Shown: piece after piece, positions 1-64,000 of the stretch | Layout: every line of letters starts with the position of its first letter | Position numbering within the stretch: position 1 is the stretch's first letter | IMG/VR virus record: IMGVR_UViG_3300008459_000012 | Coordinates: 27,137-91,136 of that record | DNA from: a virus | Strand: one strand, 5' to 3' | Length of the DNA stretch: 64,000 nucleotides | The notes under the pieces: generated by a model | Told to the model about the DNA's origin: nothing | Database searches by the model: none | What the model saw: only the letters and a program-made list of their open reading frames with translations | Translations under genes and position numbers: made by a program

Positions 1-1446
1 ATCATTCCTTTGAAATTCATCAATATATTGTTGTCTTGTTTCAACATCTACATCTCCTGTAAATAATCTTGAATTTTCAGGTGAATATTCATAAACCTTT
101 TTTAAGGTTGATTTAAATTCATCAAATATGATGAGTTTTTGCCCTTCTTCATTATATGATTTAATTATATCAGATAAATAATTGATTTTCAATGATGAAG
201 TGTATTGTCTTAACTTTTGTAAGACAGTTAAGAAATGCATTTTATCACTTAGATTATCTGATACTTCAAGTTTTGATAAATCCATTGTCTTTAATCCACT
301 TTCAATATCATCATATTCATCAAATTGTTCATCTGACATATCAATGAAGACTTCATTAATAAGAAGAGATGGTAAATCTTTTAAAACATCAGTTTTCTTT
401 ACTCTAAACATTACTCCATCCATTTTATTGAATAGAATATCTAAACTAATGTCTTTATGTGATTCGTAACCAAATCTACCTTTTATCATTCCGCAGAAAT
501 TCTCATAATAGAATCTTTTACTCTTAATTTGATAGGGAGAAAGCAAATGAAGTTGTGTATAGAGTTCAGTTACCCTTGATGGCATTGGAGTGCCTGTAAG
601 TAGGAAAATGAATGGAAAATCAATGGTTTTAATTGTGTAAAGAAGATTCTTTGTTTGGTTTGCCTTTTCATTCTTAATATTTTGAGATTCATCCAAAATA
701 ATTGCGTCAAAATTTGGAAAAGGTTTTTTAAATTTCCTTTCAAATGAATTTTTAAATACACCTGGTCTATCTCTAAAGAAATTATAATTTACAATAATAT
801 ATTTTGCATCCTTAATTTCACAATCATTTTTTTTATATCCAACTATATGAACTTTTTTATGTTTTGTGAATTTTTTAATTTCATTTTGATAATTGAATTT
901 AAGACTGTTGGGAACAACTACTAATACCTTTTTAATATCTTTTGACATTTCACAGGCAAGGATACTTGTGATTGATTTACCACAGCCTTGTTCAAATCCA
1001 AGCATTGCCTTTTTTCTGAACAAAAGAAAATCAGCACCTATACATTGATAATTGAATGGATTGATTCCTTCTTCTAAGAATTTTTTATAATTCTTTAAAT
1101 CAACTTCTCTATCTAATTTTTTTATTTTCTTAGAATGGTCATCTAATTTTTCTTCATCAGATTTATTTTTTTCTTTGTCTTTATTTTCTTCTAAGAGTTT
1201 ATCTTTTACTTTGATAAAATCATTCCTATCCTCAAATGAATTAAATTTAAAGAATATATTTTTATCACCTTTATAGGATTTAATAATATCAAATAAATCT
1301 AAACAATGAACTTCCCAAGAGTTATCTGATTTTTCAAACTTTGAGTGTTCATATTGTTTAATTCTTTGAATTAAATCAAGTAAATAAGGAAAAGATAGGG
1401 AGAAGAATCTTGACCTCCCTATCCTTTTTACTTTAATATTAATCAT
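1..1446 (-). CDS. SNF2-type superfamily 2 helicase, 3' end outside window
   Basis: The reading frame is open from an ATG at 1446 to the window edge (482 codons seen), so the C-terminus is missing. Helicase motifs appear in order: Walker A GFEQGCGKS (residues 150-158), the DESQNIKN box (252-259, the SNF2 form of DEAH), motif III LTGTP (283-287), and a TGDVDVETR segment at the edge (about 463-471) that resembles the start of the second RecA-like lobe. The first 80 residues look like the accessory N-domain of small HARP/SNF2 helicases. The family uses ATP to translocate on and remodel DNA. In a T4-like phage the likely role is recombination-dependent replication or fork remodelling, analogous to UvsW though of a different subfamily. 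The ATG lies two bases after the upstream stop, so translation is probably coupled. The ATPase assignment is firm, the role inferred. Confidence 0.85.
   Translation of the reverse strand, partial: MINIKVKRIGRSRFFSLSFPYLLDLIQRIKQYEHSKFEKSDNSWEVHCLDLFDIIKSYKGDKNIFFKFNSFEDRNDFIKVKDKLLEENKDKEKNKSDEEKLDDHSKKIKKLDREVDLKNYKKFLEEGINPFNYQCIGADFLLFRKKAMLGFEQGCGKSITSILACEMSKDIKKVLVVVPNSLKFNYQNEIKKFTKHKKVHIVGYKKNDCEIKDAKYIIVNYNFFRDRPGVFKNSFERKFKKPFPNFDAIILDESQNIKNEKANQTKNLLYTIKTIDFPFIFLLTGTPMPSRVTELYTQLHLLSPYQIKSKRFYYENFCGMIKGRFGYESHKDISLDILFNKMDGVMFRVKKTDVLKDLPSLLINEVFIDMSDEQFDEYDDIESGLKTMDLSKLEVSDNLSDKMHFLTVLQKLRQYTSSLKINYLSDIIKSYNEEGQKLIIFDEFKSTLKKVYEYSPENSRLFTGDVDVETRQQYIDEFQRND
1394..1423 (-). other. 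perfect 9-bp hairpin in the first codons of the helicase gene
   Basis: The arms GATAGGGAG and CTCCCTATC enclose a 12-base loop. On the minus strand the right arm is followed by TTTTCC. The G+C-rich stem stands out in this A/T-rich DNA. It could be a weak terminator or attenuator that lowers helicase expression relative to the upstream gene. The structure is seen directly; the role is inference. Confidence 0.4.
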
Positions 1447-1448
1447 TT

Positions 1449-2072
1449 TTAATTTCCTTGAGCCTTTTTCCTTTGAAGAGTCTCAAATAATATTTCTTTT
1501 GCTTTTTCTTTAATTACATCTCTAAAAACAGATTCCATCATAACTTTTAATCTATCTTTTGAAAAAATTTCTTTAAAAAGAATTTTTGTTACTTCTTCAG
1601 TAACCATTTGTCTAATATCTTTTTCGTTTAATGAAACAGATGATTGCGGTATATTTTCTTCTTTTTTATATTCCTTTGCTTCGTTAATAAAATCTTGATA
1701 TTGTGTTTCAATTCTTTTATTTTCAATAATAGGCATTGCTTGTGGTCTATTTCCTGATAATAAAGACATAATTTCATCAGGAGATACTTGTCTTTTACTC
1801 ATACCAATTTTATCTGCCTTTGTTTTTGCTAAAATTTCAGAAATTGGAACTTGTCTTTCTTTTTGCTCAACCATAGGTTGAGATTGTTTTTGTTGTTTTA
1901 CAGGTGTAATTTTTTTTGCTTTAACAACACCATTATTTGTTTCCATTGAATCAGCAACTTCGTTGATTTTCTTAATCTTATTCAACCAAGCCTCTGATAA
2001 TTGTGCAGTATTATCAGTTGGTCTTTCTACACCACCTAATACCTTTAGTGCTTTTAATCCTACTTGACTCAT
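1449..2072 (-). CDS. hypothetical protein, charged and largely helical
   Basis: This 207-residue protein matches no family I recognise. The middle is rich in Lys, Gln and Glu. The last 60 residues form a long predicted amphipathic helix with regularly spaced Ile, Val, Leu and Phe (from IRQMVTEEV to the end), suggesting a C-terminal coiled coil or oligomerisation segment. There is no signal peptide or membrane segment. It starts 31 bases downstream of a T4-late-like TATAAATA on the minus strand, and its stop is two bases before the helicase ATG. Presence next to small structural genes suggests a virion or assembly protein, but this is only context. Confidence 0.6.
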   Translation of the reverse strand: MSQVGLKALKVLGGVERPTDNTAQLSEAWLNKIKKINEVADSMETNNGVVKAKKITPVKQQKQSQPMVEQKERQVPISEILAKTKADKIGMSKRQVSPDEIMSLLSGNRPQAMPIIENKRIETQYQDFINEAKEYKKEENIPQSSVSLNEKDIRQMVTEEVTKILFKEIFSKDRLKVMMESVFRDVIKEKAKEILFETLQRKKAQGN

Positions 2073-2091
2073 AATATTATAATACGTTTTT

Positions 2092-2604
2092 TTATTTCTT
2101 TTTATTTATAGTGAAAATGGTTGTAACATCGGTCAATGCCTTGTTAAACAGTTTGTTTAGTTTTGGTCTATTAGCAGCAATAAAAGCATCACTTGTATCA
2201 ATATTTTGAATAGTATATTTAAAATCACTAATACCATCTAAACGAAACATTCTCCATCTAACTTTATCGTGTGGAGTTGCATCAATTGCATTTAATGTTT
2301 TTGATGTTATATTTTTTAACCAACCATAAATTACTCTATTTCCCCATTTATTTGTACCAAGAGCAAAAATTTCAACATCTCTATAACCTTTAACACCACC
2401 ACTAGGGTCATCAGGTGCTTCATAATTAAATTTGCACACAGGAATACCCTTCCTTCTTCTGTTGAATTTCATAGCATTTATTATTTTTCCCTCAATGTCT
2501 GAACCTGATGGTTTTTCTGTATCTAACCTAGTGTCTTGTTCGGTAATGAGTTTTTTTAATAATAAATGCTCTAAGTATAATAATTTACTTTTGGTACTAA
2601 GCAT
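2092..2604 (-). CDS. hypothetical protein with WYL-like C-terminal features
   Basis: The ATG at 2604 overlaps the upstream stop as TAATG, so I chose it over a TTG twelve bases earlier; the product is 170 residues. It matches no family with certainty. The central part, RDVEIFALGTNKWGNRVIYG and then RWRMFRLDGISDFK, has the pattern of a small Sm/SH3-like beta barrel as in WYL domains (aromatic-rich strand, then an FRLDxI strand). WYL domains bind nucleic acid or ligands and regulate other proteins. The N-terminus is helical and Leu/Lys-rich. The WYL suggestion is weak. It belongs to the run of small minus-strand genes between 1449 and 3169. Confidence 0.5.
   Translation of the reverse strand: MLSTKSKLLYLEHLLLKKLITEQDTRLDTEKPSGSDIEGKIINAMKFNRRRKGIPVCKFNYEAPDDPSGGVKGYRDVEIFALGTNKWGNRVIYGWLKNITSKTLNAIDATPHDKVRWRMFRLDGISDFKYTIQNIDTSDAFIAANRPKLNKLFNKALTDVTTIFTINKKK
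2103..2110 (-). promoter_or_regulatory. T4-late-like TATAAATA upstream of the gene at 1449-2072
   Basis: TATAAATA on the minus strand ends 30 bases before the ATG at 2072 and lies inside the last codons of the preceding gene. TATAAATA is the T4 late promoter core read by gp55, and a gp55-like sigma factor is encoded at 36450. A single match in A/T-rich DNA can be chance. Confidence 0.3.
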
Positions 2605-2948
2605 TAGGAATTCCAAGTAACATTATATTCATTTCCTGGTCTGTACTTATTTTGTGCAAGTGTACCTGGTGAGTCAGAACCTATTCTTGCTCTTATATCA
2701 TCTTTTCCACCAACATTGAAAATTGCATCTTGGTAGGATGCAGGTGGTTGTGCAGGTTCTTTACCATGATTATCACCATTTATACCTTCTGAGTATACAT
2801 ATGGGTGATTTTTAGTGTATGGGTTATTGATATTAATTTTATCATACCCAATTGGTGCAATTTGTTGAAGTTCAACTCTTCTTACATTACCAATTGTTTT
2901 TATTGGACTATTTGATGGTTGAATTGGGGTTGGGGTTGGGGTTGCCAT
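2604..2948 (-). CDS. small hypothetical protein, Pro/Gly/Asn-rich
   Basis: The product has 114 residues, starting MATPTPTPIQPSN, with a low-complexity Thr-Pro start and many Asn, Gly and Tyr but almost no long hydrophobic stretch, suggesting an extended or flexible protein. No family is recognised. Its stop overlaps the next ATG (TAATG), so both are probably translated from one mRNA. The composition resembles small virion decoration or neck-associated proteins, but there is no direct support. Confidence 0.5.
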   Translation of the reverse strand: MATPTPTPIQPSNSPIKTIGNVRRVELQQIAPIGYDKININNPYTKNHPYVYSEGINGDNHGKEPAQPPASYQDAIFNVGGKDDIRARIGSDSPGTLAQNKYRPGNEYNVTWNS

Positions 2949-2965
2949 ATTAATTTAATTTAATT

Positions 2966-3169
2966 TTATTCTCCGATTTGATTTTCTAATTTGTTAAGTT
3001 CATCATCAAGTAGATTTTTAACATAACCAACTGTATTATCTTTTATTGTTTCATTCATTGTTTTTTTGTTTTCGCTAAAAGTACGGTTTTTCTGACCTTT
3101 GAAATTCAAAAGATAATCAAGTCTTTTTGCATTATAATCTGTGGAATTATATGATTTAAACTTTTTCAT
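2966..3169 (-). CDS. short hypothetical protein, Lys/Asn-rich
   Basis: A 67-residue basic protein, helical at its C-terminus (VKNLLDDELNKLENQIGE), with no recognised domain. It is the first gene of the minus-strand group 2966-1. Its ATG follows a CTATTTATA box by 11 bases, and the same intergenic space serves the divergent plus-strand gene at 3216. The good upstream signal is the main reason to believe it is expressed. Confidence 0.5.
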   Translation of the reverse strand: MKKFKSYNSTDYNAKRLDYLLNFKGQKNRTFSENKKTMNETIKDNTVGYVKNLLDDELNKLENQIGE

Positions 3170-3180
3170 AGTTATTTTAT

Positions 3181-3189
3181 TATAAATAG
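3181..3189 (-). promoter_or_regulatory. CTATTTATA box before the gene at 2966-3169
   Basis: On the minus strand CTATTTATA is followed by ATAAAATAAC and then the ATG, with 11 bases between box and start. The complementary strand reads TATAAATAG, so the same bases also give a T4-late-like TATAAATA 27 bases before the plus-strand ATG at 3216. It is one member of a recurring family. Confidence 0.45.
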
Positions 3190-3201
3190 ATACTTTTAAA
3201 A

Positions 3202-3210
3202 CTATTTACA
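3202..3210 (+). promoter_or_regulatory. CTATTTACA box before the gene at 3216
   Basis: This one-base variant of the CTATTTATA box is followed by ATAAA and the ATG at 3216 (5 bases between). It is the mirror arrangement of the box at 3181-3189, so the 46-base intergenic region carries divergent copies. Confidence 0.45.
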
Positions 3211-3215
3211 ATAAA

Positions 3216-4001
3216 ATGATTCCAAAAGGTGCTAAATATGGTAATAAAGTTTTTATAGGTAAATCAGGAGAAGAAAGAGTTAGAGAACTTTTAGATGATA
3301 CTGATGCAAAAACTGTTTTTTTACCTGAATCAATTTCTATAATTGATTTAGATGCGGAAATTGTTAATGTACTTAATTATGGTGCATTATCTGTAACATC
3401 TGATTCAAGAAAAGAAAGAGTTCCTGCTTTTTTATTTGGTGCTGAAAAATGGAGTGAGTTTTCTAAAACTTGGCAATATACTGATGATGATAAAAATCTA
3501 ATATTTCCAATTATTACTATTCGTAAGACAGAAACTAAGTTTGGTTCTAGATTAGGTGAAAATAGACACTTTATTTCTAATCAAAAAACTTATGAATATA
3601 CAAGAGTTCCTGTAAGAGATGCTAATAATGGTGTTGTTGGATATGAAATATATAAAATACCAAATCCAACACCAATTGATATTACATATGAAATAAGAAT
3701 GTTTAGTGATTTCTCAAGAGATATGAATAAATTTGATGAGAAATTTATGCGTCAATTTCAAGACAGACAATTTTATATCAATGTTAAAGGTCATTATATG
3801 CCTGTATTTTTAGTATCAAGTTCTGATGAATCAGAAACGGATATTGAAAAAGCAAATTACTTAATAAAAATACATAATATAAATCTAAGAGGTTTTATTC
3901 TTGATGAGAATGATTTTGAAATTGTTCGTGCTAATCAAAGAATAGTAAAAATTACGGAAATAAACGGTAAGGAAGTAGGTAGAGATAATTATCAATTATA
4001 A
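3216..4001 (+). CDS. neck / tail-terminator protein, T4 gp15-like
   Basis: A 261-residue protein. The centre, with a VPAFLFGAEKW strand, then IFPIITIRKTETKFGSR, then NPTPIDITYEIRMFSDFSRD, follows the pattern I know from T4 gp15, the proximal tail sheath stabiliser and terminator: paired strands, a Pro-Thr/Ser-Pro-Ile turn, then an aromatic-rich strand and the segment ending in an Asp-Met helix. In T4, gp15 caps the contractile tail and docks to the neck; 272 residues there is close to this length. It heads a plus-strand group of three structural genes with 1-21-base spacing. The start has a CTATTTACA box and A-rich leader. The assignment rests on pattern memory, so moderate. Confidence 0.5.
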   Translation: MIPKGAKYGNKVFIGKSGEERVRELLDDTDAKTVFLPESISIIDLDAEIVNVLNYGALSVTSDSRKERVPAFLFGAEKWSEFSKTWQYTDDDKNLIFPIITIRKTETKFGSRLGENRHFISNQKTYEYTRVPVRDANNGVVGYEIYKIPNPTPIDITYEIRMFSDFSRDMNKFDEKFMRQFQDRQFYINVKGHYMPVFLVSSSDESETDIEKANYLIKIHNINLRGFILDENDFEIVRANQRIVKITEINGKEVGRDNYQL

Positions 4002-4002
4002 T

Positions 4003-4521
4003 ATGAATACTTATTATTTAGATATCTTTTTAAAAAAAACCTATAAAAATTTAGGTCTATTTGATATTGCTGACCCAAATGCAACTATAAATGGTACACT
4101 AAGTGCATCAACAGTTATAGTACCAACATCTCCAACAATACCAATAATACAACCAAGAAATGTTTATGTAACAGGCACAACAAAGAGTAGATTAAACGAA
4201 GTTAAATCATACGATAAAATTAATCCTTATAAAGTTGGTGTTAAAGGTGTGACAGGTGTAACATCAGAATATGTAGAATATATAATTGATGATATTTATT
4301 ATAAAACATTTTTATCAGGTGAATCAACTTATTTTGAATTTAGAAAAATGAGTGACACATTAGACCAAAAAATTATTATTGCTAACGAAAATTTAGTATC
4401 AATTGATATCAAAAAAACTTTAAATGCAATGGTTATTGATAGAAGTAATATGTCAATTTATGATTACTTTAGTAAAATAAATAATTGCAGTAGTCTTGAT
4501 GATATAATGGAAATTTTTTAA
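4003..4521 (+). CDS. hypothetical structural protein
   Basis: 172 residues, starting one base after the upstream stop (AATATG), so translated with the gp15-like gene. The N-terminus is hydrophobic-aromatic, followed by a Thr/Pro/Ile-rich linker (about 35-60) and a mixed region. No family recognised. Its place between a neck protein and another beta-rich protein suggests a small neck, tail-completion or head-tail joining protein. This is context only. Confidence 0.55.
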   Translation: MNTYYLDIFLKKTYKNLGLFDIADPNATINGTLSASTVIVPTSPTIPIIQPRNVYVTGTTKSRLNEVKSYDKINPYKVGVKGVTGVTSEYVEYIIDDIYYKTFLSGESTYFEFRKMSDTLDQKIIIANENLVSIDIKKTLNAMVIDRSNMSIYDYFSKINNCSSLDDIMEIF

Positions 4522-4522
4522 T

Positions 4523-4531
4523 CTATTTAAA
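4523..4531 (+). promoter_or_regulatory. CTATTTAAA variant box before the gene at 4543
   Basis: CTATTTAAA followed by GAAAAACATA and the ATG (11 bases after the box). It is a weaker member of the CTATTTATA family, lying directly after the upstream stop codon. Confidence 0.25.
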
Positions 4532-4542
4532 GAAAAACATAA

Positions 4543-5448
4543 ATGGCATTAGGTGTTGCAAATATTATAAAACCAGCAACTGTTGATTTAGCAGATGTTG
4601 AAGTATTATATTCATTTACCCCAGATAGGATAACTAAACCAACTAACTTTACAAAAGTTCCAATAACTAATGATATTCTTGAACCAAGATATATTAATAG
4701 TAACTCAGATGTACCTTTACAAGGTATGTATTTATTAAAACTTAATAGTACTGTTTTTACTTCAGTTGGTTTTTATACAATTATTATTAGACCAAAACAA
4801 ATTACAGTCACAATTTTAGATTGTGGTGTATTATCTCAATTACCCGACCAAAAAGGTATTGTTCTTGATACAAATGAACAAGCAATCTCTGAATTGGGTT
4901 CAAAATTAGTACCAGGTGGATTATCAGGTTATAGAATAGAATATCTTGATGATAATGGTTTATTGGTAAATAACCTTTTTACAACTGTTTCTTTCTCAAA
5001 TCGTTGTGAACCTATTAGTCAAGCATCACAATCAACAACTCAAAAATCAATAGTTTATAGGTTAAATGATGTAGGTAGTCTTTTATATCTTTCAGTTACA
5101 CCTGCAACTAGCCCATCAATAAAACCAAATGCATTTCCTTATATTGGTATTGCAGGTCAAAAAATAATTATGTCAAATACTTATTTTGACCAACAAGTAA
5201 TTGATATTGAATTAAGTGAATATGATTTAAAGAAAATTGCTCTTCTTGTTAATGGTGAGAGAACACTTAATGTTGAAACAGGTATTGAAAATATTTATGA
5301 TGATAGTAAAAATATTTTAGCACAATCAACTTTATATGATATTAAGGATGAATTTCAAAATCCTTTATATAAAGTTAAGCAAAATAATACTGATATTAAT
5401 CAAAGTGAAACTTGGACTAGTATTACTGATGGTGTTGTGAATCAATAG
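4543..5448 (+). CDS. hypothetical beta-rich structural protein
   Basis: 301 residues, dominated by alternating hydrophobic strands (for example MYLLKLNSTVF, FYTIIIRPKQITVTILDCG) and loops rich in Asn, Ser and Thr, with no signal peptide or catalytic pattern. No family recognised. It ends the plus-strand structural group and its last 26 bases overlap, tail to tail, the end of the Nudix fusion gene on the other strand. Probably a neck, tail or baseplate component. Confidence 0.55.
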   Translation: MALGVANIIKPATVDLADVEVLYSFTPDRITKPTNFTKVPITNDILEPRYINSNSDVPLQGMYLLKLNSTVFTSVGFYTIIIRPKQITVTILDCGVLSQLPDQKGIVLDTNEQAISELGSKLVPGGLSGYRIEYLDDNGLLVNNLFTTVSFSNRCEPISQASQSTTQKSIVYRLNDVGSLLYLSVTPATSPSIKPNAFPYIGIAGQKIIMSNTYFDQQVIDIELSEYDLKKIALLVNGERTLNVETGIENIYDDSKNILAQSTLYDIKDEFQNPLYKVKQNNTDINQSETWTSITDGVVNQ

Positions 5449-6355
5449 ATTCTTGGTTAGCAACCATTATATCATGAACCCTTTTTATCATCTCCATTAA
5501 ATTTGGAACGGTATCGTAATTTTTTATTTCATCACTATTAACCCACATATAACCTGTGTGTTCGTCATTTAATTTAATCTTATCGCTATTCGTTACTTTT
5601 GAAACAAATACATATAAAAATGTACTATCTTCAATAGTTGAATATACAAGTTTTGGTTTCTTTAATGTTAAATTTGTTTCTTCTTTTGCTTCTCTGATTA
5701 TACACTCTTCAGGAATTTCATTTTCTTCAACACCACCACCAATTAAAGCAAACTTACCTGCCATCCAATTATCGTTTTCTGACCTTCTTACCAATAATAA
5801 TTTATTCTCTTCGTTAAATACAATACATACACAAGCAAATTTTAATTTAATTGGTAAATTTAAATCTAGGTTTTCACTTTCCATAATTGCTCTTGGTTTT
5901 AAATCTTTAATCATGTTTTTAACTTTTGGCATTTCAGGGGCTTTTACAAAATCTTTTGTATGTGTTTTTCTAAACTGATTTGAAAAACCACCAAACTTAG
6001 TTTTTACTTTTTTACTTCTTTGAATTGGATTTCTTAAACTTTTTAATTGGTTTTCAACCCAAATTTTCATTTTATCCCCACCTAAAAACATTAAATCATT
6101 TTTCTTTTGTTGTCTTTGTAATTCTCTTTCCTCTGCTTTTAAATCAACATCCGTTTCTTCAGCACTATCAAATATACCTTTAATTCTTTTTAAATTTTCA
6201 TAAGATAAAAATTTGGTTCTCACAATATTCTTCCCCTTTTGTTTTGTTGATGCAGGAGTATTTTTATTTTTAATTAAACGGAAATTAATCTCATCAATAA
6301 CATGTTGAGGAACTTTGTAATAGGTATTTTTACCGCTTAATTTTGAATTAGCCAT
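5423..6355 (-). CDS. Nudix hydrolase domain fused to an unknown N-terminal region
   Basis: 310 residues. From about 170 the protein is a complete Nudix domain. The Nudix box is G207, E213, R221-E222, E225-E226, with the usual later Gly replaced by Asn228; the Glu residues bind the divalent metal. The family cleaves nucleoside diphosphates linked to another moiety (oxidised dNTPs, NADH, ADP-sugars, caps); the substrate cannot be told. Residues 1-165 are basic and mostly helical (LGGDKMKIWVENQLKSLR) and are not recognised. T4 also carries a Nudix enzyme (NudE), but as a single domain. The ATG overlaps the upstream stop (TAATG). It may be a virion-associated enzyme given its neighbours. Confidence 0.8.
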   Translation of the reverse strand: MANSKLSGKNTYYKVPQHVIDEINFRLIKNKNTPASTKQKGKNIVRTKFLSYENLKRIKGIFDSAEETDVDLKAEERELQRQQKKNDLMFLGGDKMKIWVENQLKSLRNPIQRSKKVKTKFGGFSNQFRKTHTKDFVKAPEMPKVKNMIKDLKPRAIMESENLDLNLPIKLKFACVCIVFNEENKLLLVRRSENDNWMAGKFALIGGGVEENEIPEECIIREAKEETNLTLKKPKLVYSTIEDSTFLYVFVSKVTNSDKIKLNDEHTGYMWVNSDEIKNYDTVPNLMEMIKRVHDIMVANQESIDSQHHQ

Positions 6356-6873
6356 TAAAAACTATCAATTAGTCTACTATTTTTATTCATTATTTTTTTA
6401 CACAATTTGTGTTTAGCCTCTTGTGGTAATTCTTCAATATTTATATTTTTAATTAATTCAGAAAATAAATTAAATATTGCTTTTAATTTACTCGGTTCTT
6501 CAGGAATTAATTTTACTATATTTTCAATAGAAGATACTAAATCATCATTTTCAAAATGTGTGTCATCAACTAAATCACCGTTTAAATCATCATCTTTTGA
6601 AAGAATTGAATCTTCTGATACAATACCTAAGAATAATCCTGGAGGTGCTAAAATAGATGACCTTTGCGTTGCATTTGCCATTTGTCTAGCAACTCTATCT
6701 GAAGTGTTAACAACATATATTTCAGCATTACCCATAGGTGAATCACCAATTTCAGGAATAGTATATGTATCATCTAAAATACCTTCTTCAATTTCTTTTT
6801 TTGGTTTTTTATCTTTTGATTCAACCGTTTTATTTGCTAACTCAGCTATTTTTTTTAACTTATCCTCTTTCAT
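6355..6873 (-). CDS. hypothetical acidic protein
   Basis: 172 residues: a Lys/Glu-rich helical N-terminus, a central GNAEIYVVNTSDRVARQMANA and APPGLFLG segment that looks folded, an Asp-rich stretch (DDDLNGDLVDDTHFENDD), and a helical C-terminus. No family recognised. Its stop overlaps the ATG of the Nudix fusion, so the two are a translational pair, and a CTATTTATA box precedes it by 15 bases. The pairing suggests a shared role, possibly a partner of the unknown N-terminal region of the Nudix protein. Confidence 0.55.
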   Translation of the reverse strand: MKEDKLKKIAELANKTVESKDKKPKKEIEEGILDDTYTIPEIGDSPMGNAEIYVVNTSDRVARQMANATQRSSILAPPGLFLGIVSEDSILSKDDDLNGDLVDDTHFENDDLVSSIENIVKLIPEEPSKLKAIFNLFSELIKNINIEELPQEAKHKLCKKIMNKNSRLIDSF

Positions 6874-6888
6874 TAGATAACTATTTTA

Positions 6889-6897
6889 TATAAATAG
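6889..6897 (-). promoter_or_regulatory. CTATTTATA box before the gene at 6355-6873
   Basis: The minus strand reads AACTATTTATATAAAATAGTT, a near-perfect inverted repeat with AAC TATTT / AAATA GTT arms, 15 bases before the ATG at 6873. It is a member of the recurring box family. Confidence 0.45.
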
Positions 6898-6907
6898 TTA
6901 TTTTGTT

Positions 6908-7900
6908 TTAAATGTAAGGTTCATAAGGTGGATATGGTCTTCTCCATCTATTTAAAGGTCCAAGTTTTAAATTTAATTTAGCAAGACCAGCTCCAGCATC
7001 TGGTGTATTCTCTGTTGTTGTATATGCATATTTTGTTGTTAATTTTGGATATGTTAAATTTATTGTGCTTGATGAACTATTTCCACCAAATTTTTGATAC
7101 ATTGGTATATAAAACAATATATCAGATTGATTAATATTAGGTGTATCAGTTTCTCCTTCAAATAAATGCCAATAATTATCATATTTATACATTTTTTGTG
7201 CAAATAATTCAAATTCAGTAGGTGTCATAGTTGTTTTTGCCATACCAAAATTATGTACATTCATATTCATACCCATAGCTTGAATAGCACCACCGAACCC
7301 ACCTTTATAAAGAAATTTAATATTATTTAAATATATAAACGGTAAGCCGTATACGGCACTTGGATGAACTTTCTTATAATTATTCATATATGTTGTAAAT
7401 GCACTTATTTGATTAAAATTTTTACTAGGTTCTTTATAAACCAATAAATTAAAACTACTTATACCTGTGCTTGCGGTTGATGGAACTATCCTAACATTAC
7501 TTTCTGTAACCCCTGGAATTAAATCTCTATAAGGTATTGAAGACCATGAACTACCACCTAAATTTAATGACATATATGGTGGTTGTATACCCGATGCTTC
7601 AAAAGTGACTGTAAAAGATGATTGAGTTATACTATAATAAGAAAGTCCATCTGTTGTAAAAAAATAACCTGCATTTAAATTAGTACCACCTGTACTAAGA
7701 TTTAAAATATTAAATCTTGCCCAAAAAATAAAACCTTCTGTTTCAAGAATTTTTTCATTATTAAAACCATTTAAAAATATAGCGCATCTATCTATAACAT
7801 TTGCTCCGCTTATAGCATAAACACTACCAAAACCGTTTTTATAACCTACACCTTCTTGTGTTGCTCCTGAATTGTATAATAATCCTACAAAATTTTCCAT
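6908..7900 (-). CDS. tail-fibre/adhesin protein A, paralogue of the next gene
   Basis: 330 residues, Gly/Asn/Ser/Tyr-rich and beta-strand dominated, with an early YKNGFGSVYAISG segment, a middle part like a concanavalin/LamG-type jelly roll, and the C-terminal tag RPYPPYEPYI. The neighbour at 7912-8958 has the same order: YKSGFGSALRVG near the N-terminus and KPYPPYDPYI at the C-terminus, so the two are paralogues. They are probably surface receptor-binding or decoration proteins of the virion. No catalytic motif was seen. It is separated by 11 bases from its paralogue and lies at the distal end of the adhesion gene run. Confidence 0.65.
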   Translation of the reverse strand: MENFVGLLYNSGATQEGVGYKNGFGSVYAISGANVIDRCAIFLNGFNNEKILETEGFIFWARFNILNLSTGGTNLNAGYFFTTDGLSYYSITQSSFTVTFEASGIQPPYMSLNLGGSSWSSIPYRDLIPGVTESNVRIVPSTASTGISSFNLLVYKEPSKNFNQISAFTTYMNNYKKVHPSAVYGLPFIYLNNIKFLYKGGFGGAIQAMGMNMNVHNFGMAKTTMTPTEFELFAQKMYKYDNYWHLFEGETDTPNINQSDILFYIPMYQKFGGNSSSSTINLTYPKLTTKYAYTTTENTPDAGAGLAKLNLKLGPLNRWRRPYPPYEPYI

Positions 7901-7911
7901 AATATTAATTT

Positions 7912-8958
7912 TTAAATGTAAGGGTCATAAGGTGGATATGGTTTTTTCCATATGTTATATGGACCTTTATATACTGAAGCAGATTGTGTTGGTTGATTTG
8001 CTTGATAATTTGTTGTACCTGTTGATACAAAATCTGCTATAGGTGATTGTAAATTTGCTGCGGATACATTACCTAAAACTAGTTCAATATAAAATTTTTT
8101 ACTAGGATTATAATAATCTCTAATATCTTTTCCCTCTTTTAAATATAATGGAAAATAATAAACTGCATTAGTTGGATTAACACTATATGCTGTTGGTAAT
8201 AAATGTATATAATTATCAACTCTATGTAATTCAGTAACTAAATTATCAATATATGTTGTTGTTAATCCTGTGTCAAGTTTAAAAACAGAATTATTAAATA
8301 CATACATTGGTACTGTTCTACTAAAAGGAAACGCAGTGCCAAAACTTCCACCAAAATAAATATCATTAAATGTAACTGATGATAATTGATTTAATGGTAT
8401 TCTAGCAGTATTTCCATCATAAATAACACTTCCAGCATTTGTAAGTGTTTTAAGTTCACCATTCATATAAAATCTATATGAGGATGCTGCTGTAAAAGGA
8501 CCTTCATTTTTATATAATGTAAAATTATATACTTTATTTCTATATATTTGATTAGTTGGAACTATAGCATTATAAGCTAGAATTATACCGCCCTGTCCTC
8601 CTTCATTAGCAATAAAGTTAAAATAAACATATCTTCCATTTTGAAAATTAAAGTTCATATGGAGTATATTTGTGATTGGTCCATCACCTCTATAAACTAC
8701 AGTAGGTGCATTAGTAACTCCACCATATATATCAGAACCAGTTACAGCTTCAGGTAATATTCTATATGTCCATATAAAAGGTTCATTTGCTAAAATTGTT
8801 TTACTTATACCACTAATTCTTGGTGTACGATTTTGATAAAATGTTTTTGCTGTATATGCACTATCTCCACCAACCCCTGCGAAAAGAAAACTTATACTTC
8901 CAACTCTTAAAGCACTTCCAAAACCACTTTTATATTGTAATCCTAAATTATTTGGCAT
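7912..8958 (-). CDS. tail-fibre/adhesin protein B, paralogue of the previous gene
   Basis: 348 residues, beta-rich, ending PYPPYDPYI as in its paralogue at 6908-7900. The two share the start pattern (short N-terminus, YK-GFGS-) and the spacing of an aromatic-rich strand region near 210-240 (DNYIHLLPTAY here, DNYWHLFEGE there), but diverge elsewhere. This is the picture expected for duplicated receptor-binding proteins under diversifying pressure, and the conserved short tail could attach them to a common partner. It lies one base after the stop of the gene at 8960, with an AATTAATATG start and no ribosome-binding sequence. Confidence 0.65.
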   Translation of the reverse strand: MPNNLGLQYKSGFGSALRVGSISFLFAGVGGDSAYTAKTFYQNRTPRISGISKTILANEPFIWTYRILPEAVTGSDIYGGVTNAPTVVYRGDGPITNILHMNFNFQNGRYVYFNFIANEGGQGGIILAYNAIVPTNQIYRNKVYNFTLYKNEGPFTAASSYRFYMNGELKTLTNAGSVIYDGNTARIPLNQLSSVTFNDIYFGGSFGTAFPFSRTVPMYVFNNSVFKLDTGLTTTYIDNLVTELHRVDNYIHLLPTAYSVNPTNAVYYFPLYLKEGKDIRDYYNPSKKFYIELVLGNVSAANLQSPIADFVSTGTTNYQANQPTQSASVYKGPYNIWKKPYPPYDPYI

Positions 8959-8959
8959 A

Positions 8960-10015
8960 TTAATTTAATATCTCAATTGTTGTATTTGTAATACCAATTG
9001 TACTACCTGGATTGGTAGTAATTCCTGATAATTGTATATAATATTGTTTTGTTGTATCTAAAGTTATAGTTGCCCCTGTTGCTAAATCTTGATACCCACC
9101 ATTATTCATTAAATAACCATGTACATTTATTAAACCACTAGTTCCAATATCTCTACAAACAAAATCAATTTCAGTTGAGAATGTCTTAGTTGCTGTTCCT
9201 GATGCTTGAATTGTTGATGAAAAAATTACTGTGGATGTGTTTGCGGTATCTATTAATCTTAAACCTAATGTAATAGCTTCTGAACTTGGTACTAGATTAT
9301 ATCCCTTTGCTTTAAATCTGACAGTCTTACCTTTAACTAAAAAATTAGGAGGTAAAGTTCTTGTTCCAATAAATGTTGTATATGAACTATATTCAGGTAA
9401 TAAGTTTCTAGAAGTGCTTGATGCTGTGAAACTTGATATAATTGAATAAATACTAGCCGAATTTATTTCATCAATTCCATTATGTGGATTTTTATATTGT
9501 TGTTGTTGATTATCATATGGAAATACCATAGGTACAGCATATGTGTTACCTAATGTACTTGTTGCGTTTCCTACAACAGTATATGCTGAAATTTGTTGAA
9601 ATTTTGCAAAAGTAACAGAATTATCTTCATAGCAATTTGTTCGTGTTTGACTCCAAACAAGTGTTGAACCACTTCTATTTAAAACTGTGTCTAATACAGT
9701 TGCTTGAAATGAACCAGTAAGACCTGATGTTGATTGTGGTCTACCAATAACTGATGTTGATAAGCCTGTTATTATTGCTGCTGAACCTCCTGATACATTA
9801 TTTACTACAGTTGCAGGTTGTCCTGAAATAACAAAAACATCACCTTGTTTATAAACTGTAGTTGAACCAGCACCTGTAATATTATTAAAGAAAAATTCTG
9901 TTGTTGATGCTGAAATATAATTATTTATACCATTACCAATAAACTGAATACCCCCAATAGAACCTCCTCCTCCACTACCTTTTATATTTTGTAATTGATG
10001 TCCTGCTACTGCCAT
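8960..10015 (-). CDS. tail-fibre protein with jelly-roll-like C-terminal domain
   Basis: 351 residues: a Gly-rich N-terminus (KGSGGGGSIGG), a Ser/Thr/Gly-rich shaft, then from about 225 a beta domain starting GKTVRFKAKGYN and ending NTTIEILN. The genes at 11897 and 13325 end with related domains (GRKYRFNARG... STLEILN and GKKYRFNARG... ATLEYLN), so this C-terminal domain is a shared module, probably the trimerisation or receptor-binding tip. A CTATTTATA box lies 13 bases upstream of the ATG. Confidence 0.65.
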   Translation of the reverse strand: MAVAGHQLQNIKGSGGGGSIGGIQFIGNGINNYISASTTEFFFNNITGAGSTTVYKQGDVFVISGQPATVVNNVSGGSAAIITGLSTSVIGRPQSTSGLTGSFQATVLDTVLNRSGSTLVWSQTRTNCYEDNSVTFAKFQQISAYTVVGNATSTLGNTYAVPMVFPYDNQQQQYKNPHNGIDEINSASIYSIISSFTASSTSRNLLPEYSSYTTFIGTRTLPPNFLVKGKTVRFKAKGYNLVPSSEAITLGLRLIDTANTSTVIFSSTIQASGTATKTFSTEIDFVCRDIGTSGLINVHGYLMNNGGYQDLATGATITLDTTKQYYIQLSGITTNPGSTIGITNTTIEILN

Positions 10016-10028
10016 TTATATATTTTTA

Positions 10029-10037
10029 TATAAATAG
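10029..10037 (-). promoter_or_regulatory. CTATTTATA box before the fibre gene at 8960-10015
   Basis: The minus strand reads GACTATTTATATAAAAATA and then the ATG, 13 bases after the box. Member of the recurring family. Confidence 0.45.
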
Positions 10038-10039
10038 TC

Positions 10040-10486
10040 TTAATCTAAAATTGACAAAAGATGATTTGGTTTGGTTTTCCACCATTCCTTTTCATTCATA
10101 ATAAACCCGATTGATTGAAAACAATTAACACTTAACTTATTATGATTTATATCTAATAAATACTTTAAATATCTTGCATTATAGTTTGCTCCTAATAACT
10201 TATTAAATCTTTCTTTTACACCAATAGTGACTTTAAATCTTTTAACTAATAACTTTCTTTGAAGAGTTTGTTGTTCTTCAATAAACTTATCAACTGTTTT
10301 TGAAACAATGAATCCTGAAGCTATAGCTTCGCAAACAAATAATTTACCATTAAAATCTCTTATTAAAAGACAATGATTGTATTTTGATTTTAAAAAAAAT
10401 CTTATTAAAAAGTAAAAGATTTTATTAAAGATTGAAATACCTTTTTCATTTCTAACAAATACAATATCCCAATCTTTAAACTGCAT
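10040..10486 (-). CDS. permuted NlpC/P60 (YiiX-type) papain-like enzyme
   Basis: 148 residues. The order of catalytic-looking residues is circularly permuted relative to classical NlpC/P60: His38 in KYNHCLLI, then Glu53 in FVCEAIASG, and a late Cys122 in SVNCFQSIG, preceded by a GANYN turn. This is the pattern of the YiiX/lecithin-retinol-acyltransferase-like group, whose members are amidases, peptidases or acyltransferases acting on cell-wall peptides or lipids. The segment IFYFLIRFF (23-31) is hydrophobic and may be a membrane-facing helix. In the fibre cluster it could help penetrate or modify the envelope. Fold assignment good, function inferred. Confidence 0.6.
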   Translation of the reverse strand: MQFKDWDIVFVRNEKGISIFNKIFYFLIRFFLKSKYNHCLLIRDFNGKLFVCEAIASGFIVSKTVDKFIEEQQTLQRKLLVKRFKVTIGVKERFNKLLGANYNARYLKYLLDINHNKLSVNCFQSIGFIMNEKEWWKTKPNHLLSILD

Positions 10487-10487
10487 T

Positions 10488-10898
10488 TTAAATCCATGTT
10501 ACAATTTGTGCAATATTATAATCGTTAAATCTTTGATATGAATCTGCTCTTGATATCATTTGTTCCGATAAATCATCAATTGCAATAGGATTTGCAGCAA
10601 TAACATTGATAAAATAATTAGCTTCTCCAATAGCATTTGGAAATGATGAATCAACATAATCCCCTGTTGCAGGGTCAACCCATGTTGAATTATCTGCCCT
10701 TAATTTAAAAATATAATCAGGAATTAAAGAGTATGGTTCATCAATACCATTTTCTTCCTTATAATGCTTTACTAAAACTCTAAAATCAACATAAACTAAA
10801 CTAGGATGATTGTATTCATCTGTTATAATATTTGCCCTTTTTGCTTTTCTTTTTATTGTGTTGTCTAGTGGGTGATTTGTTATATTTATTAAGTCCAT
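10488..10898 (-). CDS. hypothetical small structural protein
   Basis: 136 residues, mixed helix and strand, with no recognised domain. DNSTWVDPATGDYVD reads like an exposed loop found in phage tail-associated proteins; the C-terminus ends in a hydrophobic strand (YNIAQIVTWI). The gene is one base upstream of the permuted NlpC/P60 gene and is preceded by a CTATTTATA box 8 bases before its ATG, so the two probably form one transcription unit. Confidence 0.5.
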   Translation of the reverse strand: MDLINITNHPLDNTIKRKAKRANIITDEYNHPSLVYVDFRVLVKHYKEENGIDEPYSLIPDYIFKLRADNSTWVDPATGDYVDSSFPNAIGEANYFINVIAANPIAIDDLSEQMISRADSYQRFNDYNIAQIVTWI

Positions 10899-10906
10899 AA
10901 TTTTAT

Positions 10907-10915
10907 TATAAATAG
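10907..10915 (-). promoter_or_regulatory. CTATTTATA box before the gene at 10488-10898
   Basis: The minus strand reads ACTATTTATAATAAAATT then ATG, 8 bases after the box; it contains a perfect TATAAT. Immediately upstream (10916-10923) is CATAAATA, a T4-late-like core 17 bases from the ATG, so this site carries both motif types. Confidence 0.5.
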
Positions 10916-10918
10916 TAT

Positions 10919-11893
10919 TTATGAATAATTACCATTATATACAATTGGTTCATTAGGTTTATTACGAAAATTATATTTATGTAAAAAATAATTATGCATT
11001 CTTCTAACACCATTAAGGTCTAATGCTTCACCATCACTAAGAATAACTTCATTTAATTCAGATTGAAAACCTGACCCAGAAGCTTGAGACCCACCAAATC
11101 CATAAAACGTATATCCTAGCATACTTGCTGACCTAAATATTGGTAATGTAACACCTGACATTGCAGTATTTGTATTATTTCCACTAGTTATTAAATTATC
11201 ATTTATGTAACAAAAAAAGTTCCTATTATTATCTAATACAAATGTTGCTGAAAAATATCTACCGCTATTTTTAGTATTTAAACCATCTACATCTATATTT
11301 ATAATTTGTAGACCACCAACATATACATTAATATTAACAACAGGAAGATAACCTGATTCCAAACCACCTGTCACACCTAAACCATTATCAGGTGTAGTTA
11401 TGAATGAAAATCTAGCTGCCGTTAATACTGTAGTACCAAAATTTGCAATATTTGATTTAGTACCAGTGCTAGTAAGTCTAAAAAAGGCACTAAATGTAAA
11501 AGCTGTTTTATTTGTACTTTGATAACCTGAAAGAGTTCTTAGAGCAGCTTGTGCTTGTGCTGTATTACCAGCATTACATACATGTGAATTTTTATTTGTA
11601 TTTATTGTATTGGCAGAAAAAAAACTAGAATTATTAATAGTAGCACTTGTTGGGTTAACTGGATTTCTTAGGTCATATAGTGGGTAATTTTGCACTTTAT
11701 TCCTCACATATCTAATAACATCACCATTATTAATAGGTATTGTGCCACCACTATCACTATATAATGTACTTCTATCATTAAAATCCCACCAAATAGTTAA
11801 TCCACTTTGAAATAATTGTTGAGGTGTATAAATAGGTGATATAAAATTATTGGATATCATTGTATATGAATTTCCTGAAATATCTGTTAACAT
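10919..11893 (-). CDS. LamG/concanavalin-like adhesin
   Basis: 324 residues. The segment LTIWWDFNDRSTLYSDSGGT (about 32-51), followed by VNNGDVIRYVRNKV-type spacing, is the typical start of phage fibre jelly-roll domains of the concanavalin A-like/LamG fold. Later strands such as FTFSAFFRL and RYFSATFVLDNNRNFFCYIND fit the same fold, and the end LNEVILSDGEALDLNGVRRMHNYFLHKY matches the closing strand and helix seen in LamG-like phage proteins. Such domains bind glycans, so this is a likely receptor-binding or branching fibre protein. No catalytic residues are evident. It sits three bases after the next fibre gene. Confidence 0.7.
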   Translation of the reverse strand: MLTDISGNSYTMISNNFISPIYTPQQLFQSGLTIWWDFNDRSTLYSDSGGTIPINNGDVIRYVRNKVQNYPLYDLRNPVNPTSATINNSSFFSANTINTNKNSHVCNAGNTAQAQAALRTLSGYQSTNKTAFTFSAFFRLTSTGTKSNIANFGTTVLTAARFSFITTPDNGLGVTGGLESGYLPVVNINVYVGGLQIINIDVDGLNTKNSGRYFSATFVLDNNRNFFCYINDNLITSGNNTNTAMSGVTLPIFRSASMLGYTFYGFGGSQASGSGFQSELNEVILSDGEALDLNGVRRMHNYFLHKYNFRNKPNEPIVYNGNYS

Positions 11894-11896
11894 ATT

Positions 11897-13309
11897 TTAA
11901 TTTAAAATTTCTAAAGTTGATTCATTAATTATTATTGAACTGCCTGAATCGGCTACATCAAATTGTACAGTACAATCAAATACTTGATTTGTTGTTGTTG
12001 TTATTGTTTGATTTTGAGAATATATACCAAATATAACAGGGTCTCCACCAATTGTTGATGGTGGGGCTGTGGGGAATACTATTTTTCCACTACCAAAAAT
12101 TAATCCTGAATTTCTTACCGTAAAAGTAGAATCAATCTCAATATCCCCATCATAAGGATTTATTGACCCAAAAAAACTAATAGTTGATGAACTAGAAATT
12201 ATCGTTGAACCAAGTTTTATTCTAACAATTAGCGTAGTATCAACATTTTGTATAGATATTGTACCTCTAGCATTAAATCTATATTTTCTACCTATTGCTA
12301 ATTCAGGATTATAAGAATTATTTGATGCAAGTAATGTTGTAGTTCCTGTTAAAACTGAGGATATAATTGATGTTTGTGTTGTTGTATTTGAAATTGTTAA
12401 AGATGATAAAGCATTAAATATACCAAATGAATTTATATATCTTGGTTTATTAATACTACTATCATTAATTGATAATGTTCCACCGCTATCTACAAAAATT
12501 ATTTTAGATGGACTGCCTGATTCACCTGTAAATGAGTTGTTATTATAACTAAATAAAAATTCAGTAGTTGTACCACCACGTTGCATTTTTAATTCATTTG
12601 AATTTGTATACCATATAGAACCATCTGATGGAGATATTGGTTCTGTTGGTGATGGTGCAAATTTTATCGTTGTAAGACCTGTTGTTGATGGTGCAAGAAA
12701 GGCAAGTCTTGTATTGGTAACCTGACTTGAAGCTGCTAAATTTAAAGTGCCAATTGTTGTGTTAATATTTCCTGATGCTCCACCACCAAAAATTGTAAGT
12801 CTACCTGATGCTGTTGTGTACATTAAATTTATTGAAGTATTTGTAGGTGCTAATCTAACAAGCGTATTTGCTGTTATTGCCGATGTTGTGCCTATACCTG
12901 CTGAGTTAAATAATGCAGATGTAAAACCATTTGCTCCTGATATAGTTCTTGAGAAAAGTGTTGTTCCTGTTATTCCTGTATAAACTTTAGCACCACCACC
13001 TTGATTTGAAACTGTATTTACAACTGTTCTGCCTCTAACAACTACTATTTCACCATCATCATTTATAGATATACCAACTTCATTTCCACCTGATAAATTA
13101 TAAAATGCTAATGTATCATTTGATGATACTGTTGTTGTTAAACCGCAAAAAACTCCTGTTCCTGTTCCAACATTCCTACCGCTTATAATTATACCACTAC
13201 CACCTCCTGATGAAGTTGCTGATATTGCATAACTATTTCCTGAAGGATAAATAGTGATATTTGGTCCTGCTGTAAATAAATTCCCTAATTGTCTATAACT
13301 TAATGGCAT
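11897..13309 (-). CDS. tail-fibre protein, twin of the next gene
   Basis: 470 residues. The N-terminus, MPLSYRQLGNLFTAGPNITI followed by YPSGNSYAISATSSGG, is almost the same as that of the gene at 13325 (MPISFRQAGNLFVAGPNIVI, YPSGDTYAISGSSSGG), so both probably attach to the same partner. The middle is a Gly/Thr/Ser-rich beta shaft. The C-terminal 130 residues (GRKYRFNARG to NESTLEILN) are a jelly-roll-like domain shared with 13325 and 8960. Probably trimeric. A CTATTTATA box is 6 bases before the ATG. Confidence 0.7.
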   Translation of the reverse strand: MPLSYRQLGNLFTAGPNITIYPSGNSYAISATSSGGGSGIIISGRNVGTGTGVFCGLTTTVSSNDTLAFYNLSGGNEVGISINDDGEIVVVRGRTVVNTVSNQGGGAKVYTGITGTTLFSRTISGANGFTSALFNSAGIGTTSAITANTLVRLAPTNTSINLMYTTASGRLTIFGGGASGNINTTIGTLNLAASSQVTNTRLAFLAPSTTGLTTIKFAPSPTEPISPSDGSIWYTNSNELKMQRGGTTTEFLFSYNNNSFTGESGSPSKIIFVDSGGTLSINDSSINKPRYINSFGIFNALSSLTISNTTTQTSIISSVLTGTTTLLASNNSYNPELAIGRKYRFNARGTISIQNVDTTLIVRIKLGSTIISSSSTISFFGSINPYDGDIEIDSTFTVRNSGLIFGSGKIVFPTAPPSTIGGDPVIFGIYSQNQTITTTTNQVFDCTVQFDVADSGSSIIINESTLEILN

Positions 13310-13315
13310 CTTAAC

Positions 13316-13324
13316 TATAAATAG
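13316..13324 (-). promoter_or_regulatory. CTATTTATA box before the fibre gene at 11897-13309
   Basis: The sequence is part of a perfect inverted repeat TTAACTAT / ATAGTTAA (13311-13328 on the plus strand), 6 bases before the ATG. Member of the recurring family. Confidence 0.45.
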
Positions 13325-14686
13325 TTAATTTAAATACTCTAGCGTTGCTTCATTAATAAGTATATTATTTCCTGAGTTGTCAAATTGCAATGTAAGGTCA
13401 AATATTTTATCTGTTGTTGTATCTATTGTTACTTCACCCAGTGAAGTTATTGGTGCAATTGGTGAGGTAGATAAAGTTAAAAATGCTGCATCTGTTAACA
13501 TTTTACCACTACCAATAGCCTTTCCTGATGCACCTTGGGTTCTAATTGTGAATGTACAATCAATTTCAAAAAAACTACCATTTATATTAGTTTGTAATGC
13601 CGTTGTTGCACTTGCAATTAGAACAGAACCTAATTTTAATTTAGATGTTAAATTACCTGCACTAGCATCTGAGTTTATATTACCTCTAGCATTAAATCTA
13701 TATTTTTTACCTGTTAGTAATTGTGGTGTTGAAACATGTAATGAACTATTTAATATATTTGTACCTATTAAAACAGTAGTACCTGTATTAATTACACTCA
13801 ATTCAGATGTTCCTGATATCGTTGTTGATGTAATTGAATTAAATATACCTAAAGGTGTGAAAAAAACATTTTGAGTATTTATAGTACCAGCTGAATCCGC
13901 AATTAATACTCTGTTATTTGTTAATCCTGTAAATATGGCATTATTATTTCTAAATAAAAATGGTGTAAGTGTATTAACCCCATTAAAATTTGTACTACCT
14001 TTATAAAACCATAATGTATTACCTGTTGATACATATTGTATATCACCATTCCTAACACTACCAAAACCTATTGTTGTTGATAATGGAATAGTTAATGGTG
14101 TAACAGCAGATGTTGCAGGTGCTAGTAAAAGTCTTGTATCTGTTATTGTTTGTGGTGTTGAAAAACCAATAGCCATACTTCCTGTTGTTGTATCAACTTG
14201 AAAAAAATCACTTGTACTTAAAGCACCGCCTGTTCCTGCAATAACAACTCTATCTGCCGTTAAAGTTGATGAGGGTCTTACAAGAACTAAGTTTCCTGAT
14301 TCAACAGCTTCAATACCATTAGCACCTGATATTGTTCTTGATAATAAAGCACCTGCTGTAACTGCTGATGCAACTGCTATACCTGCACCTAAGTTTGTTA
14401 CTGCACTTACACCATTAATAGAACCTGTTGTTGCTGAAAAAACAATATCATTTCCTGATAAGTAAACACCTGTATTTGCACCTGCTTTTATGGTTCTAAA
14501 AACTAAATTACTGCTTGAAACAGAAGAAAAGACACCAACCCCTGTTCCAACATTTGTTCCGCTTATAATTGAACCAGTTCCACCACTTGATGAACCTGAA
14601 ATAGCATATGTATCTCCTGAAGGATAAATAACAATATTTGGTCCTGCTACAAATAAATTTCCTGCTTGTCTAAAACTTATTGGCAT
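13325..14686 (-). CDS. tail-fibre protein, twin of the previous gene
   Basis: 453 residues with the same plan as 11897-13309: conserved N-terminal attachment region of about 50 residues, Gly/Thr/Val-rich shaft with repeated FSA/LFS/VIAGTGG-type turns, and a C-terminal domain (KKYRFNARG... ATLEYLN). The pair differs most in the shaft. The ATG overlaps the stop of the large fibre gene upstream (TAATG at 14684-14688), so it is translationally coupled to that gene and may be part of the same fibre. Confidence 0.7.
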   Translation of the reverse strand: MPISFRQAGNLFVAGPNIVIYPSGDTYAISGSSSGGTGSIISGTNVGTGVGVFSSVSSSNLVFRTIKAGANTGVYLSGNDIVFSATTGSINGVSAVTNLGAGIAVASAVTAGALLSRTISGANGIEAVESGNLVLVRPSSTLTADRVVIAGTGGALSTSDFFQVDTTTGSMAIGFSTPQTITDTRLLLAPATSAVTPLTIPLSTTIGFGSVRNGDIQYVSTGNTLWFYKGSTNFNGVNTLTPFLFRNNNAIFTGLTNNRVLIADSAGTINTQNVFFTPLGIFNSITSTTISGTSELSVINTGTTVLIGTNILNSSLHVSTPQLLTGKKYRFNARGNINSDASAGNLTSKLKLGSVLIASATTALQTNINGSFFEIDCTFTIRTQGASGKAIGSGKMLTDAAFLTLSTSPIAPITSLGEVTIDTTTDKIFDLTLQFDNSGNNILINEATLEYLN

Positions 14687-17600
14687 TAGATATAATTGTT
14701 TATATTTGTTTGAAAATACTTTTGAATGTCATTGTTATATGTGAATGTAATACTATCATATGTTGAACCACTAATTACAGCATCTAGTCCACCTTCAGTT
14801 TTTAATGTTGCGCTATTTTGAAATGTTACTGTTACACCTGTATTTGCAAAAAACTTAATTGATGGTGTATATGCACTTATACTTACATCTGAAGTAATTG
14901 AAGTTACAGTTACTGATGCAGTCGCTGAAGTTATAGTTATTTTATCATATAAATAAAAACCATCAACTTGTGCAACTTGAGATGTTACAGGAATATTTCT
15001 AGTTAATAATGTTTTACTTAATACTTCATTTATACTACTATTTGTCCAAGAAGAATAGGTTACACCATCATATCTTAAAATATTGTAATCACTTACACCT
15101 GTAAGTCTTACATTATGTAATTCATCAAGTTCATATCCATTATCAACTTTAACATAGATTTTTCCGTTATTAGCATGTGCATATTCAACATAACCAATAA
15201 TAACCGTATGATTTGGTGCTTGTGGTTTAATATTGGTTATTTGTCCTGCTGTTGTTGGTGATAAATATAGAACATCACCATCATTCCAAGTTTCTCCTTG
15301 CAAAGAGCCTGTTGTATTAATTTTTTGTAATAAACCAACAGTAATAATAAATCCTTCTTGGTTTGTTGCTATATCTTCAGCAACAAGACCTAAAGTACCT
15401 GCTGAGTTAGCATCATTATCACCTTTTGCTAATTTAACTGATAATCTTTGTCCTGCTGCTCCTCCAATAACTACGGCATGATAACTTGAGCCTGATAAAT
15501 CTATGAGTGGTGTTGTTTTATTTACTACTCTAGTAATTAATCCTTGATTTAATTTACTTTTAACAACACCTCCTTTTAATCCCAATTCTAATGTACCATC
15601 AGTATCATTCCAATTTAATCTAGCTATTTGTGATGTAACAGTTGCACCTGTATTAAAATCAATATAATCAGTATATAAACTTGTTGATGAAATTGATGTT
15701 GCTGATAATGTGTTTGTTAAGATTGTGTCTGATGTGATTGATGTTGCGGAAATTTCATTTACTAAGATTGTGGTTGCTGATATACCACTTAAAAAGACTG
15801 TTTCACCTGATACAGTACCACCACTTACTGAAAGATAAGGTAAAGATTCTTTACTGATAAAATCAAATCCTGTTGTACCATTTCCAACCATTAATTGGTC
15901 AAGGCCAGTAGAAACATAACCAACAGGGATTTGACTATTACCATTTGGTGGTATTAAGGTAACTTTAGCATTATTCCCTGACCCAACATTGGTATGAACA
16001 GGTATAATATCTATTGTGGCATTTGCCCATGTCGGATTATTATCTTCAAATGTTATTGATGCTGCTGTCCATAAACTACCTGCACTATTACCACTATTAA
16101 TAATTGTTAAAGATTTATCTTGTTGAATAGTTAAATCACCTGTTAATGTTCCACCGCTTATTGGTAAATAATCACCTGATAAGGTACTTCCTGTTCCACC
16201 TGTTGCAGTACTAACAAATACTAATGTACCATTACTTTCAGTAATTTGCATTCCTGTTCCTGCGGATAGTGTTCTATAAACTAAATTATTATTAGTTACA
16301 GAAGAAATAACTGAATAATCACCAGTTCCTGCTGAAACAATATCCGTAATACCTGTAAATGATGTTGAACCTGTTCCACCGCTACCTGTGCTATTAATAA
16401 TTAAATAACCAGGTGATGTTGTATCATCTATTGTAATATTTGTACCTTCAAGTAATGCTTTAAATGTTACCGTTCTACCTGTTGTTGATGCTGAACTAAT
16501 ATCTTCAATAAGTGATTGTCCACCAAAAGTTGTATCTACACTAATAATATCGGTAATTGTGGTTGTGGTTAAAGCACTTAATGCTTTAAAGGTATTAATA
16601 TTTTCTTGATAAAATACAGTACCTGCTTTGCTTCTTTTTTGATATGTAATTATCTCATCATAGTTACCATCTATTGGATGTGTATCTTCTAATTCATTTC
16701 TAATAGTTGAACTATGAACAAAATTAAATAAATAACCTGCTAAAGGTTTAAAAGTTAATTTATAAGTTTGATTATAATTTTGTATAGCATTTATTGAAAA
16801 TGTTGAAGTTGCTGCTGAAATATTAAATACACCAAAATGATTATAATTTGTTAAATCTAAAGTATTACTTGGTACATTTAAATTTGTTTCAAGTTGATTT
16901 ACATCAGATGTAACTAATTTACTATTGAAACTATAATTTGCTAATGTCCTATTAACTAATCCAAAATCAGTTGATATATCACAATTTCTAAATTGTGTAT
17001 TTGTAAATGTAGCTGCTGAAATTAAGACATTATTTCTAATGTTTGTATTATCAAGTATAAAGTTTGTATCATCAAAAGATGAAACAAGTCTTGCATTATT
17101 ATCAAATGTATTTCCTGAAATAATACCTCTAAAGTTCATTATCTCAGCAACTGAGTTATTTATAACTCTATTATTTAATACTTGATTTTTTCTACCCCAA
17201 GGAAATACATCAATTGCTGATTTACCTTCTACAGTATTACCAACTGAATCTACTCTTTTTGTGATTGTATCACTTGTAAAGTCATATTCAATATAATCAT
17301 TAACTGTAATATAACCATATCTTTGAGTAAAGTCTCTTGATAATAAAGATAAATTTGTTAATGTATTATTAAAAGTTGTATTTGCTGTTACTTTATAGTG
17401 ATTATTATTATAAATTGCAGTTTCATTAGTTACCAAACTTTGACCACTATATGCAATACCTGAACTACCTAAAGGCGTAGCTGATACATCTGTATAGTCA
17501 CCAATATCATAATAATCTGGATTTAAAGTAATTAATGTGCCATTTTTTGATATTTTATTTGTATCAATTGCATTTACAATAACATATCCAAATGTTCCTG

Positions 17601-19125
17601 CACCTTCATTAATCCTACCTGAAACAATTCTATATTGTTTACCAATCTGAAGAGTTGAACCTGTTATTTTATCTGTTAATTGGGAGTATGTAACATCTTC
17701 ATATAATGTAACTATTGTTGCAGATGATGATGATGCACTAAATATTATTAAATCACCTGATTCAATAATAGAAAGATTTGTAGGTGTAGCAGAAGATAAT
17801 CTTCTAAATTGTAATTCATTTACTGATTTAGTATAAAAAACACCTGCACCACCTGCGCCAACATTTGCTCCTGTTGTTGAACCTGATGTATCACTATAAA
17901 CAGTTAATTTACCATCAACTAAAGTAACACTTGTACCGCCAGCACCTTGAATTGGGTATAAAAAATATGTTGTTCCTGTTTTCCCACTAATAAGACTTGT
18001 ACCACCTGTAAGTGATACTATGTCTGTAATTACACTTGTTCCTGAAAAATCTAAACCTATTGTAATTAAACCATCAGTTTCAGTTATTGTAATGCCTGTA
18101 CTACCTGTTAATGCCTTTACAAGCAAACTATTACTTGTGATTGATGAAATAAAGTTTGTTCCACCTGTAAATAATGTTAAACCTGTAATTATTTCAAATT
18201 GAGGTTTAAATTTAGTACCATCAAATTTTAATATTTGTCCACTACCTGTTGTTCCTGTTGTTTCAATTTCAACATTTGTAACAAATAATCGTTTATTTGC
18301 ATATGTATCACCTGCATTAGTTACATTAAAAGCATTTGCTCTATTTAAATCATCTGCTCCATAACCAACAATAAAATAATCTGTTAAGTTATCAACATTG
18401 TATTTTCCAACAACAGTTTGAGCATATCCTGATGCTATTGTATCATAACCAAAAGCATTTGAGTTATACCCATATGCTCTTGAATTTACGCCTGTTGCAA
18501 ATGAAAAATCACCTGCACCTGCTGAATTTGCACCACCTGCTGCTCTTTGAATACCTGTACCTGCCCCATTATTATAATAGACAAAAACAGTTTCAGCAGT
18601 TGTTTGTATAGTTGTAGAACCTGTTCCACCTGTAAAATTTACAGGAACAGATATAATACCAACTTCAAGTTCACCATTTAATAAATTTGGTACTGTTGGG
18701 TTTGTTGTTGTAACACCTTCTCTAATAAATACAGTTGGGCTACCTGCTGTAATATAAACTAAATCAAATCTACTTCCACCTGTTTGTCCTGAATTAATGG
18801 TTATATATTCAAAATTATGTGTATATATCGTACCATTTACATTATATGAACCTGCACCTACACTATATGTTAAACCTGATACATATGATAATAAAAATCC
18901 ATTAGAAATAACTGAACCTGAGAATGAACCAGGTAAACCAGGTCTAAATTTATTATTAGCATCATCATATAACAAAGCAGAACCAATTACAGCACCATCG
19001 GTATCAATTTCAATTGATTTTACATAGAATGCCTGAAGGATATTTGTTGTACCCGAAAATATTGCTGATGTACCTGAGTATTGTTTGAGTTGTCTTGAAT
19101 AATCAGGTCTAGTAAAGTATGCCAT
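14686..19125 (-). CDS. giant tail-fibre protein with beta-helix-like and conserved C-terminal regions
   Basis: 1479 residues. An N-terminal region of about 200 residues leads to a YadA-like beta-roll stretch (about 205-240: FSFATGVNSRAYGYNSNAFG). A Gly/Thr-rich shaft follows. Residues about 570-740 have short Asn/Thr-rich turns typical of a right-handed beta-helix (NNRVINNSVAEIMNFRGIIS). The segment from about 1200 to 1370 (GQRLSVKLAKGD, TLGLVAEDIATNQEGF, DGDVLYLSPTTAG, NGYELDELHNVRL) is a widespread phage fibre domain found near the ends of side fibres. It is probably the main long or side fibre. It lies three bases downstream of a BppU-like adaptor gene. Confidence 0.8.
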   Translation of the reverse strand: MAYFTRPDYSRQLKQYSGTSAIFSGTTNILQAFYVKSIEIDTDGAVIGSALLYDDANNKFRPGLPGSFSGSVISNGFLLSYVSGLTYSVGAGSYNVNGTIYTHNFEYITINSGQTGGSRFDLVYITAGSPTVFIREGVTTTNPTVPNLLNGELEVGIISVPVNFTGGTGSTTIQTTAETVFVYYNNGAGTGIQRAAGGANSAGAGDFSFATGVNSRAYGYNSNAFGYDTIASGYAQTVVGKYNVDNLTDYFIVGYGADDLNRANAFNVTNAGDTYANKRLFVTNVEIETTGTTGSGQILKFDGTKFKPQFEIITGLTLFTGGTNFISSITSNSLLVKALTGSTGITITETDGLITIGLDFSGTSVITDIVSLTGGTSLISGKTGTTYFLYPIQGAGGTSVTLVDGKLTVYSDTSGSTTGANVGAGGAGVFYTKSVNELQFRRLSSATPTNLSIIESGDLIIFSASSSSATIVTLYEDVTYSQLTDKITGSTLQIGKQYRIVSGRINEGAGTFGYVIVNAIDTNKISKNGTLITLNPDYYDIGDYTDVSATPLGSSGIAYSGQSLVTNETAIYNNNHYKVTANTTFNNTLTNLSLLSRDFTQRYGYITVNDYIEYDFTSDTITKRVDSVGNTVEGKSAIDVFPWGRKNQVLNNRVINNSVAEIMNFRGIISGNTFDNNARLVSSFDDTNFILDNTNIRNNVLISAATFTNTQFRNCDISTDFGLVNRTLANYSFNSKLVTSDVNQLETNLNVPSNTLDLTNYNHFGVFNISAATSTFSINAIQNYNQTYKLTFKPLAGYLFNFVHSSTIRNELEDTHPIDGNYDEIITYQKRSKAGTVFYQENINTFKALSALTTTTITDIISVDTTFGGQSLIEDISSASTTGRTVTFKALLEGTNITIDDTTSPGYLIINSTGSGGTGSTSFTGITDIVSAGTGDYSVISSVTNNNLVYRTLSAGTGMQITESNGTLVFVSTATGGTGSTLSGDYLPISGGTLTGDLTIQQDKSLTIINSGNSAGSLWTAASITFEDNNPTWANATIDIIPVHTNVGSGNNAKVTLIPPNGNSQIPVGYVSTGLDQLMVGNGTTGFDFISKESLPYLSVSGGTVSGETVFLSGISATTILVNEISATSITSDTILTNTLSATSISSTSLYTDYIDFNTGATVTSQIARLNWNDTDGTLELGLKGGVVKSKLNQGLITRVVNKTTPLIDLSGSSYHAVVIGGAAGQRLSVKLAKGDNDANSAGTLGLVAEDIATNQEGFIITVGLLQKINTTGSLQGETWNDGDVLYLSPTTAGQITNIKPQAPNHTVIIGYVEYAHANNGKIYVKVDNGYELDELHNVRLTGVSDYNILRYDGVTYSSWTNSSINEVLSKTLLTRNIPVTSQVAQVDGFYLYDKITITSATASVTVTSITSDVSISAYTPSIKFFANTGVTVTFQNSATLKTEGGLDAVISGSTYDSITFTYNNDIQKYFQTNINNYI

Positions 19126-19128
19126 ATA

Positions 19129-19578
19129 TTAACAATTTGTAGTTGGTGTAATAAGTATATTTAGTTTATTGTTAATAGGTACAATTAATGTTTTTTCTTC
19201 ACCATCTTTTGTAAAAATAATCTTAAATTCACCAACATAAAATCCTGCTTTTGTTGTATGTTTCTTTTTAAATTTATATTGGATTGTAAAATCCATTAAT
19301 TCTCTACAATTATCCTCTTGATTTACAATTCTATTACTTAATGTATCTAAATTTACTAATGCTTCATCATTTAAAATAATATACTTATTATTTAAATCAA
19401 ACATTGAAAATGTAACTGAACAATTTTGAATTAATTCCAATAATTGATAATAATTTTCTGTTCTTATTGGTTTAATTTCCAATATAGGTAAATCGGTATT
19501 TTGTTTTATAACAAAATCTCTGTTTTTATCTGTTGTAAAATCAAAATAAGAAGAATTATCTAATTCAAAATCAAACAT
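19129..19578 (-). CDS. BppU-N-like beta-sandwich adaptor protein (copy 1)
   Basis: 149 residues. The pattern, an FVIKQNTDLPILEIKP strand, a VTFSMFDLNNKY strand, an acidic loop then DFTIQYKFKKK, GFYVGEFKIIFTKDG and a closing LIVPINNKLNILI strand, matches the small Ig-like domain found at the N-terminus of baseplate upper proteins (BppU-type). A clear paralogue lies at 24371-24901, with the same INQ/NQED and DFTIQYKF landmarks. Each copy sits directly before a very large fibre gene, so it probably links fibre to baseplate. The start has a CTATTTATA box 10 bases upstream. Confidence 0.6.
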   Translation of the reverse strand: MFDFELDNSSYFDFTTDKNRDFVIKQNTDLPILEIKPIRTENYYQLLELIQNCSVTFSMFDLNNKYIILNDEALVNLDTLSNRIVNQEDNCRELMDFTIQYKFKKKHTTKAGFYVGEFKIIFTKDGEEKTLIVPINNKLNILITPTTNC

Positions 19579-19588
19579 TATACTTTAA

Positions 19589-19597
19589 TATAAATAG
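19589..19597 (-). promoter_or_regulatory. CTATTTATA box before the BppU-like gene at 19129-19578
   Basis: The minus strand reads CCTATTTATATTAAAGTATA then ATG, 10 bases after the box. Confidence 0.45.
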
Positions 19598-19600
19598 GAA

Positions 19601-19798
19601 TTAAGAAGCTTTATTTTTCCAAGCGTTAGTGTATTGTAAAAGGTCTTGCCTATTATATGTTTTAAGTAATTCATCCATAGCCTCAATTACTTCTTTTTGT
19701 GTAAATTCACATGCATCTTTAATATCATCAACCCAAGTGTTATTTTCAAGTGATGAAAGATATTTTTTATCGGATTTTCTCTGTATTTTCTTTACCAT
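19601..19798 (-). CDS. small hypothetical protein
   Basis: 65 residues, charged and helical. It begins with a strongly basic stretch (MVKKIQRKSDKKY) and continues with acidic-amphipathic helices (DDIKDACEFTQKEVIEAMDELLKTY). There is no known domain. It lies alone between a terminator-like hairpin and the BppU-like gene, with a CTACTTATA box 20 bases before the ATG. A small regulator or chaperone is possible, but nothing in the sequence decides this. Confidence 0.5.
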   Translation of the reverse strand: MVKKIQRKSDKKYLSSLENNTWVDDIKDACEFTQKEVIEAMDELLKTYNRQDLLQYTNAWKNKAS

Positions 19799-19818
19799 GA
19801 TTGTAATTATTTATTTAC

Positions 19819-19827
19819 TATAAGTAG
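19819..19827 (-). promoter_or_regulatory. CTACTTATA variant box before the gene at 19601-19798
   Basis: This one-mismatch variant of the recurring box is followed by GTAAATAAATAATTACAATC and the ATG, 20 bases after the box. It begins a new unit downstream of the hairpin at 19842-19872. Confidence 0.3.
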
Positions 19828-19841
19828 TTTATAAATAATAA

Positions 19842-19872
19842 ACCCATCCAAATTTTTAATATTCGGATGGGT
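19842..19872 (-). terminator. hairpin terminator downstream of the giant SHAEG fibre gene
   Basis: The minus strand has ACCCATCC, a 15-base A/T-rich loop, GGATGGGT, then TTATTATTTATAAA. The 8-bp G+C-rich stem followed by a T-rich tract, 22 bases after the stop at 19894, is a plausible intrinsic terminator. The T-run is interrupted, so efficiency is uncertain. Confidence 0.6.
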
Positions 19873-19893
19873 CATTATATATGTTAAAATAGT

Positions 19894-22800
19894 TTAGTCG
19901 TTTGGTATGAATGTTATTTGATTAACTTCATGGTATACTACACCTGCTCTATTTATTGCATATGCTCTAGCATATATATAATTACCAAGTTCATTATTAA
20001 AATCAACATTATATGTACCACTACCTATTATATTACCAAATATATTACCAAAATTTAGTTTATTATCAGCAATTGTTGGATTTGGTGTCAATGACCAAAC
20101 AATACCAAACTCTGTAACTGTTGAACTACCTGAACTTGCTAATGTAACATCAAAATCAACTGTACCATTTCCATTTACCGTATAATCATCTAAATAGACA
20201 GTTGGTTTAAATCCAACATAACTTTTTATTTCTATTGTTGTATTAAATAATAAACCATCATAATTATAATTATTTGCCCCATCATATGCACTAGCCGAAA
20301 GATAAACAAAATCATCAATTTTACTTTCTGAATAAATAGCTGAAAAAAGTGATAGAGATACAAACGGATAAAAATCATAAGGTGTTAATTGTGAAGTAAC
20401 AATAGATGTTTTTTCTCTTGGGAATGTTTGATTTCCACCACTAAAATATGCACCATATGCACCTTCTCCACCAAATGGATTAAGTACCCAAACAATTTCA
20501 TCATCAAAACTATTTTCTAAAACATTAACTACTAGCGTTGGTGCTTCTACTGTTAATAAAGAACCGTTTGACCAATTTGTTGGATATCTTCCTGTTGCTA
20601 CAAATTGTTCTTCTGTTTGATTATTGGTTGCTCCAATATTTAAGAAATCATCACCTGCTACATAAGAAAGTATTTTGTATGTTTCTCCAACAATTAATCC
20701 TTGATATGGTAAAGATGTTATGTTTTGTGGTGGTATGTGTGTTAATAATGCTCTATATGTTCTATAACCATTATCAAATCTACCTTCTACATTTACACTA
20801 TTTTCGTTAATGTAGAAAATATCGCTTTTATTTTCATATGTACCATTACCAACAACCATTAATGAATCAGTATTTCCTGATTTATTAAATTTACCTGATG
20901 CATGTTGATAATCCTTTGTTGTTATTGTTCCCAAACCTTCAGCATGTGAATAATTACCTAATGTTAGTGTACCACTACCTTCTGTGTGCGAACCTGTACC
21001 AAGAGCCTGTGTTGCTATACCTTCAGCATGTGATGCATCACCAATTGAGTAAGTAGCACCTCTTGGATTAATATTGTATGGCAAATAAATATAAGAAGAA
21101 CCATTCAATGTTAAATTATCAAATACTACGGTTGTATATCCTGACTCAAATGTTGATGCTGATATTGTAGCTATAACTCCACCATAAGTATTACTATCCT
21201 GTCTATCATCAAATATGATTGGACTACTAGCTACGAAAACATCTGTTAAGTCTTGCGTTTCATTTTCATTTAATACTGCAATACCATTTACTACATTTGT
21301 ACTTCTATATCCTCTAGCACCTGCTAAATTCATTATACCTTCTGTATGTGATGCCATACCAGCTGCAATTGCACCACCCATGCCTGTAGAACCTTCAGCA
21401 TGGGAATAATCACCAATTGATTGTGTATTATAACCTTCTGAATGTGACCCTGTACCAATTGCTCCTGTACTATCGCCTTCAGCATGTGAATTTGAACCAA
21501 ATGTTGTTGTTCTATATCCTTCTGCATGTGAATTTGAACCAAATGTTTGTGTTTCACTACCTTCAGCATGTGATGCAAATCCAAATCTTTCATAATTATT
21601 TCCATCGGGCCATGTTTGCTCATTTTCTATTCTAGAAAATCTTGGATTATAAATATAAATATCTTCACCAATTAAATATGATGAAAATGCTGAACCTGCT
21701 GTTATAAATGTATTAGTACCATCAAAACCTAGTGTTGTTGACCCTAAATTATTATATTCAATAGTTGTTTGAGTTTTATAATAGTATTTTAAATCACCAG
21801 GATTAAGATTGTAAAAAGATATTGAATTTGTTAAATCACCAAAACCACTATCTAATCTTAAAGTTGTTGCATCAACTACATTCGCAGGAATTGCATTTAT
21901 ACCTGCTTTTGTATTTTCACCTTCAGCATGTGAATTATCATGATTAGCTTGTGTTTCAGAACCTTCAGCATGTGATGCAGTACCTGCTGCTTGTGTTATT
22001 ACACCTTCAGCATGTGAATGATTACCTAATGCAGCAGTTTTTCTACCTTCTGAATGTGAATTATTACCAATTGCAACAGTAAAAGAACCTTCTGAATGAC
22101 TGTAATAATAATTATCAGAATCTAATCTAAAAAGTACACCAATATCGTTTAAATTACCATTTAAACCACAAAATACATTACTACTAATATTTGATGCACT
22201 TCCTAATGTCATTGTTTTAGCAGTATAATCTATGGATTTAATATATGTTCTTGTCAATTGATTATAATTTCCACCTGCACTTCTAACATAAGCAACAAGA
22301 TTACCTACATTAAAGTTTGCAGTATTTGTAACTGTGATAGTTTCAGTATTTCCATCAACTGCTGTTATATAAGTATAGTAAGTTGGTGTAAATGTTGCAC
22401 TACCTTCAGCATGTGAACCTTCACCTAAAGCAAATGTTTCATAACCTTCGGCATGTGAATATACACCATGTGCCTCTGAATAATATCCTTCAGCATGTGA
22501 TGCATAATTATATGCTTTTGTGTTACTACCTTCGGAATGTGATGCAAATCCATCTGAAAATGTTGAATCACCTTCAGCATGTGAAAATCCTCCTATTGCC
22601 ATCGTTCCTATACCTTCAGGATGTGAACCTTCACCTAAAGCTATTGTAAATGCACCTTCAGAATGTGAACTCTCACCTCCTGCAATAGTAAAGTATCCTT
22701 CAGAATGTTGATTATTAGTGAATGGAATTATATGAGTTGATTCAAGTGAAGCGCAAGCAATTAATGCTTCAGTTGTATTTATACTAGTATTTTGAAGATA

Positions 22801-24048
22801 TATTGTATATGTCTGTGCTGATGGAATATATGTTGTTGATGAGATTGAAAAATAAGAACGACCATATTCATCATCATAAGCTGAATCATCTAATATAATA
22901 TATTCTCTATTATCTTTTTCTATAATTATAAAATCATTTTGTTGATTTGAATCAATATTTTCTATGGTGATTGCACCATTAATAATACTTGAACTATAAA
23001 ATGCTCTTAAACCTGTTTGAGTATATCCACCTTCAGCATGTGAATAATCACTAAGTGCATTTACACTTACACCTTCAGCAGTAGAATATGTACCTACTGT
23101 GCTTGAACCAAAACCTTCAGTAAAATAATAAGTTGTTTCTAAAGATGTTGAAAAAACAAGTATTGATTTATCGTTATCAATATCATAAATTATATCCGTT
23201 ATGGTTGGTAAATCATAATAGTATTTATTTAAGCTAAAAGAATCAGGTCCATTTGAAATATAAAAACTAGTTGTTTGAATTGGTAATTCAGGTATTAAAC
23301 TTGAAAAATCACCATTTAATGTAAATGCTGATGTTGTAGATGAAAATAAACTTGGTGTTATAAACTGATTATTATATGAAGAATCTGTATAACTAAATTC
23401 AAAATAATTAATAGAACCTGAACCTATAATATTTACTGCTGTACCTGTATAAACTGCAAAGTCAGAAGCTTGATTAAAACCACTACCACTTATAGTACCT
23501 CCACTTGAAGGTCCAAATGACCAATTAAGATAATGTCTTTCATAAACAGGTAATGTTTGTCCTGATGGTGGTCCTGCAATAACTTTACCATTAATTTGCC
23601 AAGCATTACCAATACCAAACATTTCAGAAATCTGAATTGTTGCACTATTTGATGCATTACCTGCATATGTTATTTGTAATAAAGCATTTTTAGGGGATTG
23701 TTGTAATGCAGCCCACCAAGTATTTCTACTTGTAGATGATGTATCACCGTTATTTACTTTAATTTTTAATAAATTATTTGGATTTAATGTATTACTAGTT
23801 AATCCTGAAAATAATTCAATATTAAAATACATATCACTTGGAGTAGGTTTATTACCAGGTGTTATTGGTTCACCTAATAACCAAATATATCCTTGATTTG
23901 AACTTGTTCCTCCACTACTTATTACTGTTGTTTCGCCAACATAAATTGTTGTTGCACAAAGTACACCAACAAATTTTACATCACTATTAATTTCTAAACT
24001 TGTATCAGGAGTTGCTGTTTGTATTGAATTTACCTTTAGTACGCTCAT
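19894..24048 (-). CDS. giant fibre with about 23 SHAEG beta-roll repeats and inserted domains
   Basis: 1384 residues. From about 315 to 1060 the protein carries roughly 23 copies of a 14-residue unit of the form SHAEG-x-T-x-A-x-G (also SHSEG, SHTEG and one SHPEG), the pattern of YadA-type trimeric beta-roll heads. Four inserted blocks of 60-110 residues interrupt the repeats (after 350, 590, 770 and 950), each with its own strands. The N-terminal 300 residues are beta-rich. The C-terminal 200 residues look Ig-like (VDFDVTLASSGSSTVTEFGIVWSLT). It is probably a trimeric receptor-binding fibre. The DNA is highly repetitive. It starts from an A-rich leader with no box. Confidence 0.75.
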   Translation of the reverse strand: MSVLKVNSIQTATPDTSLEINSDVKFVGVLCATTIYVGETTVISSGGTSSNQGYIWLLGEPITPGNKPTPSDMYFNIELFSGLTSNTLNPNNLLKIKVNNGDTSSTSRNTWWAALQQSPKNALLQITYAGNASNSATIQISEMFGIGNAWQINGKVIAGPPSGQTLPVYERHYLNWSFGPSSGGTISGSGFNQASDFAVYTGTAVNIIGSGSINYFEFSYTDSSYNNQFITPSLFSSTTSAFTLNGDFSSLIPELPIQTTSFYISNGPDSFSLNKYYYDLPTITDIIYDIDNDKSILVFSTSLETTYYFTEGFGSSTVGTYSTAEGVSVNALSDYSHAEGGYTQTGLRAFYSSSIINGAITIENIDSNQQNDFIIIEKDNREYIILDDSAYDDEYGRSYFSISSTTYIPSAQTYTIYLQNTSINTTEALIACASLESTHIIPFTNNQHSEGYFTIAGGESSHSEGAFTIALGEGSHPEGIGTMAIGGFSHAEGDSTFSDGFASHSEGSNTKAYNYASHAEGYYSEAHGVYSHAEGYETFALGEGSHAEGSATFTPTYYTYITAVDGNTETITVTNTANFNVGNLVAYVRSAGGNYNQLTRTYIKSIDYTAKTMTLGSASNISSNVFCGLNGNLNDIGVLFRLDSDNYYYSHSEGSFTVAIGNNSHSEGRKTAALGNHSHAEGVITQAAGTASHAEGSETQANHDNSHAEGENTKAGINAIPANVVDATTLRLDSGFGDLTNSISFYNLNPGDLKYYYKTQTTIEYNNLGSTTLGFDGTNTFITAGSAFSSYLIGEDIYIYNPRFSRIENEQTWPDGNNYERFGFASHAEGSETQTFGSNSHAEGYRTTTFGSNSHAEGDSTGAIGTGSHSEGYNTQSIGDYSHAEGSTGMGGAIAAGMASHTEGIMNLAGARGYRSTNVVNGIAVLNENETQDLTDVFVASSPIIFDDRQDSNTYGGVIATISASTFESGYTTVVFDNLTLNGSSYIYLPYNINPRGATYSIGDASHAEGIATQALGTGSHTEGSGTLTLGNYSHAEGLGTITTKDYQHASGKFNKSGNTDSLMVVGNGTYENKSDIFYINENSVNVEGRFDNGYRTYRALLTHIPPQNITSLPYQGLIVGETYKILSYVAGDDFLNIGATNNQTEEQFVATGRYPTNWSNGSLLTVEAPTLVVNVLENSFDDEIVWVLNPFGGEGAYGAYFSGGNQTFPREKTSIVTSQLTPYDFYPFVSLSLFSAIYSESKIDDFVYLSASAYDGANNYNYDGLLFNTTIEIKSYVGFKPTVYLDDYTVNGNGTVDFDVTLASSGSSTVTEFGIVWSLTPNPTIADNKLNFGNIFGNIIGSGTYNVDFNNELGNYIYARAYAINRAGVVYHEVNQITFIPND
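20930..23060 (-). repeat. 42-bp coding repeats encoding SHAEG units
   Basis: The plus strand shows CCTTCAGCATGTGAA-like cores at multiples of about 42 bases in four blocks (20930-21030, 21340-21570, 21920-22100, 22400-22710), with an isolated copy near 23030. They encode the 14-residue beta-roll units of the giant fibre. They are coding and in frame, not a CRISPR array, and may promote recombination. Confidence 0.8.
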
Positions 24049-24066
24049 CTTTTTTTCTTTAATTAG

Positions 24067-24369
24067 TTATAATATTGTTAAAACTGAATTTTGAGGTACA
24101 CTTATTGTTACCCCTGACGCTAATGTTATTGTTGGTCCAATTATCAAAGCATTTGAATTTTGAGGTATTTGAATACTTTCTGTATAAACCTGTGGATTAC
24201 TATAAAAATTGGCTGAAACATTCATAAATGGTTCAGCAGTTGCTAAAGTATTGGCTAAATTATCAACTGTGACATTATAAGTTGAATTACCTTCTTGTGC
24301 AGGTAACGCAGTATTTAATGTTGGTGTAATTAAATTGGGTAATTGGGTAATTGTTTTTCCTGTTATCAT
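24067..24369 (-). CDS. small fibre-associated protein
   Basis: 100 residues. The start TGKTITQLPNLITPTLNTAL and then an AQEGNSTYNVTVDNL segment is a pattern I associate with short N-terminal modules of phage fibres and appendage proteins (a T-x-L-P-x-L start, then a toggling beta strand). The end (GVTISVPQNSVLTIL) is a terminal strand. It lies between the BppU-like copy 2 and the giant SHAEG fibre, with no extra spacing on one side, so it may be the joining piece of that fibre. The role is inferred. Confidence 0.5.
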   Translation of the reverse strand: MITGKTITQLPNLITPTLNTALPAQEGNSTYNVTVDNLANTLATAEPFMNVSANFYSNPQVYTESIQIPQNSNALIIGPTITLASGVTISVPQNSVLTIL

Positions 24370-24370
24370 T

Positions 24371-24901
24371 TTATGTAAATTTTAAGTATTGATTTTCACC
24401 AACTTTTATATACTCATTACCAATCCCTGTTAAGATTGCATCATATATATCCACTTCAATCGGTGGAGGTTGTGGAGGTTGTGGTGCATTTGTTTGTGTA
24501 ATTGTTGATGTTTTTGTAAATGATGGTAAAACTTCAATATCAAGCTGATAACTCAATGGTATAACTATTGTCTTTTGCTCACCATATTTTTCAAAAATAA
24601 TTTTAAACTCACCCTTATATTTACCTGGTTTTGAAGTATCCTTTTTGGTAAATTTATATTGAATTGTAAAGTCAATAATTTCTCTGCAAGTATCTTCTTG
24701 ATTTAATTGTGTATTAGTTTTTGTTTCAACATTTACAATAGCACTTTTATCATGTACCTTATAACATCCTCTATTATCAACCATTGAAAATAAAACAGTA
24801 GCATTCTGAATTATATCCACTAATTCATAAAAATTCCTACCTTTATAAGGTTTTAATTCCAATATTGGTAGTTCGCTATTTTGTTTTATTGAAAAATCCA
24901 T
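24371..24901 (-). CDS. BppU-N-like adaptor protein with C-terminal extension (copy 2)
   Basis: 176 residues. The first 130 are a paralogue of 19129-19578: DFSIKQNSELPILELKPYKG, TVLFSMVDNRG, NQEDTCREIIDFTIQYKF, GKYKGEFKIIF, TIVIPLSYQLDIEV. A Pro-rich hinge (APQPPQPPPIEVD) leads to a short C-terminal tail (GIGNEYIKVGENQYLKF) absent from copy 1. The domain is the same small beta sandwich. It begins immediately after the stop of the 2149-residue protein (TAA-ATG), so it probably attaches that protein or the next fibre to the baseplate. Confidence 0.6.
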   Translation of the reverse strand: MDFSIKQNSELPILELKPYKGRNFYELVDIIQNATVLFSMVDNRGCYKVHDKSAIVNVETKTNTQLNQEDTCREIIDFTIQYKFTKKDTSKPGKYKGEFKIIFEKYGEQKTIVIPLSYQLDIEVLPSFTKTSTITQTNAPQPPQPPPIEVDIYDAILTGIGNEYIKVGENQYLKFT

Positions 24902-27900
24902 TTATTTAAGTTTTCTAAAGCCGTATCTATCAGAGAAGTAATTATAGTTCTTTTTAATTTCAGGGAATGGTAAATCAATATCATACATTCTAAGTCTTTG
25001 TATCTTTCCATAGAATGAACCATCAAAATTCTCTTCAATAACAGATTTAATTCCTCTATTGTATAATATTTCAGTACTGATAGTATAAGAAGTTGTTCCT
25101 GTAAGGTCAACTACATCATATTCACGGAATGAAATATCATCAAAGTAAAAGTTATAGTAAGATGTTATTGCTGTTGAATTTTCAAACTTAATAATAGGTG
25201 TATAAGATGTATATGCATTTATTTCGCTTGGTGTTACAAAATCAATTGATAAATAAGTCCATGTATTTGCAGAACTAATTGTATTATAAGTTGTAGTTGT
25301 TAATACCTCAATTTCAGAATCTAATGGATTAGTAAAATCAAAATAAATACCCTTTTCTTCATTTGGTAAAAATCCATTATCATCATAAAAATAACCACTT
25401 AATATATATCTCTTTTTAGGTTTTATTTCTAAAGGATTTTCAAATATTAATAAATTATTTGTTAATGAAGTAAATGTGGTTGCTGTTGATGATGTAATAG
25501 AATCAGGTATTAAATTATACTCACTAAAAGTATAGTTATCAATAAAGAATTTATAACTTTCTGTTATTGCTGTAATATTACCTACTTTTATAACAGGAGT
25601 ATAAATTGTAAATGATGATAATACTTCAGGTGTTGTAAACTCAACACTTAAATCAACCCAAGCATTTGATAAAACACTATCATTATATGTGATTGATGTT
25701 AAGATAATATTTTCACCTGATAATGTAGGTTCAAAATCAAAATAAATATTCTTTGATTCTCCACTTAAATAACTATTATTATCGTAGAATTTAGTTGAAA
25801 CTGTATATTTTTTAGCAGGATTAATATTTATATCTTCAAATTTAAAGATATTATCCGTTAAGGATGAATATGTTAAGCCTGTAACAATATCTTGTTCATA
25901 TAATTTAAAATCATCAAACTTAAATCCATAAATTGATGGGAAGCAATCACCAAAATCAACATTTACACCTAATGTATAAGAAGTTGCTCCTGTGATTATT
26001 GATGGTGTTTTAATTTCTGTTCTAAGTGTATACCAAGTATTGAAAGAATCTGAATTTGTGTATGCTGTTTTTCCAAGAAGTTCATGTTCTGAATCTAAAT
26101 TCAAGAAATCTATATCAACATACTTGTATGTACTTGTAAAACTAAAGAAATCATTAAATCTTGTTTCAAGAATATATACTTTACTTGGATTTATTGGTTT
26201 TTGGTCAGTAAAAGTAAAGATTGTATTAGATGGTGAATTAAATGTATTACCTGTAAGGTCGGTATTTCTTACATTTAAAATAAATGCAGATGGATTACCA
26301 ACTTCACTAAATGGTAGTGTTTCTAATGTTCCATCAACTAAATCAATTGTAATACCTGATGTAATTCCAACTGTATGTCCACTATCTTCAAATTCACCAA
26401 AATTAGCATCATTTAATGTTAATGTGTTTGATGTATATTGAGTTATAACAAGTGGTGGTAATGCAAGTTTAAGTGAACTATTTCCTGAGAAATATTGCTC
26501 TGTTGATACTTCTAGTATTGAATTTATTGTTTCGCTTGATACATTTTCAGTTGAGGATTCAAATGTTTTACTATAGCCTGTATTATAAACATAACTAAAT
26601 CCTGTTAATGAAAGCACAGGTAATAAATTATATTCTTCAGTATAAATATCATCAAAATAAAACTTATAACTTTGATTTATACCTGATGGATTATCAACAA
26701 ATACATATGGTGTATATGATGTGTTACCTGTTATTTGTGTTGGTGTATTAAATTCAATTTTTAAATCATTCCAAACACCTGAAGTTGTTGATGTTGTGTA
26801 AGTTAAGGATGAAACAAATATATGTTCAGAATCTAATGGTGGTAAGAATCCTATATAAACACCTTTTGTTTCTCCTGTATTGTAACTATTATCATCAAAA
26901 AATTTAGCACTAACAGCATATTTTTTATTAATTTCAGGTGTAAAACTTGATAATGTCAATAATGAATTTGTTATTGAACTAAATGTAAAAGATGTAAATC
27001 CACTTAAAGGATAATTTGTAATTGTAAAATTATCAAAATAAAATTTATAATTTGAACTTATTCCACTCTTATTATATAATTTTGCAACAGGAGTATATGT
27101 TGTAGAGCCTGTTAAAGCACTAGGAGTTATAAACTCCAATGATAAATCAACCCAAGTTTGAGAAGAAGTTGTAGTAGTATATGTTAAAGATGATATAATT
27201 ATATTCTCAGAGTCTAATCCGTTAAGAATTTCTAGTATTACACCCTTTTCTTCATTTGGTAAATAACTATTGTCATCATAAAATTGAGTATTTAGGGAAT
27301 ATTTTGTATCGCTTGTTATTGTAAACGAACTAAAATTAACTAAAATATCTGTTGTTGATGACAATGTAAATGAAGTATAAGTATCAATCGTTTCATATGA
27401 TAAATAATAGTTATCAAAGAAAAAATTATAACCTTGATTATTAATAGTTAAAGATGTAACAGTCTCACCGCTTGTTCCACCTGTAAAAATTAAAGTTGTT
27501 GATGATGGTTCAGCTAATTCATTTTCATAATCAATACTTGTTGAAAATTTATAAATACTATTACCAGTCATTATTGGTGGTGTTTTAAACACATATCTTA
27601 ATTTTGTCCAAGTATTTGCTGATGTTGTAGATGTATATGTTTCAGCGGATAAAATAAGAATTTCAGGGTCTAATGTAGGAATCGTATCTAAATAAATACT
27701 TTTATTTGAACCTGTCCAAGTTTGTGCAATATTTTGTGTATATGCTGAATAATTAATTACATCTCCACTAGCATTTGTTCCTGTATAAGCAGTTACAAAT
27801 ACAGTTTGACCTGTAGCCGTATAGTCATATGTGTAACCTTCATAATAATAATATGCGTTTGGTAATAATGTAATATTATTTACAAAATAAAATAAGTTTT

Positions 27901-30900
27901 TATCAATACTAAAGAATGGAGCATAGCTATCTTGTTGTGGATATGGTGCAACTCTAAGACTTACTGAACCACTTAATACAGGATATACTTCATAAAAATA
28001 TGCTGCCGTATTATTTGTGTTAATTCCATTGGATAAAAATTCAAATGTACCACTATTACCATTTGTAATAACATTACCTGTGTAGACAGTAAGACCTGTA
28101 GTTACTGTGATACCTGAAGCATCACCAAATAATTTCAATGATGTTGAACTTGTAAAATATTGATTTGAAAATTGTTCTGTGCTTGATGTTAAAGTTGCTG
28201 CACTTATTTCTGTTGTAAATCCACTTATACTACCTTCAAAATCATATAATATTGTACCTGCTGAAACATATTCATATATTGTTTTAGTGGATGATGATGA
28301 GGCAGATAAAATTAATGAACTCAATCCTGAAAAAGTTTGAGCAGTTGTTGATGTAATTACGACATCTAAGACATCTGTAGTTACACCGCTAATACTAGTT
28401 TCAAAATCAATTGTATATGAAGAGTTAAAAAAATATGTATAACTTGTTGCATAACCAGTTAAATAGGTTATTGATGTAATTGGGTCAAGAGGTTTTAATT
28501 TTAAAGAATAATTACCTGAATGTGTAAGTGCTGTGCTTGAGTCTATTATAATATCAATAACATCACTTGTAATACCTGTTATATTATTTTCAAAAGTTCC
28601 ATTATCACCATTTAAGAAATAATTTGTATTTCCTGATACATTGTATTGTTCAAATACAAAATCATCAAAAATAAATTTATAATCAATTGAAATACCTGTT
28701 GGATTTACAAATTTAATTACAGGTAAATAACTTGTATTTCCTGTTATTACGGATGGACTTAGAAAGTCTAATTGTAAATCAGTCCAAGTTTGACTTGGTG
28801 TTGTTGTCGTATATGTTAAAGAAGATATAACTATATTTTCAGAATCTAATCCACCTGAGAATGTTAAATAAACACCTTTAGTTTCTCCTGAATTATAACT
28901 ATTGTCATCGTAAAATTTACCTTTGTAAACGTATTTCCTATCAGGAATAATATTTACAGGATTAAATATCAATAAGTTATCACCTGTTGCGCTAAATGTA
29001 AGTCCTGATGTTGAAATAACAGTTTCTAAAATGCTAGGTGAATATTCAATTACTGAGATTTCATCAAAATAAAATTTATAATCATTAACTAAATCAAATA
29101 TAAAACCAACTTCAATAGATGGTAGATAATTTGTAATACCTGTAATTGCTGATGGAGTTGTAAATTCTAATTTTAAATCAACCCATTTTCTTTTTTCAAC
29201 AGTATTGTCATATGTTACTGCTGTTAATACTGTATTTTCAGGGTCTAATCCACCTTGAAAACTTAAAAATACTGATTTGTTATTACCTGTAAAACTATTA
29301 TCATCATAAAACTTAGCAGTATAAATATATCTAGAATTTGGATTAACTGTTATACCTGTTGTACCAAACATTGGTGTTGGTAAAGTATTAATTAATAACA
29401 AATTATTAGTATCCGATGTGTATGATAATGTAGATGCGCTAGAATTACTTAATTTAAGTGTTGTTTCACATTGATATGGATGGTCAGCACTTATTTCAAG
29501 TAATCCATTATAGACTTCAGTAATTACATTTCCAGCTTGATAAATATCATTTATTAAATTTGTACTTGCACTAATGGTTGTTGAACTAACTACTGTGGTT
29601 GGATTTACATTCATTAATAAGACAGAATTATCTTGAGATAAAACCGTACTAAATAAATTATATAAAACATCGGTAGTTGCACCTGTTGTCGCAGCACTAA
29701 GAGTATTTGTATCGCCATATTCTATTTGACTCGTACCACCTGTTATTTGCACATCGTATTCATCAAATGTAAAACTATCAAAATATAATTCATAAAATCT
29801 TGTTCCTGCCGTTAAATCTTCAATTTTTACAGCAGGTGTATATGCCGTTAAACCTGTAATAACTTGTGGAGTTTGAAATTCAAAAATTATATTAGACCAG
29901 GTATTTGGTAAGTCCTCAGTTGTTAAATATGTATGTGATGTGATTACGGTTATTTCTGAATCTAAATTTTCAATAAACCCAAGAGATATTTCATTTATAT
30001 AACAATTAAAGCTATCATGGTCATATAAATTAGCTGCATAAATATATCTTTTATTAGGATTTATTGAAATTGGTTGTGTGAATCTTAATAGATTATCTGT
30101 TATTGAACTAAATGTAGATGCTGTATAGTCATTATAAGTTAATAATAATGAACCACTTCCTGAATAAACTTGAGTTGAACTGCTTAATAATAAACTATTT
30201 ACTAAATCTGTACTTACATTATTAATTGCGGTTTCAAATGTACCAAAATCACCATCATTAAATAAAGTTTGACCTGTTACTAATGTGTAAGAGTAGCCAC
30301 TTAAATTTTCAATACTGTAACCACTTTGATAAATAAAATCTCTACCTGTAATAATATTTTCAGTTACAGTTGCTGATGAGAATGCATCAACATATGAATG
30401 TTTTAATCCCCAAGTACCCCCACCCCAATTTATTGTATATGGAATTCCAATTTGTCTATCAGCATCAATGCTTAATGGTCTTAACCAAAAGAATTCTTCT
30501 GTGTTATCAACTTCATGAAATAATTTACCATTTACATAAATCTTAAAGAATCCATCTCTTCTTGAAACACAATCAATTAAATTATCACCTTCAAAATCTT
30601 TAATTTTTTTACAATATCTAAAGGTGGTAACAATATTTGTCCAACCTGTAGTTAATATTGGATTATCACTTTTATATTCAGTTACAAAGCCTGATGTTAC
30701 TAAATATCTTAATGATATTGTTTTATCATCGTTGAATTTTAAACCTGCTGCATTATATTCAATATCAGGTAAATAACTATTTGTATCATATGTTATTTTT
30801 GATGTATCATCATTTGCCCCTGAAAATGCAATATTGAATTTATTTTCAGATTTAGCACCTAAATATAAAAAGAAACCATCTGTAAATGAATTAATATTAT

Positions 30901-31351
30901 CAAAAGTATCTTGGTCAATATATAACCAAGTATCTATTGTAAACCCATTTTCTGTTCTATATTTTCCAAGTTGAAAATATTTATCATGTAATTTAAAATA
31001 AGTGCTTAAATAACCTCCTGATAATTCAAATGAATTACCTTCATTACCTGAATTTGTTGTTATTTGTGGGAATGTAGTATTTCCCTCACCATCGTTATAT
31101 CCTAATCTTTGAAAGATTAAATTTCTATCTCTTCTTGTAAAAGTTTTTGTTTGTGTTAAAGATGTTGCAAGACCAAAATCGTACATTGTTTGACCATATC
31201 CTGTTAAAGTAAGGTCGGACAAAATATAATTTTCCCAAAATGTTAAACTAGTTACAGAAAATCCTGCATTATTGTCAAACGACTTTATATTTGAAATGTC
31301 AAAATCAAATATAATGTTATCTTTGGTAAGTCCTGTATTATTGAATATCAT
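24902..31351 (-). CDS. giant 2149-residue adhesin: LamG-like domain interrupted by tandem modules
   Basis: Residues about 1-335 have the strand order of a LamG-like jelly roll (TEYKSDNPIL, GFFKIYVNGKLFHEVDN, RQIGIPYTINWGGGTWGLK). The last 45 residues (DGSFYGKIQRLRMYDIDLPF) are the closing strand and helix of the same domain. Between them lie nine full and several partial modules of about 150-220 residues with the landmarks KKYTVSAKFYDDNSY, LDSENIVISSLTYTT and YKFYFDDF-x-EYN, which look like carbohydrate-binding-type jelly rolls. The modules are thus nested inside LamG. Likely a virion surface receptor-binding protein. No signal peptide or membrane segment. A CTATTTATA box lies 11 bases before the ATG. 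Confidence 0.75.
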   Translation of the reverse strand: MIFNNTGLTKDNIIFDFDISNIKSFDNNAGFSVTSLTFWENYILSDLTLTGYGQTMYDFGLATSLTQTKTFTRRDRNLIFQRLGYNDGEGNTTFPQITTNSGNEGNSFELSGGYLSTYFKLHDKYFQLGKYRTENGFTIDTWLYIDQDTFDNINSFTDGFFLYLGAKSENKFNIAFSGANDDTSKITYDTNSYLPDIEYNAAGLKFNDDKTISLRYLVTSGFVTEYKSDNPILTTGWTNIVTTFRYCKKIKDFEGDNLIDCVSRRDGFFKIYVNGKLFHEVDNTEEFFWLRPLSIDADRQIGIPYTINWGGGTWGLKHSYVDAFSSATVTENIITGRDFIYQSGYSIENLSGYSYTLVTGQTLFNDGDFGTFETAINNVSTDLVNSLLLSSSTQVYSGSGSLLLTYNDYTASTFSSITDNLLRFTQPISINPNKRYIYAANLYDHDSFNCYINEISLGFIENLDSEITVITSHTYLTTEDLPNTWSNIIFEFQTPQVITGLTAYTPAVKIEDLTAGTRFYELYFDSFTFDEYDVQITGGTSQIEYGDTNTLSAATTGATTDVLYNLFSTVLSQDNSVLLMNVNPTTVVSSTTISASTNLINDIYQAGNVITEVYNGLLEISADHPYQCETTLKLSNSSASTLSYTSDTNNLLLINTLPTPMFGTTGITVNPNSRYIYTAKFYDDNSFTGNNKSVFLSFQGGLDPENTVLTAVTYDNTVEKRKWVDLKLEFTTPSAITGITNYLPSIEVGFIFDLVNDYKFYFDEISVIEYSPSILETVISTSGLTFSATGDNLLIFNPVNIIPDRKYVYKGKFYDDNSYNSGETKGVYLTFSGGLDSENIVISSLTYTTTTPSQTWTDLQLDFLSPSVITGNTSYLPVIKFVNPTGISIDYKFIFDDFVFEQYNVSGNTNYFLNGDNGTFENNITGITSDVIDIIIDSSTALTHSGNYSLKLKPLDPITSITYLTGYATSYTYFFNSSYTIDFETSISGVTTDVLDVVITSTTAQTFSGLSSLILSASSSSTKTIYEYVSAGTILYDFEGSISGFTTEISAATLTSSTEQFSNQYFTSSTSLKLFGDASGITVTTGLTVYTGNVITNGNSGTFEFLSNGINTNNTAAYFYEVYPVLSGSVSLRVAPYPQQDSYAPFFSIDKNLFYFVNNITLLPNAYYYYEGYTYDYTATGQTVFVTAYTGTNASGDVINYSAYTQNIAQTWTGSNKSIYLDTIPTLDPEILILSAETYTSTTSANTWTKLRYVFKTPPIMTGNSIYKFSTSIDYENELAEPSSTTLIFTGGTSGETVTSLTINNQGYNFFFDNYYLSYETIDTYTSFTLSSTTDILVNFSSFTITSDTKYSLNTQFYDDNSYLPNEEKGVILEILNGLDSENIIISSLTYTTTTSSQTWVDLSLEFITPSALTGSTTYTPVAKLYNKSGISSNYKFYFDNFTITNYPLSGFTSFTFSSITNSLLTLSSFTPEINKKYAVSAKFFDDNSYNTGETKGVYIGFLPPLDSEHIFVSSLTYTTSTTSGVWNDLKIEFNTPTQITGNTSYTPYVFVDNPSGINQSYKFYFDDIYTEEYNLLPVLSLTGFSYVYNTGYSKTFESSTENVSSETINSILEVSTEQYFSGNSSLKLALPPLVITQYTSNTLTLNDANFGEFEDSGHTVGITSGITIDLVDGTLETLPFSEVGNPSAFILNVRNTDLTGNTFNSPSNTIFTFTDQKPINPSKVYILETRFNDFFSFTSTYKYVDIDFLNLDSEHELLGKTAYTNSDSFNTWYTLRTEIKTPSIITGATSYTLGVNVDFGDCFPSIYGFKFDDFKLYEQDIVTGLTYSSLTDNIFKFEDININPAKKYTVSTKFYDNNSYLSGESKNIYFDFEPTLSGENIILTSITYNDSVLSNAWVDLSVEFTTPEVLSSFTIYTPVIKVGNITAITESYKFFIDNYTFSEYNLIPDSITSSTATTFTSLTNNLLIFENPLEIKPKKRYILSGYFYDDNGFLPNEEKGIYFDFTNPLDSEIEVLTTTTYNTISSANTWTYLSIDFVTPSEINAYTSYTPIIKFENSTAITSYYNFYFDDISFREYDVVDLTGTTSYTISTEILYNRGIKSVIEENFDGSFYGKIQRLRMYDIDLPFPEIKKNYNYFSDRYGFRKLK
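25100..30350 (-). repeat. tandem coding modules (about nine full copies) inside the 2149-residue adhesin
   Basis: Each module encodes a CBM-like fold of 150-220 residues ending in FDDF/FDNY-type motifs. I count nine such endings: YFDSF, YFDEI, IFDDF, FFDNY, YFDNF, YFDDI, KFDDF, FIDNY, YFDDI. Between the third and fourth are two or more half-modules. Boundaries are approximate and the copies are diverged, consistent with old duplications. Confidence 0.75.
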
Positions 31352-31362
31352 TCTATTTTATA

Positions 31363-31371
31363 TATAAATAG
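31363..31371 (-). promoter_or_regulatory. CTATTTATA box before the 2149-residue adhesin
   Basis: Within a perfect inverted repeat TTCTATTT / AAATAGAA, followed by TATAAAATAGA and the ATG, 11 bases after the box. Confidence 0.45.
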
Positions 31372-31404
31372 AAAAATATTCAAAAAATGACGTAAGTATT
31401 TGAT

Positions 31405-33975
31405 TTAATTTTGTAATTCTATAAAAGAATTTCCATTCTCATCTTTATCAACCATAATAAGGTAATCAGGATTGATTATATCGCCATATGCATGTTCAAT
31501 AATTAAAATTTTATCAATATCTTGTTTAACTTTATTCATAAGATTTATAAAGTTAATTGCGTTTCTTTCAGAGAGTTTTCCAAATAGTTCATCAAGAAGA
31601 AGAATATTTGGTCTTGACCTATTATTCATAAATCTTAATGCAAGTCTAAGACAAATACAAGCAAATACTCTTTCCATTCCTGAACCTGAAATAACATTTT
31701 GAATAATTTCAGGAGTGTCTTTCTTTGACATTTGAAAAAAGAGTTCACTATCAAAGAAAACATTAAAGTCAATATCTTCTGTATATCCTTGAAGATACAT
31801 ATTTACTTTTGGAATTAATTTCTTTAATAATGTACTTGGAATGCCTTCTCTGTGAATGCAGTTTTGATATTCTTCTCTGATTAATTCTTGTCTTTGCTGT
31901 TCTAAATACTTTGTAATTGTATCTTTATAGTTTTTAATTTCATTTTCAGCAAATTCAATCTTATATTTAAAATCATTTACTTCTTTTTTCAATGATTCTT
32001 TATCATTTTTAAATTCATTGACTTTTGATTTATATGTATCAATTTTTGATTGAATTTTATTATTCTCTTGAATATAAACTATATTAATATCATATCTTTT
32101 TAGAATATCATTTTTTTGAAAGATTTTTAAGTCAATATTTTCAATATGCATTGGAATATTATCATATTCCTGTTTGAATTTATTTCTTTTTTCAATCTCT
32201 TTAATAATTAATTCAATCTTTGTAATCTTTTCTTTTACCTTAGTGATTGCTACACTTTCTTTTTTAATCTCATCCTCAAAACCTTTTATTAATGACCTTT
32301 TACTTTCAGTCATTAATTCTTTATCTTTAATTTCTTCTTTATATTTATCAATATTTTTATTGATTGCTTTTAAATCTAGTTCATATTTCTTTTTATATGA
32401 CTCTTTTTTAATCTCACCTTTGAATTTTTCAATATTAGATTTTAGTTTATCAACTTTTACTTTGATTGATTCAATTGCATCCTCATCTTTTAAACGATTA
32501 CAACTAGGACAAACTTTACTATCTTCTAATGAGGAAATTTCCCTTTCAATTAAATCAATTTGTCTTTCTAAACCAAGTCTATCATTATCAATTTGAGAAT
32601 CAACTTTTGTTATTGCAAGATTTTCTTTATGGATATATCCATTTATTACTGCAATATCATTTGTAATGGTATTAATTTCTTTATTTAAGTCTTTTATTTG
32701 GTCATTCTTAGAAATTAACCAACCATTGAATGAATTTGATTTTTCCTTTAATGAATTATAAAGTTCTTCATCTAAAACAAACTTATTAAGTTCCTCAATT
32801 TGTTTTAAAAGGTCTTTTTGTGACCTTTTCTTTTCTTCTTTATCATTAATAAGTTTATTAATCTCATCTTTAATTTGATTAATATTTAGATTCGTTAATT
32901 TGGAATCAATTGGTTTTAATGTCTTAATTGTATTCTCAACATGAAGTTCACCATTTGAAATCCTTTCATTTAGAGTATTAATTTTATCTTCCCTATCTTC
33001 TATTTGAGTTTTATAATCCTCAATATAAACTTTTGCATCATCAATAAGTTGATTATACCTATCAACAGATATATTTAAAAGACTTTCTTTTTTATATTCA
33101 TTTTTCTTATAGGCTTTGAATACTTCAAGTTTCTTTTCAAATATATCAAGACCAGTATCTCTAAGAATTGAATCTAAGAATTTAGCATGGTCGGTTGTAA
33201 GAATATCATTTAAAGTATCAGCATTAATTAAGGATTTTGTGATAAATTCATCAAAATCCCCAATTGAATGTTCAATTAACTTTTGAGTATTAGTTTTATC
33301 CTGTTCTGAAAGATTATTTTCATCAATTATCTCACCATTTGAGTCTAATTTATTGAAATAGGTCTTTGTTGAGCATGAGGTAATCTCTGTATGTGTTTTA
33401 TCCCATTTTCTTTCAGTTCTTCTTCTAATGGCATAATCTTCACCATTGATTTCAACGATTAACTGAACTTCTGAATAATCTTTTTTGTTATTGTTGTTGA
33501 TAAATTTATTATCTCTGTTCTTCTCTTTTTTGAGAGTATCAAAGGTAGTACCATAAAGACCATATGTAATAGAGTTTAAAATGTTTGAGTTATGAACTGC
33601 AATGTTATTGGCATAATATTCACCAATACCTTCAACTTGAATATCTACTAAGTCAATAGTGGTTTGTGGGCATGTTGAAATTCTAAAAATATTTTCAATT
33701 CCATCTTTAGTTTTGACTTTAATGAAAGACCATTCATTTTTAATTTCATCAAATGATTTAAAAAGACCTAAATCTGTTCTAATAAGATGGTCTTTTGAAA
33801 CGGATAATCTTTTTCCTTTTTCCGTTTCTAATGTCCAATATTGGGAATCTTTTGAAGTGACATCATAGGCAAGAATTTTTGAATACCCACATGGGGTTTC
33901 AACCTCAATGTTTAATTCAAGAAGTAAGTCTTTTAATATTCTAAGATTTTCAATCTTTATCTGTTTCTCTGTCAT
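31405..33975 (-). CDS. split-intein C-fragment followed by SbcC/Rad50-type ATPase (T4 gp46-like)
   Basis: 856 residues from the ATG at 33975; a TTG at 33999 is possible but overlaps the preceding gene more. Residues 1-129 are an intein C-fragment: IEVETPCGYSKI, LSVSKDHLIRT (block B-like), and the terminal YYANNIAVHN with the last Asn before Ser130. Residue 130 onward is SbcC without its first residues: SNILNSITYGLYG continues a P-loop whose start is in the gene at 38906. It has a long coiled coil, a CPSC zinc hook (about 486-490), the ABC signature SGSGMERV (about 760), Walker B ILLLDE (about 788) and H-loop IIEHAYG. Role: nuclease-linked ATPase for DNA-end processing and replication. It needs trans-splicing to gain a complete Walker A. 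Confidence 0.9.
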   Translation of the reverse strand: MTEKQIKIENLRILKDLLLELNIEVETPCGYSKILAYDVTSKDSQYWTLETEKGKRLSVSKDHLIRTDLGLFKSFDEIKNEWSFIKVKTKDGIENIFRISTCPQTTIDLVDIQVEGIGEYYANNIAVHNSNILNSITYGLYGTTFDTLKKEKNRDNKFINNNNKKDYSEVQLIVEINGEDYAIRRRTERKWDKTHTEITSCSTKTYFNKLDSNGEIIDENNLSEQDKTNTQKLIEHSIGDFDEFITKSLINADTLNDILTTDHAKFLDSILRDTGLDIFEKKLEVFKAYKKNEYKKESLLNISVDRYNQLIDDAKVYIEDYKTQIEDREDKINTLNERISNGELHVENTIKTLKPIDSKLTNLNINQIKDEINKLINDKEEKKRSQKDLLKQIEELNKFVLDEELYNSLKEKSNSFNGWLISKNDQIKDLNKEINTITNDIAVINGYIHKENLAITKVDSQIDNDRLGLERQIDLIEREISSLEDSKVCPSCNRLKDEDAIESIKVKVDKLKSNIEKFKGEIKKESYKKKYELDLKAINKNIDKYKEEIKDKELMTESKRSLIKGFEDEIKKESVAITKVKEKITKIELIIKEIEKRNKFKQEYDNIPMHIENIDLKIFQKNDILKRYDINIVYIQENNKIQSKIDTYKSKVNEFKNDKESLKKEVNDFKYKIEFAENEIKNYKDTITKYLEQQRQELIREEYQNCIHREGIPSTLLKKLIPKVNMYLQGYTEDIDFNVFFDSELFFQMSKKDTPEIIQNVISGSGMERVFACICLRLALRFMNNRSRPNILLLDELFGKLSERNAINFINLMNKVKQDIDKILIIEHAYGDIINPDYLIMVDKDENGNSFIELQN
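33589..33975 (-). other. intein C-fragment (Int-C, about 129 residues)
   Basis: From Met1 to Asn129 (VHN|S). It contains the block B-like segment VSKDHLIRT, then IKVKTKDGIENIFRIS, and the C-terminal blocks DIQVEGIGEYYANNIAVHN followed by Ser130 (TCA, 33586-33588) as the nucleophile of the C-extein. There is no homing-endonuclease motif. It is much longer than the N-fragment, as in atypically split inteins. Confidence 0.88.
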
Positions 33976-34525
33976 TTTCAAGTAATGGAAAAATTTCAAT
34001 AATATTATTTACCCTATTGTTATGATTCTCATACTTCTTTTCAGGGTCAAATAAAATAATTTTTGTATTATCAAAAGATAATTCTGATAGTTTAGGATTT
34101 GCAGTTAGTATATAATCAAAATCATCATCAATGTAGTCTACAAATCTATTGTAGAATCTAATTTCATCAAAATAAAATCCTGCTGAAAAGTTTGATATAT
34201 AGAAAGCAGTTAAGTTTCTAAATTTATGTCCTTCTCTTGATATCATTACTATCTTATACCCATTTTCGGATAGTTCAGGATAAATTTGATTTAACTGTGC
34301 AATCAATTCTTTTGATGGTAATGTTGATTTAGCAAACAATTCATAGGAATATTGATACAAGAATTCTTCTAACTCATTACCTTCAAAATTAAATGAAAGT
34401 AATGGATTGAATGGGTCAATTGGATAACCTACTGACCTATCAGCAAACTCAATTTGATAGTATTGTTGAAATTTTTTGATAAAATCCCTTAAAATTCCGT
34501 TTACTTCTATTGCAAAAGTTTTCAT
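33950..34525 (-). CDS. HAD-superfamily-like phosphatase / 5'-nucleotidase-like protein
   Basis: 191 residues. The start MKTFAIEVNGILRDF resembles HAD motif I, but the usual Asp-x-Asp is Glu-Val-Asn, so the first Asp is replaced. YKIVMISREGHKFRN fits motif II (Thr/Ser). FDYILTANPKLS and IILFDPEKKYE fit the later HAD segments. Known relatives dephosphorylate nucleotides or sugars. The missing motif I Asp may mean an inactive or specialised protein. Its 3' end overlaps the start of the intein-bearing SbcC gene by 26 bases, so the two are translated together. The divergent gene at 34578 starts 52 bases away. Confidence 0.5.
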   Translation of the reverse strand: MKTFAIEVNGILRDFIKKFQQYYQIEFADRSVGYPIDPFNPLLSFNFEGNELEEFLYQYSYELFAKSTLPSKELIAQLNQIYPELSENGYKIVMISREGHKFRNLTAFYISNFSAGFYFDEIRFYNRFVDYIDDDFDYILTANPKLSELSFDNTKIILFDPEKKYENHNNRVNNIIEIFPLLENDRETDKD

Positions 34526-34577
34526 ATGACAAATATAAAAAAAATTATCGTATTATATTATCAAATTCAATAAAAAA

Positions 34578-35651
34578 ATGGATAAATTAGAAAAATTAAA
34601 CCAATTATTTAGTGATATTGAAAATAAAAATTTCAATATTTACTTGTATGTTCCTTCTATTCCTGAGAATGTATACTCAATGGCGGTTGAAGAAATATAT
34701 AACATTTGTTATCTCTTAAAAAGGAATAACTATAATGCTTTTCTTATTACAGGTGAAGATGAAAAAGAGCCTGAATATAAGATTCCTTTATATCTATCTG
34801 AAGAACTAAGGTCTTTACCGCATCTCTCACCAAAAAAAGACAATATCAGCGTTTCTCCAAGCGATGTAATGATTGTACCTGAGTTTTTTGTAAATGTAAT
34901 GCATCAAATTTCAGAAGCAAAGATTCAATGTGAAAAGATTGTTCTTTGTCAATCACAAACATATATGCTTGATTCTCTTCCACCAAATCATACTTGGGCG
35001 GCATGGGGATTCAATACAATTATTACAACTTCTGAACAGTTAAAGGAATTTATTCAAAGAAATTCAAGAGTAAATTATAATATTGAATCATATACTATTG
35101 GTATTCCTGATTATTTTAAACCTAAAAAAATCAAAAAACCAATTATTATGTATTTTTCAAGAGAGGATAGTGTAATTAAAAGATTATCAAAGATTTTCTT
35201 TATGAAATATCCTGAACTTTCTTGGGTATTGTTTGAAAGAGTTCAAGGTGGTGAACCATTTATCACAAGAGAAAAACTTGCTGAAAAAATGGGTGAAATT
35301 CCTGTTCTTCTTTGGCTTGATAAGGATGCAGGTTTTGGTACACTTCCACTTGAAGCAATGAAAAGTGGTGCTGTAGTTGTAGGTATGATTCCTGAACTTG
35401 AAAAGGATTATACTAAAGCTGATGATACAGCAGTTTGGTCAAATTCACTTGAAGTGCTTGCTGAACAACTTGGTGTTATTATTAAAGAATGGATGGTTGA
35501 TAATATCCCAACTAATGTTTATGAAAATATGCAAAAAGTTTCAAATCAGTTTACAACTGAAAATCATGAAAAAACACTAATTCAAGCTTTTTCAAACATC
35601 GTTGAAAATAGAAAAAATTTAATTAATCAAGCAATAGAAAATGAAAAATAA
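34578..35651 (+). CDS. GT-B fold glycosyltransferase (group 1-like)
   Basis: 357 residues. The C-terminal half carries the GT4-type nucleotide-sugar region (GFGTLPLEAMKSGAVVVG, about 253), with the acidic residue (Glu in LPLEAM) that contacts the sugar donor. The N-terminal half has the aromatic-rich Rossmann pattern of the acceptor domain. A related protein is at 48294 (GFGTLPLEAMACN). The protein should transfer a sugar from a nucleotide donor to a glycan or protein acceptor. It opens a plus-strand cassette with the GT-A gene at 35641, which overlaps its 3' end by 11 bases, and is followed by the sigma gene. It has no Shine-Dalgarno; the ATG follows seven A bases. Confidence 0.75.
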   Translation: MDKLEKLNQLFSDIENKNFNIYLYVPSIPENVYSMAVEEIYNICYLLKRNNYNAFLITGEDEKEPEYKIPLYLSEELRSLPHLSPKKDNISVSPSDVMIVPEFFVNVMHQISEAKIQCEKIVLCQSQTYMLDSLPPNHTWAAWGFNTIITTSEQLKEFIQRNSRVNYNIESYTIGIPDYFKPKKIKKPIIMYFSREDSVIKRLSKIFFMKYPELSWVLFERVQGGEPFITREKLAEKMGEIPVLLWLDKDAGFGTLPLEAMKSGAVVVGMIPELEKDYTKADDTAVWSNSLEVLAEQLGVIIKEWMVDNIPTNVYENMQKVSNQFTTENHEKTLIQAFSNIVENRKNLINQAIENEK

Positions 35652-36447
35652 TACCTTAGAAAATTTAACAGTAATTATTCCACTTAATAAGTTGGAGAAT
35701 GAATTGGATACTCAATTGTTTAATGTAGCGATTGAATCTATCTTTACACAAAAGAGTGATATCGTTCCAAGCGAAGTAATTATTATTACAAACAAAGAAA
35801 CTAAAGAACAAATTAAAACAGATAGACCTGTTAGTTTTGTTTTGAATGATGAAACTTCTAATAATTATCAAAGTCAAATTAACAAAGCTGTAAAAGAAGT
35901 TAAAACTTCATTTTTTATGATTTTGGATGGTGATGATGAATTTACACCAATTTATTTTGAAAATGTATCAGACCATATGGAAGAAATGTCAAATGTTGAT
36001 ATGTTCCTACCAATTGTTGCAGATGTTACATTAGATAAAAAGATTCATCGCTATATTAATGAAATCAATTGGGCAAAAGATGTAACAAATGATAAACATG
36101 GTTATCTTACAATGGAAACATTGATGAATTACAATCTTGTTTCAATTAATGGTGCTGTAATTAGAAAAGAAAAATTTGAAGAAGCAGGTGGTTTGAAAGA
36201 ATCAATGAAGCTTACTTTTGTTTATGAATTCTTAATGAGATTTACTAACATTGATGGTATTACATATACTATACCTAAGATTGGTTATCTAAGAAAAATA
36301 AACAGAGAAAATTGTTATTTAGCTGAAATGTCAAAAATGGATGGTGATGAAGTTAATTTTTGGTGGGGTTTGGCTAAAAAAGAATATGTTTGGCCTCATG
36401 ATAGAAATAAAACCTATGTAAAGAAAGAAGAAACACCTGTTATTTAA
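35641..36447 (+). CDS. GT-A fold glycosyltransferase family 2-like
   Basis: 268 residues with the GT2 pattern: NLTVIIPLN strand (9-16), a long connecting helix, and the metal-binding acidic motif in FFMILDGDDEF (DGDD at 96-99). The N-terminal part lacks the usual long loop between strand 1 and the nucleotide-binding helix, but the core is recognisable. It would add a sugar using a nucleotide-sugar donor. The start overlaps the 3' end of the upstream glycosyltransferase. Two sugar-transferase genes placed beside a late sigma gene suggest glycan modification late in infection, perhaps of virion proteins. Confidence 0.7.
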   Translation: MKNNTLENLTVIIPLNKLENELDTQLFNVAIESIFTQKSDIVPSEVIIITNKETKEQIKTDRPVSFVLNDETSNNYQSQINKAVKEVKTSFFMILDGDDEFTPIYFENVSDHMEEMSNVDMFLPIVADVTLDKKIHRYINEINWAKDVTNDKHGYLTMETLMNYNLVSINGAVIRKEKFEEAGGLKESMKLTFVYEFLMRFTNIDGITYTIPKIGYLRKINRENCYLAEMSKMDGDEVNFWWGLAKKEYVWPHDRNKTYVKKEETPVI

Positions 36448-36449
36448 TA

Positions 36450-37244
36450 ATGACTGAAAATAAAAAGGGTAGACGTGGTAGAAAAGCTAAACCAGGGTCT
36501 ATAAAAGAGTATTTTACTGACGATACAGAAAAGGCTATTATTAAATATAATAGCCCTGACTGTTCGTTAGAAGAAAAAAATGAGATTTATGAGAAACAAA
36601 TTCATAAGGCTCTAAAAAAACTTGCTTATTTTACCGCTAAATCATACTTCCTTTATTTTTCAAAGCGTTATACGATAGAAGATATGGAAAATGACCTTCT
36701 GATTTTTGCCTTCAATAATCTTCATATGTTTAATCCTGAAAAGATTAATAAACATGGTGTAAAATCAAAGGCATTTTCCTATTTCTCTACAATTTGTAAA
36801 AACGAAGCAAAACACATATCTGAAAGAAACTTTAATCAAGATAAATCTAGTGATGATGTTGTAGAAAATCTTGATTTATTTGAAAGAGATTTATCATTAT
36901 CATATTACATTGATGAAAACTTAGATGATTATACCGATACTAACTATATTAAAATAGTTTTTTTGGGTATGTGTAATGAAATTAAAAACAAAATAGAAAC
37001 AGATAAATTATTAAAAGAAATTGATGTTAATATTGGTTATTCATTAATCTCAATAATTGAAAACTTTAAGTATATTAATGAACCAACTGAATCAAAAATG
37101 AGTTTATTTTTTATCAATAATAGAGTTATTGATATGATTTGTGAAATCACAGAAAATAGATATAAAAAACAAGACATTAAAAAATCACTTAAAACATTTA
37201 AATGTGTCTATACAAAACTCAAAGATGAATATATGAATAATTAA
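36450..37244 (+). CDS. late sigma factor, T4 gp55-like
   Basis: 264 residues. Residues about 45-125 match the sigma70 region 2 core as found in T4-type late sigma factors: EKQIHKALKKLAYFTAKSYF, then a YTIEDMENDLLIFAFNNLHMFNPEK helix and AFSYFSTICKNEAKHISERN. In T4, gp55 directs host RNA polymerase to TATAAATA late promoters together with gp33 and the sliding clamp. There is no region 4, in line with gp55. The gene is two bases downstream of the GT-A gene. It probably reads the promoters of the structural genes here, and is therefore a candidate reader of the CTATTTATA or TATAAATA elements. Confidence 0.75.
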   Translation: MTENKKGRRGRKAKPGSIKEYFTDDTEKAIIKYNSPDCSLEEKNEIYEKQIHKALKKLAYFTAKSYFLYFSKRYTIEDMENDLLIFAFNNLHMFNPEKINKHGVKSKAFSYFSTICKNEAKHISERNFNQDKSSDDVVENLDLFERDLSLSYYIDENLDDYTDTNYIKIVFLGMCNEIKNKIETDKLLKEIDVNIGYSLISIIENFKYINEPTESKMSLFFINNRVIDMICEITENRYKKQDIKKSLKTFKCVYTKLKDEYMNN

Positions 37245-37253
37245 CTATTTATC
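37245..37253 (+). promoter_or_regulatory. CTATTTATC box before the gp53-like gene at 37269
   Basis: CTATTTATC, then TATAAATAATAGATA and the ATG (15 bases after the box). The intergenic sequence forms an inverted repeat CTATTTAT / ATAAATAATAG and also contains a T4-late-like TATAAATA (37254-37261). It lies immediately after the sigma gene. Confidence 0.4.
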
Positions 37254-37268
37254 TATAAATAATAGATA

Positions 37269-37571
37269 ATGGATGAGTTTAATATTTATGATGGGTTTAT
37301 AGACGACAATAGATTCTCAACACTACCATACTTTAAAATAGATGAGAGTGATACTGATATTTATATTGAATGGAATGTTGGTAATCGTTTAGATAGATTA
37401 GCATATACCTATTATCAGAACGCAGCATTGGGTAAATTCATATTAATGGCAAATCCCCAATACCTATCCGAAGGGGATTTAGATATTGGGGATATTTTAA
37501 GAATACCCATGCCAAAAGAAGATATGTTTGCCATACTAAGAAATAGAATTGAACTCTCAAGGAAGTTCTAA
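37269..37571 (+). CDS. small LysM/gp53-like baseplate protein
   Basis: 100 residues. Residues about 35-82 (NRLDRLAYTYYQNAALGKFI, then LMANPQYLSEGDLDIGDILR) follow the LysM pattern: two helices with conserved aromatic residues and a D-I-G-D-x-L-R-I-P closing strand. The same fold occurs in baseplate wedge proteins such as T4 gp53, and this length fits. A baseplate role is inferred from this family; a cell-wall binding role is possible. Its 3' end overlaps the convergent KTSC gene by 15 bases. It lies in the plus-strand cassette behind the sigma gene. Confidence 0.6.
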   Translation: MDEFNIYDGFIDDNRFSTLPYFKIDESDTDIYIEWNVGNRLDRLAYTYYQNAALGKFILMANPQYLSEGDLDIGDILRIPMPKEDMFAILRNRIELSRKF

Positions 37572-37808
37572 TCTAACTCCAAGATATCTGTTCTTGATAA
37601 ATTCTATAAATGCTTTTCCTGTTGAGTCTGCATCCTGTAGTTTAAAGTAATCTTCAGGTTTAACATTATCATATTGATATCTTAGATTACCCTTTACGAA
37701 AGTTACATATAAGGTATTGTTAGATGTATCATAAGTAGATGATACAATGTTTGATGAATCATACGTTGCTTCAACGATTCCATCTTCTTGTTTAACACTA
37801 GTTGTCAT
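37557..37808 (-). CDS. KTSC domain protein
   Basis: 83 residues. From about 17 to 72 (SSNIVSSTYDTSNNTLYVTF, then KGNLRYQYDNVKPEDYFKL and a STGKAFIEFIKNRY tail) it matches the KTSC domain, a short five-strand unit found alone in phages and prophages and at the C-terminus of some lysyl-tRNA synthetases. Its function is not established. The gene overlaps the Bcs1-like gene upstream by four bases (ATGA), so the two are co-translated and probably act together. The 3' end overlaps the convergent gp53-like gene. Confidence 0.8.
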   Translation of the reverse strand: MTTSVKQEDGIVEATYDSSNIVSSTYDTSNNTLYVTFVKGNLRYQYDNVKPEDYFKLQDADSTGKAFIEFIKNRYLGVRLELP

Positions 37809-38905
37809 AAATTTAGTAATTCTTCGTGTAGTTCTGATATATTATCAAAAGTTTTATTGTTTTCTATATTAAATTTTGTTTTTAATTCTTCAATTAAGTT
37901 TTCACTTGGTCTTTGAACCTCCATTAAAACATCGGTTCTACCCTTTCTTTTAATAGCATCATCAATTTTATCAAGTTCATTAGTTGTTATAATAAATATA
38001 ATATCATTTGGTGTATATATACCATCTAATACGTTTAAAATACAAGAAAGTGAAATTTTAACATCAGAATCTTTCTTTTCTTCCTTTCTGTTGATATCAT
38101 CTAATAAACAATCAATATCTTCAAATAATACAATTGATTTCTTTGGTCTATCAGAAATCAATGCAATAAGATTTGCATCTGTCATATCTTTAGATAAGTT
38201 AATTGCCATTATATCTCTTTTTGTATAATTAGATATACCTAATGATAATGATGATTTTCCTGTTCCTGGAGGACCATAAAAAAGATATGTTCTTTTATAT
38301 CTAATTCCATACTTATCATATTTTTCTTTTGATGAATTAAACCTATCTAAATCCTTTTTAAGGAACTCTGATACATTATTGTCAAGATAAATATTGTCAA
38401 ATGTCTTATTTATAACCTTACCTGCACATCTAATTTCACCATTAAAGTTATAAAAATACTTTATATATTTATTACCATAGTTATTATCAACATAATTCAT
38501 TAATTCTTTCAAAATAGACTTATTCCTACAAAAAATCATAAACATATGTTTATTATTCTTATATGGTGTCATACTATTTTGAATATTTTCAGCATTTTTC
38601 AACACTAAGAACCTATTTCCTTTAAATTTAAAATAAATAAATCCTGAATTATAAAACATGTTAACATCAAAGTTATCTGAACTTATAAAGTTATCATATA
38701 ATGTTCTATAATAAAGATTTTTAATAGACTCTTGTTTTTCAGATAAAACAAAGTTTTGAAATGAATAAAAGAAAAAAGAACTCTCTTCAATCTTCATTGA
38801 ACAAATGAGTCTATCTCTTAATGTTGTTAAAACAAAAAGAAAGAATTGTTTGAAGTAAACTAATGTACCTCCAAGAATGAGTGTTATTAATACTGTTTTA
38901 TCCAT
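37805..38905 (-). CDS. Bcs1-type AAA+ ATPase with N-terminal membrane segment
   Basis: 366 residues. Residues about 2-30 (LITLILGGTLVYFKQFFLFV) form a transmembrane helix, followed by a Bcs1-type N-domain (SSFFFYSFQNF). The AAA core is unmistakable: Walker A GPPGTGKSS (211-219), Walker B IVLFEDID (258-265) and a sensor region IIFIITTNELDKI. Bcs1 in mitochondria moves a folded iron-sulfur protein across the membrane; bacterial and phage relatives are of unknown role and appear in defence-related clusters. A membrane-bound hexameric remodeller is therefore likely. It is co-translated with KTSC and directly follows the split-intein SbcD gene. Confidence 0.85.
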   Translation of the reverse strand: MDKTVLITLILGGTLVYFKQFFLFVLTTLRDRLICSMKIEESSFFFYSFQNFVLSEKQESIKNLYYRTLYDNFISSDNFDVNMFYNSGFIYFKFKGNRFLVLKNAENIQNSMTPYKNNKHMFMIFCRNKSILKELMNYVDNNYGNKYIKYFYNFNGEIRCAGKVINKTFDNIYLDNNVSEFLKKDLDRFNSSKEKYDKYGIRYKRTYLFYGPPGTGKSSLSLGISNYTKRDIMAINLSKDMTDANLIALISDRPKKSIVLFEDIDCLLDDINRKEEKKDSDVKISLSCILNVLDGIYTPNDIIFIITTNELDKIDDAIKRKGRTDVLMEVQRPSENLIEELKTKFNIENNKTFDNISELHEELLNL

Positions 38906-40243
38906 TTATTTTAAAAATTCAGGTAAATATCCAAGTTTATTTATTATTTCTTCTTCGTTAAATCTAATATTGATTTTTGTTTCGGGATGAACGCATTTAC
39001 CAACCTGATTTTCTCCGTAGATTTGAATAATTCCATTCTTATCTGTTAAATCAAGTTCATATCTTTCACCATGCGATTTAAAGTTATCAAGTACAATCTT
39101 TTTAACTTTCCAATCATAGAATTGATTCTCCACATCTTTTTCAATCAATGATGTTATTTCATTATCAAGTGATAAAACATCCTTTATAAAGTCTTCTTGA
39201 TGGTTTTTAGCTTTCAAAAAGTTTATAAACTCCTGTCTTACACTATCATCATTGTTTAAATCAATTGTTTCATCAAATTCTTTAATCTTTAAAGATTTAT
39301 TTAGAATCTTAGATTTATCAAATTTAATAGTGGCGAATTCGCCATATTTAGATTCTAAATGTTTCTTAATCTTTTGTTTATTTTCAACATTAAATGTTGA
39401 ATATTGGTCCATCCAATGAATCTTAATATGATTATGTTTTCCAACATTTTTAAGTTCAATATCTAGATTTTGATAATCATAATCTTCATTGATATAGATA
39501 TTAAAGTATTTATAATCTGAGATTATTTCTTTCTTTTCAAAAGTTTTTGCTTCAATATCCCATAAAAGATAACCATGAAAAGCATTATCACCTTCACCGT
39601 AATTGGTACAATATAATGACGATGGGTAAGCAAAAAACTCTCTTCCATTTTTTTGATATGATTGTTGGAGATGTATATCTCCTGCCATTACAATATCACC
39701 TTTAAAATCAGCAAGAGAAACAATATTACTATCGGTATGGTATTGTCCATTTTGTAGATAACATCCATTAATTGGGTCATGGAAAAGGTCAATATAATAC
39801 TTATTATTATTGCGCTTTTCTTCATTGAATTCAAGCCAAGGGGATTTTCTATCAGGGTGATACCAAACAGCGAAAACAATATTATCAAGTTCAAAAAAAC
39901 CTGTTGAATCATAGTAGTGTATATTAGGATTGTTAATAATCTCAACAAGCATCTTGATTGATGACATTCTGTTGAGATTTGATTTCATTATATCGTGATT
40001 ACCATCAATAATAACCACAGGTGCTATCATAGCACAAGAAGTCAAAAAATCTCCTGCAAGGACATTGATTTCATTAAAAGGTTTTACATAGTTGTGGAAT
40101 AGGTCACCTACAATTACAATCAAATCAGGTCTGTCCTTGATTAGGGATTTAATTGTAAGACTTGAGATATGTTTTTGCTCTGCTAATCTGTCCAAATTAT
40201 TTTGGAAGTGGATATCAGCAAGATGAGCTATTTTCTGAATCAT
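38906..40243 (-). CDS. SbcD/Mre11-type nuclease fused to SbcC N-terminus and intein N-fragment
   Basis: 445 residues. Residues 1-about 370 are an Mre11/gp47-type metallophosphoesterase: D10 and H12 (ADIHFQN), GDLFH (46-50), GNHD (81-84), then a GDIHLQ motif. The C-terminus then shifts into SbcC: VKKIVLDNFKSHGERYELDL, and a P-loop start YGENQVGK. At residue 417 a Cys begins an intein N-fragment of 29 residues (CVHPETKINIRFNEEE, ending at the stop). Hence SbcD and the SbcC N-terminus are one chain that stops in the middle of a Walker A motif. The other half is at 31405-33975. After splicing the P-loop would read GENQVGKSN. Confidence 0.9.
   Translation of the reverse strand: MIQKIAHLADIHFQNNLDRLAEQKHISSLTIKSLIKDRPDLIVIVGDLFHNYVKPFNEINVLAGDFLTSCAMIAPVVIIDGNHDIMKSNLNRMSSIKMLVEIINNPNIHYYDSTGFFELDNIVFAVWYHPDRKSPWLEFNEEKRNNNKYYIDLFHDPINGCYLQNGQYHTDSNIVSLADFKGDIVMAGDIHLQQSYQKNGREFFAYPSSLYCTNYGEGDNAFHGYLLWDIEAKTFEKKEIISDYKYFNIYINEDYDYQNLDIELKNVGKHNHIKIHWMDQYSTFNVENKQKIKKHLESKYGEFATIKFDKSKILNKSLKIKEFDETIDLNNDDSVRQEFINFLKAKNHQEDFIKDVLSLDNEITSLIEKDVENQFYDWKVKKIVLDNFKSHGERYELDLTDKNGIIQIYGENQVGKCVHPETKINIRFNEEEIINKLGYLPEFLK
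38909..38995 (-). other. intein N-fragment (Int-N, 29 residues)
   Basis: It begins with the catalytic Cys (TGC, 38993-38995) after GENQVGK and contains only intein block A (CVHPETKINIR), ending in a stop. Normal N-fragments are about 100 residues, so this is an atypical, extremely short one comparable to the 25-residue type described for cold-lake phage terminase inteins. Confidence 0.85.
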
Positions 40244-40260
40244 AATACAAATATATGATT

Positions 40261-41157
40261 TTATGGGTTCATATTATCATAAATTTTATTAATTTTATTT
40301 TCCAATAACTCAAATTTAGAACCTACTTCAATTGGTTCATCCCATTTGTTATGCCAATGCCATGTAAAAGCACCATCAAAAAAATCTACATAACCAATAT
40401 TCTTAAATGCATAATCTAGTGTTGTATTTTCAAAACCCCATTCAGAATTAAACCAAACTCCTGGTAATACAAATAAATCATTTTTATTGATATTGGAGTA
40501 TAATCTATTACCCCAAGAAGTTGTATTTTTATTTGGTGGTATTTTTTTAAGTATTTCTAAAAATTCTAATGATAAACTAGATTCTTTTTCTAATCTCATT
40601 ACTGCACCATTCATAGTAATATTAGGTTCAAAGTCACTAAATCCTGATGTTCCCCATTGATAAAGGAATTCTAAATTATTCAATGGTCTCATATTTCTTA
40701 ATACTAAAACATCCATATCAATGTAAAAACCACCGTATTTATAAAGTATTAAAAGTCTAAAAACATCACCCTCTAAATAACATAAATCATCATATATATT
40801 TTCATTTTTTAGATAAATACAATCTTCTAAAATTGTATCTTTTATTTCATCATATAAATTCCAATTTTTTAAATTTACATATTTTGAAACTTCTTTAAAA
40901 AATATATTTTCACTTAAATCAACATTTGACCATAAATTAATTTCTAAATTTTCTAGTTCATTAGAATGTGATGTTATAATTGATTTTAAAACAGCTAATT
41001 GTTTTCTACCAAATTCTCTAGGTACTCTCCAAAAACAATGAAAAACTAGTTTATTTTTATTGTCATTATTTATATTTTTAGCATACTCTAAAGATTTTAA
41101 ATAACTAACCTTATCGGGCTTATATAAATTTATATTATTATCTATTAGTTTTAACAT
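40261..41157 (-). CDS. GT32-like glycosyltransferase (DXD)
   Basis: 298 residues from the ATG at 41157; a GTG at 41193 would overlap the next gene more. The segment DVFRLLILYKYGGFYIDMDV (about 131-149) is the GT32/DXD-type glycosyltransferase core, with D147-M-D149 as the metal-binding acidic motif. An N-terminal strand region (LVFHCFWRVPREFGRKQ) and a C-terminal His-rich end (GAFTWHWHNKW) are typical of the family, which includes mannosyl and glucosyltransferases. It overlaps the upstream GT8-like gene by 20 bases. It is the last gene of the sugar-modification run. Confidence 0.75.
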   Translation of the reverse strand: MLKLIDNNINLYKPDKVSYLKSLEYAKNINNDNKNKLVFHCFWRVPREFGRKQLAVLKSIITSHSNELENLEINLWSNVDLSENIFFKEVSKYVNLKNWNLYDEIKDTILEDCIYLKNENIYDDLCYLEGDVFRLLILYKYGGFYIDMDVLVLRNMRPLNNLEFLYQWGTSGFSDFEPNITMNGAVMRLEKESSLSLEFLEILKKIPPNKNTTSWGNRLYSNINKNDLFVLPGVWFNSEWGFENTTLDYAFKNIGYVDFFDGAFTWHWHNKWDEPIEVGSKFELLENKINKIYDNMNP

Positions 41158-41914
41158 TTTTAATTTTATTAATAATTTCTTTAGTATAAACACTATCTTT
41201 TATTTGATGACTATGGAATGTATAAATTTTTACAGGGATATTATAATTTATATATTTATCATTTATTTCATCATCTGTTAGTTTATTACTTATATATGCA
41301 TCAATTGTTTCAGAAAATCCATTAGGTAAATAGTTATATCCTATATCATAATCAACTTTATATTTAGTTAATAAACAATTAATAATCATTTCATCATTTC
41401 CCAAAATATAATCTCTTTTATTCATTTCATCAAATACCTCTTTAAAAAACCATTTATTTTTATTACTAAAAAGATAAGATGCATAAACATAACTCATTCT
41501 AGGTAATTCAGATGTAAAAATATTTACATGCTGCATCATAACATCTCTTGCTGATTCAAAAGCATTATGTGGATGCTTTGAAAATAAAGGAAAATCTGAA
41601 TTTATAATTTTATCTAAATTTTCTTCAAAAATATTATCTATTTTTTCTGTTACAATCATATCCGTATCAAGTATTAACCCAATATCATAATCACAATCAA
41701 TAGTTGAAAATATTTTTTGTTTACATATTTCATAATATGATTCATTATTTATTTGAATTGGTTTTATCTTTACTCTATCATTATTTGATTTATATATGAA
41801 ATTTATACTGTAAACAGTAATGTCATATTTAGAAAATTCTAAAACGGATTCAACTAAATTATCTAATATTGATACCCAATTTGATGTACAAAATGTTACA
41901 AAACCTTTTTTCAT
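41138..41914 (-). CDS. GT8-like glycosyltransferase
   Basis: 258 residues with the GT8-like layout: N-terminal sheet MKKGFVTFCTSNWVSILDNL, a metal-binding DTD at 83-85 in IGLILDTDMIV, and a later His/Asn-containing region (ILGNDEMIINC, HSHQIKD) that could bind the sugar. It should use a nucleotide sugar and a divalent metal. It overlaps its downstream neighbour by 20 bases and its start overlaps the methyltransferase gene at 41911 by four bases, giving a tight minus-strand operon. Confidence 0.65.
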   Translation of the reverse strand: MKKGFVTFCTSNWVSILDNLVESVLEFSKYDITVYSINFIYKSNNDRVKIKPIQINNESYYEICKQKIFSTIDCDYDIGLILDTDMIVTEKIDNIFEENLDKIINSDFPLFSKHPHNAFESARDVMMQHVNIFTSELPRMSYVYASYLFSNKNKWFFKEVFDEMNKRDYILGNDEMIINCLLTKYKVDYDIGYNYLPNGFSETIDAYISNKLTDDEINDKYINYNIPVKIYTFHSHQIKDSVYTKEIINKIKNVKTNR

Positions 41915-42507
41915 TTATATTTTTTAAATATCATTAACGTATTTTTAACATGGCTACCATTTGGTATATATGTAACATTACCAAATTCATCATATTTATA
42001 TACAGGTAAAGTTTCTCTCAATTCTAATGATTCTTTTTCTAGAAACTTAAAACCAATTTTATCAAAAGCATTAATCCAATAATCAGCATTTTGACAATTA
42101 ACATGATGATATCCAGGTTGCCCAGGAACTGCATGTGTCATTGCAACAATATTACAATATTCAAATGTTTTCATGAAATTAGGCATATATTGTTCCTCAA
42201 CATGTTCAACAAATTCACAACACCAAGCTAAATCATAATTTTTTTCAGGTATAAATTCCATTTCAACATAATCATGTATTTTGATGAAGTTTTTTACAGA
42301 TGAAGCTTCAATTGCTGGTAAATAACCTTCCACACCAATACCTTCTATATTTTTATCAAGAAAATATTTTAATGAATGTCCTGCTCCACACCCTACATCA
42401 ATAAATGTTTTAGGATTGTACCATTCAATTAATTTATCCCAAACTTGAGGTGACCAAGTACCAATATCATTTTCAATGATGCAACCGCCTAGATAATTTT
42501 TTTCCAT
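41911..42507 (-). CDS. SAM-dependent methyltransferase
   Basis: 198 residues. The Class I SAM-binding motif FIDVGCGAGHS lies at 35-45, a GIGVEGYLPAIE acidic loop follows, and DLAWCCEFVEHV is motif IV-like with Glu/His in place of a DPP-type catalytic site, typical of sugar or small-molecule O-methyltransferases. A C-terminal segment HHVNCQNADYWINAF fits the substrate region. In this glycan cluster, a sugar methyltransferase capping a glycan is the likely role, but DNA or protein substrates cannot be excluded. Confidence 0.7.
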   Translation of the reverse strand: MEKNYLGGCIIENDIGTWSPQVWDKLIEWYNPKTFIDVGCGAGHSLKYFLDKNIEGIGVEGYLPAIEASSVKNFIKIHDYVEMEFIPEKNYDLAWCCEFVEHVEEQYMPNFMKTFEYCNIVAMTHAVPGQPGYHHVNCQNADYWINAFDKIGFKFLEKESLELRETLPVYKYDEFGNVTYIPNGSHVKNTLMIFKKYK

Positions 42508-42533
42508 ATTTTTTTGTTTGACTAGTAATATTA

Positions 42534-43307
42534 TTATAATACGATTTTTTCTTTAATAAAGTTTGTCCAATATGAAATTTTTAATTTATCCATATTCCAA
42601 TCTTTATTTATAATTTCTATATATTTTTTATTTAAAAATTCTTCATTTATTTCACTCCAATCATTAATAAAAAGAATTGGTAAATCAATAAATAATTCAT
42701 ACGCTCTATGGTATTTAACAATTGGTATACTACCCATATATAATGTTTCCCATAACCTATGTGTATCTATTCCATTTCCTCTTGGACAAATTACAAATTT
42801 TGATGATTTTATTTCTTGTAGAAACTTTTTACGACCATCAATCGTATTATTAATATTTCCAACACATACCCATTCAATATTATTAAACATATCAAAAATA
42901 TATTTTCTTTTATAAAATGTATTAACATTAAAATTCATGTATAATAATATTTTTTTGTCTATTTTCTGATTCATAATATCAATCATTATATCCCTATTTC
43001 CATATATTTTATGTAAATCAGAATCATCACAATAATTTGTTATACCAAGTGGTAGACCAAAAACATTTACAGAATCAGTATCTTTATTTATGCAAAATAT
43101 TTTTTTAAATTTATTTGCTATATTATCATCAATTGGATAATCTGAATGACCAATAAAACAAATATCATCAATTTTTTTTGGATGTACATGTCCTCTCCAA
43201 TAAAACTGCCCAATGTGAAAATAATCAGTCTTAATATAACAAATATTATTTTCATTACAAAATGAAAGATAATTATCTGTAGAAATTATATCATCAATGC
43301 ATATCAT
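42534..43307 (-). CDS. exostosin/GT47-like glycosyltransferase
   Basis: 257 residues. The motif FVICPRGNGIDTHRLWE (about 178-194) with the following GSIPIVK segment is the exostosin-type (GT47) nucleotide-sugar site, where the Arg and Glu are the key residues. The N-terminal half shows a Rossmann-like pattern rich in Ile, Tyr and Asn. Exostosin relatives transfer glucuronic acid, N-acetylglucosamine or other sugars. Its 5' end overlaps the next FkbM-type gene by 14 bases. Codon use is extremely A/T-rich. Confidence 0.65.
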   Translation of the reverse strand: MICIDDIISTDNYLSFCNENNICYIKTDYFHIGQFYWRGHVHPKKIDDICFIGHSDYPIDDNIANKFKKIFCINKDTDSVNVFGLPLGITNYCDDSDLHKIYGNRDIMIDIMNQKIDKKILLYMNFNVNTFYKRKYIFDMFNNIEWVCVGNINNTIDGRKKFLQEIKSSKFVICPRGNGIDTHRLWETLYMGSIPIVKYHRAYELFIDLPILFINDWSEINEEFLNKKYIEIINKDWNMDKLKISYWTNFIKEKIVL

Positions 43308-44220
43308 TAATTAATTGTTTAAAATATTCAATTGATGTCAATTTAGTGTTTTTTCTATTTCCTATTATAAATGGTTCAATTTCATTTAATTCATTTGGGC
43401 ATGATAATATAAAACCATCATATTGAAATGTTTCATTATCATAATCACATGAACAAAGTATTTTATATTTATTTTCCTTTAGAAAATTAATACAGTTATT
43501 ATGTAATTCATTACTGTGTGTTGATAAAAATATATATTTTATTTTTTTATTTATTAAAAGTTCTTTTATTTGATTTAACATTTCAAATTCATATCCTTGT
43601 ATATCAGAATGTAATATATCTATATATTTTATATCCTTTTGTGTAACAAAATTTAAAAGATTGATACCATTAAACCCTATAAATCCTTGACTAAAATCAC
43701 CTTCCACATTATTTAATTTAAAATTTTCAATACCTGCGGATAAACATTTTTCATCAGAATCTATACAATATGTTTTCCCATTTATTATATTCTTTAAAAA
43801 CCATATTGAATAAAAAGCCCAATAACTACCAAGTTCAATCATAATACCATCTTCTTTTATATTTTGTATAACTTTACTAAATGCTCTTTCTTCCGATGGT
43901 TCATGTACTCCTTTATTTAAAATTAATATATCACTAAAATCATTATAATAACATTTATTATAAACTTTTATATTATTATGTAATGTAATTATATTATTAT
44001 CTAGATTGCCTGAAAATTCTGACCTTTTAATAAATAAATTATTTGGGTCGGAAATAACATCTCTAAACCTATCTATAAATGTTTCTCCTTTTATATTTTC
44101 TGTATCAGTCTCTAAAATTTTAAAAATTTCATCATTAAAATACTCATCACCAAATGATTTTTCATCATTTATAATTCCATTATTATTTAATAATATTCTA
44201 ATTTCTTTATAAATATCCAT
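43294..44220 (-). CDS. FkbM-like methyltransferase
   Basis: 308 residues. An N-terminal 100-residue region is not recognised. From about 120 the motif GIMIELGSYWAFYSIWFLKN is the SAM-binding GxG-type loop, and YIDILHSDIQGYEFEML (about 200) is the FkbM Asp-x-x-Gly-like motif that coordinates the catalysis. Later THSNELHNNCI and DGFILSC complete the fold. FkbM enzymes O-methylate sugars or polyketides. It overlaps the GT47-like gene and is five bases downstream of a second FkbM gene, so two methylations of one glycan are likely. Confidence 0.65.
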   Translation of the reverse strand: MDIYKEIRILLNNNGIINDEKSFGDEYFNDEIFKILETDTENIKGETFIDRFRDVISDPNNLFIKRSEFSGNLDNNIITLHNNIKVYNKCYYNDFSDILILNKGVHEPSEERAFSKVIQNIKEDGIMIELGSYWAFYSIWFLKNIINGKTYCIDSDEKCLSAGIENFKLNNVEGDFSQGFIGFNGINLLNFVTQKDIKYIDILHSDIQGYEFEMLNQIKELLINKKIKYIFLSTHSNELHNNCINFLKENKYKILCSCDYDNETFQYDGFILSCPNELNEIEPFIIGNRKNTKLTSIEYFKQLINDMH

Positions 44221-44225
44221 ATTTA

Positions 44226-44849
44226 TTATTTATTTAATACTAAATTAACACCATTATCTATCAAAATATTGTTAATACCAAATTTATTGCAATAAGTAAT
44301 TATTTCATTTTTAACCTCAATCATATTGTTATATTCTATTATTAGTAATTCAACTTCCATATCATTAAGATTCATCTGTTTTAAAATAAGTAAATCCATG
44401 CCCTCAATATCTATTGATATGTAGTCAAATTTTTTAATCGGCATTTCTTCGTATAAAGTATTAAAATCTACACAATCTATTTCAAATTTTGAAAATGAAA
44501 ACCCCCTACTTGAGTCTTGATAATTAGATTCAACAATTGTTGATAATAAATCAGTATCTCCTCTTCCAAAATGATTTAAATTGTGATAAAAGGTGGTTTT
44601 ACCAATTTTATCGGAAAGACACTTATTTAAACAATAAATATTTTTATTATTTTCATGTTCTTTTACTAATTTTTCAAAAGCAATGTGTGATGCTTCTATC
44701 AACACACCTGACCAACCTTCTTCTATAAAAAGAAGTGAATTGCTTATGGTTCTTCCATCATTTGCTCCTATGTCAAGAAGATTTCCTTTTTTATTTTTAA
44801 AAAATTCTAAAATTTTTAAATCTTCTCCGTATTGTGAATAACTTTTCAT
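44226..44849 (-). CDS. FkbM-family methyltransferase
   Basis: 207 residues, a compact FkbM domain. The SAM motif is LLDIGANDGRT (24-34). The acidic loop IEASHIAFEKL (52-62) follows, then the conserved SIDIEGMDLLIL (about 142-153) with the Asp-Glu-Gly signature. The N-terminus SQYGEDLKILEFF is the usual family lead-in. It likely methylates a hydroxyl on a sugar made by the neighbouring glycosyltransferases. It lies five bases upstream of the other FkbM-like gene. Confidence 0.8.
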   Translation of the reverse strand: MKSYSQYGEDLKILEFFKNKKGNLLDIGANDGRTISNSLLFIEEGWSGVLIEASHIAFEKLVKEHENNKNIYCLNKCLSDKIGKTTFYHNLNHFGRGDTDLLSTIVESNYQDSSRGFSFSKFEIDCVDFNTLYEEMPIKKFDYISIDIEGMDLLILKQMNLNDMEVELLIIEYNNMIEVKNEIITYCNKFGINNILIDNGVNLVLNK

Positions 44850-44859
44850 ATTTTTTATA

Positions 44860-45489
44860 TTATTTAATTTTATTTCTCAAATTTGATTCATATTTATATT
44901 CTGAACCTTGCCCTATGATAGTTGGTTCGGTCCAATAATATATTAAATTTAAATCTTTTTTTATTATATTTAAATGCCAATCAATTGGTGCATTAAATGG
45001 TAATGTTTTTAGTATTTTATTTATACATTTAATATTTATAATATAACCACATACACTTCTACTTGAATTTGCTTCGTAAATATAATTATTTTCTTCTATT
45101 TCATTTATATGTAAATTACAACAATCTGACAAAAAACAGATGTCAAATTTAACATTTTGTAATTGACTTAAAATATTTTCAAATATATTAAAATTATCTT
45201 TAAAAACCGCATCATCTTCTATTATTAAACAATTTTTATAGCCATTATTTAATATTTTTTGGTAAACATTAAAATGATTAATTGATACACATATTTCACC
45301 AATCGTTAATTTTCTATTCCAAATTGAATAATTTTCTTGATAAAAATCATTAATATTATAATTTAAATCTGTCTCATTATTACTTATTATATATTCATAT
45401 GGTATTTTTAAATTATTAATAATTGAATCAATATATTTTTTTCTTTCATAAAGTGGTTCATAATGTATAATAAAAATTTTATCTATCAT
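44860..45489 (-). CDS. GT25-like glycosyltransferase
   Basis: 209 residues with GT25 landmarks: KIFIIHYEPLYERKKYI at the start, LTIGEICVSINHFNVYQKI (61-79), and the acidic motif CLIIEDDAVF with EDD at 91-93. A later SSRSVCGYIIN and NAPIDWHLNI fit the acceptor region. GT25 enzymes are known mainly as lipooligosaccharide galactosyltransferases. Here it would add galactose or a similar sugar to a glycan. It overlaps the GT9-like gene by four bases (ATGA). Confidence 0.75.
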   Translation of the reverse strand: MIDKIFIIHYEPLYERKKYIDSIINNLKIPYEYIISNNETDLNYNINDFYQENYSIWNRKLTIGEICVSINHFNVYQKILNNGYKNCLIIEDDAVFKDNFNIFENILSQLQNVKFDICFLSDCCNLHINEIEENNYIYEANSSRSVCGYIINIKCINKILKTLPFNAPIDWHLNIIKKDLNLIYYWTEPTIIGQGSEYKYESNLRNKIK

Positions 45490-46169
45490 ATTATTTTAAA
45501 ATTTAATTTTGAATGTGGGTTATATCCTCTATTTATATTGTTTTTTAAATTTACATGAAAAAAAATATTATTATTTCTTAATTCTAAAGAATCAAAAATT
45601 AATCTGAATGAACTATCAATAAAATGACTTTCAACACTATTTTGCATTAAATAACAATAATCAAAACTATTTTCTGTATAACCTAATATTGGTTTTATTA
45701 CTTTTAAATCTTTATTTAATATATGTGATTCATCAATATTATAATTTCTACTTTTATCATCATGTATAAAAATGTAATCATTTTCTTTAACATTAAATTT
45801 TTTAAATAATTTAATTTCATTATCAATATCTCTATCAACTTTAAATGAAGACCATCTTTTTTCAAAAGGTATGTTATTTTGTAGGTAAAAACTATCATCA
45901 AATTCTACAGAATTTGGATGTTTCATAAACCCAGCTATAATTAATTCATCTTTTTTTAAATTATTTTCTATAATAAAATTTTGAGTAAAAGTATCGTCTC
46001 CAACTATAAAATCTAGATTTTTTAAATCTCTATACATAAATTTTACAGTTTTTAAATTATGTGGTTTAACAAACATCATATAGTTATCATTAGAATTAAT
46101 TAATGTTCTAACTAAACCATTACAAATAATGTGGTCACCAAGTCCTAAATGATGGTATATGTATTTCAT
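45486..46169 (-). CDS. heptosyltransferase-like (GT9-like) protein
   Basis: 227 residues. The start HLGLGDHIICNGLVRTLIN (7-25) resembles the Gly-rich nucleotide-side loop of ADP-heptose transferases and similar GT-B enzymes. The C-terminal half (FDYCYLMQNSVESHFIDSSF) resembles the second domain in a shortened form. At 227 residues it is shorter than usual GT9 enzymes (about 330), so it may be a minimal or specialised enzyme. It starts one base after the next gene's stop. Confidence 0.5.
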   Translation of the reverse strand: MKYIYHHLGLGDHIICNGLVRTLINSNDNYMMFVKPHNLKTVKFMYRDLKNLDFIVGDDTFTQNFIIENNLKKDELIIAGFMKHPNSVEFDDSFYLQNNIPFEKRWSSFKVDRDIDNEIKLFKKFNVKENDYIFIHDDKSRNYNIDESHILNKDLKVIKPILGYTENSFDYCYLMQNSVESHFIDSSFRLIFDSLELRNNNIFFHVNLKNNINRGYNPHSKLNFKII

Positions 46170-46846
46170 TATTTACTTAATAAATATCTTTTTAATGATT
46201 CTTTATATTCAATTATTTCATTATCGTTTTCATCATAAACCTGACCAACAAATTCATAATCCACTCTTTCACTAGGAAAATCAAACGATGCACTCTCAAA
46301 TTTAAAAATATCATCATGTGTTATTGAATTATACCTAATAATAGGATAAATTACATCTCTAAGAAAGTTTTGGTCAACTTGCCAATAATCACCTTTTGTA
46401 TATTCTTCTATAAGTTTTTTAATATTTGTAATTGCACCTTTTCTAGCACCCCACATACCACCCAAAATAGGTACACCATGACTTGGATGGTCTCTCATAA
46501 TATGAAACTTTTGTTTAGTTGATAACCATTCATCAATTGCTAGTTTTTCTCTCATTGAAAGTCTTGAATCTGTATCTCTACTAATTAATACATCTACGTC
46601 TTCATCATCAATAGGTAAAAATCTCCAAAACATACCTTCCCAATTTCCATTTTCACCCATTTCAATAATATGTGTGTTATCAAAAGATTTTAATTCATCA
46701 ACAATATTGCTTGGTGTTGATTTACCAACATAAAAATAGCAAACCCAATCAGGAAATAGTTCTTTTGCTAATTGAGCATTCTTAATTGCTCCAACTGTAT
46801 ATTTTGGATTATCTCCCCAAACACTAAATCCTATTACTTTTTTCAT
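46169..46846 (-). CDS. GT-A-like glycosyltransferase
   Basis: 225 residues. The motif DVLISRDTDSRLS (85-97), with DTD at 91-93, is a DXD-type metal-binding site. The preceding WEGMFWRFLPID and the later WGARKGAI are shared by a phage- and bacteria-associated group of glycosyltransferases. It should use a divalent-metal-bound nucleotide sugar. It overlaps the next gene by one base (TAATG) and its 5' neighbour by four bases. The acceptor cannot be determined from the sequence. Confidence 0.6.
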   Translation of the reverse strand: MKKVIGFSVWGDNPKYTVGAIKNAQLAKELFPDWVCYFYVGKSTPSNIVDELKSFDNTHIIEMGENGNWEGMFWRFLPIDDEDVDVLISRDTDSRLSMREKLAIDEWLSTKQKFHIMRDHPSHGVPILGGMWGARKGAITNIKKLIEEYTKGDYWQVDQNFLRDVIYPIIRYNSITHDDIFKFESASFDFPSERVDYEFVGQVYDENDNEIIEYKESLKRYLLSK

Positions 46847-47502
46847 ATAAAATTATTTTCTTTTCTATTGATAAAATTTTCTTTATCTATATTGTTAAAA
46901 GAGTCATTTTTTACTTGGACATCATCCCATTGTTCCCCTTTCCAAACAGGATGTTCATGTTTAATAATTACTTGTGGAATATATGTTTGTTTATTTAATG
47001 ATTGAGCAACTTCGGTAAATTCATTATCACACCAAAGTGATATATATGAAGGATGATAAATATATCCAAACCTATCATAATATTTTTTACCCAAAATACA
47101 TAAAGTATTTAGATTTCTTGCTTGATAACCATCATTAAACCAAAGAACTCCATCTGTATCAGGATAATGTTTCATCATCATTGCTCTGATAATCATATCA
47201 TATCCTTCAAATTGAGGAATCATATCATCTGAAGCTAAAAGAAGAATATTAAAATCTTCATTTTCAAGATTTGCATTAATTGCTTCAATCTTTGATTTGT
47301 TATCAGAAAAGTGATAATCTAAATTTTTATATGTTTTTAGTTTTGAAATTACTTCATCATTATTCATTGATAAATCATCATTATCACAAGATACAACAAC
47401 TTTATAATTATCAGTATCCTCAAGATAATTAATATATAAATCTAGAACTTGAAAAAATTTATCTTTTCTACCTCTAGTTGGAAACTTTATCAATAACTTC
47501 AT
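46843..47502 (-). CDS. GT2-like glycosyltransferase
   Basis: 219 residues. The N-terminus KLLIKFPTRGRKDKFFQVL, the VVVSCDNDDLSM loop and the metal-binding SDD at 91-93 in ILLLASDDMIPQFEG are GT-A family 2 features. A late GKKYYDRFGYIYHPSYIS segment fits the acceptor side. It overlaps the downstream gene by four bases and the upstream gene by 29 bases. Sequence conservation with well-known GT2 enzymes is low. Confidence 0.6.
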   Translation of the reverse strand: MKLLIKFPTRGRKDKFFQVLDLYINYLEDTDNYKVVVSCDNDDLSMNNDEVISKLKTYKNLDYHFSDNKSKIEAINANLENEDFNILLLASDDMIPQFEGYDMIIRAMMMKHYPDTDGVLWFNDGYQARNLNTLCILGKKYYDRFGYIYHPSYISLWCDNEFTEVAQSLNKQTYIPQVIIKHEHPVWKGEQWDDVQVKNDSFNNIDKENFINRKENNFI

Positions 47503-48292
47503 TACTTATTTTAAAAATTGGTTTAATTTCCTGTAATGGTCCATTAATTTCAGTAAAATTGAATTTATTAAAATTCATGACTGTACCATCAATATACATT
47601 TCATTTAAATCTTCATTTGTATATGTTTTAATTATATTTTTAACTAATTTACTATTTTTATATGATGAAATAGTCATATCGTGTCTGATAAAGTTTGATA
47701 AAAATACTTTGAACAAAGTTAAATTTGAATACTCTAAAAGTTCACAAAGTTCTTTAATATATTCAGTTTTAAAAATATGTCCATTTAGTGATATTAATTG
47801 TGAATAATCATTTGTACTATCAGAAAGTTTCCAACATATTACAGGTTCAATTAAATCAATATCATAATAAAAATTATGTGTATTATAATTATTTAATTTA
47901 TTTAATTTTTTTGTTGTATATGAATTAACTGTATTTAAACCTAAACTTAATGAAAAACAATTTGCTTCTGTTAACATAAAAATATTATGTAACTCATCAT
48001 TATTCAATTTAAAAGAGTTATATATAATATCATTATCAGTTAAAAATGTAGTATAATTTGAATCTTCAAATAGTGATATTAAATCTTGTTTAAGTGATTC
48101 TTCTTTTTTAAAATTAAATTTTGGATATTTTTTAATTAACAAATCATATCCTTTTTGAAAATAATCATTTGATGGTTTATAAAGAATATTTAACTTATAA
48201 TCTTCAACATCAAAATTCAATAAAATAGATTCAAGCAACAAATCAAGTTGCATTGGTCTATCCTTTGAAAATATAATACAGTTTAATAACAT
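47474..48292 (-). CDS. GT-A-like glycosyltransferase, divergent
   Basis: 272 residues from the ATG at 48292, which lies one base after the upstream stop; a TTG six codons earlier is less likely. The start NCIIFSKDRPMQLDLLLESI and the acidic motif TTFLTDNDIIY (DND at 86-88) match a divergent GT2-type core. The remaining 170 residues are A/T-rich, helical and not recognised, including Asn/Lys-rich stretches. Like other genes here it probably adds a sugar, but activity is less sure than for its neighbours. Confidence 0.5.
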   Translation of the reverse strand: MLLNCIIFSKDRPMQLDLLLESILLNFDVEDYKLNILYKPSNDYFQKGYDLLIKKYPKFNFKKEESLKQDLISLFEDSNYTTFLTDNDIIYNSFKLNNDELHNIFMLTEANCFSLSLGLNTVNSYTTKKLNKLNNYNTHNFYYDIDLIEPVICWKLSDSTNDYSQLISLNGHIFKTEYIKELCELLEYSNLTLFKVFLSNFIRHDMTISSYKNSKLVKNIIKTYTNEDLNEMYIDGTVMNFNKFNFTEINGPLQEIKPIFKISNEVIDKVSN

Positions 48293-48293
48293 T

Positions 48294-49247
48294 TTATTTA
48301 AAAGTTTCAAATATCTCTAAAATACGTTTTTTTTCTTGTTCTTCATTATATTCAGATGAAGTATTTATTTCATGAAGACATAAAGCATCATACTCATAAC
48401 CATCAAGAAAAATATTTAATTGTTCAGTAAGTTTATCTGCAAGTGTATGATAATCACCATTTTGACACCAAAATCCATTATTATCTCTCACATATTCTTT
48501 ATTCCCAATGTTTGAGAATCCAACAACATGAGTATTACAAGCCATTGCTTCTAACGGAAGTGTGCCAAATCCTGCAATTTCATCCGTATAAAGACAAAAA
48601 GCACAATCAGAAAGTTCAGATGCAAATTGTTGTTTTGACATTCCTTTTAATTCAACAAATTGAACATTTTTTAGTCTTTTATCACTTGATTTAACAATAT
48701 TAATAAGATTATGTGTATTCATTTGTTGTGTGTTTGACCTTGAGGATGAAAAACAAACTCTGAATGCTTTATCTAAATTTGATTTAAATATTGGACTTAT
48801 AGATTGTTTATATTGGTCAACTTCAACTCCTAGCATATATTTTTGGATATATTCGGTAATACCTTGAGATACACTTATTACTCTTTCAATACCTGATTCT
48901 TTCCAAGATTTTGGTTGTGGCATTGAGGTATAGATGTAAATCCAACTCTGTGCAAGAACCGTTCTTTTGCACTTCATATTCTTCGTAGAATCAATCAAAT
49001 TGCCAAATCCTTCAGGTATTATTAAAAGGTCTTCTGCATTGATTCTAAGGTTTCCTAGACCGTTAATTCTAAATTTTGGAATGTGAGAAATACTAAACTC
49101 CATCCAAGTTGGGTTAAACTCTGCATCACCTTCATAAATAAGGACAACTTCATATCCATTATCAGCAAGAATTTTTGCCTGTTTAAATAAAACACCCATA
49201 CCTCCTGATGGGGAGTTCATATTTGGGCAATAATAATAAACTTTCAT
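48294..49247 (-). CDS. GT-B fold glycosyltransferase (group 1-like)
   Basis: 317 residues. An N-terminal Rossmann region (VYYYCPNMNSPSGGMGVLF, with the Gly-rich loop) and the C-terminal GFGTLPLEAMACNTHVVGF (about 216) with Glu in LPLEAM define a GT4-type enzyme. It resembles 34578-35651, so the phage carries two such paralogues. It is the first gene of the twelve-gene run and its ATG directly follows a small stem-loop (49249-49266). A nucleotide-sugar-dependent glycan transfer is likely. Confidence 0.8.
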   Translation of the reverse strand: MKVYYYCPNMNSPSGGMGVLFKQAKILADNGYEVVLIYEGDAEFNPTWMEFSISHIPKFRINGLGNLRINAEDLLIIPEGFGNLIDSTKNMKCKRTVLAQSWIYIYTSMPQPKSWKESGIERVISVSQGITEYIQKYMLGVEVDQYKQSISPIFKSNLDKAFRVCFSSSRSNTQQMNTHNLINIVKSSDKRLKNVQFVELKGMSKQQFASELSDCAFCLYTDEIAGFGTLPLEAMACNTHVVGFSNIGNKEYVRDNNGFWCQNGDYHTLADKLTEQLNIFLDGYEYDALCLHEINTSSEYNEEQEKKRILEIFETFK

Positions 49248-49248
49248 A

Positions 49249-49266
49249 TTCCCAAATATATGGGAA
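49249..49266 (-). other. stem-loop immediately upstream of the glycosyltransferase ATG
   Basis: TTCCCA, loop TATATT, TGGGAA ends one base before the ATG at 49247 on the minus strand. It could hide the start or mark the end of the preceding transcript. The plus-strand reading is followed by ATTTTTT. Only six base pairs, so weak. Confidence 0.3.
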
Positions 49267-49271
49267 ATTTT

Positions 49272-49949
49272 TTAATTAAACCTTGGATTCTGTACTTCTT
49301 TATCTGATGCTTCAATACCCCATGCACTAACAATTAAATAACCTTCTTTTACAGGTTGTAATACAATTGGGTCTTCTTTTACAATATCAATCAATTTATG
49401 ACCTTGGACTCTTGCATTTTTCATATTTAATTGGTCCTTTGTAGCAATGATTAAAAGAGTTGTACCTGCTACATATTCAGATTCCTTGCTATACGAATGT
49501 GGAAGGTCAATTTTATCAACTTTAAAGTTAATAATTTCTTTTTGATTTGTTTCGGGGATACCACCAATAAATCTATCAACATTAGTTAAAAGTAAACTGT
49601 ATTTATTACAAATTCTAATAACAGAATCTTCATTAATAAATTTATTAAATGGATATTTAAATGAATAATATTCAATTGTTGATTTAATTTTCTTTGAATC
49701 TTCAATTTTTCTCATTTCTTCTTTAAAAGAAGATATATTTTTTTCATTATTGAAACCTAAATTGATTAGATTTTGATAATCTTGTACTTTTGATTCATCA
49801 ATAGGTGTTTCTAACACAGCTTTGGCTTCATTAAGTAGTAAATCATGTGCAGAATAAACTTCATTATGAATATCTTCAATTAATTCTACATTTGATTTCT
49901 CATCAAACATGGGGTCTAATTTAACATTTTTAGGAAGAATGGTTCTCAT
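49272..49949 (-). CDS. hypothetical protein
   Basis: 225 residues, helical in the N-terminal half with charged heptad-like stretches (NVELIEDIHNEVYSAHDLLL) and a more strand-rich C-terminal half (GYLIVSAWGIEASDK). No known domain. It follows the replication genes without gap and precedes the sugar-modification run. It may be a small virion or regulatory protein. No signal peptide or membrane segment. Confidence 0.55.
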   Translation of the reverse strand: MRTILPKNVKLDPMFDEKSNVELIEDIHNEVYSAHDLLLNEAKAVLETPIDESKVQDYQNLINLGFNNEKNISSFKEEMRKIEDSKKIKSTIEYYSFKYPFNKFINEDSVIRICNKYSLLLTNVDRFIGGIPETNQKEIINFKVDKIDLPHSYSKESEYVAGTTLLIIATKDQLNMKNARVQGHKLIDIVKEDPIVLQPVKEGYLIVSAWGIEASDKEVQNPRFN

Positions 49950-49967
49950 ATTAATTCTTTTATGTAA

Positions 49968-50339
49968 TTAGTAAGTTTCAATAAAAATGTTTAAATATAG
50001 TATTATTAATTCTTCATCATAACCATAAAGAACTCTCTTATGTTTTGATATAAATTCATCAAATTTAAATACTAATTTTATCTCATTTATGAAGTTATTT
50101 CTACCATAAAGTTCAAAAAATAAATCATAAATAAAATTAATAAGTCTTCTTGCATTTTTTATAAGTTTTCTATTATAAAAATTATCATAAATATATTGAT
50201 GCATTGATTGAAGTTTCAATGCTACATGTTGATTTGGTAAATCAAGCATTAAATCCTCTTTCCATCTTTGTAAAGCAAGAACACCCTCTTTTGTTGAGGG
50301 TGTCTTTGCTCTATAAAAATATTGATTGGTATCAATCAT
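49968..50339 (-). CDS. hypothetical protein next to the helicase gene
   Basis: 123 residues, helical and basic, with aromatic-rich stretches (YIYDNFYNRKLIKNARRLINFIYDLFF). No family recognised. Its ATG overlaps the helicase stop by four bases (ATGA), so it is translated with the DnaB-like gene. The position suggests a helicase partner or loader, comparable to T4 gp59 in context only. A strong stem-loop lies inside its first 20 codons. Confidence 0.5.
   Translation of the reverse strand: MIDTNQYFYRAKTPSTKEGVLALQRWKEDLMLDLPNQHVALKLQSMHQYIYDNFYNRKLIKNARRLINFIYDLFFELYGRNNFINEIKLVFKFDEFISKHKRVLYGYDEELIILYLNIFIETY
50281..50303 (-). other. perfect 8-bp stem-loop inside the start of the gene after the helicase
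   Basis: ACACCCTC, loop AACAAAA, GAGGGTGT. The G+C-rich stem is unusual for this DNA. There is no T-run after it in either direction. It lies 36-58 bases into the gene, 33-55 bases after the helicase stop, and may slow the ribosome, stabilise mRNA or act as a weak pause. Confidence 0.35.
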
Positions 50340-51790
50340 AAAGATTTTAACAAATCAATCTCTGATTTTGCTGCTCTAGTTTCAACAAGAAGTTGTCTTG
50401 TTTCTTGAACCTCATCATAATCGGTATCAATAATCTCATCATCATCAAATTCTTCAATAACAGAACCTGTAGGTGATGTAAGTTCAAACCTCATATAAGC
50501 GGTATCAAAAGTTGAATCCTCAAAAATATGACCTGATGGTGAAATATTTGATTTAGCAAGGTGGAAAGTTGCACGATTGTGATTTCTATCATCGGAATCA
50601 CGACCAATGGTAAGTACAACCTGCGCCTTTTTAACCTTTGCAACAGAACCACCTGAATCATTCAAGTCAAGAGTTTTCTTGTTATTAGATTCTTTCTTTG
50701 CTTGTGTTGCAGTCCATCCGCAGATATCAAATTCAACAAGCATATCAAGAATACCTGCTACAACTTCTTTCTCACCTTGATATGGATTATTCTGATTTGA
50801 AAGATGTGATATCATTTCATCAACATAATCAATATTAATGATATCAAATTTATAACCAACTTTTTGTTGATACTTGATAATCCAATTTTTCAACTTAGGT
50901 ACAGTCATTTCATTGGATGGGAAGCGCATAATCTTAATTAAGCCAAGATTTTTTGATTTAATCTTTGTAATTGCATCTTTTGCCTTTTGTGTTGCGGTTT
51001 CTGGGTCTTTTTGTGCATCTTTAAAGCTTAGACCTGTGAGTGCAGTTGAAACAAGAAGTTTTACATCCCTAATTTCATTCTCGCCAAAGATTACATGGAG
51101 AACCTTTTTACCTTGTTTGAAAGCATTTACAGAGAAGTTGGTAAGGATTGTGGATTTACCGACACCTTGACCTGCCAAAATCATCCCTAATTTGCCTTTT
51201 GGAAGACCTGTAATAATTTTATCAAGTTCTGCTAGACCTGTGGGTATAAAATCCCTATAACGCTGTGTGAAGAGAGTTTCATCAAAGTCTTCAACATCAT
51301 CAGGGTCATTATCTTCCGTACCGATGTTAATAATTTTACGAATTTTTTCAAGAACTTTATCAAGCGATACTAAATCATTGTTTTCAACAATATTCTTTAT
51401 ATCACTTTCTGATAAGTTTTTAAGTTCTTGTACTTGAATAAATCCATTTGTAGTCTTTTTGATAAATTCAAAGTCATTTCTTTCTTTGCCATCAAGAAGA
51501 TTTTTATAATCCTTATGGATTGTGGATAACTCATTTATCCAAGCATCTTTTTGTTCTTTTGTATGATTTGTGTTTGCTTTAATAATTTCACCAATGTTAC
51601 GCAATGTTGGAAGAGTATTGTATTCTTCTACATATTGTTTAATGAGTGAAAATATAATTTTGTGCTTTTCCTCTGAAAAGTGTTGTGATTCTAATTTTAG
51701 AACCACATCCTTTGGGAAGTCGCTATAAAAAATATGAAATAAAATTCTTCTCTGATGTCTATCAGAGCCTAACGAAAGCATGTTACGCAT
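50336..51790 (-). CDS. replicative DNA helicase, DnaB/T4 gp41-like
   Basis: 484 residues. A helical N-domain (about 1-165) and a RecA-type C-domain with Walker A GQGVGKST (207-214), a GENEIRDVK loop and IINIDYVDEM as motif H2, plus GWTATQAKKE (motif H3 type) and VVLTIGRDSDDRN near the C-terminus. This is the DnaB family, which unwinds DNA 5'-3' at the fork as a hexamer. T4 gp41 is of the same length. It is followed by an overlapping small gene. The acidic tail (FDDDEIIDTDYDE) may bind primase or the polymerase. No primase was seen in this window. Confidence 0.85.
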   Translation of the reverse strand: MRNMLSLGSDRHQRRILFHIFYSDFPKDVVLKLESQHFSEEKHKIIFSLIKQYVEEYNTLPTLRNIGEIIKANTNHTKEQKDAWINELSTIHKDYKNLLDGKERNDFEFIKKTTNGFIQVQELKNLSESDIKNIVENNDLVSLDKVLEKIRKIINIGTEDNDPDDVEDFDETLFTQRYRDFIPTGLAELDKIITGLPKGKLGMILAGQGVGKSTILTNFSVNAFKQGKKVLHVIFGENEIRDVKLLVSTALTGLSFKDAQKDPETATQKAKDAITKIKSKNLGLIKIMRFPSNEMTVPKLKNWIIKYQQKVGYKFDIINIDYVDEMISHLSNQNNPYQGEKEVVAGILDMLVEFDICGWTATQAKKESNNKKTLDLNDSGGSVAKVKKAQVVLTIGRDSDDRNHNRATFHLAKSNISPSGHIFEDSTFDTAYMRFELTSPTGSVIEEFDDDEIIDTDYDEVQETRQLLVETRAAKSEIDLLKSL

Positions 51791-51806
51791 TTATTGTTAA
51801 TAAAAA

Positions 51807-52607
51807 TTAGTTGTACGAATATTCCATTTTAAGGAGTTTCTTTTTCTCTTCTTGTGAGAGAACTTTTAAATCATTATAAGAAATTTCATGTTTGTTCATT
51901 ATCTCACAATCAAGATATTGTGTATCAATATCAGCTTTCTTAATATGATTTTTAATAGCATTACAAATTTCAGAATTAGCTTTAATGAATTCTTCAGAAA
52001 GAATTGCATCAGGATTAAAGTTAAATACCGTAAACTTTCTTTGAATAATATAATTATCATTCAAATATAATGAAAAATCAAACTGAAGTTCCTCAACAAA
52101 TTCAATTTGTTTAATCTTTGCAAAAGGAATAGTTGATTTGGCTTTTACATCAATAATTGATTCATTTGTAACCTGTATATTTTTCTTATAAAACAATTCA
52201 GTTGTATTATCTCTCAATGAAACAACAATCATATACTTATCATCAATCTTACTAAGATTATTATCAATTGTTTGTTTATTGATATTTCTATCTTTAATTG
52301 ATGATGTTGAAGTCTTATGTCTTTCCTTCAAATATTGAAATCTGTAATTAATTTTTTTATCCCTTAAATCATCAATATTGATTGTAATAGGGTTGTTTTC
52401 CCTATTAAACCCAACATAATATTCATTTGATAATCTTTGCGTTGGAACTGACAAAATTTTCTGTAATACTTTTCTAATTTCAGGAACAAGGTCTTTGATA
52501 TTAACTGTTTGTCTAATAATTGGATTATAGCAATCAGCATCAAAAATTCTTTCCGAAATCATTTTATCTCTGTAAGAGATAGAAAACTTAAAATAATTTT
52601 TATTCAT
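51807..52607 (-). CDS. hypothetical replication-region protein
   Basis: 266 residues, mixed helix and strand with charged segments and a long Ile/Asn-rich central stretch. No recognised motif. The gene lies between the 5'-3' exonuclease and the helicase with 16-21 base gaps, so it is likely involved in DNA metabolism. Alternating strands (KSTIPFAKIKQIEFVEELQF) in the middle suggest a small beta domain. No enzyme signature was found. Confidence 0.5.
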   Translation of the reverse strand: MNKNYFKFSISYRDKMISERIFDADCYNPIIRQTVNIKDLVPEIRKVLQKILSVPTQRLSNEYYVGFNRENNPITINIDDLRDKKINYRFQYLKERHKTSTSSIKDRNINKQTIDNNLSKIDDKYMIVVSLRDNTTELFYKKNIQVTNESIIDVKAKSTIPFAKIKQIEFVEELQFDFSLYLNDNYIIQRKFTVFNFNPDAILSEEFIKANSEICNAIKNHIKKADIDTQYLDCEIMNKHEISYNDLKVLSQEEKKKLLKMEYSYN

Positions 52608-52628
52608 TTTTAAATGTTTATTCTTAAA

Positions 52629-53708
52629 TCAAATATGCATGTTTTTTTTGAAAAAATCCTTTTCTCTGATAATAACAGGATAAAAAGGTTCATGAAATTT
52701 TATAAAATCTGCATTATAATTTTCAAGATACGCATCTTCTGTCAACATCTTTAATAAATTCTCTTCACCTCTACCATTTGGGTCTAATGGTTCTTCCGCT
52801 ACAAGTGCTAATTCTGCCATTGCTTCTTTAGTAAGGAATGGTTCAAGTAAATTAATTATTTTATAATTTAGTTTGTATTGGTCTAAACCTACTTTACCAA
52901 ATGTTTTGAAAATACCTTCAGTAATATTTTCAAGAACTTTAAGAGGTTTCTTTTTATTGGCGATTCTATCTTCATTTATTTGTCTAGCCTCCTTAATAAT
53001 CGTTGCTGCTTTAACTTTTTCAGTTTGGATTTTCGGAAAATGTTTGAGAAGAGTACTTTCACCCAAACCATCAACCCCACTAATATTATCAGAGTCATCC
53101 CCACACATAGTTTTAATAATTGTAAGATTAGAGTAGTGATGTTTGAAAAGAAGGTAGTAATTTTTTTTGGTAACATTCTGTTTTAAATTAGCAATATAAA
53201 CAGAGACGTTATCATATTCTAAAAGTTGACAAATATCCCTATCGTTAGTATAAATAGTAATATTCTCTTTATCATGATACTTTTGACAATAATATGCAAT
53301 CATATCATCTGATTCAATTTGGTCAACTTGTACTTGACGAATGAATAACTCCTCAAGATAGTTTTTAACCCTAATCATTTGCCAAAGATATGATTCTTTC
53401 TCCTGTTGTTGTTTTTTAATTTCAGCAGGAGTTAAGTCAATCTTTTTATACCATTCTTTTCCTTCACGATTAGCTTTATATTCTCTGTAAATATCATATC
53501 TAAGTTTACCCCCATTCTCACCATCCCAAAACACAATAACTTTATTAATATTTTGGGAACGGATGAGACTTCGGGTTTGCATTATAAACTGATAAAGACC
53601 ACCTATATGTCTACTTCCATTAAATGTATGCTTTGCACCATTAAATGACCGCTTCATTAAGTAATTACCATCAATCAATAATGTATTTACAGAGAATTTA
53701 TAGACCAT
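52629..53708 (-). CDS. 5'-3' exonuclease (T4 RNase H / Pol I 5'-nuclease-like)
   Basis: 359 residues. FEN/5'-exonuclease landmarks: LLIDGNYLMKRSF with Asp13, FWDGENGGKLRYDIYREYKANR, QIESDDMIAYY, IYTNDRDICQLL and GDDSDNISGVDGLGESTLLK, in which the Asp residues bind two metals and the last segment is the helix-hairpin-helix DNA contact. T4 RNase H (305 residues) has the same order and removes RNA primers from lagging-strand fragments. Its ATG overlaps the UvsX-like stop (TAATG), so it is translated with the recombinase. The extra C-terminal 100 residues are of unknown role. Confidence 0.88.
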   Translation of the reverse strand: MVYKFSVNTLLIDGNYLMKRSFNGAKHTFNGSRHIGGLYQFIMQTRSLIRSQNINKVIVFWDGENGGKLRYDIYREYKANREGKEWYKKIDLTPAEIKKQQQEKESYLWQMIRVKNYLEELFIRQVQVDQIESDDMIAYYCQKYHDKENITIYTNDRDICQLLEYDNVSVYIANLKQNVTKKNYYLLFKHHYSNLTIIKTMCGDDSDNISGVDGLGESTLLKHFPKIQTEKVKAATIIKEARQINEDRIANKKKPLKVLENITEGIFKTFGKVGLDQYKLNYKIINLLEPFLTKEAMAELALVAEEPLDPNGRGEENLLKMLTEDAYLENYNADFIKFHEPFYPVIIREKDFFKKNMHI

Positions 53709-54772
53709 TATTCATCATTATCTTTTGTATTATCCTGGACACGCACAACTTGTACATCATCACCACCTTCTTCACCAATTTCGGATAATAATTCAGATAA
53801 ATGATTCTTTTTAAATTCTTCAAGGTCGGATTCTAATACAAGACCATAGCTTGTTGAAAGAATCTTACCTTCAAATGAAATATTTGAAACGTGGTTCTTA
53901 ACAATTTTAATTGGTGAAAGAATTCCAAGAGCAGTTGTTTTCTTATTCTTGGTAATGTTAATCTTTTCAACACCTCTTGCCTTAGTACCACCCATATGAA
54001 TGATAAGTCTGCTCATTGAGTAAACAGCCTCACCACCTTTGTGTCTAAGAACACCCTGACCACCTGCTTGTGAATCAAACCATACTTTTTGAACAGCAAC
54101 AGCAGTAGCAGTATATTTTTTACTTACTTTTCTTGTAGATGGAATCCTGTGGTGAAAAATACCTTTGAATGCTTGTTCCATTGCGCCTGCATTCCACATA
54201 TTATTACTTTCTTTATCTTTCTCTTTTGCTGTAAGAGTTTTACGAGAATCAACAGAACCAAAACTATCAATACAAAAGATTACATCCATTTGAAGTTCAT
54301 CTTTTTCTTGTGAATCAATAATATTATTGATAAACTCTGAAATATCTTCAATTGAGGGTGCTGAAAAATCTTTATTATATTTCTTACCATAATTCTGAAC
54401 TAAATAATCAGAATCAACATAAATATAGTCACCGTTAAAGTCAAATCCCATCTTTGTAAGGTGGTCTTTCTTCATGGCATTCTCAGTATCAATGATTACA
54501 GGTAGGAAACCATTCTGTTGTGCTGATACTGCTGCTTCATAAACAATAGTAGACTTACCTGTATCAGAGTAGCCTCTAACAAGTGTAAGTTCACACAATG
54601 GAATACCTTCCAAACCTGTAATTTCTTGATATCCTTTGCTAAGTGGAAGCCATTGCAAAGGTTTTTGTTCTTCATCATTAATTTTAAATTTTTCTTTAAA
54701 ATCTGACAAAGAAAAACTCTTCTTTTTTATTGGTTTTTTTTCTTCGGAGTCATTTACTAATGTTCTACCCAT
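53708..54772 (-). CDS. UvsX/RecA-type recombinase
   Basis: 354 residues. Walker A is GYSDTGKST (67-75), Walker B is VIFCIDSFGS (about 166-175), and the L2-like loop lies near VQKVWFDSQAGGQG. T4 UvsX (about 391 residues) binds single-stranded DNA and drives strand exchange in recombination-dependent replication. The N-terminal 35 residues are charged and short. The C-terminal tail is acidic (DVQVVRVQDNTKDNDE). It lies downstream of a strong terminator and of a TATAAATA; the exonuclease gene overlaps its stop. Confidence 0.85.
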   Translation of the reverse strand: MGRTLVNDSEEKKPIKKKSFSLSDFKEKFKINDEEQKPLQWLPLSKGYQEITGLEGIPLCELTLVRGYSDTGKSTIVYEAAVSAQQNGFLPVIIDTENAMKKDHLTKMGFDFNGDYIYVDSDYLVQNYGKKYNKDFSAPSIEDISEFINNIIDSQEKDELQMDVIFCIDSFGSVDSRKTLTAKEKDKESNNMWNAGAMEQAFKGIFHHRIPSTRKVSKKYTATAVAVQKVWFDSQAGGQGVLRHKGGEAVYSMSRLIIHMGGTKARGVEKINITKNKKTTALGILSPIKIVKNHVSNISFEGKILSTSYGLVLESDLEEFKKNHLSELLSEIGEEGGDDVQVVRVQDNTKDNDE

Positions 54773-54797
54773 GATATATAATATTTAATAAAATTAT

Positions 54798-54805
54798 TAT
54801 TTATA
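54798..54805 (-). promoter_or_regulatory. T4-late-like TATAAATA upstream of the UvsX-like gene
   Basis: TATAAATA on the minus strand, 25 bases before the ATG at 54772, and directly after the T-run of the upstream terminator. A new promoter is expected here because the terminator would otherwise silence the recombinase gene. Confidence 0.35.
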
Positions 54806-54862
54806 AAAAAAGTACGACAACAGTAATTACAGAGGGGAGGGGTGTAATTACCGTGTCGTACT
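54805..54862 (-). terminator. strong intrinsic terminator after the ssDNA-binding protein gene
   Basis: The minus strand has AGTACGACA, an asymmetric internal loop, GTAATTACA, an 11-base C-rich loop, TGTAATTAC, TGTCGTACT, then TTTTTT. Two 9-bp helices plus the T-run make this the clearest terminator in the window. It starts 12 bases after the stop at 54875. Confidence 0.88.
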
Positions 54863-54874
54863 CTAAACCCTTAA

Positions 54875-55753
54875 CTAGAAGGGCAAGTCATCATCCTCAT
54901 CTTCAACTGTAGAAACTACAGGTGATTTAGCGGTTACTTTTGCTGTTGGTTTTTGTTCCTCAACAGGAGGTGGTGACATTTCAAAGTCTGCATCAGTATC
55001 ATCTTCATCAACGAAGATTTGAGACTGATTTAATGAATTATTCATAGATGCAGACTTATTTTCTCCAATATCATATGTTGCACTATTAACTGCTTCATTG
55101 ATAAGTTCAATTTCTTTCAAAAAGAAATCTTGTTGTTTTTTTCTATTGTCAATGGTTACCATTTCACCATCAACTTTCTTGGTTACTTCAAAAGAAGGAA
55201 TATCTTTTGCATTATATTTCCAATCAACTCTTGTTGAATCTTCCATATAAAGACTAAAGTTTTTACTTCCTGCAACCCAATTTTTTGCACACCTAATTGC
55301 AAGATTGAATCTTTTGGTTTCTGTTTTATCTACACTTTGTGAAATGTATAGTTTAACATAACCAAGTTTATCATTTGCTGCTAACCAAGCAAGTGAATTC
55401 ACAAATCCAAAGATGTATGTACTTACTCTTTTATCAGGTGATGTAAATGGTAGGTCAAGTACAAAGATTTCACCACTATCATCGGTGAATTCAAAATTCA
55501 CTTTTGGATTTGGTACTTTTGTTCCATCTGTTCTCGTAATTACATTATCAAGAATAGGTGTTACTTTAGTCAAAAATCCATAAAAAGGTTTAGGATAGTT
55601 GTTTTGGTCAACCATCGGAATCTTTTCATACTGACCTTCATTGTTTTTCTTGTTTACAACAAAAAATTTTGCTGTAATCTTGTTGTCATTTGACTTTGTT
55701 GAACCCAATGACATGTAGGTTCGGTTTTTTCTAGCTATCGTTTCAAAACCCAT
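54875..55753 (-). CDS. single-stranded-DNA-binding protein, T4 gp32-like
   Basis: 292 residues. An N-terminal region (MGFETIARKNRTYMSLGS) suits the basic cooperative B-domain of gp32-like proteins, an OB-fold core follows, and the C-terminus is an acidic tail ending DEDDDLPF, as in bacterial SSB and gp32, where it recruits replication proteins. The product coats single-stranded DNA and supports UvsX and helicase work. It has its own strong terminator and a 61-base leader with an A/T-rich, weakly structured sequence that includes two 11-base direct repeats. This suggests own-mRNA binding. Confidence 0.85.
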   Translation of the reverse strand: MGFETIARKNRTYMSLGSTKSNDNKITAKFFVVNKKNNEGQYEKIPMVDQNNYPKPFYGFLTKVTPILDNVITRTDGTKVPNPKVNFEFTDDSGEIFVLDLPFTSPDKRVSTYIFGFVNSLAWLAANDKLGYVKLYISQSVDKTETKRFNLAIRCAKNWVAGSKNFSLYMEDSTRVDWKYNAKDIPSFEVTKKVDGEMVTIDNRKKQQDFFLKEIELINEAVNSATYDIGENKSASMNNSLNQSQIFVDEDDTDADFEMSPPPVEEQKPTAKVTAKSPVVSTVEDEDDDLPF

Positions 55754-55755
55754 AA

Positions 55756-55782
55756 TGTTAAAAATTTAAATTGTTAAAAATT
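55756..55782 (-). promoter_or_regulatory. A/T-rich leader of the ssDNA-binding protein with 11-base direct repeats
   Basis: AATTTTTAACA occurs twice (plus strand TGTTAAAAATT at 55756-55766 and 55772-55782), directly before the ATG. The leader has little stem potential. In T4, gp32 represses its own mRNA by cooperative binding to an unstructured A/U-rich leader, so an analogous operator is plausible. This is inference. Confidence 0.4.
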
Positions 55783-55814
55783 AGTTATTGTTTAAACAAA
55801 TATATATGTTTTTT

Positions 55815-55823
55815 TATAAATAG
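55815..55823 (-). promoter_or_regulatory. CTATTTATA box upstream of the ssDNA-binding protein gene
   Basis: ACTATTTATAAAAAAAC lies 61 bases before the ATG at 55753, much further than other copies of the box (5-20 bases). The unusually long distance leaves room for the leader with direct repeats, consistent with a promoter rather than a translation element. Confidence 0.5.
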
Positions 55824-55853
55824 TCCGTTTTTAGCGGAAAAAAAATAAAAATT

Positions 55854-57839
55854 TTAGTTAGTTATCCTGAACTTCACATAGTTAGAGTTTGGATATTGAA
55901 ATCCATTCTTATCCAATCCCCTAACTTCAATTGTATAATCATGTGAAATAAACCAAGAAAAGTCAACTTCGGCAAAATATTCATCATTAACTTTTGATGC
56001 TTTAGTAAATGGAATCACATCAATTTGATTCTTGCCTTGATTAACAAAAATTCTAAATTCAATATCACCAATAATATTTTTTAAAATCTTTGTCTGAATT
56101 AATCTTTTTGCTTTAAAAATTATTCTTTTTAAACCTGCTTTTTTAGTTATTATATCATTTTGTTTAATACCAACAACATTAATAAATACTTCTGTTGAAT
56201 AAATTAATGAATCATCATTTAAATCTGGTCTTGAAATATTAAATTCTCTTTCTATAACTTTGTTTTTACCATTTTGTGTATAATACCATTTGGTATAGAA
56301 TATTTCTTGGTCCTGATAGTTATCTGAATCAATATAAAATGGTGTTCTATAATTAGAATAATTTAATCTTGTAAATGCAGTTGTTGCTGTTGTTGAATAT
56401 ATAATCTCATCATTTGAATCAATTATTTCAAATTTATTAATAGATGTTACAGGTGCTTGTGAAATAAAATAAAAATTGCTAGTTTCATCAAATTTCAAAC
56501 AACAATTTTCATCAATAACCCTATCATCATATAAAGTTTCTAAATATGGTTCAAAGAATGTTTGTGTATATTTTGAAAAGAATGTAACAACATTTTTAGT
56601 TTCTGCTGTTAATGATTCAGTATTTGCTGAATACGCAATACAAATACCATTATTTGGTTGTCCTGAAAATAATATTCCATTTACATAATCAGTAATATCA
56701 ACTTCAATATCTTCATTACCAATTTCAAATCTTTGTGTTGTTAATATTGATAGATTTGTTGCTCTTGCATCATATGTATATGATGTTTCAACCTTTGTTG
56801 AAAAATCAAAATTATCAAAAAAGAAATTATAATTATCTGTAACTCCGCTAGTTCCATCAATTTTAACAGATACTGTATATGATGTATTACCTGTAAATCC
56901 AGTTGGAACTGTAAATTTATATTCTAAATCATTCCAAACACCTGCATTAAATGCTGAAGTATATTCAATTGTTGAATTTAATGTAATTTCAGGGTCTAAA
57001 GTAGGTGATACATCAAGATAAATTCTTTTATAGTCGCAAGTATAACTGCTTAAATCAAGAACTTTACCTGTAATATAATAAGATGTAATTGATGTAAGAT
57101 TCCCTGATATTGTTATAGGTGTATTAAGTGTAAAAAGAGTATTTGTTGGAGAATAAAATGAATAATTTAATGGGTCTACATTTGATAAATGTAAAGAATT
57201 AAGTCCACTATAAAAATATAATGTAGAAGATGTTAAAATGCTGTTTGTGGTATCACTTGTAATACCTGTTATATTTAATTCAAATGTTCCAAAATCACCA
57301 TCAATGATTTGATTTGGTGTATTTCCTGTTGTTATACCTGTTAATGTAATAATATCATCAATATAATCCGTATCATGTAAAAATACACCTGGTTGTACCC
57401 AACTTATTTGTGGATTTTTTCTATTAAACCAATTTGCTGCTGATTTATTAAGTTCTACTTCTCTGAATAATCTATCATTATAAACATAGTCATAACCTGT
57501 TCCTTCATCAAAAGATTCTTCAAGTTTAATAAATGCTAAATCAAATCCACTTGCTCTTTTTGCTGTTAAAAAATCAACACCAATATATCCATCATTCAAT
57601 GCAATGCAGTTTTTTATTTTTAAAACATGTGATTGTATTGTATTTTGATTTAATATATTAGTTGTTAGTTTTTCTTTTAATTTATCTAAGTCAATATTAA
57701 AAACATAGCGACTAACTTCTGTAGTAGCTGTATTAAAACTATTACCATAGGATAGTTCAATAATAGGATTTCTTGAATTGTTAGTATAAGAATTCCTTAT
57801 TAAAGTTGCTTGGTTTTTTAAATATGACCTGAATATCAT
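55854..57839 (-). CDS. structural/adhesin protein sharing one CBM-like module with the 2149-residue adhesin
   Basis: 661 residues. Residues about 175-350 (GDFGTFELNITGITSDTTNS, LDPEITLNSTIEYTSAFNAG, YNFFFDNFDFS) are one copy of the module repeated in 24902-31351. Before and after are a beta-rich N-domain starting MIFRSYLKNQATLIRNSYTN and a C-terminal region with VDITDYVNGILF and ISRPDLNDDSLIYS, which resemble tail-sheath or tip-associated beta domains. It is probably a virion fibre or baseplate-associated protein. It is translated with the 57839 gene (TAATG overlap). Confidence 0.6.
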   Translation of the reverse strand: MIFRSYLKNQATLIRNSYTNNSRNPIIELSYGNSFNTATTEVSRYVFNIDLDKLKEKLTTNILNQNTIQSHVLKIKNCIALNDGYIGVDFLTAKRASGFDLAFIKLEESFDEGTGYDYVYNDRLFREVELNKSAANWFNRKNPQISWVQPGVFLHDTDYIDDIITLTGITTGNTPNQIIDGDFGTFELNITGITSDTTNSILTSSTLYFYSGLNSLHLSNVDPLNYSFYSPTNTLFTLNTPITISGNLTSITSYYITGKVLDLSSYTCDYKRIYLDVSPTLDPEITLNSTIEYTSAFNAGVWNDLEYKFTVPTGFTGNTSYTVSVKIDGTSGVTDNYNFFFDNFDFSTKVETSYTYDARATNLSILTTQRFEIGNEDIEVDITDYVNGILFSGQPNNGICIAYSANTESLTAETKNVVTFFSKYTQTFFEPYLETLYDDRVIDENCCLKFDETSNFYFISQAPVTSINKFEIIDSNDEIIYSTTATTAFTRLNYSNYRTPFYIDSDNYQDQEIFYTKWYYTQNGKNKVIEREFNISRPDLNDDSLIYSTEVFINVVGIKQNDIITKKAGLKRIIFKAKRLIQTKILKNIIGDIEFRIFVNQGKNQIDVIPFTKASKVNDEYFAEVDFSWFISHDYTIEVRGLDKNGFQYPNSNYVKFRITN

Positions 57840-58516
57840 TAGGTGTTTTTAATAATATCTTTAATTTGTGTATCACTAATTTCAGGATTTCTATAAACAC
57901 CTGAAGTCATACCCTTTTCGTTTTGATTATATTGTTTATCACCATAATATAATGAACCATTTACTAAATCAGTTCTACCATGCTTGGCAAAATATTCATT
58001 CCAATAATCTTCAATTGATTGCGCTCCTGTTGTAGTACTTATCATTTGATTTAGTGATTCAAGTGGTGTTGCAGGTGTTAATTTATCAACTCTTTGAGAA
58101 AGTTCACCAACTTTATTATTCATTTGGTCAACATTAGAAGTAATTTCATCTGTCTTTTGATTTAACACTTGAAGTATTTTAACTGAATCATTAATATATT
58201 GAGTTAAATTATCAATTTTAGATGAGTGAATCTTTAATAAATCAGATGCAGTATCTTCAAATCCTTGATTATCTGATGTATCAACATCAATAGTTGCTTT
58301 ATTTTCAATTGGTTCTTGCATTTCAGGTTGTTCAGCACCTTGCTCTTCGGGTTTATTACCATCAAGAGCATCACCTAATTCACCAAAAACATCACCTCCT
58401 GTTGTTTCATCTTCAGCAGGTGTTTCATCTTGCTCTTCAAGACCTCTTTTTACTTGGAATTCAAGTAAATATCTAAAACGGTCATATGTTTGGGTTTTTT
58501 TATTTCTAATCCTCAT
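57839..58516 (-). CDS. hypothetical coiled-coil structural protein
   Basis: 225 residues from the ATG at 58516; a TTG four codons upstream is less likely since the ATG is one base after the preceding stop. Residues about 20-65 are acidic (Glu, Asp, Gly, Gln-rich), then a long coiled coil (SSKIDNLTQYINDSVKILQV and a following NQKTDEITSNVDQMNNKVG) spans about 95-150. No family recognised. A coiled-coil trimer linking structural parts is likely. Confidence 0.5.
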   Translation of the reverse strand: MRIRNKKTQTYDRFRYLLEFQVKRGLEEQDETPAEDETTGGDVFGELGDALDGNKPEEQGAEQPEMQEPIENKATIDVDTSDNQGFEDTASDLLKIHSSKIDNLTQYINDSVKILQVLNQKTDEITSNVDQMNNKVGELSQRVDKLTPATPLESLNQMISTTTGAQSIEDYWNEYFAKHGRTDLVNGSLYYGDKQYNQNEKGMTSGVYRNPEISDTQIKDIIKNT

Positions 58517-58517
58517 A

Positions 58518-58715
58518 TTATTGCTCAAATCTAACTTCTTTTAATAGTTGTCTACCATCGGTAGTGACATATTTTTTATTTAGTACTTCAGTATGTTCAA
58601 ACAAGCCATCCCTAACTTTTACAACCACTTCATTTTCTTGTTCTTGTTTTAGATTATTTTCTTCACTTGAAGAAATAATATCAGAAAGTTTTTTGTTGAA
58701 ATCTGTGTTTTCCAT
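58518..58715 (-). CDS. small hypothetical protein
   Basis: 65 residues from the ATG at 58715; a GTG two codons upstream is possible. The sequence MENTDFNKKLSDIISSSEEN leads to an acidic Gln/Glu stretch and a basic, beta-like end (VKVRDGLFEHTEVLNKKYV). No family recognised. It is spaced by one base from the coiled-coil gene and 20 bases from the next gene, so it belongs to the same structural unit. Confidence 0.45.
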   Translation of the reverse strand: MENTDFNKKLSDIISSSEENNLKQEQENEVVVKVRDGLFEHTEVLNKKYVTTDGRQLLKEVRFEQ

Positions 58716-58735
58716 AATCACTTATTTTCTTATAA

Positions 58736-59380
58736 TTAGTGATTATTTTTGTCTTTTAAATAAATAAAATATGGAATTGTTTTTTCTATTAAAAAAGAAT
58801 CTTGACCTAAAAATAGATTTGTAAAATAATTAAATATTTTATTGTCAGAATCATTATAGTAATTCATATCTTTTACAAAACCAATGTAATCATCAATCTT
58901 AATAAGATTAAACCAAAAAAACTCATTCAAATTTATAATGTATATTTTTTTATTATCACTAGAATAACAATATAACATTTTGTTCAATTGATAATAAGTA
59001 TCAATATTTAGACTTTTTAAATATTTTAATAACTCACCTTCATTATAAAGTTTTTTAAAAAAAATGTCAACTATATCAAAATCAATTAGTTTTAAATAAA
59101 TATTGTGAATGTTTAAGATAAAATCTTCATACTTTTTCAAAAACTCAGATAGATATTCTTCAGGAGAATAACACCAATAAATATTTTTCTCAATATGATT
59201 ATTGTCTAAATCAATTTGGTTTGGGTATAGTTCTTTTGCTTTGTTAATACCAATAATAAGCAATGGTTTGTCATGCTTAATTTCATTAACAAATGAAAAC
59301 TTTTTTGTAAGTGGATAATGAGAATAGGTTGATAAATAAGGGTTTAATTCCTCAATACCATATAAATATGCCAATTTCAT
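58736..59380 (-). CDS. hypothetical protein, aromatic and A/T-rich
   Basis: 214 residues from the ATG at 59380 (a TTG three codons earlier is less likely). The protein is rich in Tyr, Phe, Leu, Ile and Asn, with no recognised motif. LAYLYGIEELNPYLSTYSHY leads into a region (KPLLIIGINKAKELYPNQI) that could be a Rossmann-like strand-turn-helix. There is no signal peptide and no transmembrane segment. The neighbouring genes are structural, so a minor virion or assembly role is possible. Confidence 0.45.
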   Translation of the reverse strand: MKLAYLYGIEELNPYLSTYSHYPLTKKFSFVNEIKHDKPLLIIGINKAKELYPNQIDLDNNHIEKNIYWCYSPEEYLSEFLKKYEDFILNIHNIYLKLIDFDIVDIFFKKLYNEGELLKYLKSLNIDTYYQLNKMLYCYSSDNKKIYIINLNEFFWFNLIKIDDYIGFVKDMNYYNDSDNKIFNYFTNLFLGQDSFLIEKTIPYFIYLKDKNNH

Positions 59381-59425
59381 ATTCCGCAAATCTACGGAAA
59401 GATTTTCTAAGTTGGTGACTTTTTT

Positions 59426-62400
59426 TTAAGTTGTTAAAACATTTTGACCATTCCAAGTATCTTTCAAACTAAATAAAAAGTTTACATAATCAATATAATC
59501 ATCTAATGTCATTAATTCAATATGTAAATGTATTCCTGAACTAGTTGGACCAACAGTATCTTGTATTGCTAGTCTTTGTCCTTTTTTAAAGGTATCTCCT
59601 GTTTTTATAAATGCACCACTCCAATGTAAAAATACACATGTTTTAGTACCTGTTGTATCAATTAAACACATAACTGGATTACCATCATTACCTTTTGGGT
59701 CAACAAGAACTGCTTTCCCATCAAATGGTGCAGGAAATGGTACTTTAGCTGAATTTTTACTCTTTAATGTTAAATCAATAACCATGTGGTCATAGTTTTC
59801 ATTTCTTGTTTTTATGACCGAATAGTTACTTTCGTTTGAATAGTTTCCAAGATAACCTGATGCTCTATATGCAACTTTATATATCAAATCACCTGCCGAA
59901 ACAATCTTGTGTTTCTTTAATAATGTAGGACTGTGGTGATGTTTTAGCTCGTAGTAAGATTTTTTACCACATGAAGTAGAATCACAAATACTATCAAATT
60001 TCCTACTTGCTGGTAAACCTTGCCTAACTTTTGTTACATCTTCTCCATCAACTTCTTTTACATCAATCTCAGATTGAATTCTTCTATATGCATTATTTTT
60101 AATAAAATCAATAAGTTCTTGGTCAACAATAGGATTAACATCTTTTTTAAGTCTATATCCTTTAAATGTAGTTTCAAGTCTTTGAGTATCAGAGTCTATT
60201 GAATGTGAAACATTGTAAATAATATATAATCCTTCAAATATTGGAATAAATTTTTCATAATAATATTGAGTTGGTTGAATACCCATATTGCCATATGGTA
60301 TTTTAATAGTTGAAGAATAACTTTGTTTTTGATAAACATTCAATAATGATTGACCCTTTGGTATTGCAAAAGAATTGTTTGCTTGATTAATAATATCTGA
60401 TTGAATTCTTAAACCTTCATCAGTATTTTTTAATGATTCTGTTGAATGTTGAAAGTTTGAAAATACCATTTGGTTTTGTAAACCTGTATATTTAACTAAA
60501 AATGCATTTAATCCTGTACCAAAATCAGGAGGAATATTATCTTCTTTAATACTATCGTCAGTTATGTCATAACCTCTTACTGTTGATGGATTGCTTGACA
60601 AACCACCAACATACATACCAATAAATAATGGTTTTGTTACTGTTGATACATCATAATTTATATCAAATAATTTATTATAATTTTCTGATGTTGTTAAAAA
60701 TCCTTGAAATGGATAAAACCAAAAATTATTATCCGATAGTAATCTTGAAATTGCACTAAGAATACTAACATTTGAATCATTAATATCATTGAGCATTGTT
60801 TTCATATCCAAAACACATCTTTTTGAGATATCATTATATGCTCTATCAACAAATTTAAAGTCATCTCTTAATGTAAGTTGATGTTGACCACTTTGCCTTT
60901 TATGTAAATAACTTTCGTAAATTACTTGAAATGTTTTATATGTTGATAGTTTAATATCATTGTCTTTAAGACTTGATTCAAATGCACTAAATTTATCATC
61001 AACTTTTTTATCATTTATTTTAACATTTTCATTGATTTTTTTAACCAAAAGTTTTAAATAATGTAAATAAACATAATCAGGAATTGTGTTTAAAGCAAAT
61101 CCTGTATTGGTAAGTGATGTACTAAGATTTAGATTTTTTGGTGATGCTCTAAAATCATTAATACTAACATACATTGGTTTATAAAATTCATCTAAAACCA
61201 AATTATAATCAATTGAATTAGCAAAAGCAGGGTCTATTGTTATTTCATATGTATCTGTTTGTCCAGGTATTTTACTAATTTTATAATGAAAGTTATTACT
61301 AAATTCTTGCCACATATTTAGTATTTGCTTTTCAAAGGTTGAATTTTTGATTATGTTTAAACCTTTTATTATTTTTGCTTCATATCCTGAAGGATACAAT
61401 GTAACAGAAGCTAATGCACCAAGAATAATTAATCCACCTTTTGGAATTTGATTTAAACTTAAATATTTAGCACCATTAATTAATTTTGTAAAGTAAAATG
61501 TAGCATCTACTGGTGTACCTCCTGGACTATTTTGATTTCCAGGTATATTATATGAATCAACATATAATTTTTGTATTTTATTAGTTTTTTGAAATGTTTT
61601 CTTTACGGAATTTTCAAGGTCATAATCATAATCACTTTCTTTATTATTTTCCTCTAATTTATCATCTTTTGTAAATAAAACATTATCTACAGTAAATGTG
61701 CAATTATTTTTACTTGATAAATCTTTTATATATTTTGTTATTATATCCTCTGAACTACTATCTGTAATAGGTGTTGGTGGAACATTTGTTATTGTAATAT
61801 AATCTGCGTCTGCTTTTCTAATATCTAAAACAGAATCTGTAATTGGGGTTTTTTGTGTTGATATTTCAGAATTTACATATTGTGTAAAATAATAATTTGC
61901 ATCTGTAGGATTTTCTGAACTACCATTAAGTTGTGTTTCTAAAGTTTTAAACCATGTTTTTAAATTATCTTCAGTTGCAATTGAATGTGCAATATTTCTT
62001 GCTTCAAACTGAATATAACTTAAAAATATATTTTTAGCAATTTCTTCAGTAAAAACATTATCTTTACTAGTAAAAAATCCTATTATTGATTTAAAAAATG
62101 ATGTATCATCGGAATTTCCAAAATCCCATTTTGATGCTTTAGCAGGATAAGTGGTATTTGAAAAATCAATTAAAGGTATTGTTATATTACCTAATAATAT
62201 GAATCTTTGATAAATTAACCTTGCTAAATTATTTGTATTTGTATTATTAAAATAAATATTGTCAATTGTTACCGCTTCATTTTTAGTATATATTTCTCTT
62301 GGATTATATGGTATATATTTTGAAGACCCATTCTCATTTTTTTCGTTTACAATTTCTGAAATATAATTATTTCTAATTGCCCAAAAAAAGGCATCAATAA

Positions 62401-63961
62401 ACTGATTTACAAATCTTACTTCGGGCCATTGTTTAAACGCATCAAGTTCACCTGGAAAAACAATAGTTTGTGCGCCTGTTACGGCATCCGTTTTAACAAC
62501 TGTTGGAAATGGTATGCTATCTCTTATATTGTTTTTATTTCTAGTTGTATCAATTTTTGCTTCTTCTGCTATTGCATAAACTTTATCAAGTAGTTTATTA
62601 TAATCATTTAATATAATATCAAACACACTACCAACAGTAAGTCTTGTTGAACCTAAGTATTTAGTTATTAAATTTTTTAACCTATTCTCTAGATTAGAAG
62701 CATATCTTTCTGAACTAGTAATTATATCAAGTTCTAATTTTTGTCTTTCTTTTTCAGCAAGAGAGAAATCTATTTTGGTTCTTATGTCTGTTTGAAAACC
62801 ATTAACATTAAAAAAATTACCATCAGGAATTAGTAAATTACGAGTTATTGGAGGTTGACTTTTTAATGCTATATTAATTGTATTAACATTTGTTGTAATA
62901 ATTCTGTTAATTAAGGCAATATCAGTACTTTCTAAATTCCCTAATGCGTTTATGGGTGTTGCTACTGGTCCACTAAATTGAGGAACAAAATAAACAACAT
63001 CACTTTTTTGGTTTGTTGCATCAATATAATTAACTTGTATTCTGTCTTTTACAGGTTGCGCTAATGCTTTAAAATCAGCATCATCATCAAACCAAGTCTG
63101 TATTGTTTCTTTTGTTTTTGTTCTAAATAAACTTACAGTATTTATTAAACTTTGTAATGTATCTCTCTTCTTTTCTAATTCAGTAATATTTTCTTTTTCT
63201 TGTTCTGATTGTATTTGTGAATCTACTTTTGTAAATAATTTTTTGATATTTATCATTAGTTCATGAAAACTTTGAATATCAGTATCGTTTACATTTACTT
63301 TTTTATTCTCTAAATATGGAACAGCCATTAAATATAATAATGGTACATCTGCTAATGCAGAAAATTTATTACCAACAAATTTACTTGTTATAATAAAGTT
63401 ACCATTATCATCAATTGAAATATCATCCCTTGTTTTTAATAATTCATAAGTAACTTTTGGGCCAAACCCACCTTTTAATGTCAATTCAAAAATTGGATAA
63501 GGTAATTGAAACATTTGGGCAAACTTACTGTCAAAGTTGGAAAGAACATTACCCCTTAAATCATAAAAAACTATAGTAACTACAGGTATTTTGTTTGCAT
63601 CATAAACAACTTCAATACTTTTAATTCCAAATCCTTCATAATCTTTATTCTTACCATTATTACCCATTAACTCATCTGTGTATCTTGTAGAAAAATACTC
63701 ATCAACAGATTCATCAGCATTTTTTCTAGTATGATATCCATATAGTCTTATTGTACCAACACTAGAACTTCTTTTAAAGTTTACTACATTATTTTCATCT
63801 ACTTCATAATAACCTTCAACTTTAGGTCTCATTTTGAGTTCAACAAAAGACCTTATTTCTTCAAAATCAGGAATCCTAATATTATTATCAGCGTTTCCTC
63901 TTACAAACCAACTTTGTTTCTTTAGTATTTCCTCATTAGGGTCTATTAAATTGATACTCAT
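59426..63961 (-). CDS. giant baseplate-hub-like protein with C-terminal M23 peptidase
   Basis: 1511 residues. The N-terminal 250 residues contain IKSIEVVYDANKIPVVTIVF and KMRPKVEGYYEVDE, beta-rich stretches like gp27-type hub domains. A long middle region is not recognised. The C-terminal 130 residues are an M23 (lysostaphin-type) metallopeptidase: zinc ligands His and Asp in DHMVIDL (about 1391), the catalytic region FLHWSG and a final HLHIEL (about 1480). M23 enzymes cut peptidoglycan cross-links. The combination is a natural cell-puncturing device: hub plus wall-cutting tip, comparable in function to T4 gp27-gp5. It begins a minus-strand run; upstream of the ATG are only 39 bases. Confidence 0.75.
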   Translation of the reverse strand: MSINLIDPNEEILKKQSWFVRGNADNNIRIPDFEEIRSFVELKMRPKVEGYYEVDENNVVNFKRSSSVGTIRLYGYHTRKNADESVDEYFSTRYTDELMGNNGKNKDYEGFGIKSIEVVYDANKIPVVTIVFYDLRGNVLSNFDSKFAQMFQLPYPIFELTLKGGFGPKVTYELLKTRDDISIDDNGNFIITSKFVGNKFSALADVPLLYLMAVPYLENKKVNVNDTDIQSFHELMINIKKLFTKVDSQIQSEQEKENITELEKKRDTLQSLINTVSLFRTKTKETIQTWFDDDADFKALAQPVKDRIQVNYIDATNQKSDVVYFVPQFSGPVATPINALGNLESTDIALINRIITTNVNTINIALKSQPPITRNLLIPDGNFFNVNGFQTDIRTKIDFSLAEKERQKLELDIITSSERYASNLENRLKNLITKYLGSTRLTVGSVFDIILNDYNKLLDKVYAIAEEAKIDTTRNKNNIRDSIPFPTVVKTDAVTGAQTIVFPGELDAFKQWPEVRFVNQFIDAFFWAIRNNYISEIVNEKNENGSSKYIPYNPREIYTKNEAVTIDNIYFNNTNTNNLARLIYQRFILLGNITIPLIDFSNTTYPAKASKWDFGNSDDTSFFKSIIGFFTSKDNVFTEEIAKNIFLSYIQFEARNIAHSIATEDNLKTWFKTLETQLNGSSENPTDANYYFTQYVNSEISTQKTPITDSVLDIRKADADYITITNVPPTPITDSSSEDIITKYIKDLSSKNNCTFTVDNVLFTKDDKLEENNKESDYDYDLENSVKKTFQKTNKIQKLYVDSYNIPGNQNSPGGTPVDATFYFTKLINGAKYLSLNQIPKGGLIILGALASVTLYPSGYEAKIIKGLNIIKNSTFEKQILNMWQEFSNNFHYKISKIPGQTDTYEITIDPAFANSIDYNLVLDEFYKPMYVSINDFRASPKNLNLSTSLTNTGFALNTIPDYVYLHYLKLLVKKINENVKINDKKVDDKFSAFESSLKDNDIKLSTYKTFQVIYESYLHKRQSGQHQLTLRDDFKFVDRAYNDISKRCVLDMKTMLNDINDSNVSILSAISRLLSDNNFWFYPFQGFLTTSENYNKLFDINYDVSTVTKPLFIGMYVGGLSSNPSTVRGYDITDDSIKEDNIPPDFGTGLNAFLVKYTGLQNQMVFSNFQHSTESLKNTDEGLRIQSDIINQANNSFAIPKGQSLLNVYQKQSYSSTIKIPYGNMGIQPTQYYYEKFIPIFEGLYIIYNVSHSIDSDTQRLETTFKGYRLKKDVNPIVDQELIDFIKNNAYRRIQSEIDVKEVDGEDVTKVRQGLPASRKFDSICDSTSCGKKSYYELKHHHSPTLLKKHKIVSAGDLIYKVAYRASGYLGNYSNESNYSVIKTRNENYDHMVIDLTLKSKNSAKVPFPAPFDGKAVLVDPKGNDGNPVMCLIDTTGTKTCVFLHWSGAFIKTGDTFKKGQRLAIQDTVGPTSSGIHLHIELMTLDDYIDYVNFLFSLKDTWNGQNVLTT

Positions 63962-64000
63962 AAAATATTATATTCTATAATAAAAACTATTATAATTTTA

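Follow-up and report, generated by a model that had tools for sequence, protein, structure and literature searches.

In a stretch of viral DNA 64,000 nucleotides long, here called the window, one open reading frame (ORF) ends in 29 codons that resemble the beginning of an intein and are followed at once by a stop codon. This raises the questions of where the remainder of the intein is encoded, which protein it interrupts, and at what point of its fold it is cut. A preliminary description of the locus had taken it for a split intein of the atypical class, with an extremely short N-terminal fragment comparable to that of AceL. Very probably, the two fragments form a class 1 mini-intein (Cys1/Ser+1) that is split in nature, fractures a gene for single-chain Mre11-Rad50 in a large tailed phage and is predicted to rejoin the two halves by splicing. 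The kind of system, protein splicing by a split intein, is already known.

The two genes and the interval between them

The N-terminal (IntN) and C-terminal (IntC) intein fragments are encoded by separate genes, the N-gene and the C-gene, each of which also carries one part of the host protein:

38996..40243, minus strand: N-extein, 416 amino acids (aa), a complete Mre11/SbcD nuclease and the start of the Rad50 ATPase to the Walker A Lys (GENQVGK); from Pfam, AF2 and motifs
38909..38995, minus strand: IntN, 29 aa, CVHPETKINIRFNEEEIINKLGYLPEFLK, with block A and Cys1; from ORF reading
38906..38908, minus strand: TAA stop codon of the N-gene; from sequence reading
33589..33975, minus strand: IntC, 129 aa, from the start Met to AVHN, with blocks B, F and G, block B His63, penultimate His128 and Asn129; from ORF reading and a HINT fold model
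31408..33588, minus strand: C-extein, 727 aa, the remaining Rad50/SbcC from Ser+1 (the Walker A Ser); from PHROG, Pfam and motifs

IntN comprises residues 417 to 445 of the ORF at 38906-40243 on the minus strand, exactly as the preliminary description had placed it, and the C-terminal end of the N-gene product reads GIIQIYGENQVGK-CVHPETKINIRFNEEEIINKLGYLPEFLK-stop. IntC comprises residues 1 to 129 of an 856-aa ORF; it ends in LVDIQVEGIGEYYANNIAVHN and is followed by SNILNSITYGLYG, the next residue being S130 (Ser+1). The preliminary description had named a C-gene beginning further 5' and carrying another block A as grounds against its reading. Read back from the ATG, the frame meets an in-frame stop after 11 codons, which leaves no room for a second block A. 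The allocation that the preliminary description had given stands: the N-fragment has block A as its sole block, and the 129-aa C-fragment holds block B onward, here B, F and G. Extension of IntN into a block B by frameshifting or readthrough was rejected because no downstream frame continues into one; readthrough is also contradicted by two relatives (L001 and L007) in which different genes directly follow IntN. Low synonymous divergence across IntN codons 14 to 29 was considered as a sign of a hidden RNA signal and discarded, since this stretch ranks 55th of 430.

The halves are 4.9 kb apart in the window (33976..38905), separated by these genes:

37808-38905, minus strand: BCS1-like AAA; family match
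37560-37808, minus strand: KTSC; family match
37269-37568, plus strand: baseplate/LysM-like; family match
36450-37241, plus strand: ORF of unknown function
35641-36444, plus strand: glycosyltransferase family 2; family match
34578-35648, plus strand: ORF of unknown function
33953-34525, minus strand: ORF of unknown function, its end overlapping the start of IntC

Across the split loci the distance is approximately 4 to 5.8 kb, and gene content and order between the halves are largely kept, barring single gains and losses. No endonuclease family match was obtained among the intervening genes, so that the homing endonuclease of a Dassa-type fractured gene was not found between the halves. A promoter scan gave results near the level of shuffled sequence, and no Rfam elements were found. 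The gene immediately after IntN varies among close relatives: an FkbM methyltransferase is inserted in L001 (11326-11946, plus strand), and in L007 (11336-11580, plus strand) the BCS1-like AAA gene is missing. In L008, a more distant relative, a 377-aa ORF (15218-16348, plus strand) with membrane segments apparent by eye and no convincing family directly precedes the IntC gene, with a TAATG stop/start overlap. Many glycosyltransferase- and methyltransferase-like ORFs also occupy 40261-49271 and 34578-36447 of the window; the stretch next to the N-gene seems highly variable, since relatives carry different sugar- and methyl-transfer genes there.

Evidence for an intein

Joined IntN and IntC matched the NCBIfam model intein_Nterm (TIGR01445) with an E value of 5e-4 and 20.9 bits, below its cut-off of 24.5, and matched the gp41-1 intein in the PDB (E 4e-5). 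A seven-sequence profile of the pair matched gp41-1 (E 2e-10) as well as the DnaX, NrdJ-1, VidaL and Cat inteins. The whole-intein Pfam model PF14890 matched weakly (E 0.02 to 0.05, far below cut-off) and intein_Cterm (TIGR01443) had no match in the viral record, which indicates that the intein motifs are divergent; standard intein models would miss this intein. Its sequence differs from those of known inteins, as the preliminary description had claimed; identity to VidaL is approximately 20%. Its best sequence relative in the PDB, gp41-1 (6qaz), shares Cys1 and Ser+1 but is a canonical split intein with a long IntN and another host protein.

An AF2 model of IntC alone, built from seven sequences, adopts the HINT fold with a pLDDT of 83.8, and its Foldseek matches were mostly inteins and hedgehog HINT domains. 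VidaL gave the highest TM-score among the PDB matches listed (0.84, rmsd 1.8 A) and gp41-1 the best E value (8e-7), whereas the TM-score for Cat was lower (0.58). IntN was modeled with low confidence in the AF2 prediction of the N-gene product. In the seven split copies, C1, H3, P4, T6 and I10 of IntN and SxxH63, H128, N129 and S130 of the C-gene product are invariant, and conservation is poor between blocks B and F. The pair thus has the features of class 1, namely Cys1, a block B His, a penultimate His, a terminal Asn, Ser+1 and a predicted HINT fold. The same IntN/IntC pair is present in several independent contigs. Judged by sequence, its resemblance to inteins is not due to chance, and the split intein is real and probably functional.

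The split was found in two lineages, the window's clade (L001 to L007 and L009; N-gene 91 to 96% identical, IntN 29 to 32 aa) and a 53%-identical relative, L008 (IntN 17 aa); the contigs of L003 and L004 hold the N-half only. In a tree rooted at the midpoint only, the split copies form one clade with 100/100 support, apart from the fused sequences, and the simplest reading is a single origin of the split. Pooled pairwise counts, which are not a formal test, gave dN/dS values of 0.14 for IntN, 0.23 for IntC, and 0.055 and 0.065 for the sampled exteins, and purifying selection on the fragments and the exteins is clear. These values, far below 1, argue against a decaying gene pair whose short fragment arose by truncation, as do the intact halves in several contigs and in the 53%-identical relative; the variable IntN length (29, 32 and 17 aa) would suit such decay, to which we give almost no credence.

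The host protein and its relatives

The N-extein matched Pfam Metallophos (2.6e-12), the AF2 model of the N-gene product matched Mre11/SbcD structures (best E 1e-14), and the Mre11 motifs D10/H12, GD47, GNHD84, H155 and GDIH191 are present. The C-extein matched phrog_77 SbcC (2.9e-30) and, below the Pfam cut-off, SbcC_Walker_B (9e-5), and contains a CPSC zinc hook, an SGSGMER signature, an LLLDE Walker B motif and IIEH (H-loop). The split point lies inside the Rad50 Walker A loop, between Lys and Ser (GENQVGK-intein-SNILNS). The preliminary description was silent both on the fused Mre11-Rad50 host and on the cut in its ATP-binding loop. Splicing is predicted to yield the peptide GENQVGKSNILNSITY across the junction, within a product of 1143 aa (416 + 727) that falls in the range of full-length fused Mre11-Rad50 ORFs, mostly approximately 1,000 to 1,260 aa.

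Mre11 and Rad50 are encoded as one ORF with no insertion at this site in approximately 70 related viral loci among the matches listed; one survey covered the best 80, and the contigs include some near-duplicates and some that stop shortly beyond the site. An uncultured phage of 735 kb has the insertion-free site GENQQGK/TTIIDAICFILYG in a fused ORF of 1202 aa, and annotated genes of Tenacibaculum, Chryseobacterium, Sphingomonas and Microcystis phages cross the site as a single ORF. PHROG 35725 spans the fusion, and the single-chain protein of Tenacibaculum phage PTm1 (YP_009873759; phrog_35725) has the domain order of the predicted spliced product, but its Walker A site carries no intein. The intein is thus naturally split: two genes carry one extein part each, and the two parts, once joined, can be aligned with fused Mre11-Rad50 through the splice site. 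No contiguous intein was found at the Walker A site in the approximately 70 fused loci listed, the phage collection or the genome contigs. In a search limited to the open-access literature, we found no relevant report of a split intein with gp46 or Mre11; provisionally, Mre11-Rad50 is a new host protein for a split intein.

Other insertions were seen elsewhere in the fused gene. In another phage (L068 and L072, both 8780-13090, plus strand) the fused Mre11-Rad50 carries an apparent large contiguous intein at the Mre11 active-site motif (GNHD/C), ending ITGN/C and apparently with an endonuclease-like insert. In two other phages (L071, 10661-11581, and L017, 2248-3162, both plus strand) the Mre11 part is interrupted by an ORF that is zinc-finger-like and has similarity to Vsr or TnsA nucleases; no Rfam intron was found at these interruptions. 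The interrupting ORFs and the intein cases suggest that homing elements have targeted the fused gene repeatedly.

Separate Mre11 and Rad50 proteins are found in most cells and in T4. The intein halves might associate but have lost splicing, leaving Mre11 and Rad50 as a non-covalent complex partly held by intein pieces, in the way that two-gene SbcCD works without fusion; the commonness of separate proteins and the weak whole-intein profile matches would fit. We regard this as very improbable: the splice-junction residues are all invariant while the intein linker drifts, and the glycines and lysine of Walker A are missing from the unspliced C-gene product, the unspliced N-gene product having only an ATPase stub, so that no single unspliced chain would have a complete ATP site. 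Judged from the two reading frames, the Walker A loop is complete in neither precursor and would become so only by splicing, the occurrence of which we infer.

Position of the cut and proposed splicing

Canonical split inteins usually have an IntN of approximately 100 aa and an IntC of approximately 35 to 40 aa (PMC10189870); the preliminary description was correct on the usual N-fragment length but not in placing the usual cut near the middle. In natural inteins with a short IntN, the cut follows either strand 2 (S1; VidaL and PolB16) or helix 1 (S2; AceL and GOS-TerL) (PMC13014065), and characterized natural atypical IntNs range from 15 to 37 aa (PolB16 15, VidaL 16, AceL 25, GOS-TerL 37) (PMC13014065, PMC11766414). 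With an IntN of 29 aa (17 aa in L008) and an IntC of 129 aa, the intein here does belong to the natural atypical class, but by the same range its IntN is not extremely short.

Helix 1 is predicted within IntC, at model residues 8 to 17, and this stretch is also present in L008, whose 17-aa IntN has no tail. The cut in the L008 IntN aligns within one residue of the apparent junction of VidaL, as placed from the 16-aa length of its IntN rather than from its PDB entry. Because helix 1 is in IntC and the L008 cut aligns with the VidaL junction, the intein is probably split at S1, after strand 2 and before helix 1, with IntN residues ~18 to 29 forming a tail of approximately 12 residues that L008 lacks and that leaves some doubt. 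The tail is predicted to be helical, at low confidence in the AF2 model of the N-gene product, and could be a second, competing helix. If helix 1 were instead supplied by the tail (EEEIINKLGYLPEFLK), the intein would be of the AceL type (S2), and its 29-aa IntN is close in length to those of AceL (25) and Cat (30). We consider this subtype unlikely, since IntC holds its own predicted helix 1, shared with the tail-less L008, and reaches its highest TM-score with VidaL, which is split at S1, and a lower one with Cat (TM 0.58). The AceL-type assignment proposed earlier is thus probably wrong as to position.

VidaL (PDB 6vgv; IntN 16 aa, S1) shares the short IntN, the same predicted cut after strand 2 and Cys dependence, but differs in its low identity and in lacking the extra IntN residues. 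The PolB16 OarG intein (IntN 15 aa) shares the S1 position but is serine dependent (Ser1/Ser+1), unlike the Cys1 intein here, and has a DNA polymerase host. AceL-TerL, GOS-TerL and Cat (IntN 25, 37 and 30 aa, S2) likewise combine an atypical short IntN with a long IntC but are cut after helix 1 and reside in the large terminase.

By analogy with inteins in general, from which association, the chemistry and a need for splicing in ATPase activity are inferred, the N-gene would produce the whole Mre11 nuclease, the first ~35 Rad50 residues to the Walker A lysine and the 29-aa IntN, and the C-gene would produce the 129-aa IntC and the remainder of Rad50 from the Walker A serine. IntN would provide the HINT fold with its first strands and dock on the near-complete IntC. 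Cys1 would then undergo an N-S shift, capturing the Lys(-1) peptide bond; transesterification by Ser+1 would give a branched ester, Asn129 would cyclize, and an acyl shift would leave GENQVGK-SNILNS in one 1143-aa chain.

It is conceivable, although we think it doubtful, that trans-splicing serves as a control step. Free Mre11 and an ATPase-dead Rad50 would then be made, possibly at different times since the halves lie 5 kb apart with opposite-strand genes between them; an ATP-gated nuclease would arise only once both were present, by way of a P-loop that splicing puts together, and the conserved IntN tail would tune association.

The short-IntN class, which is used for N-terminal protein labeling, has few characterized natural members, and the intein described here would bring it a divergent S1-type family, with natural 17- and 29-aa versions, as well as a further host protein. 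The many unsplit fused relatives permit a clean comparison of the gene before and after fracture. Because the Walker A loop contains the junction, splicing should be directly readable as ATPase activity, so that what splicing does in a repair enzyme can be tested.
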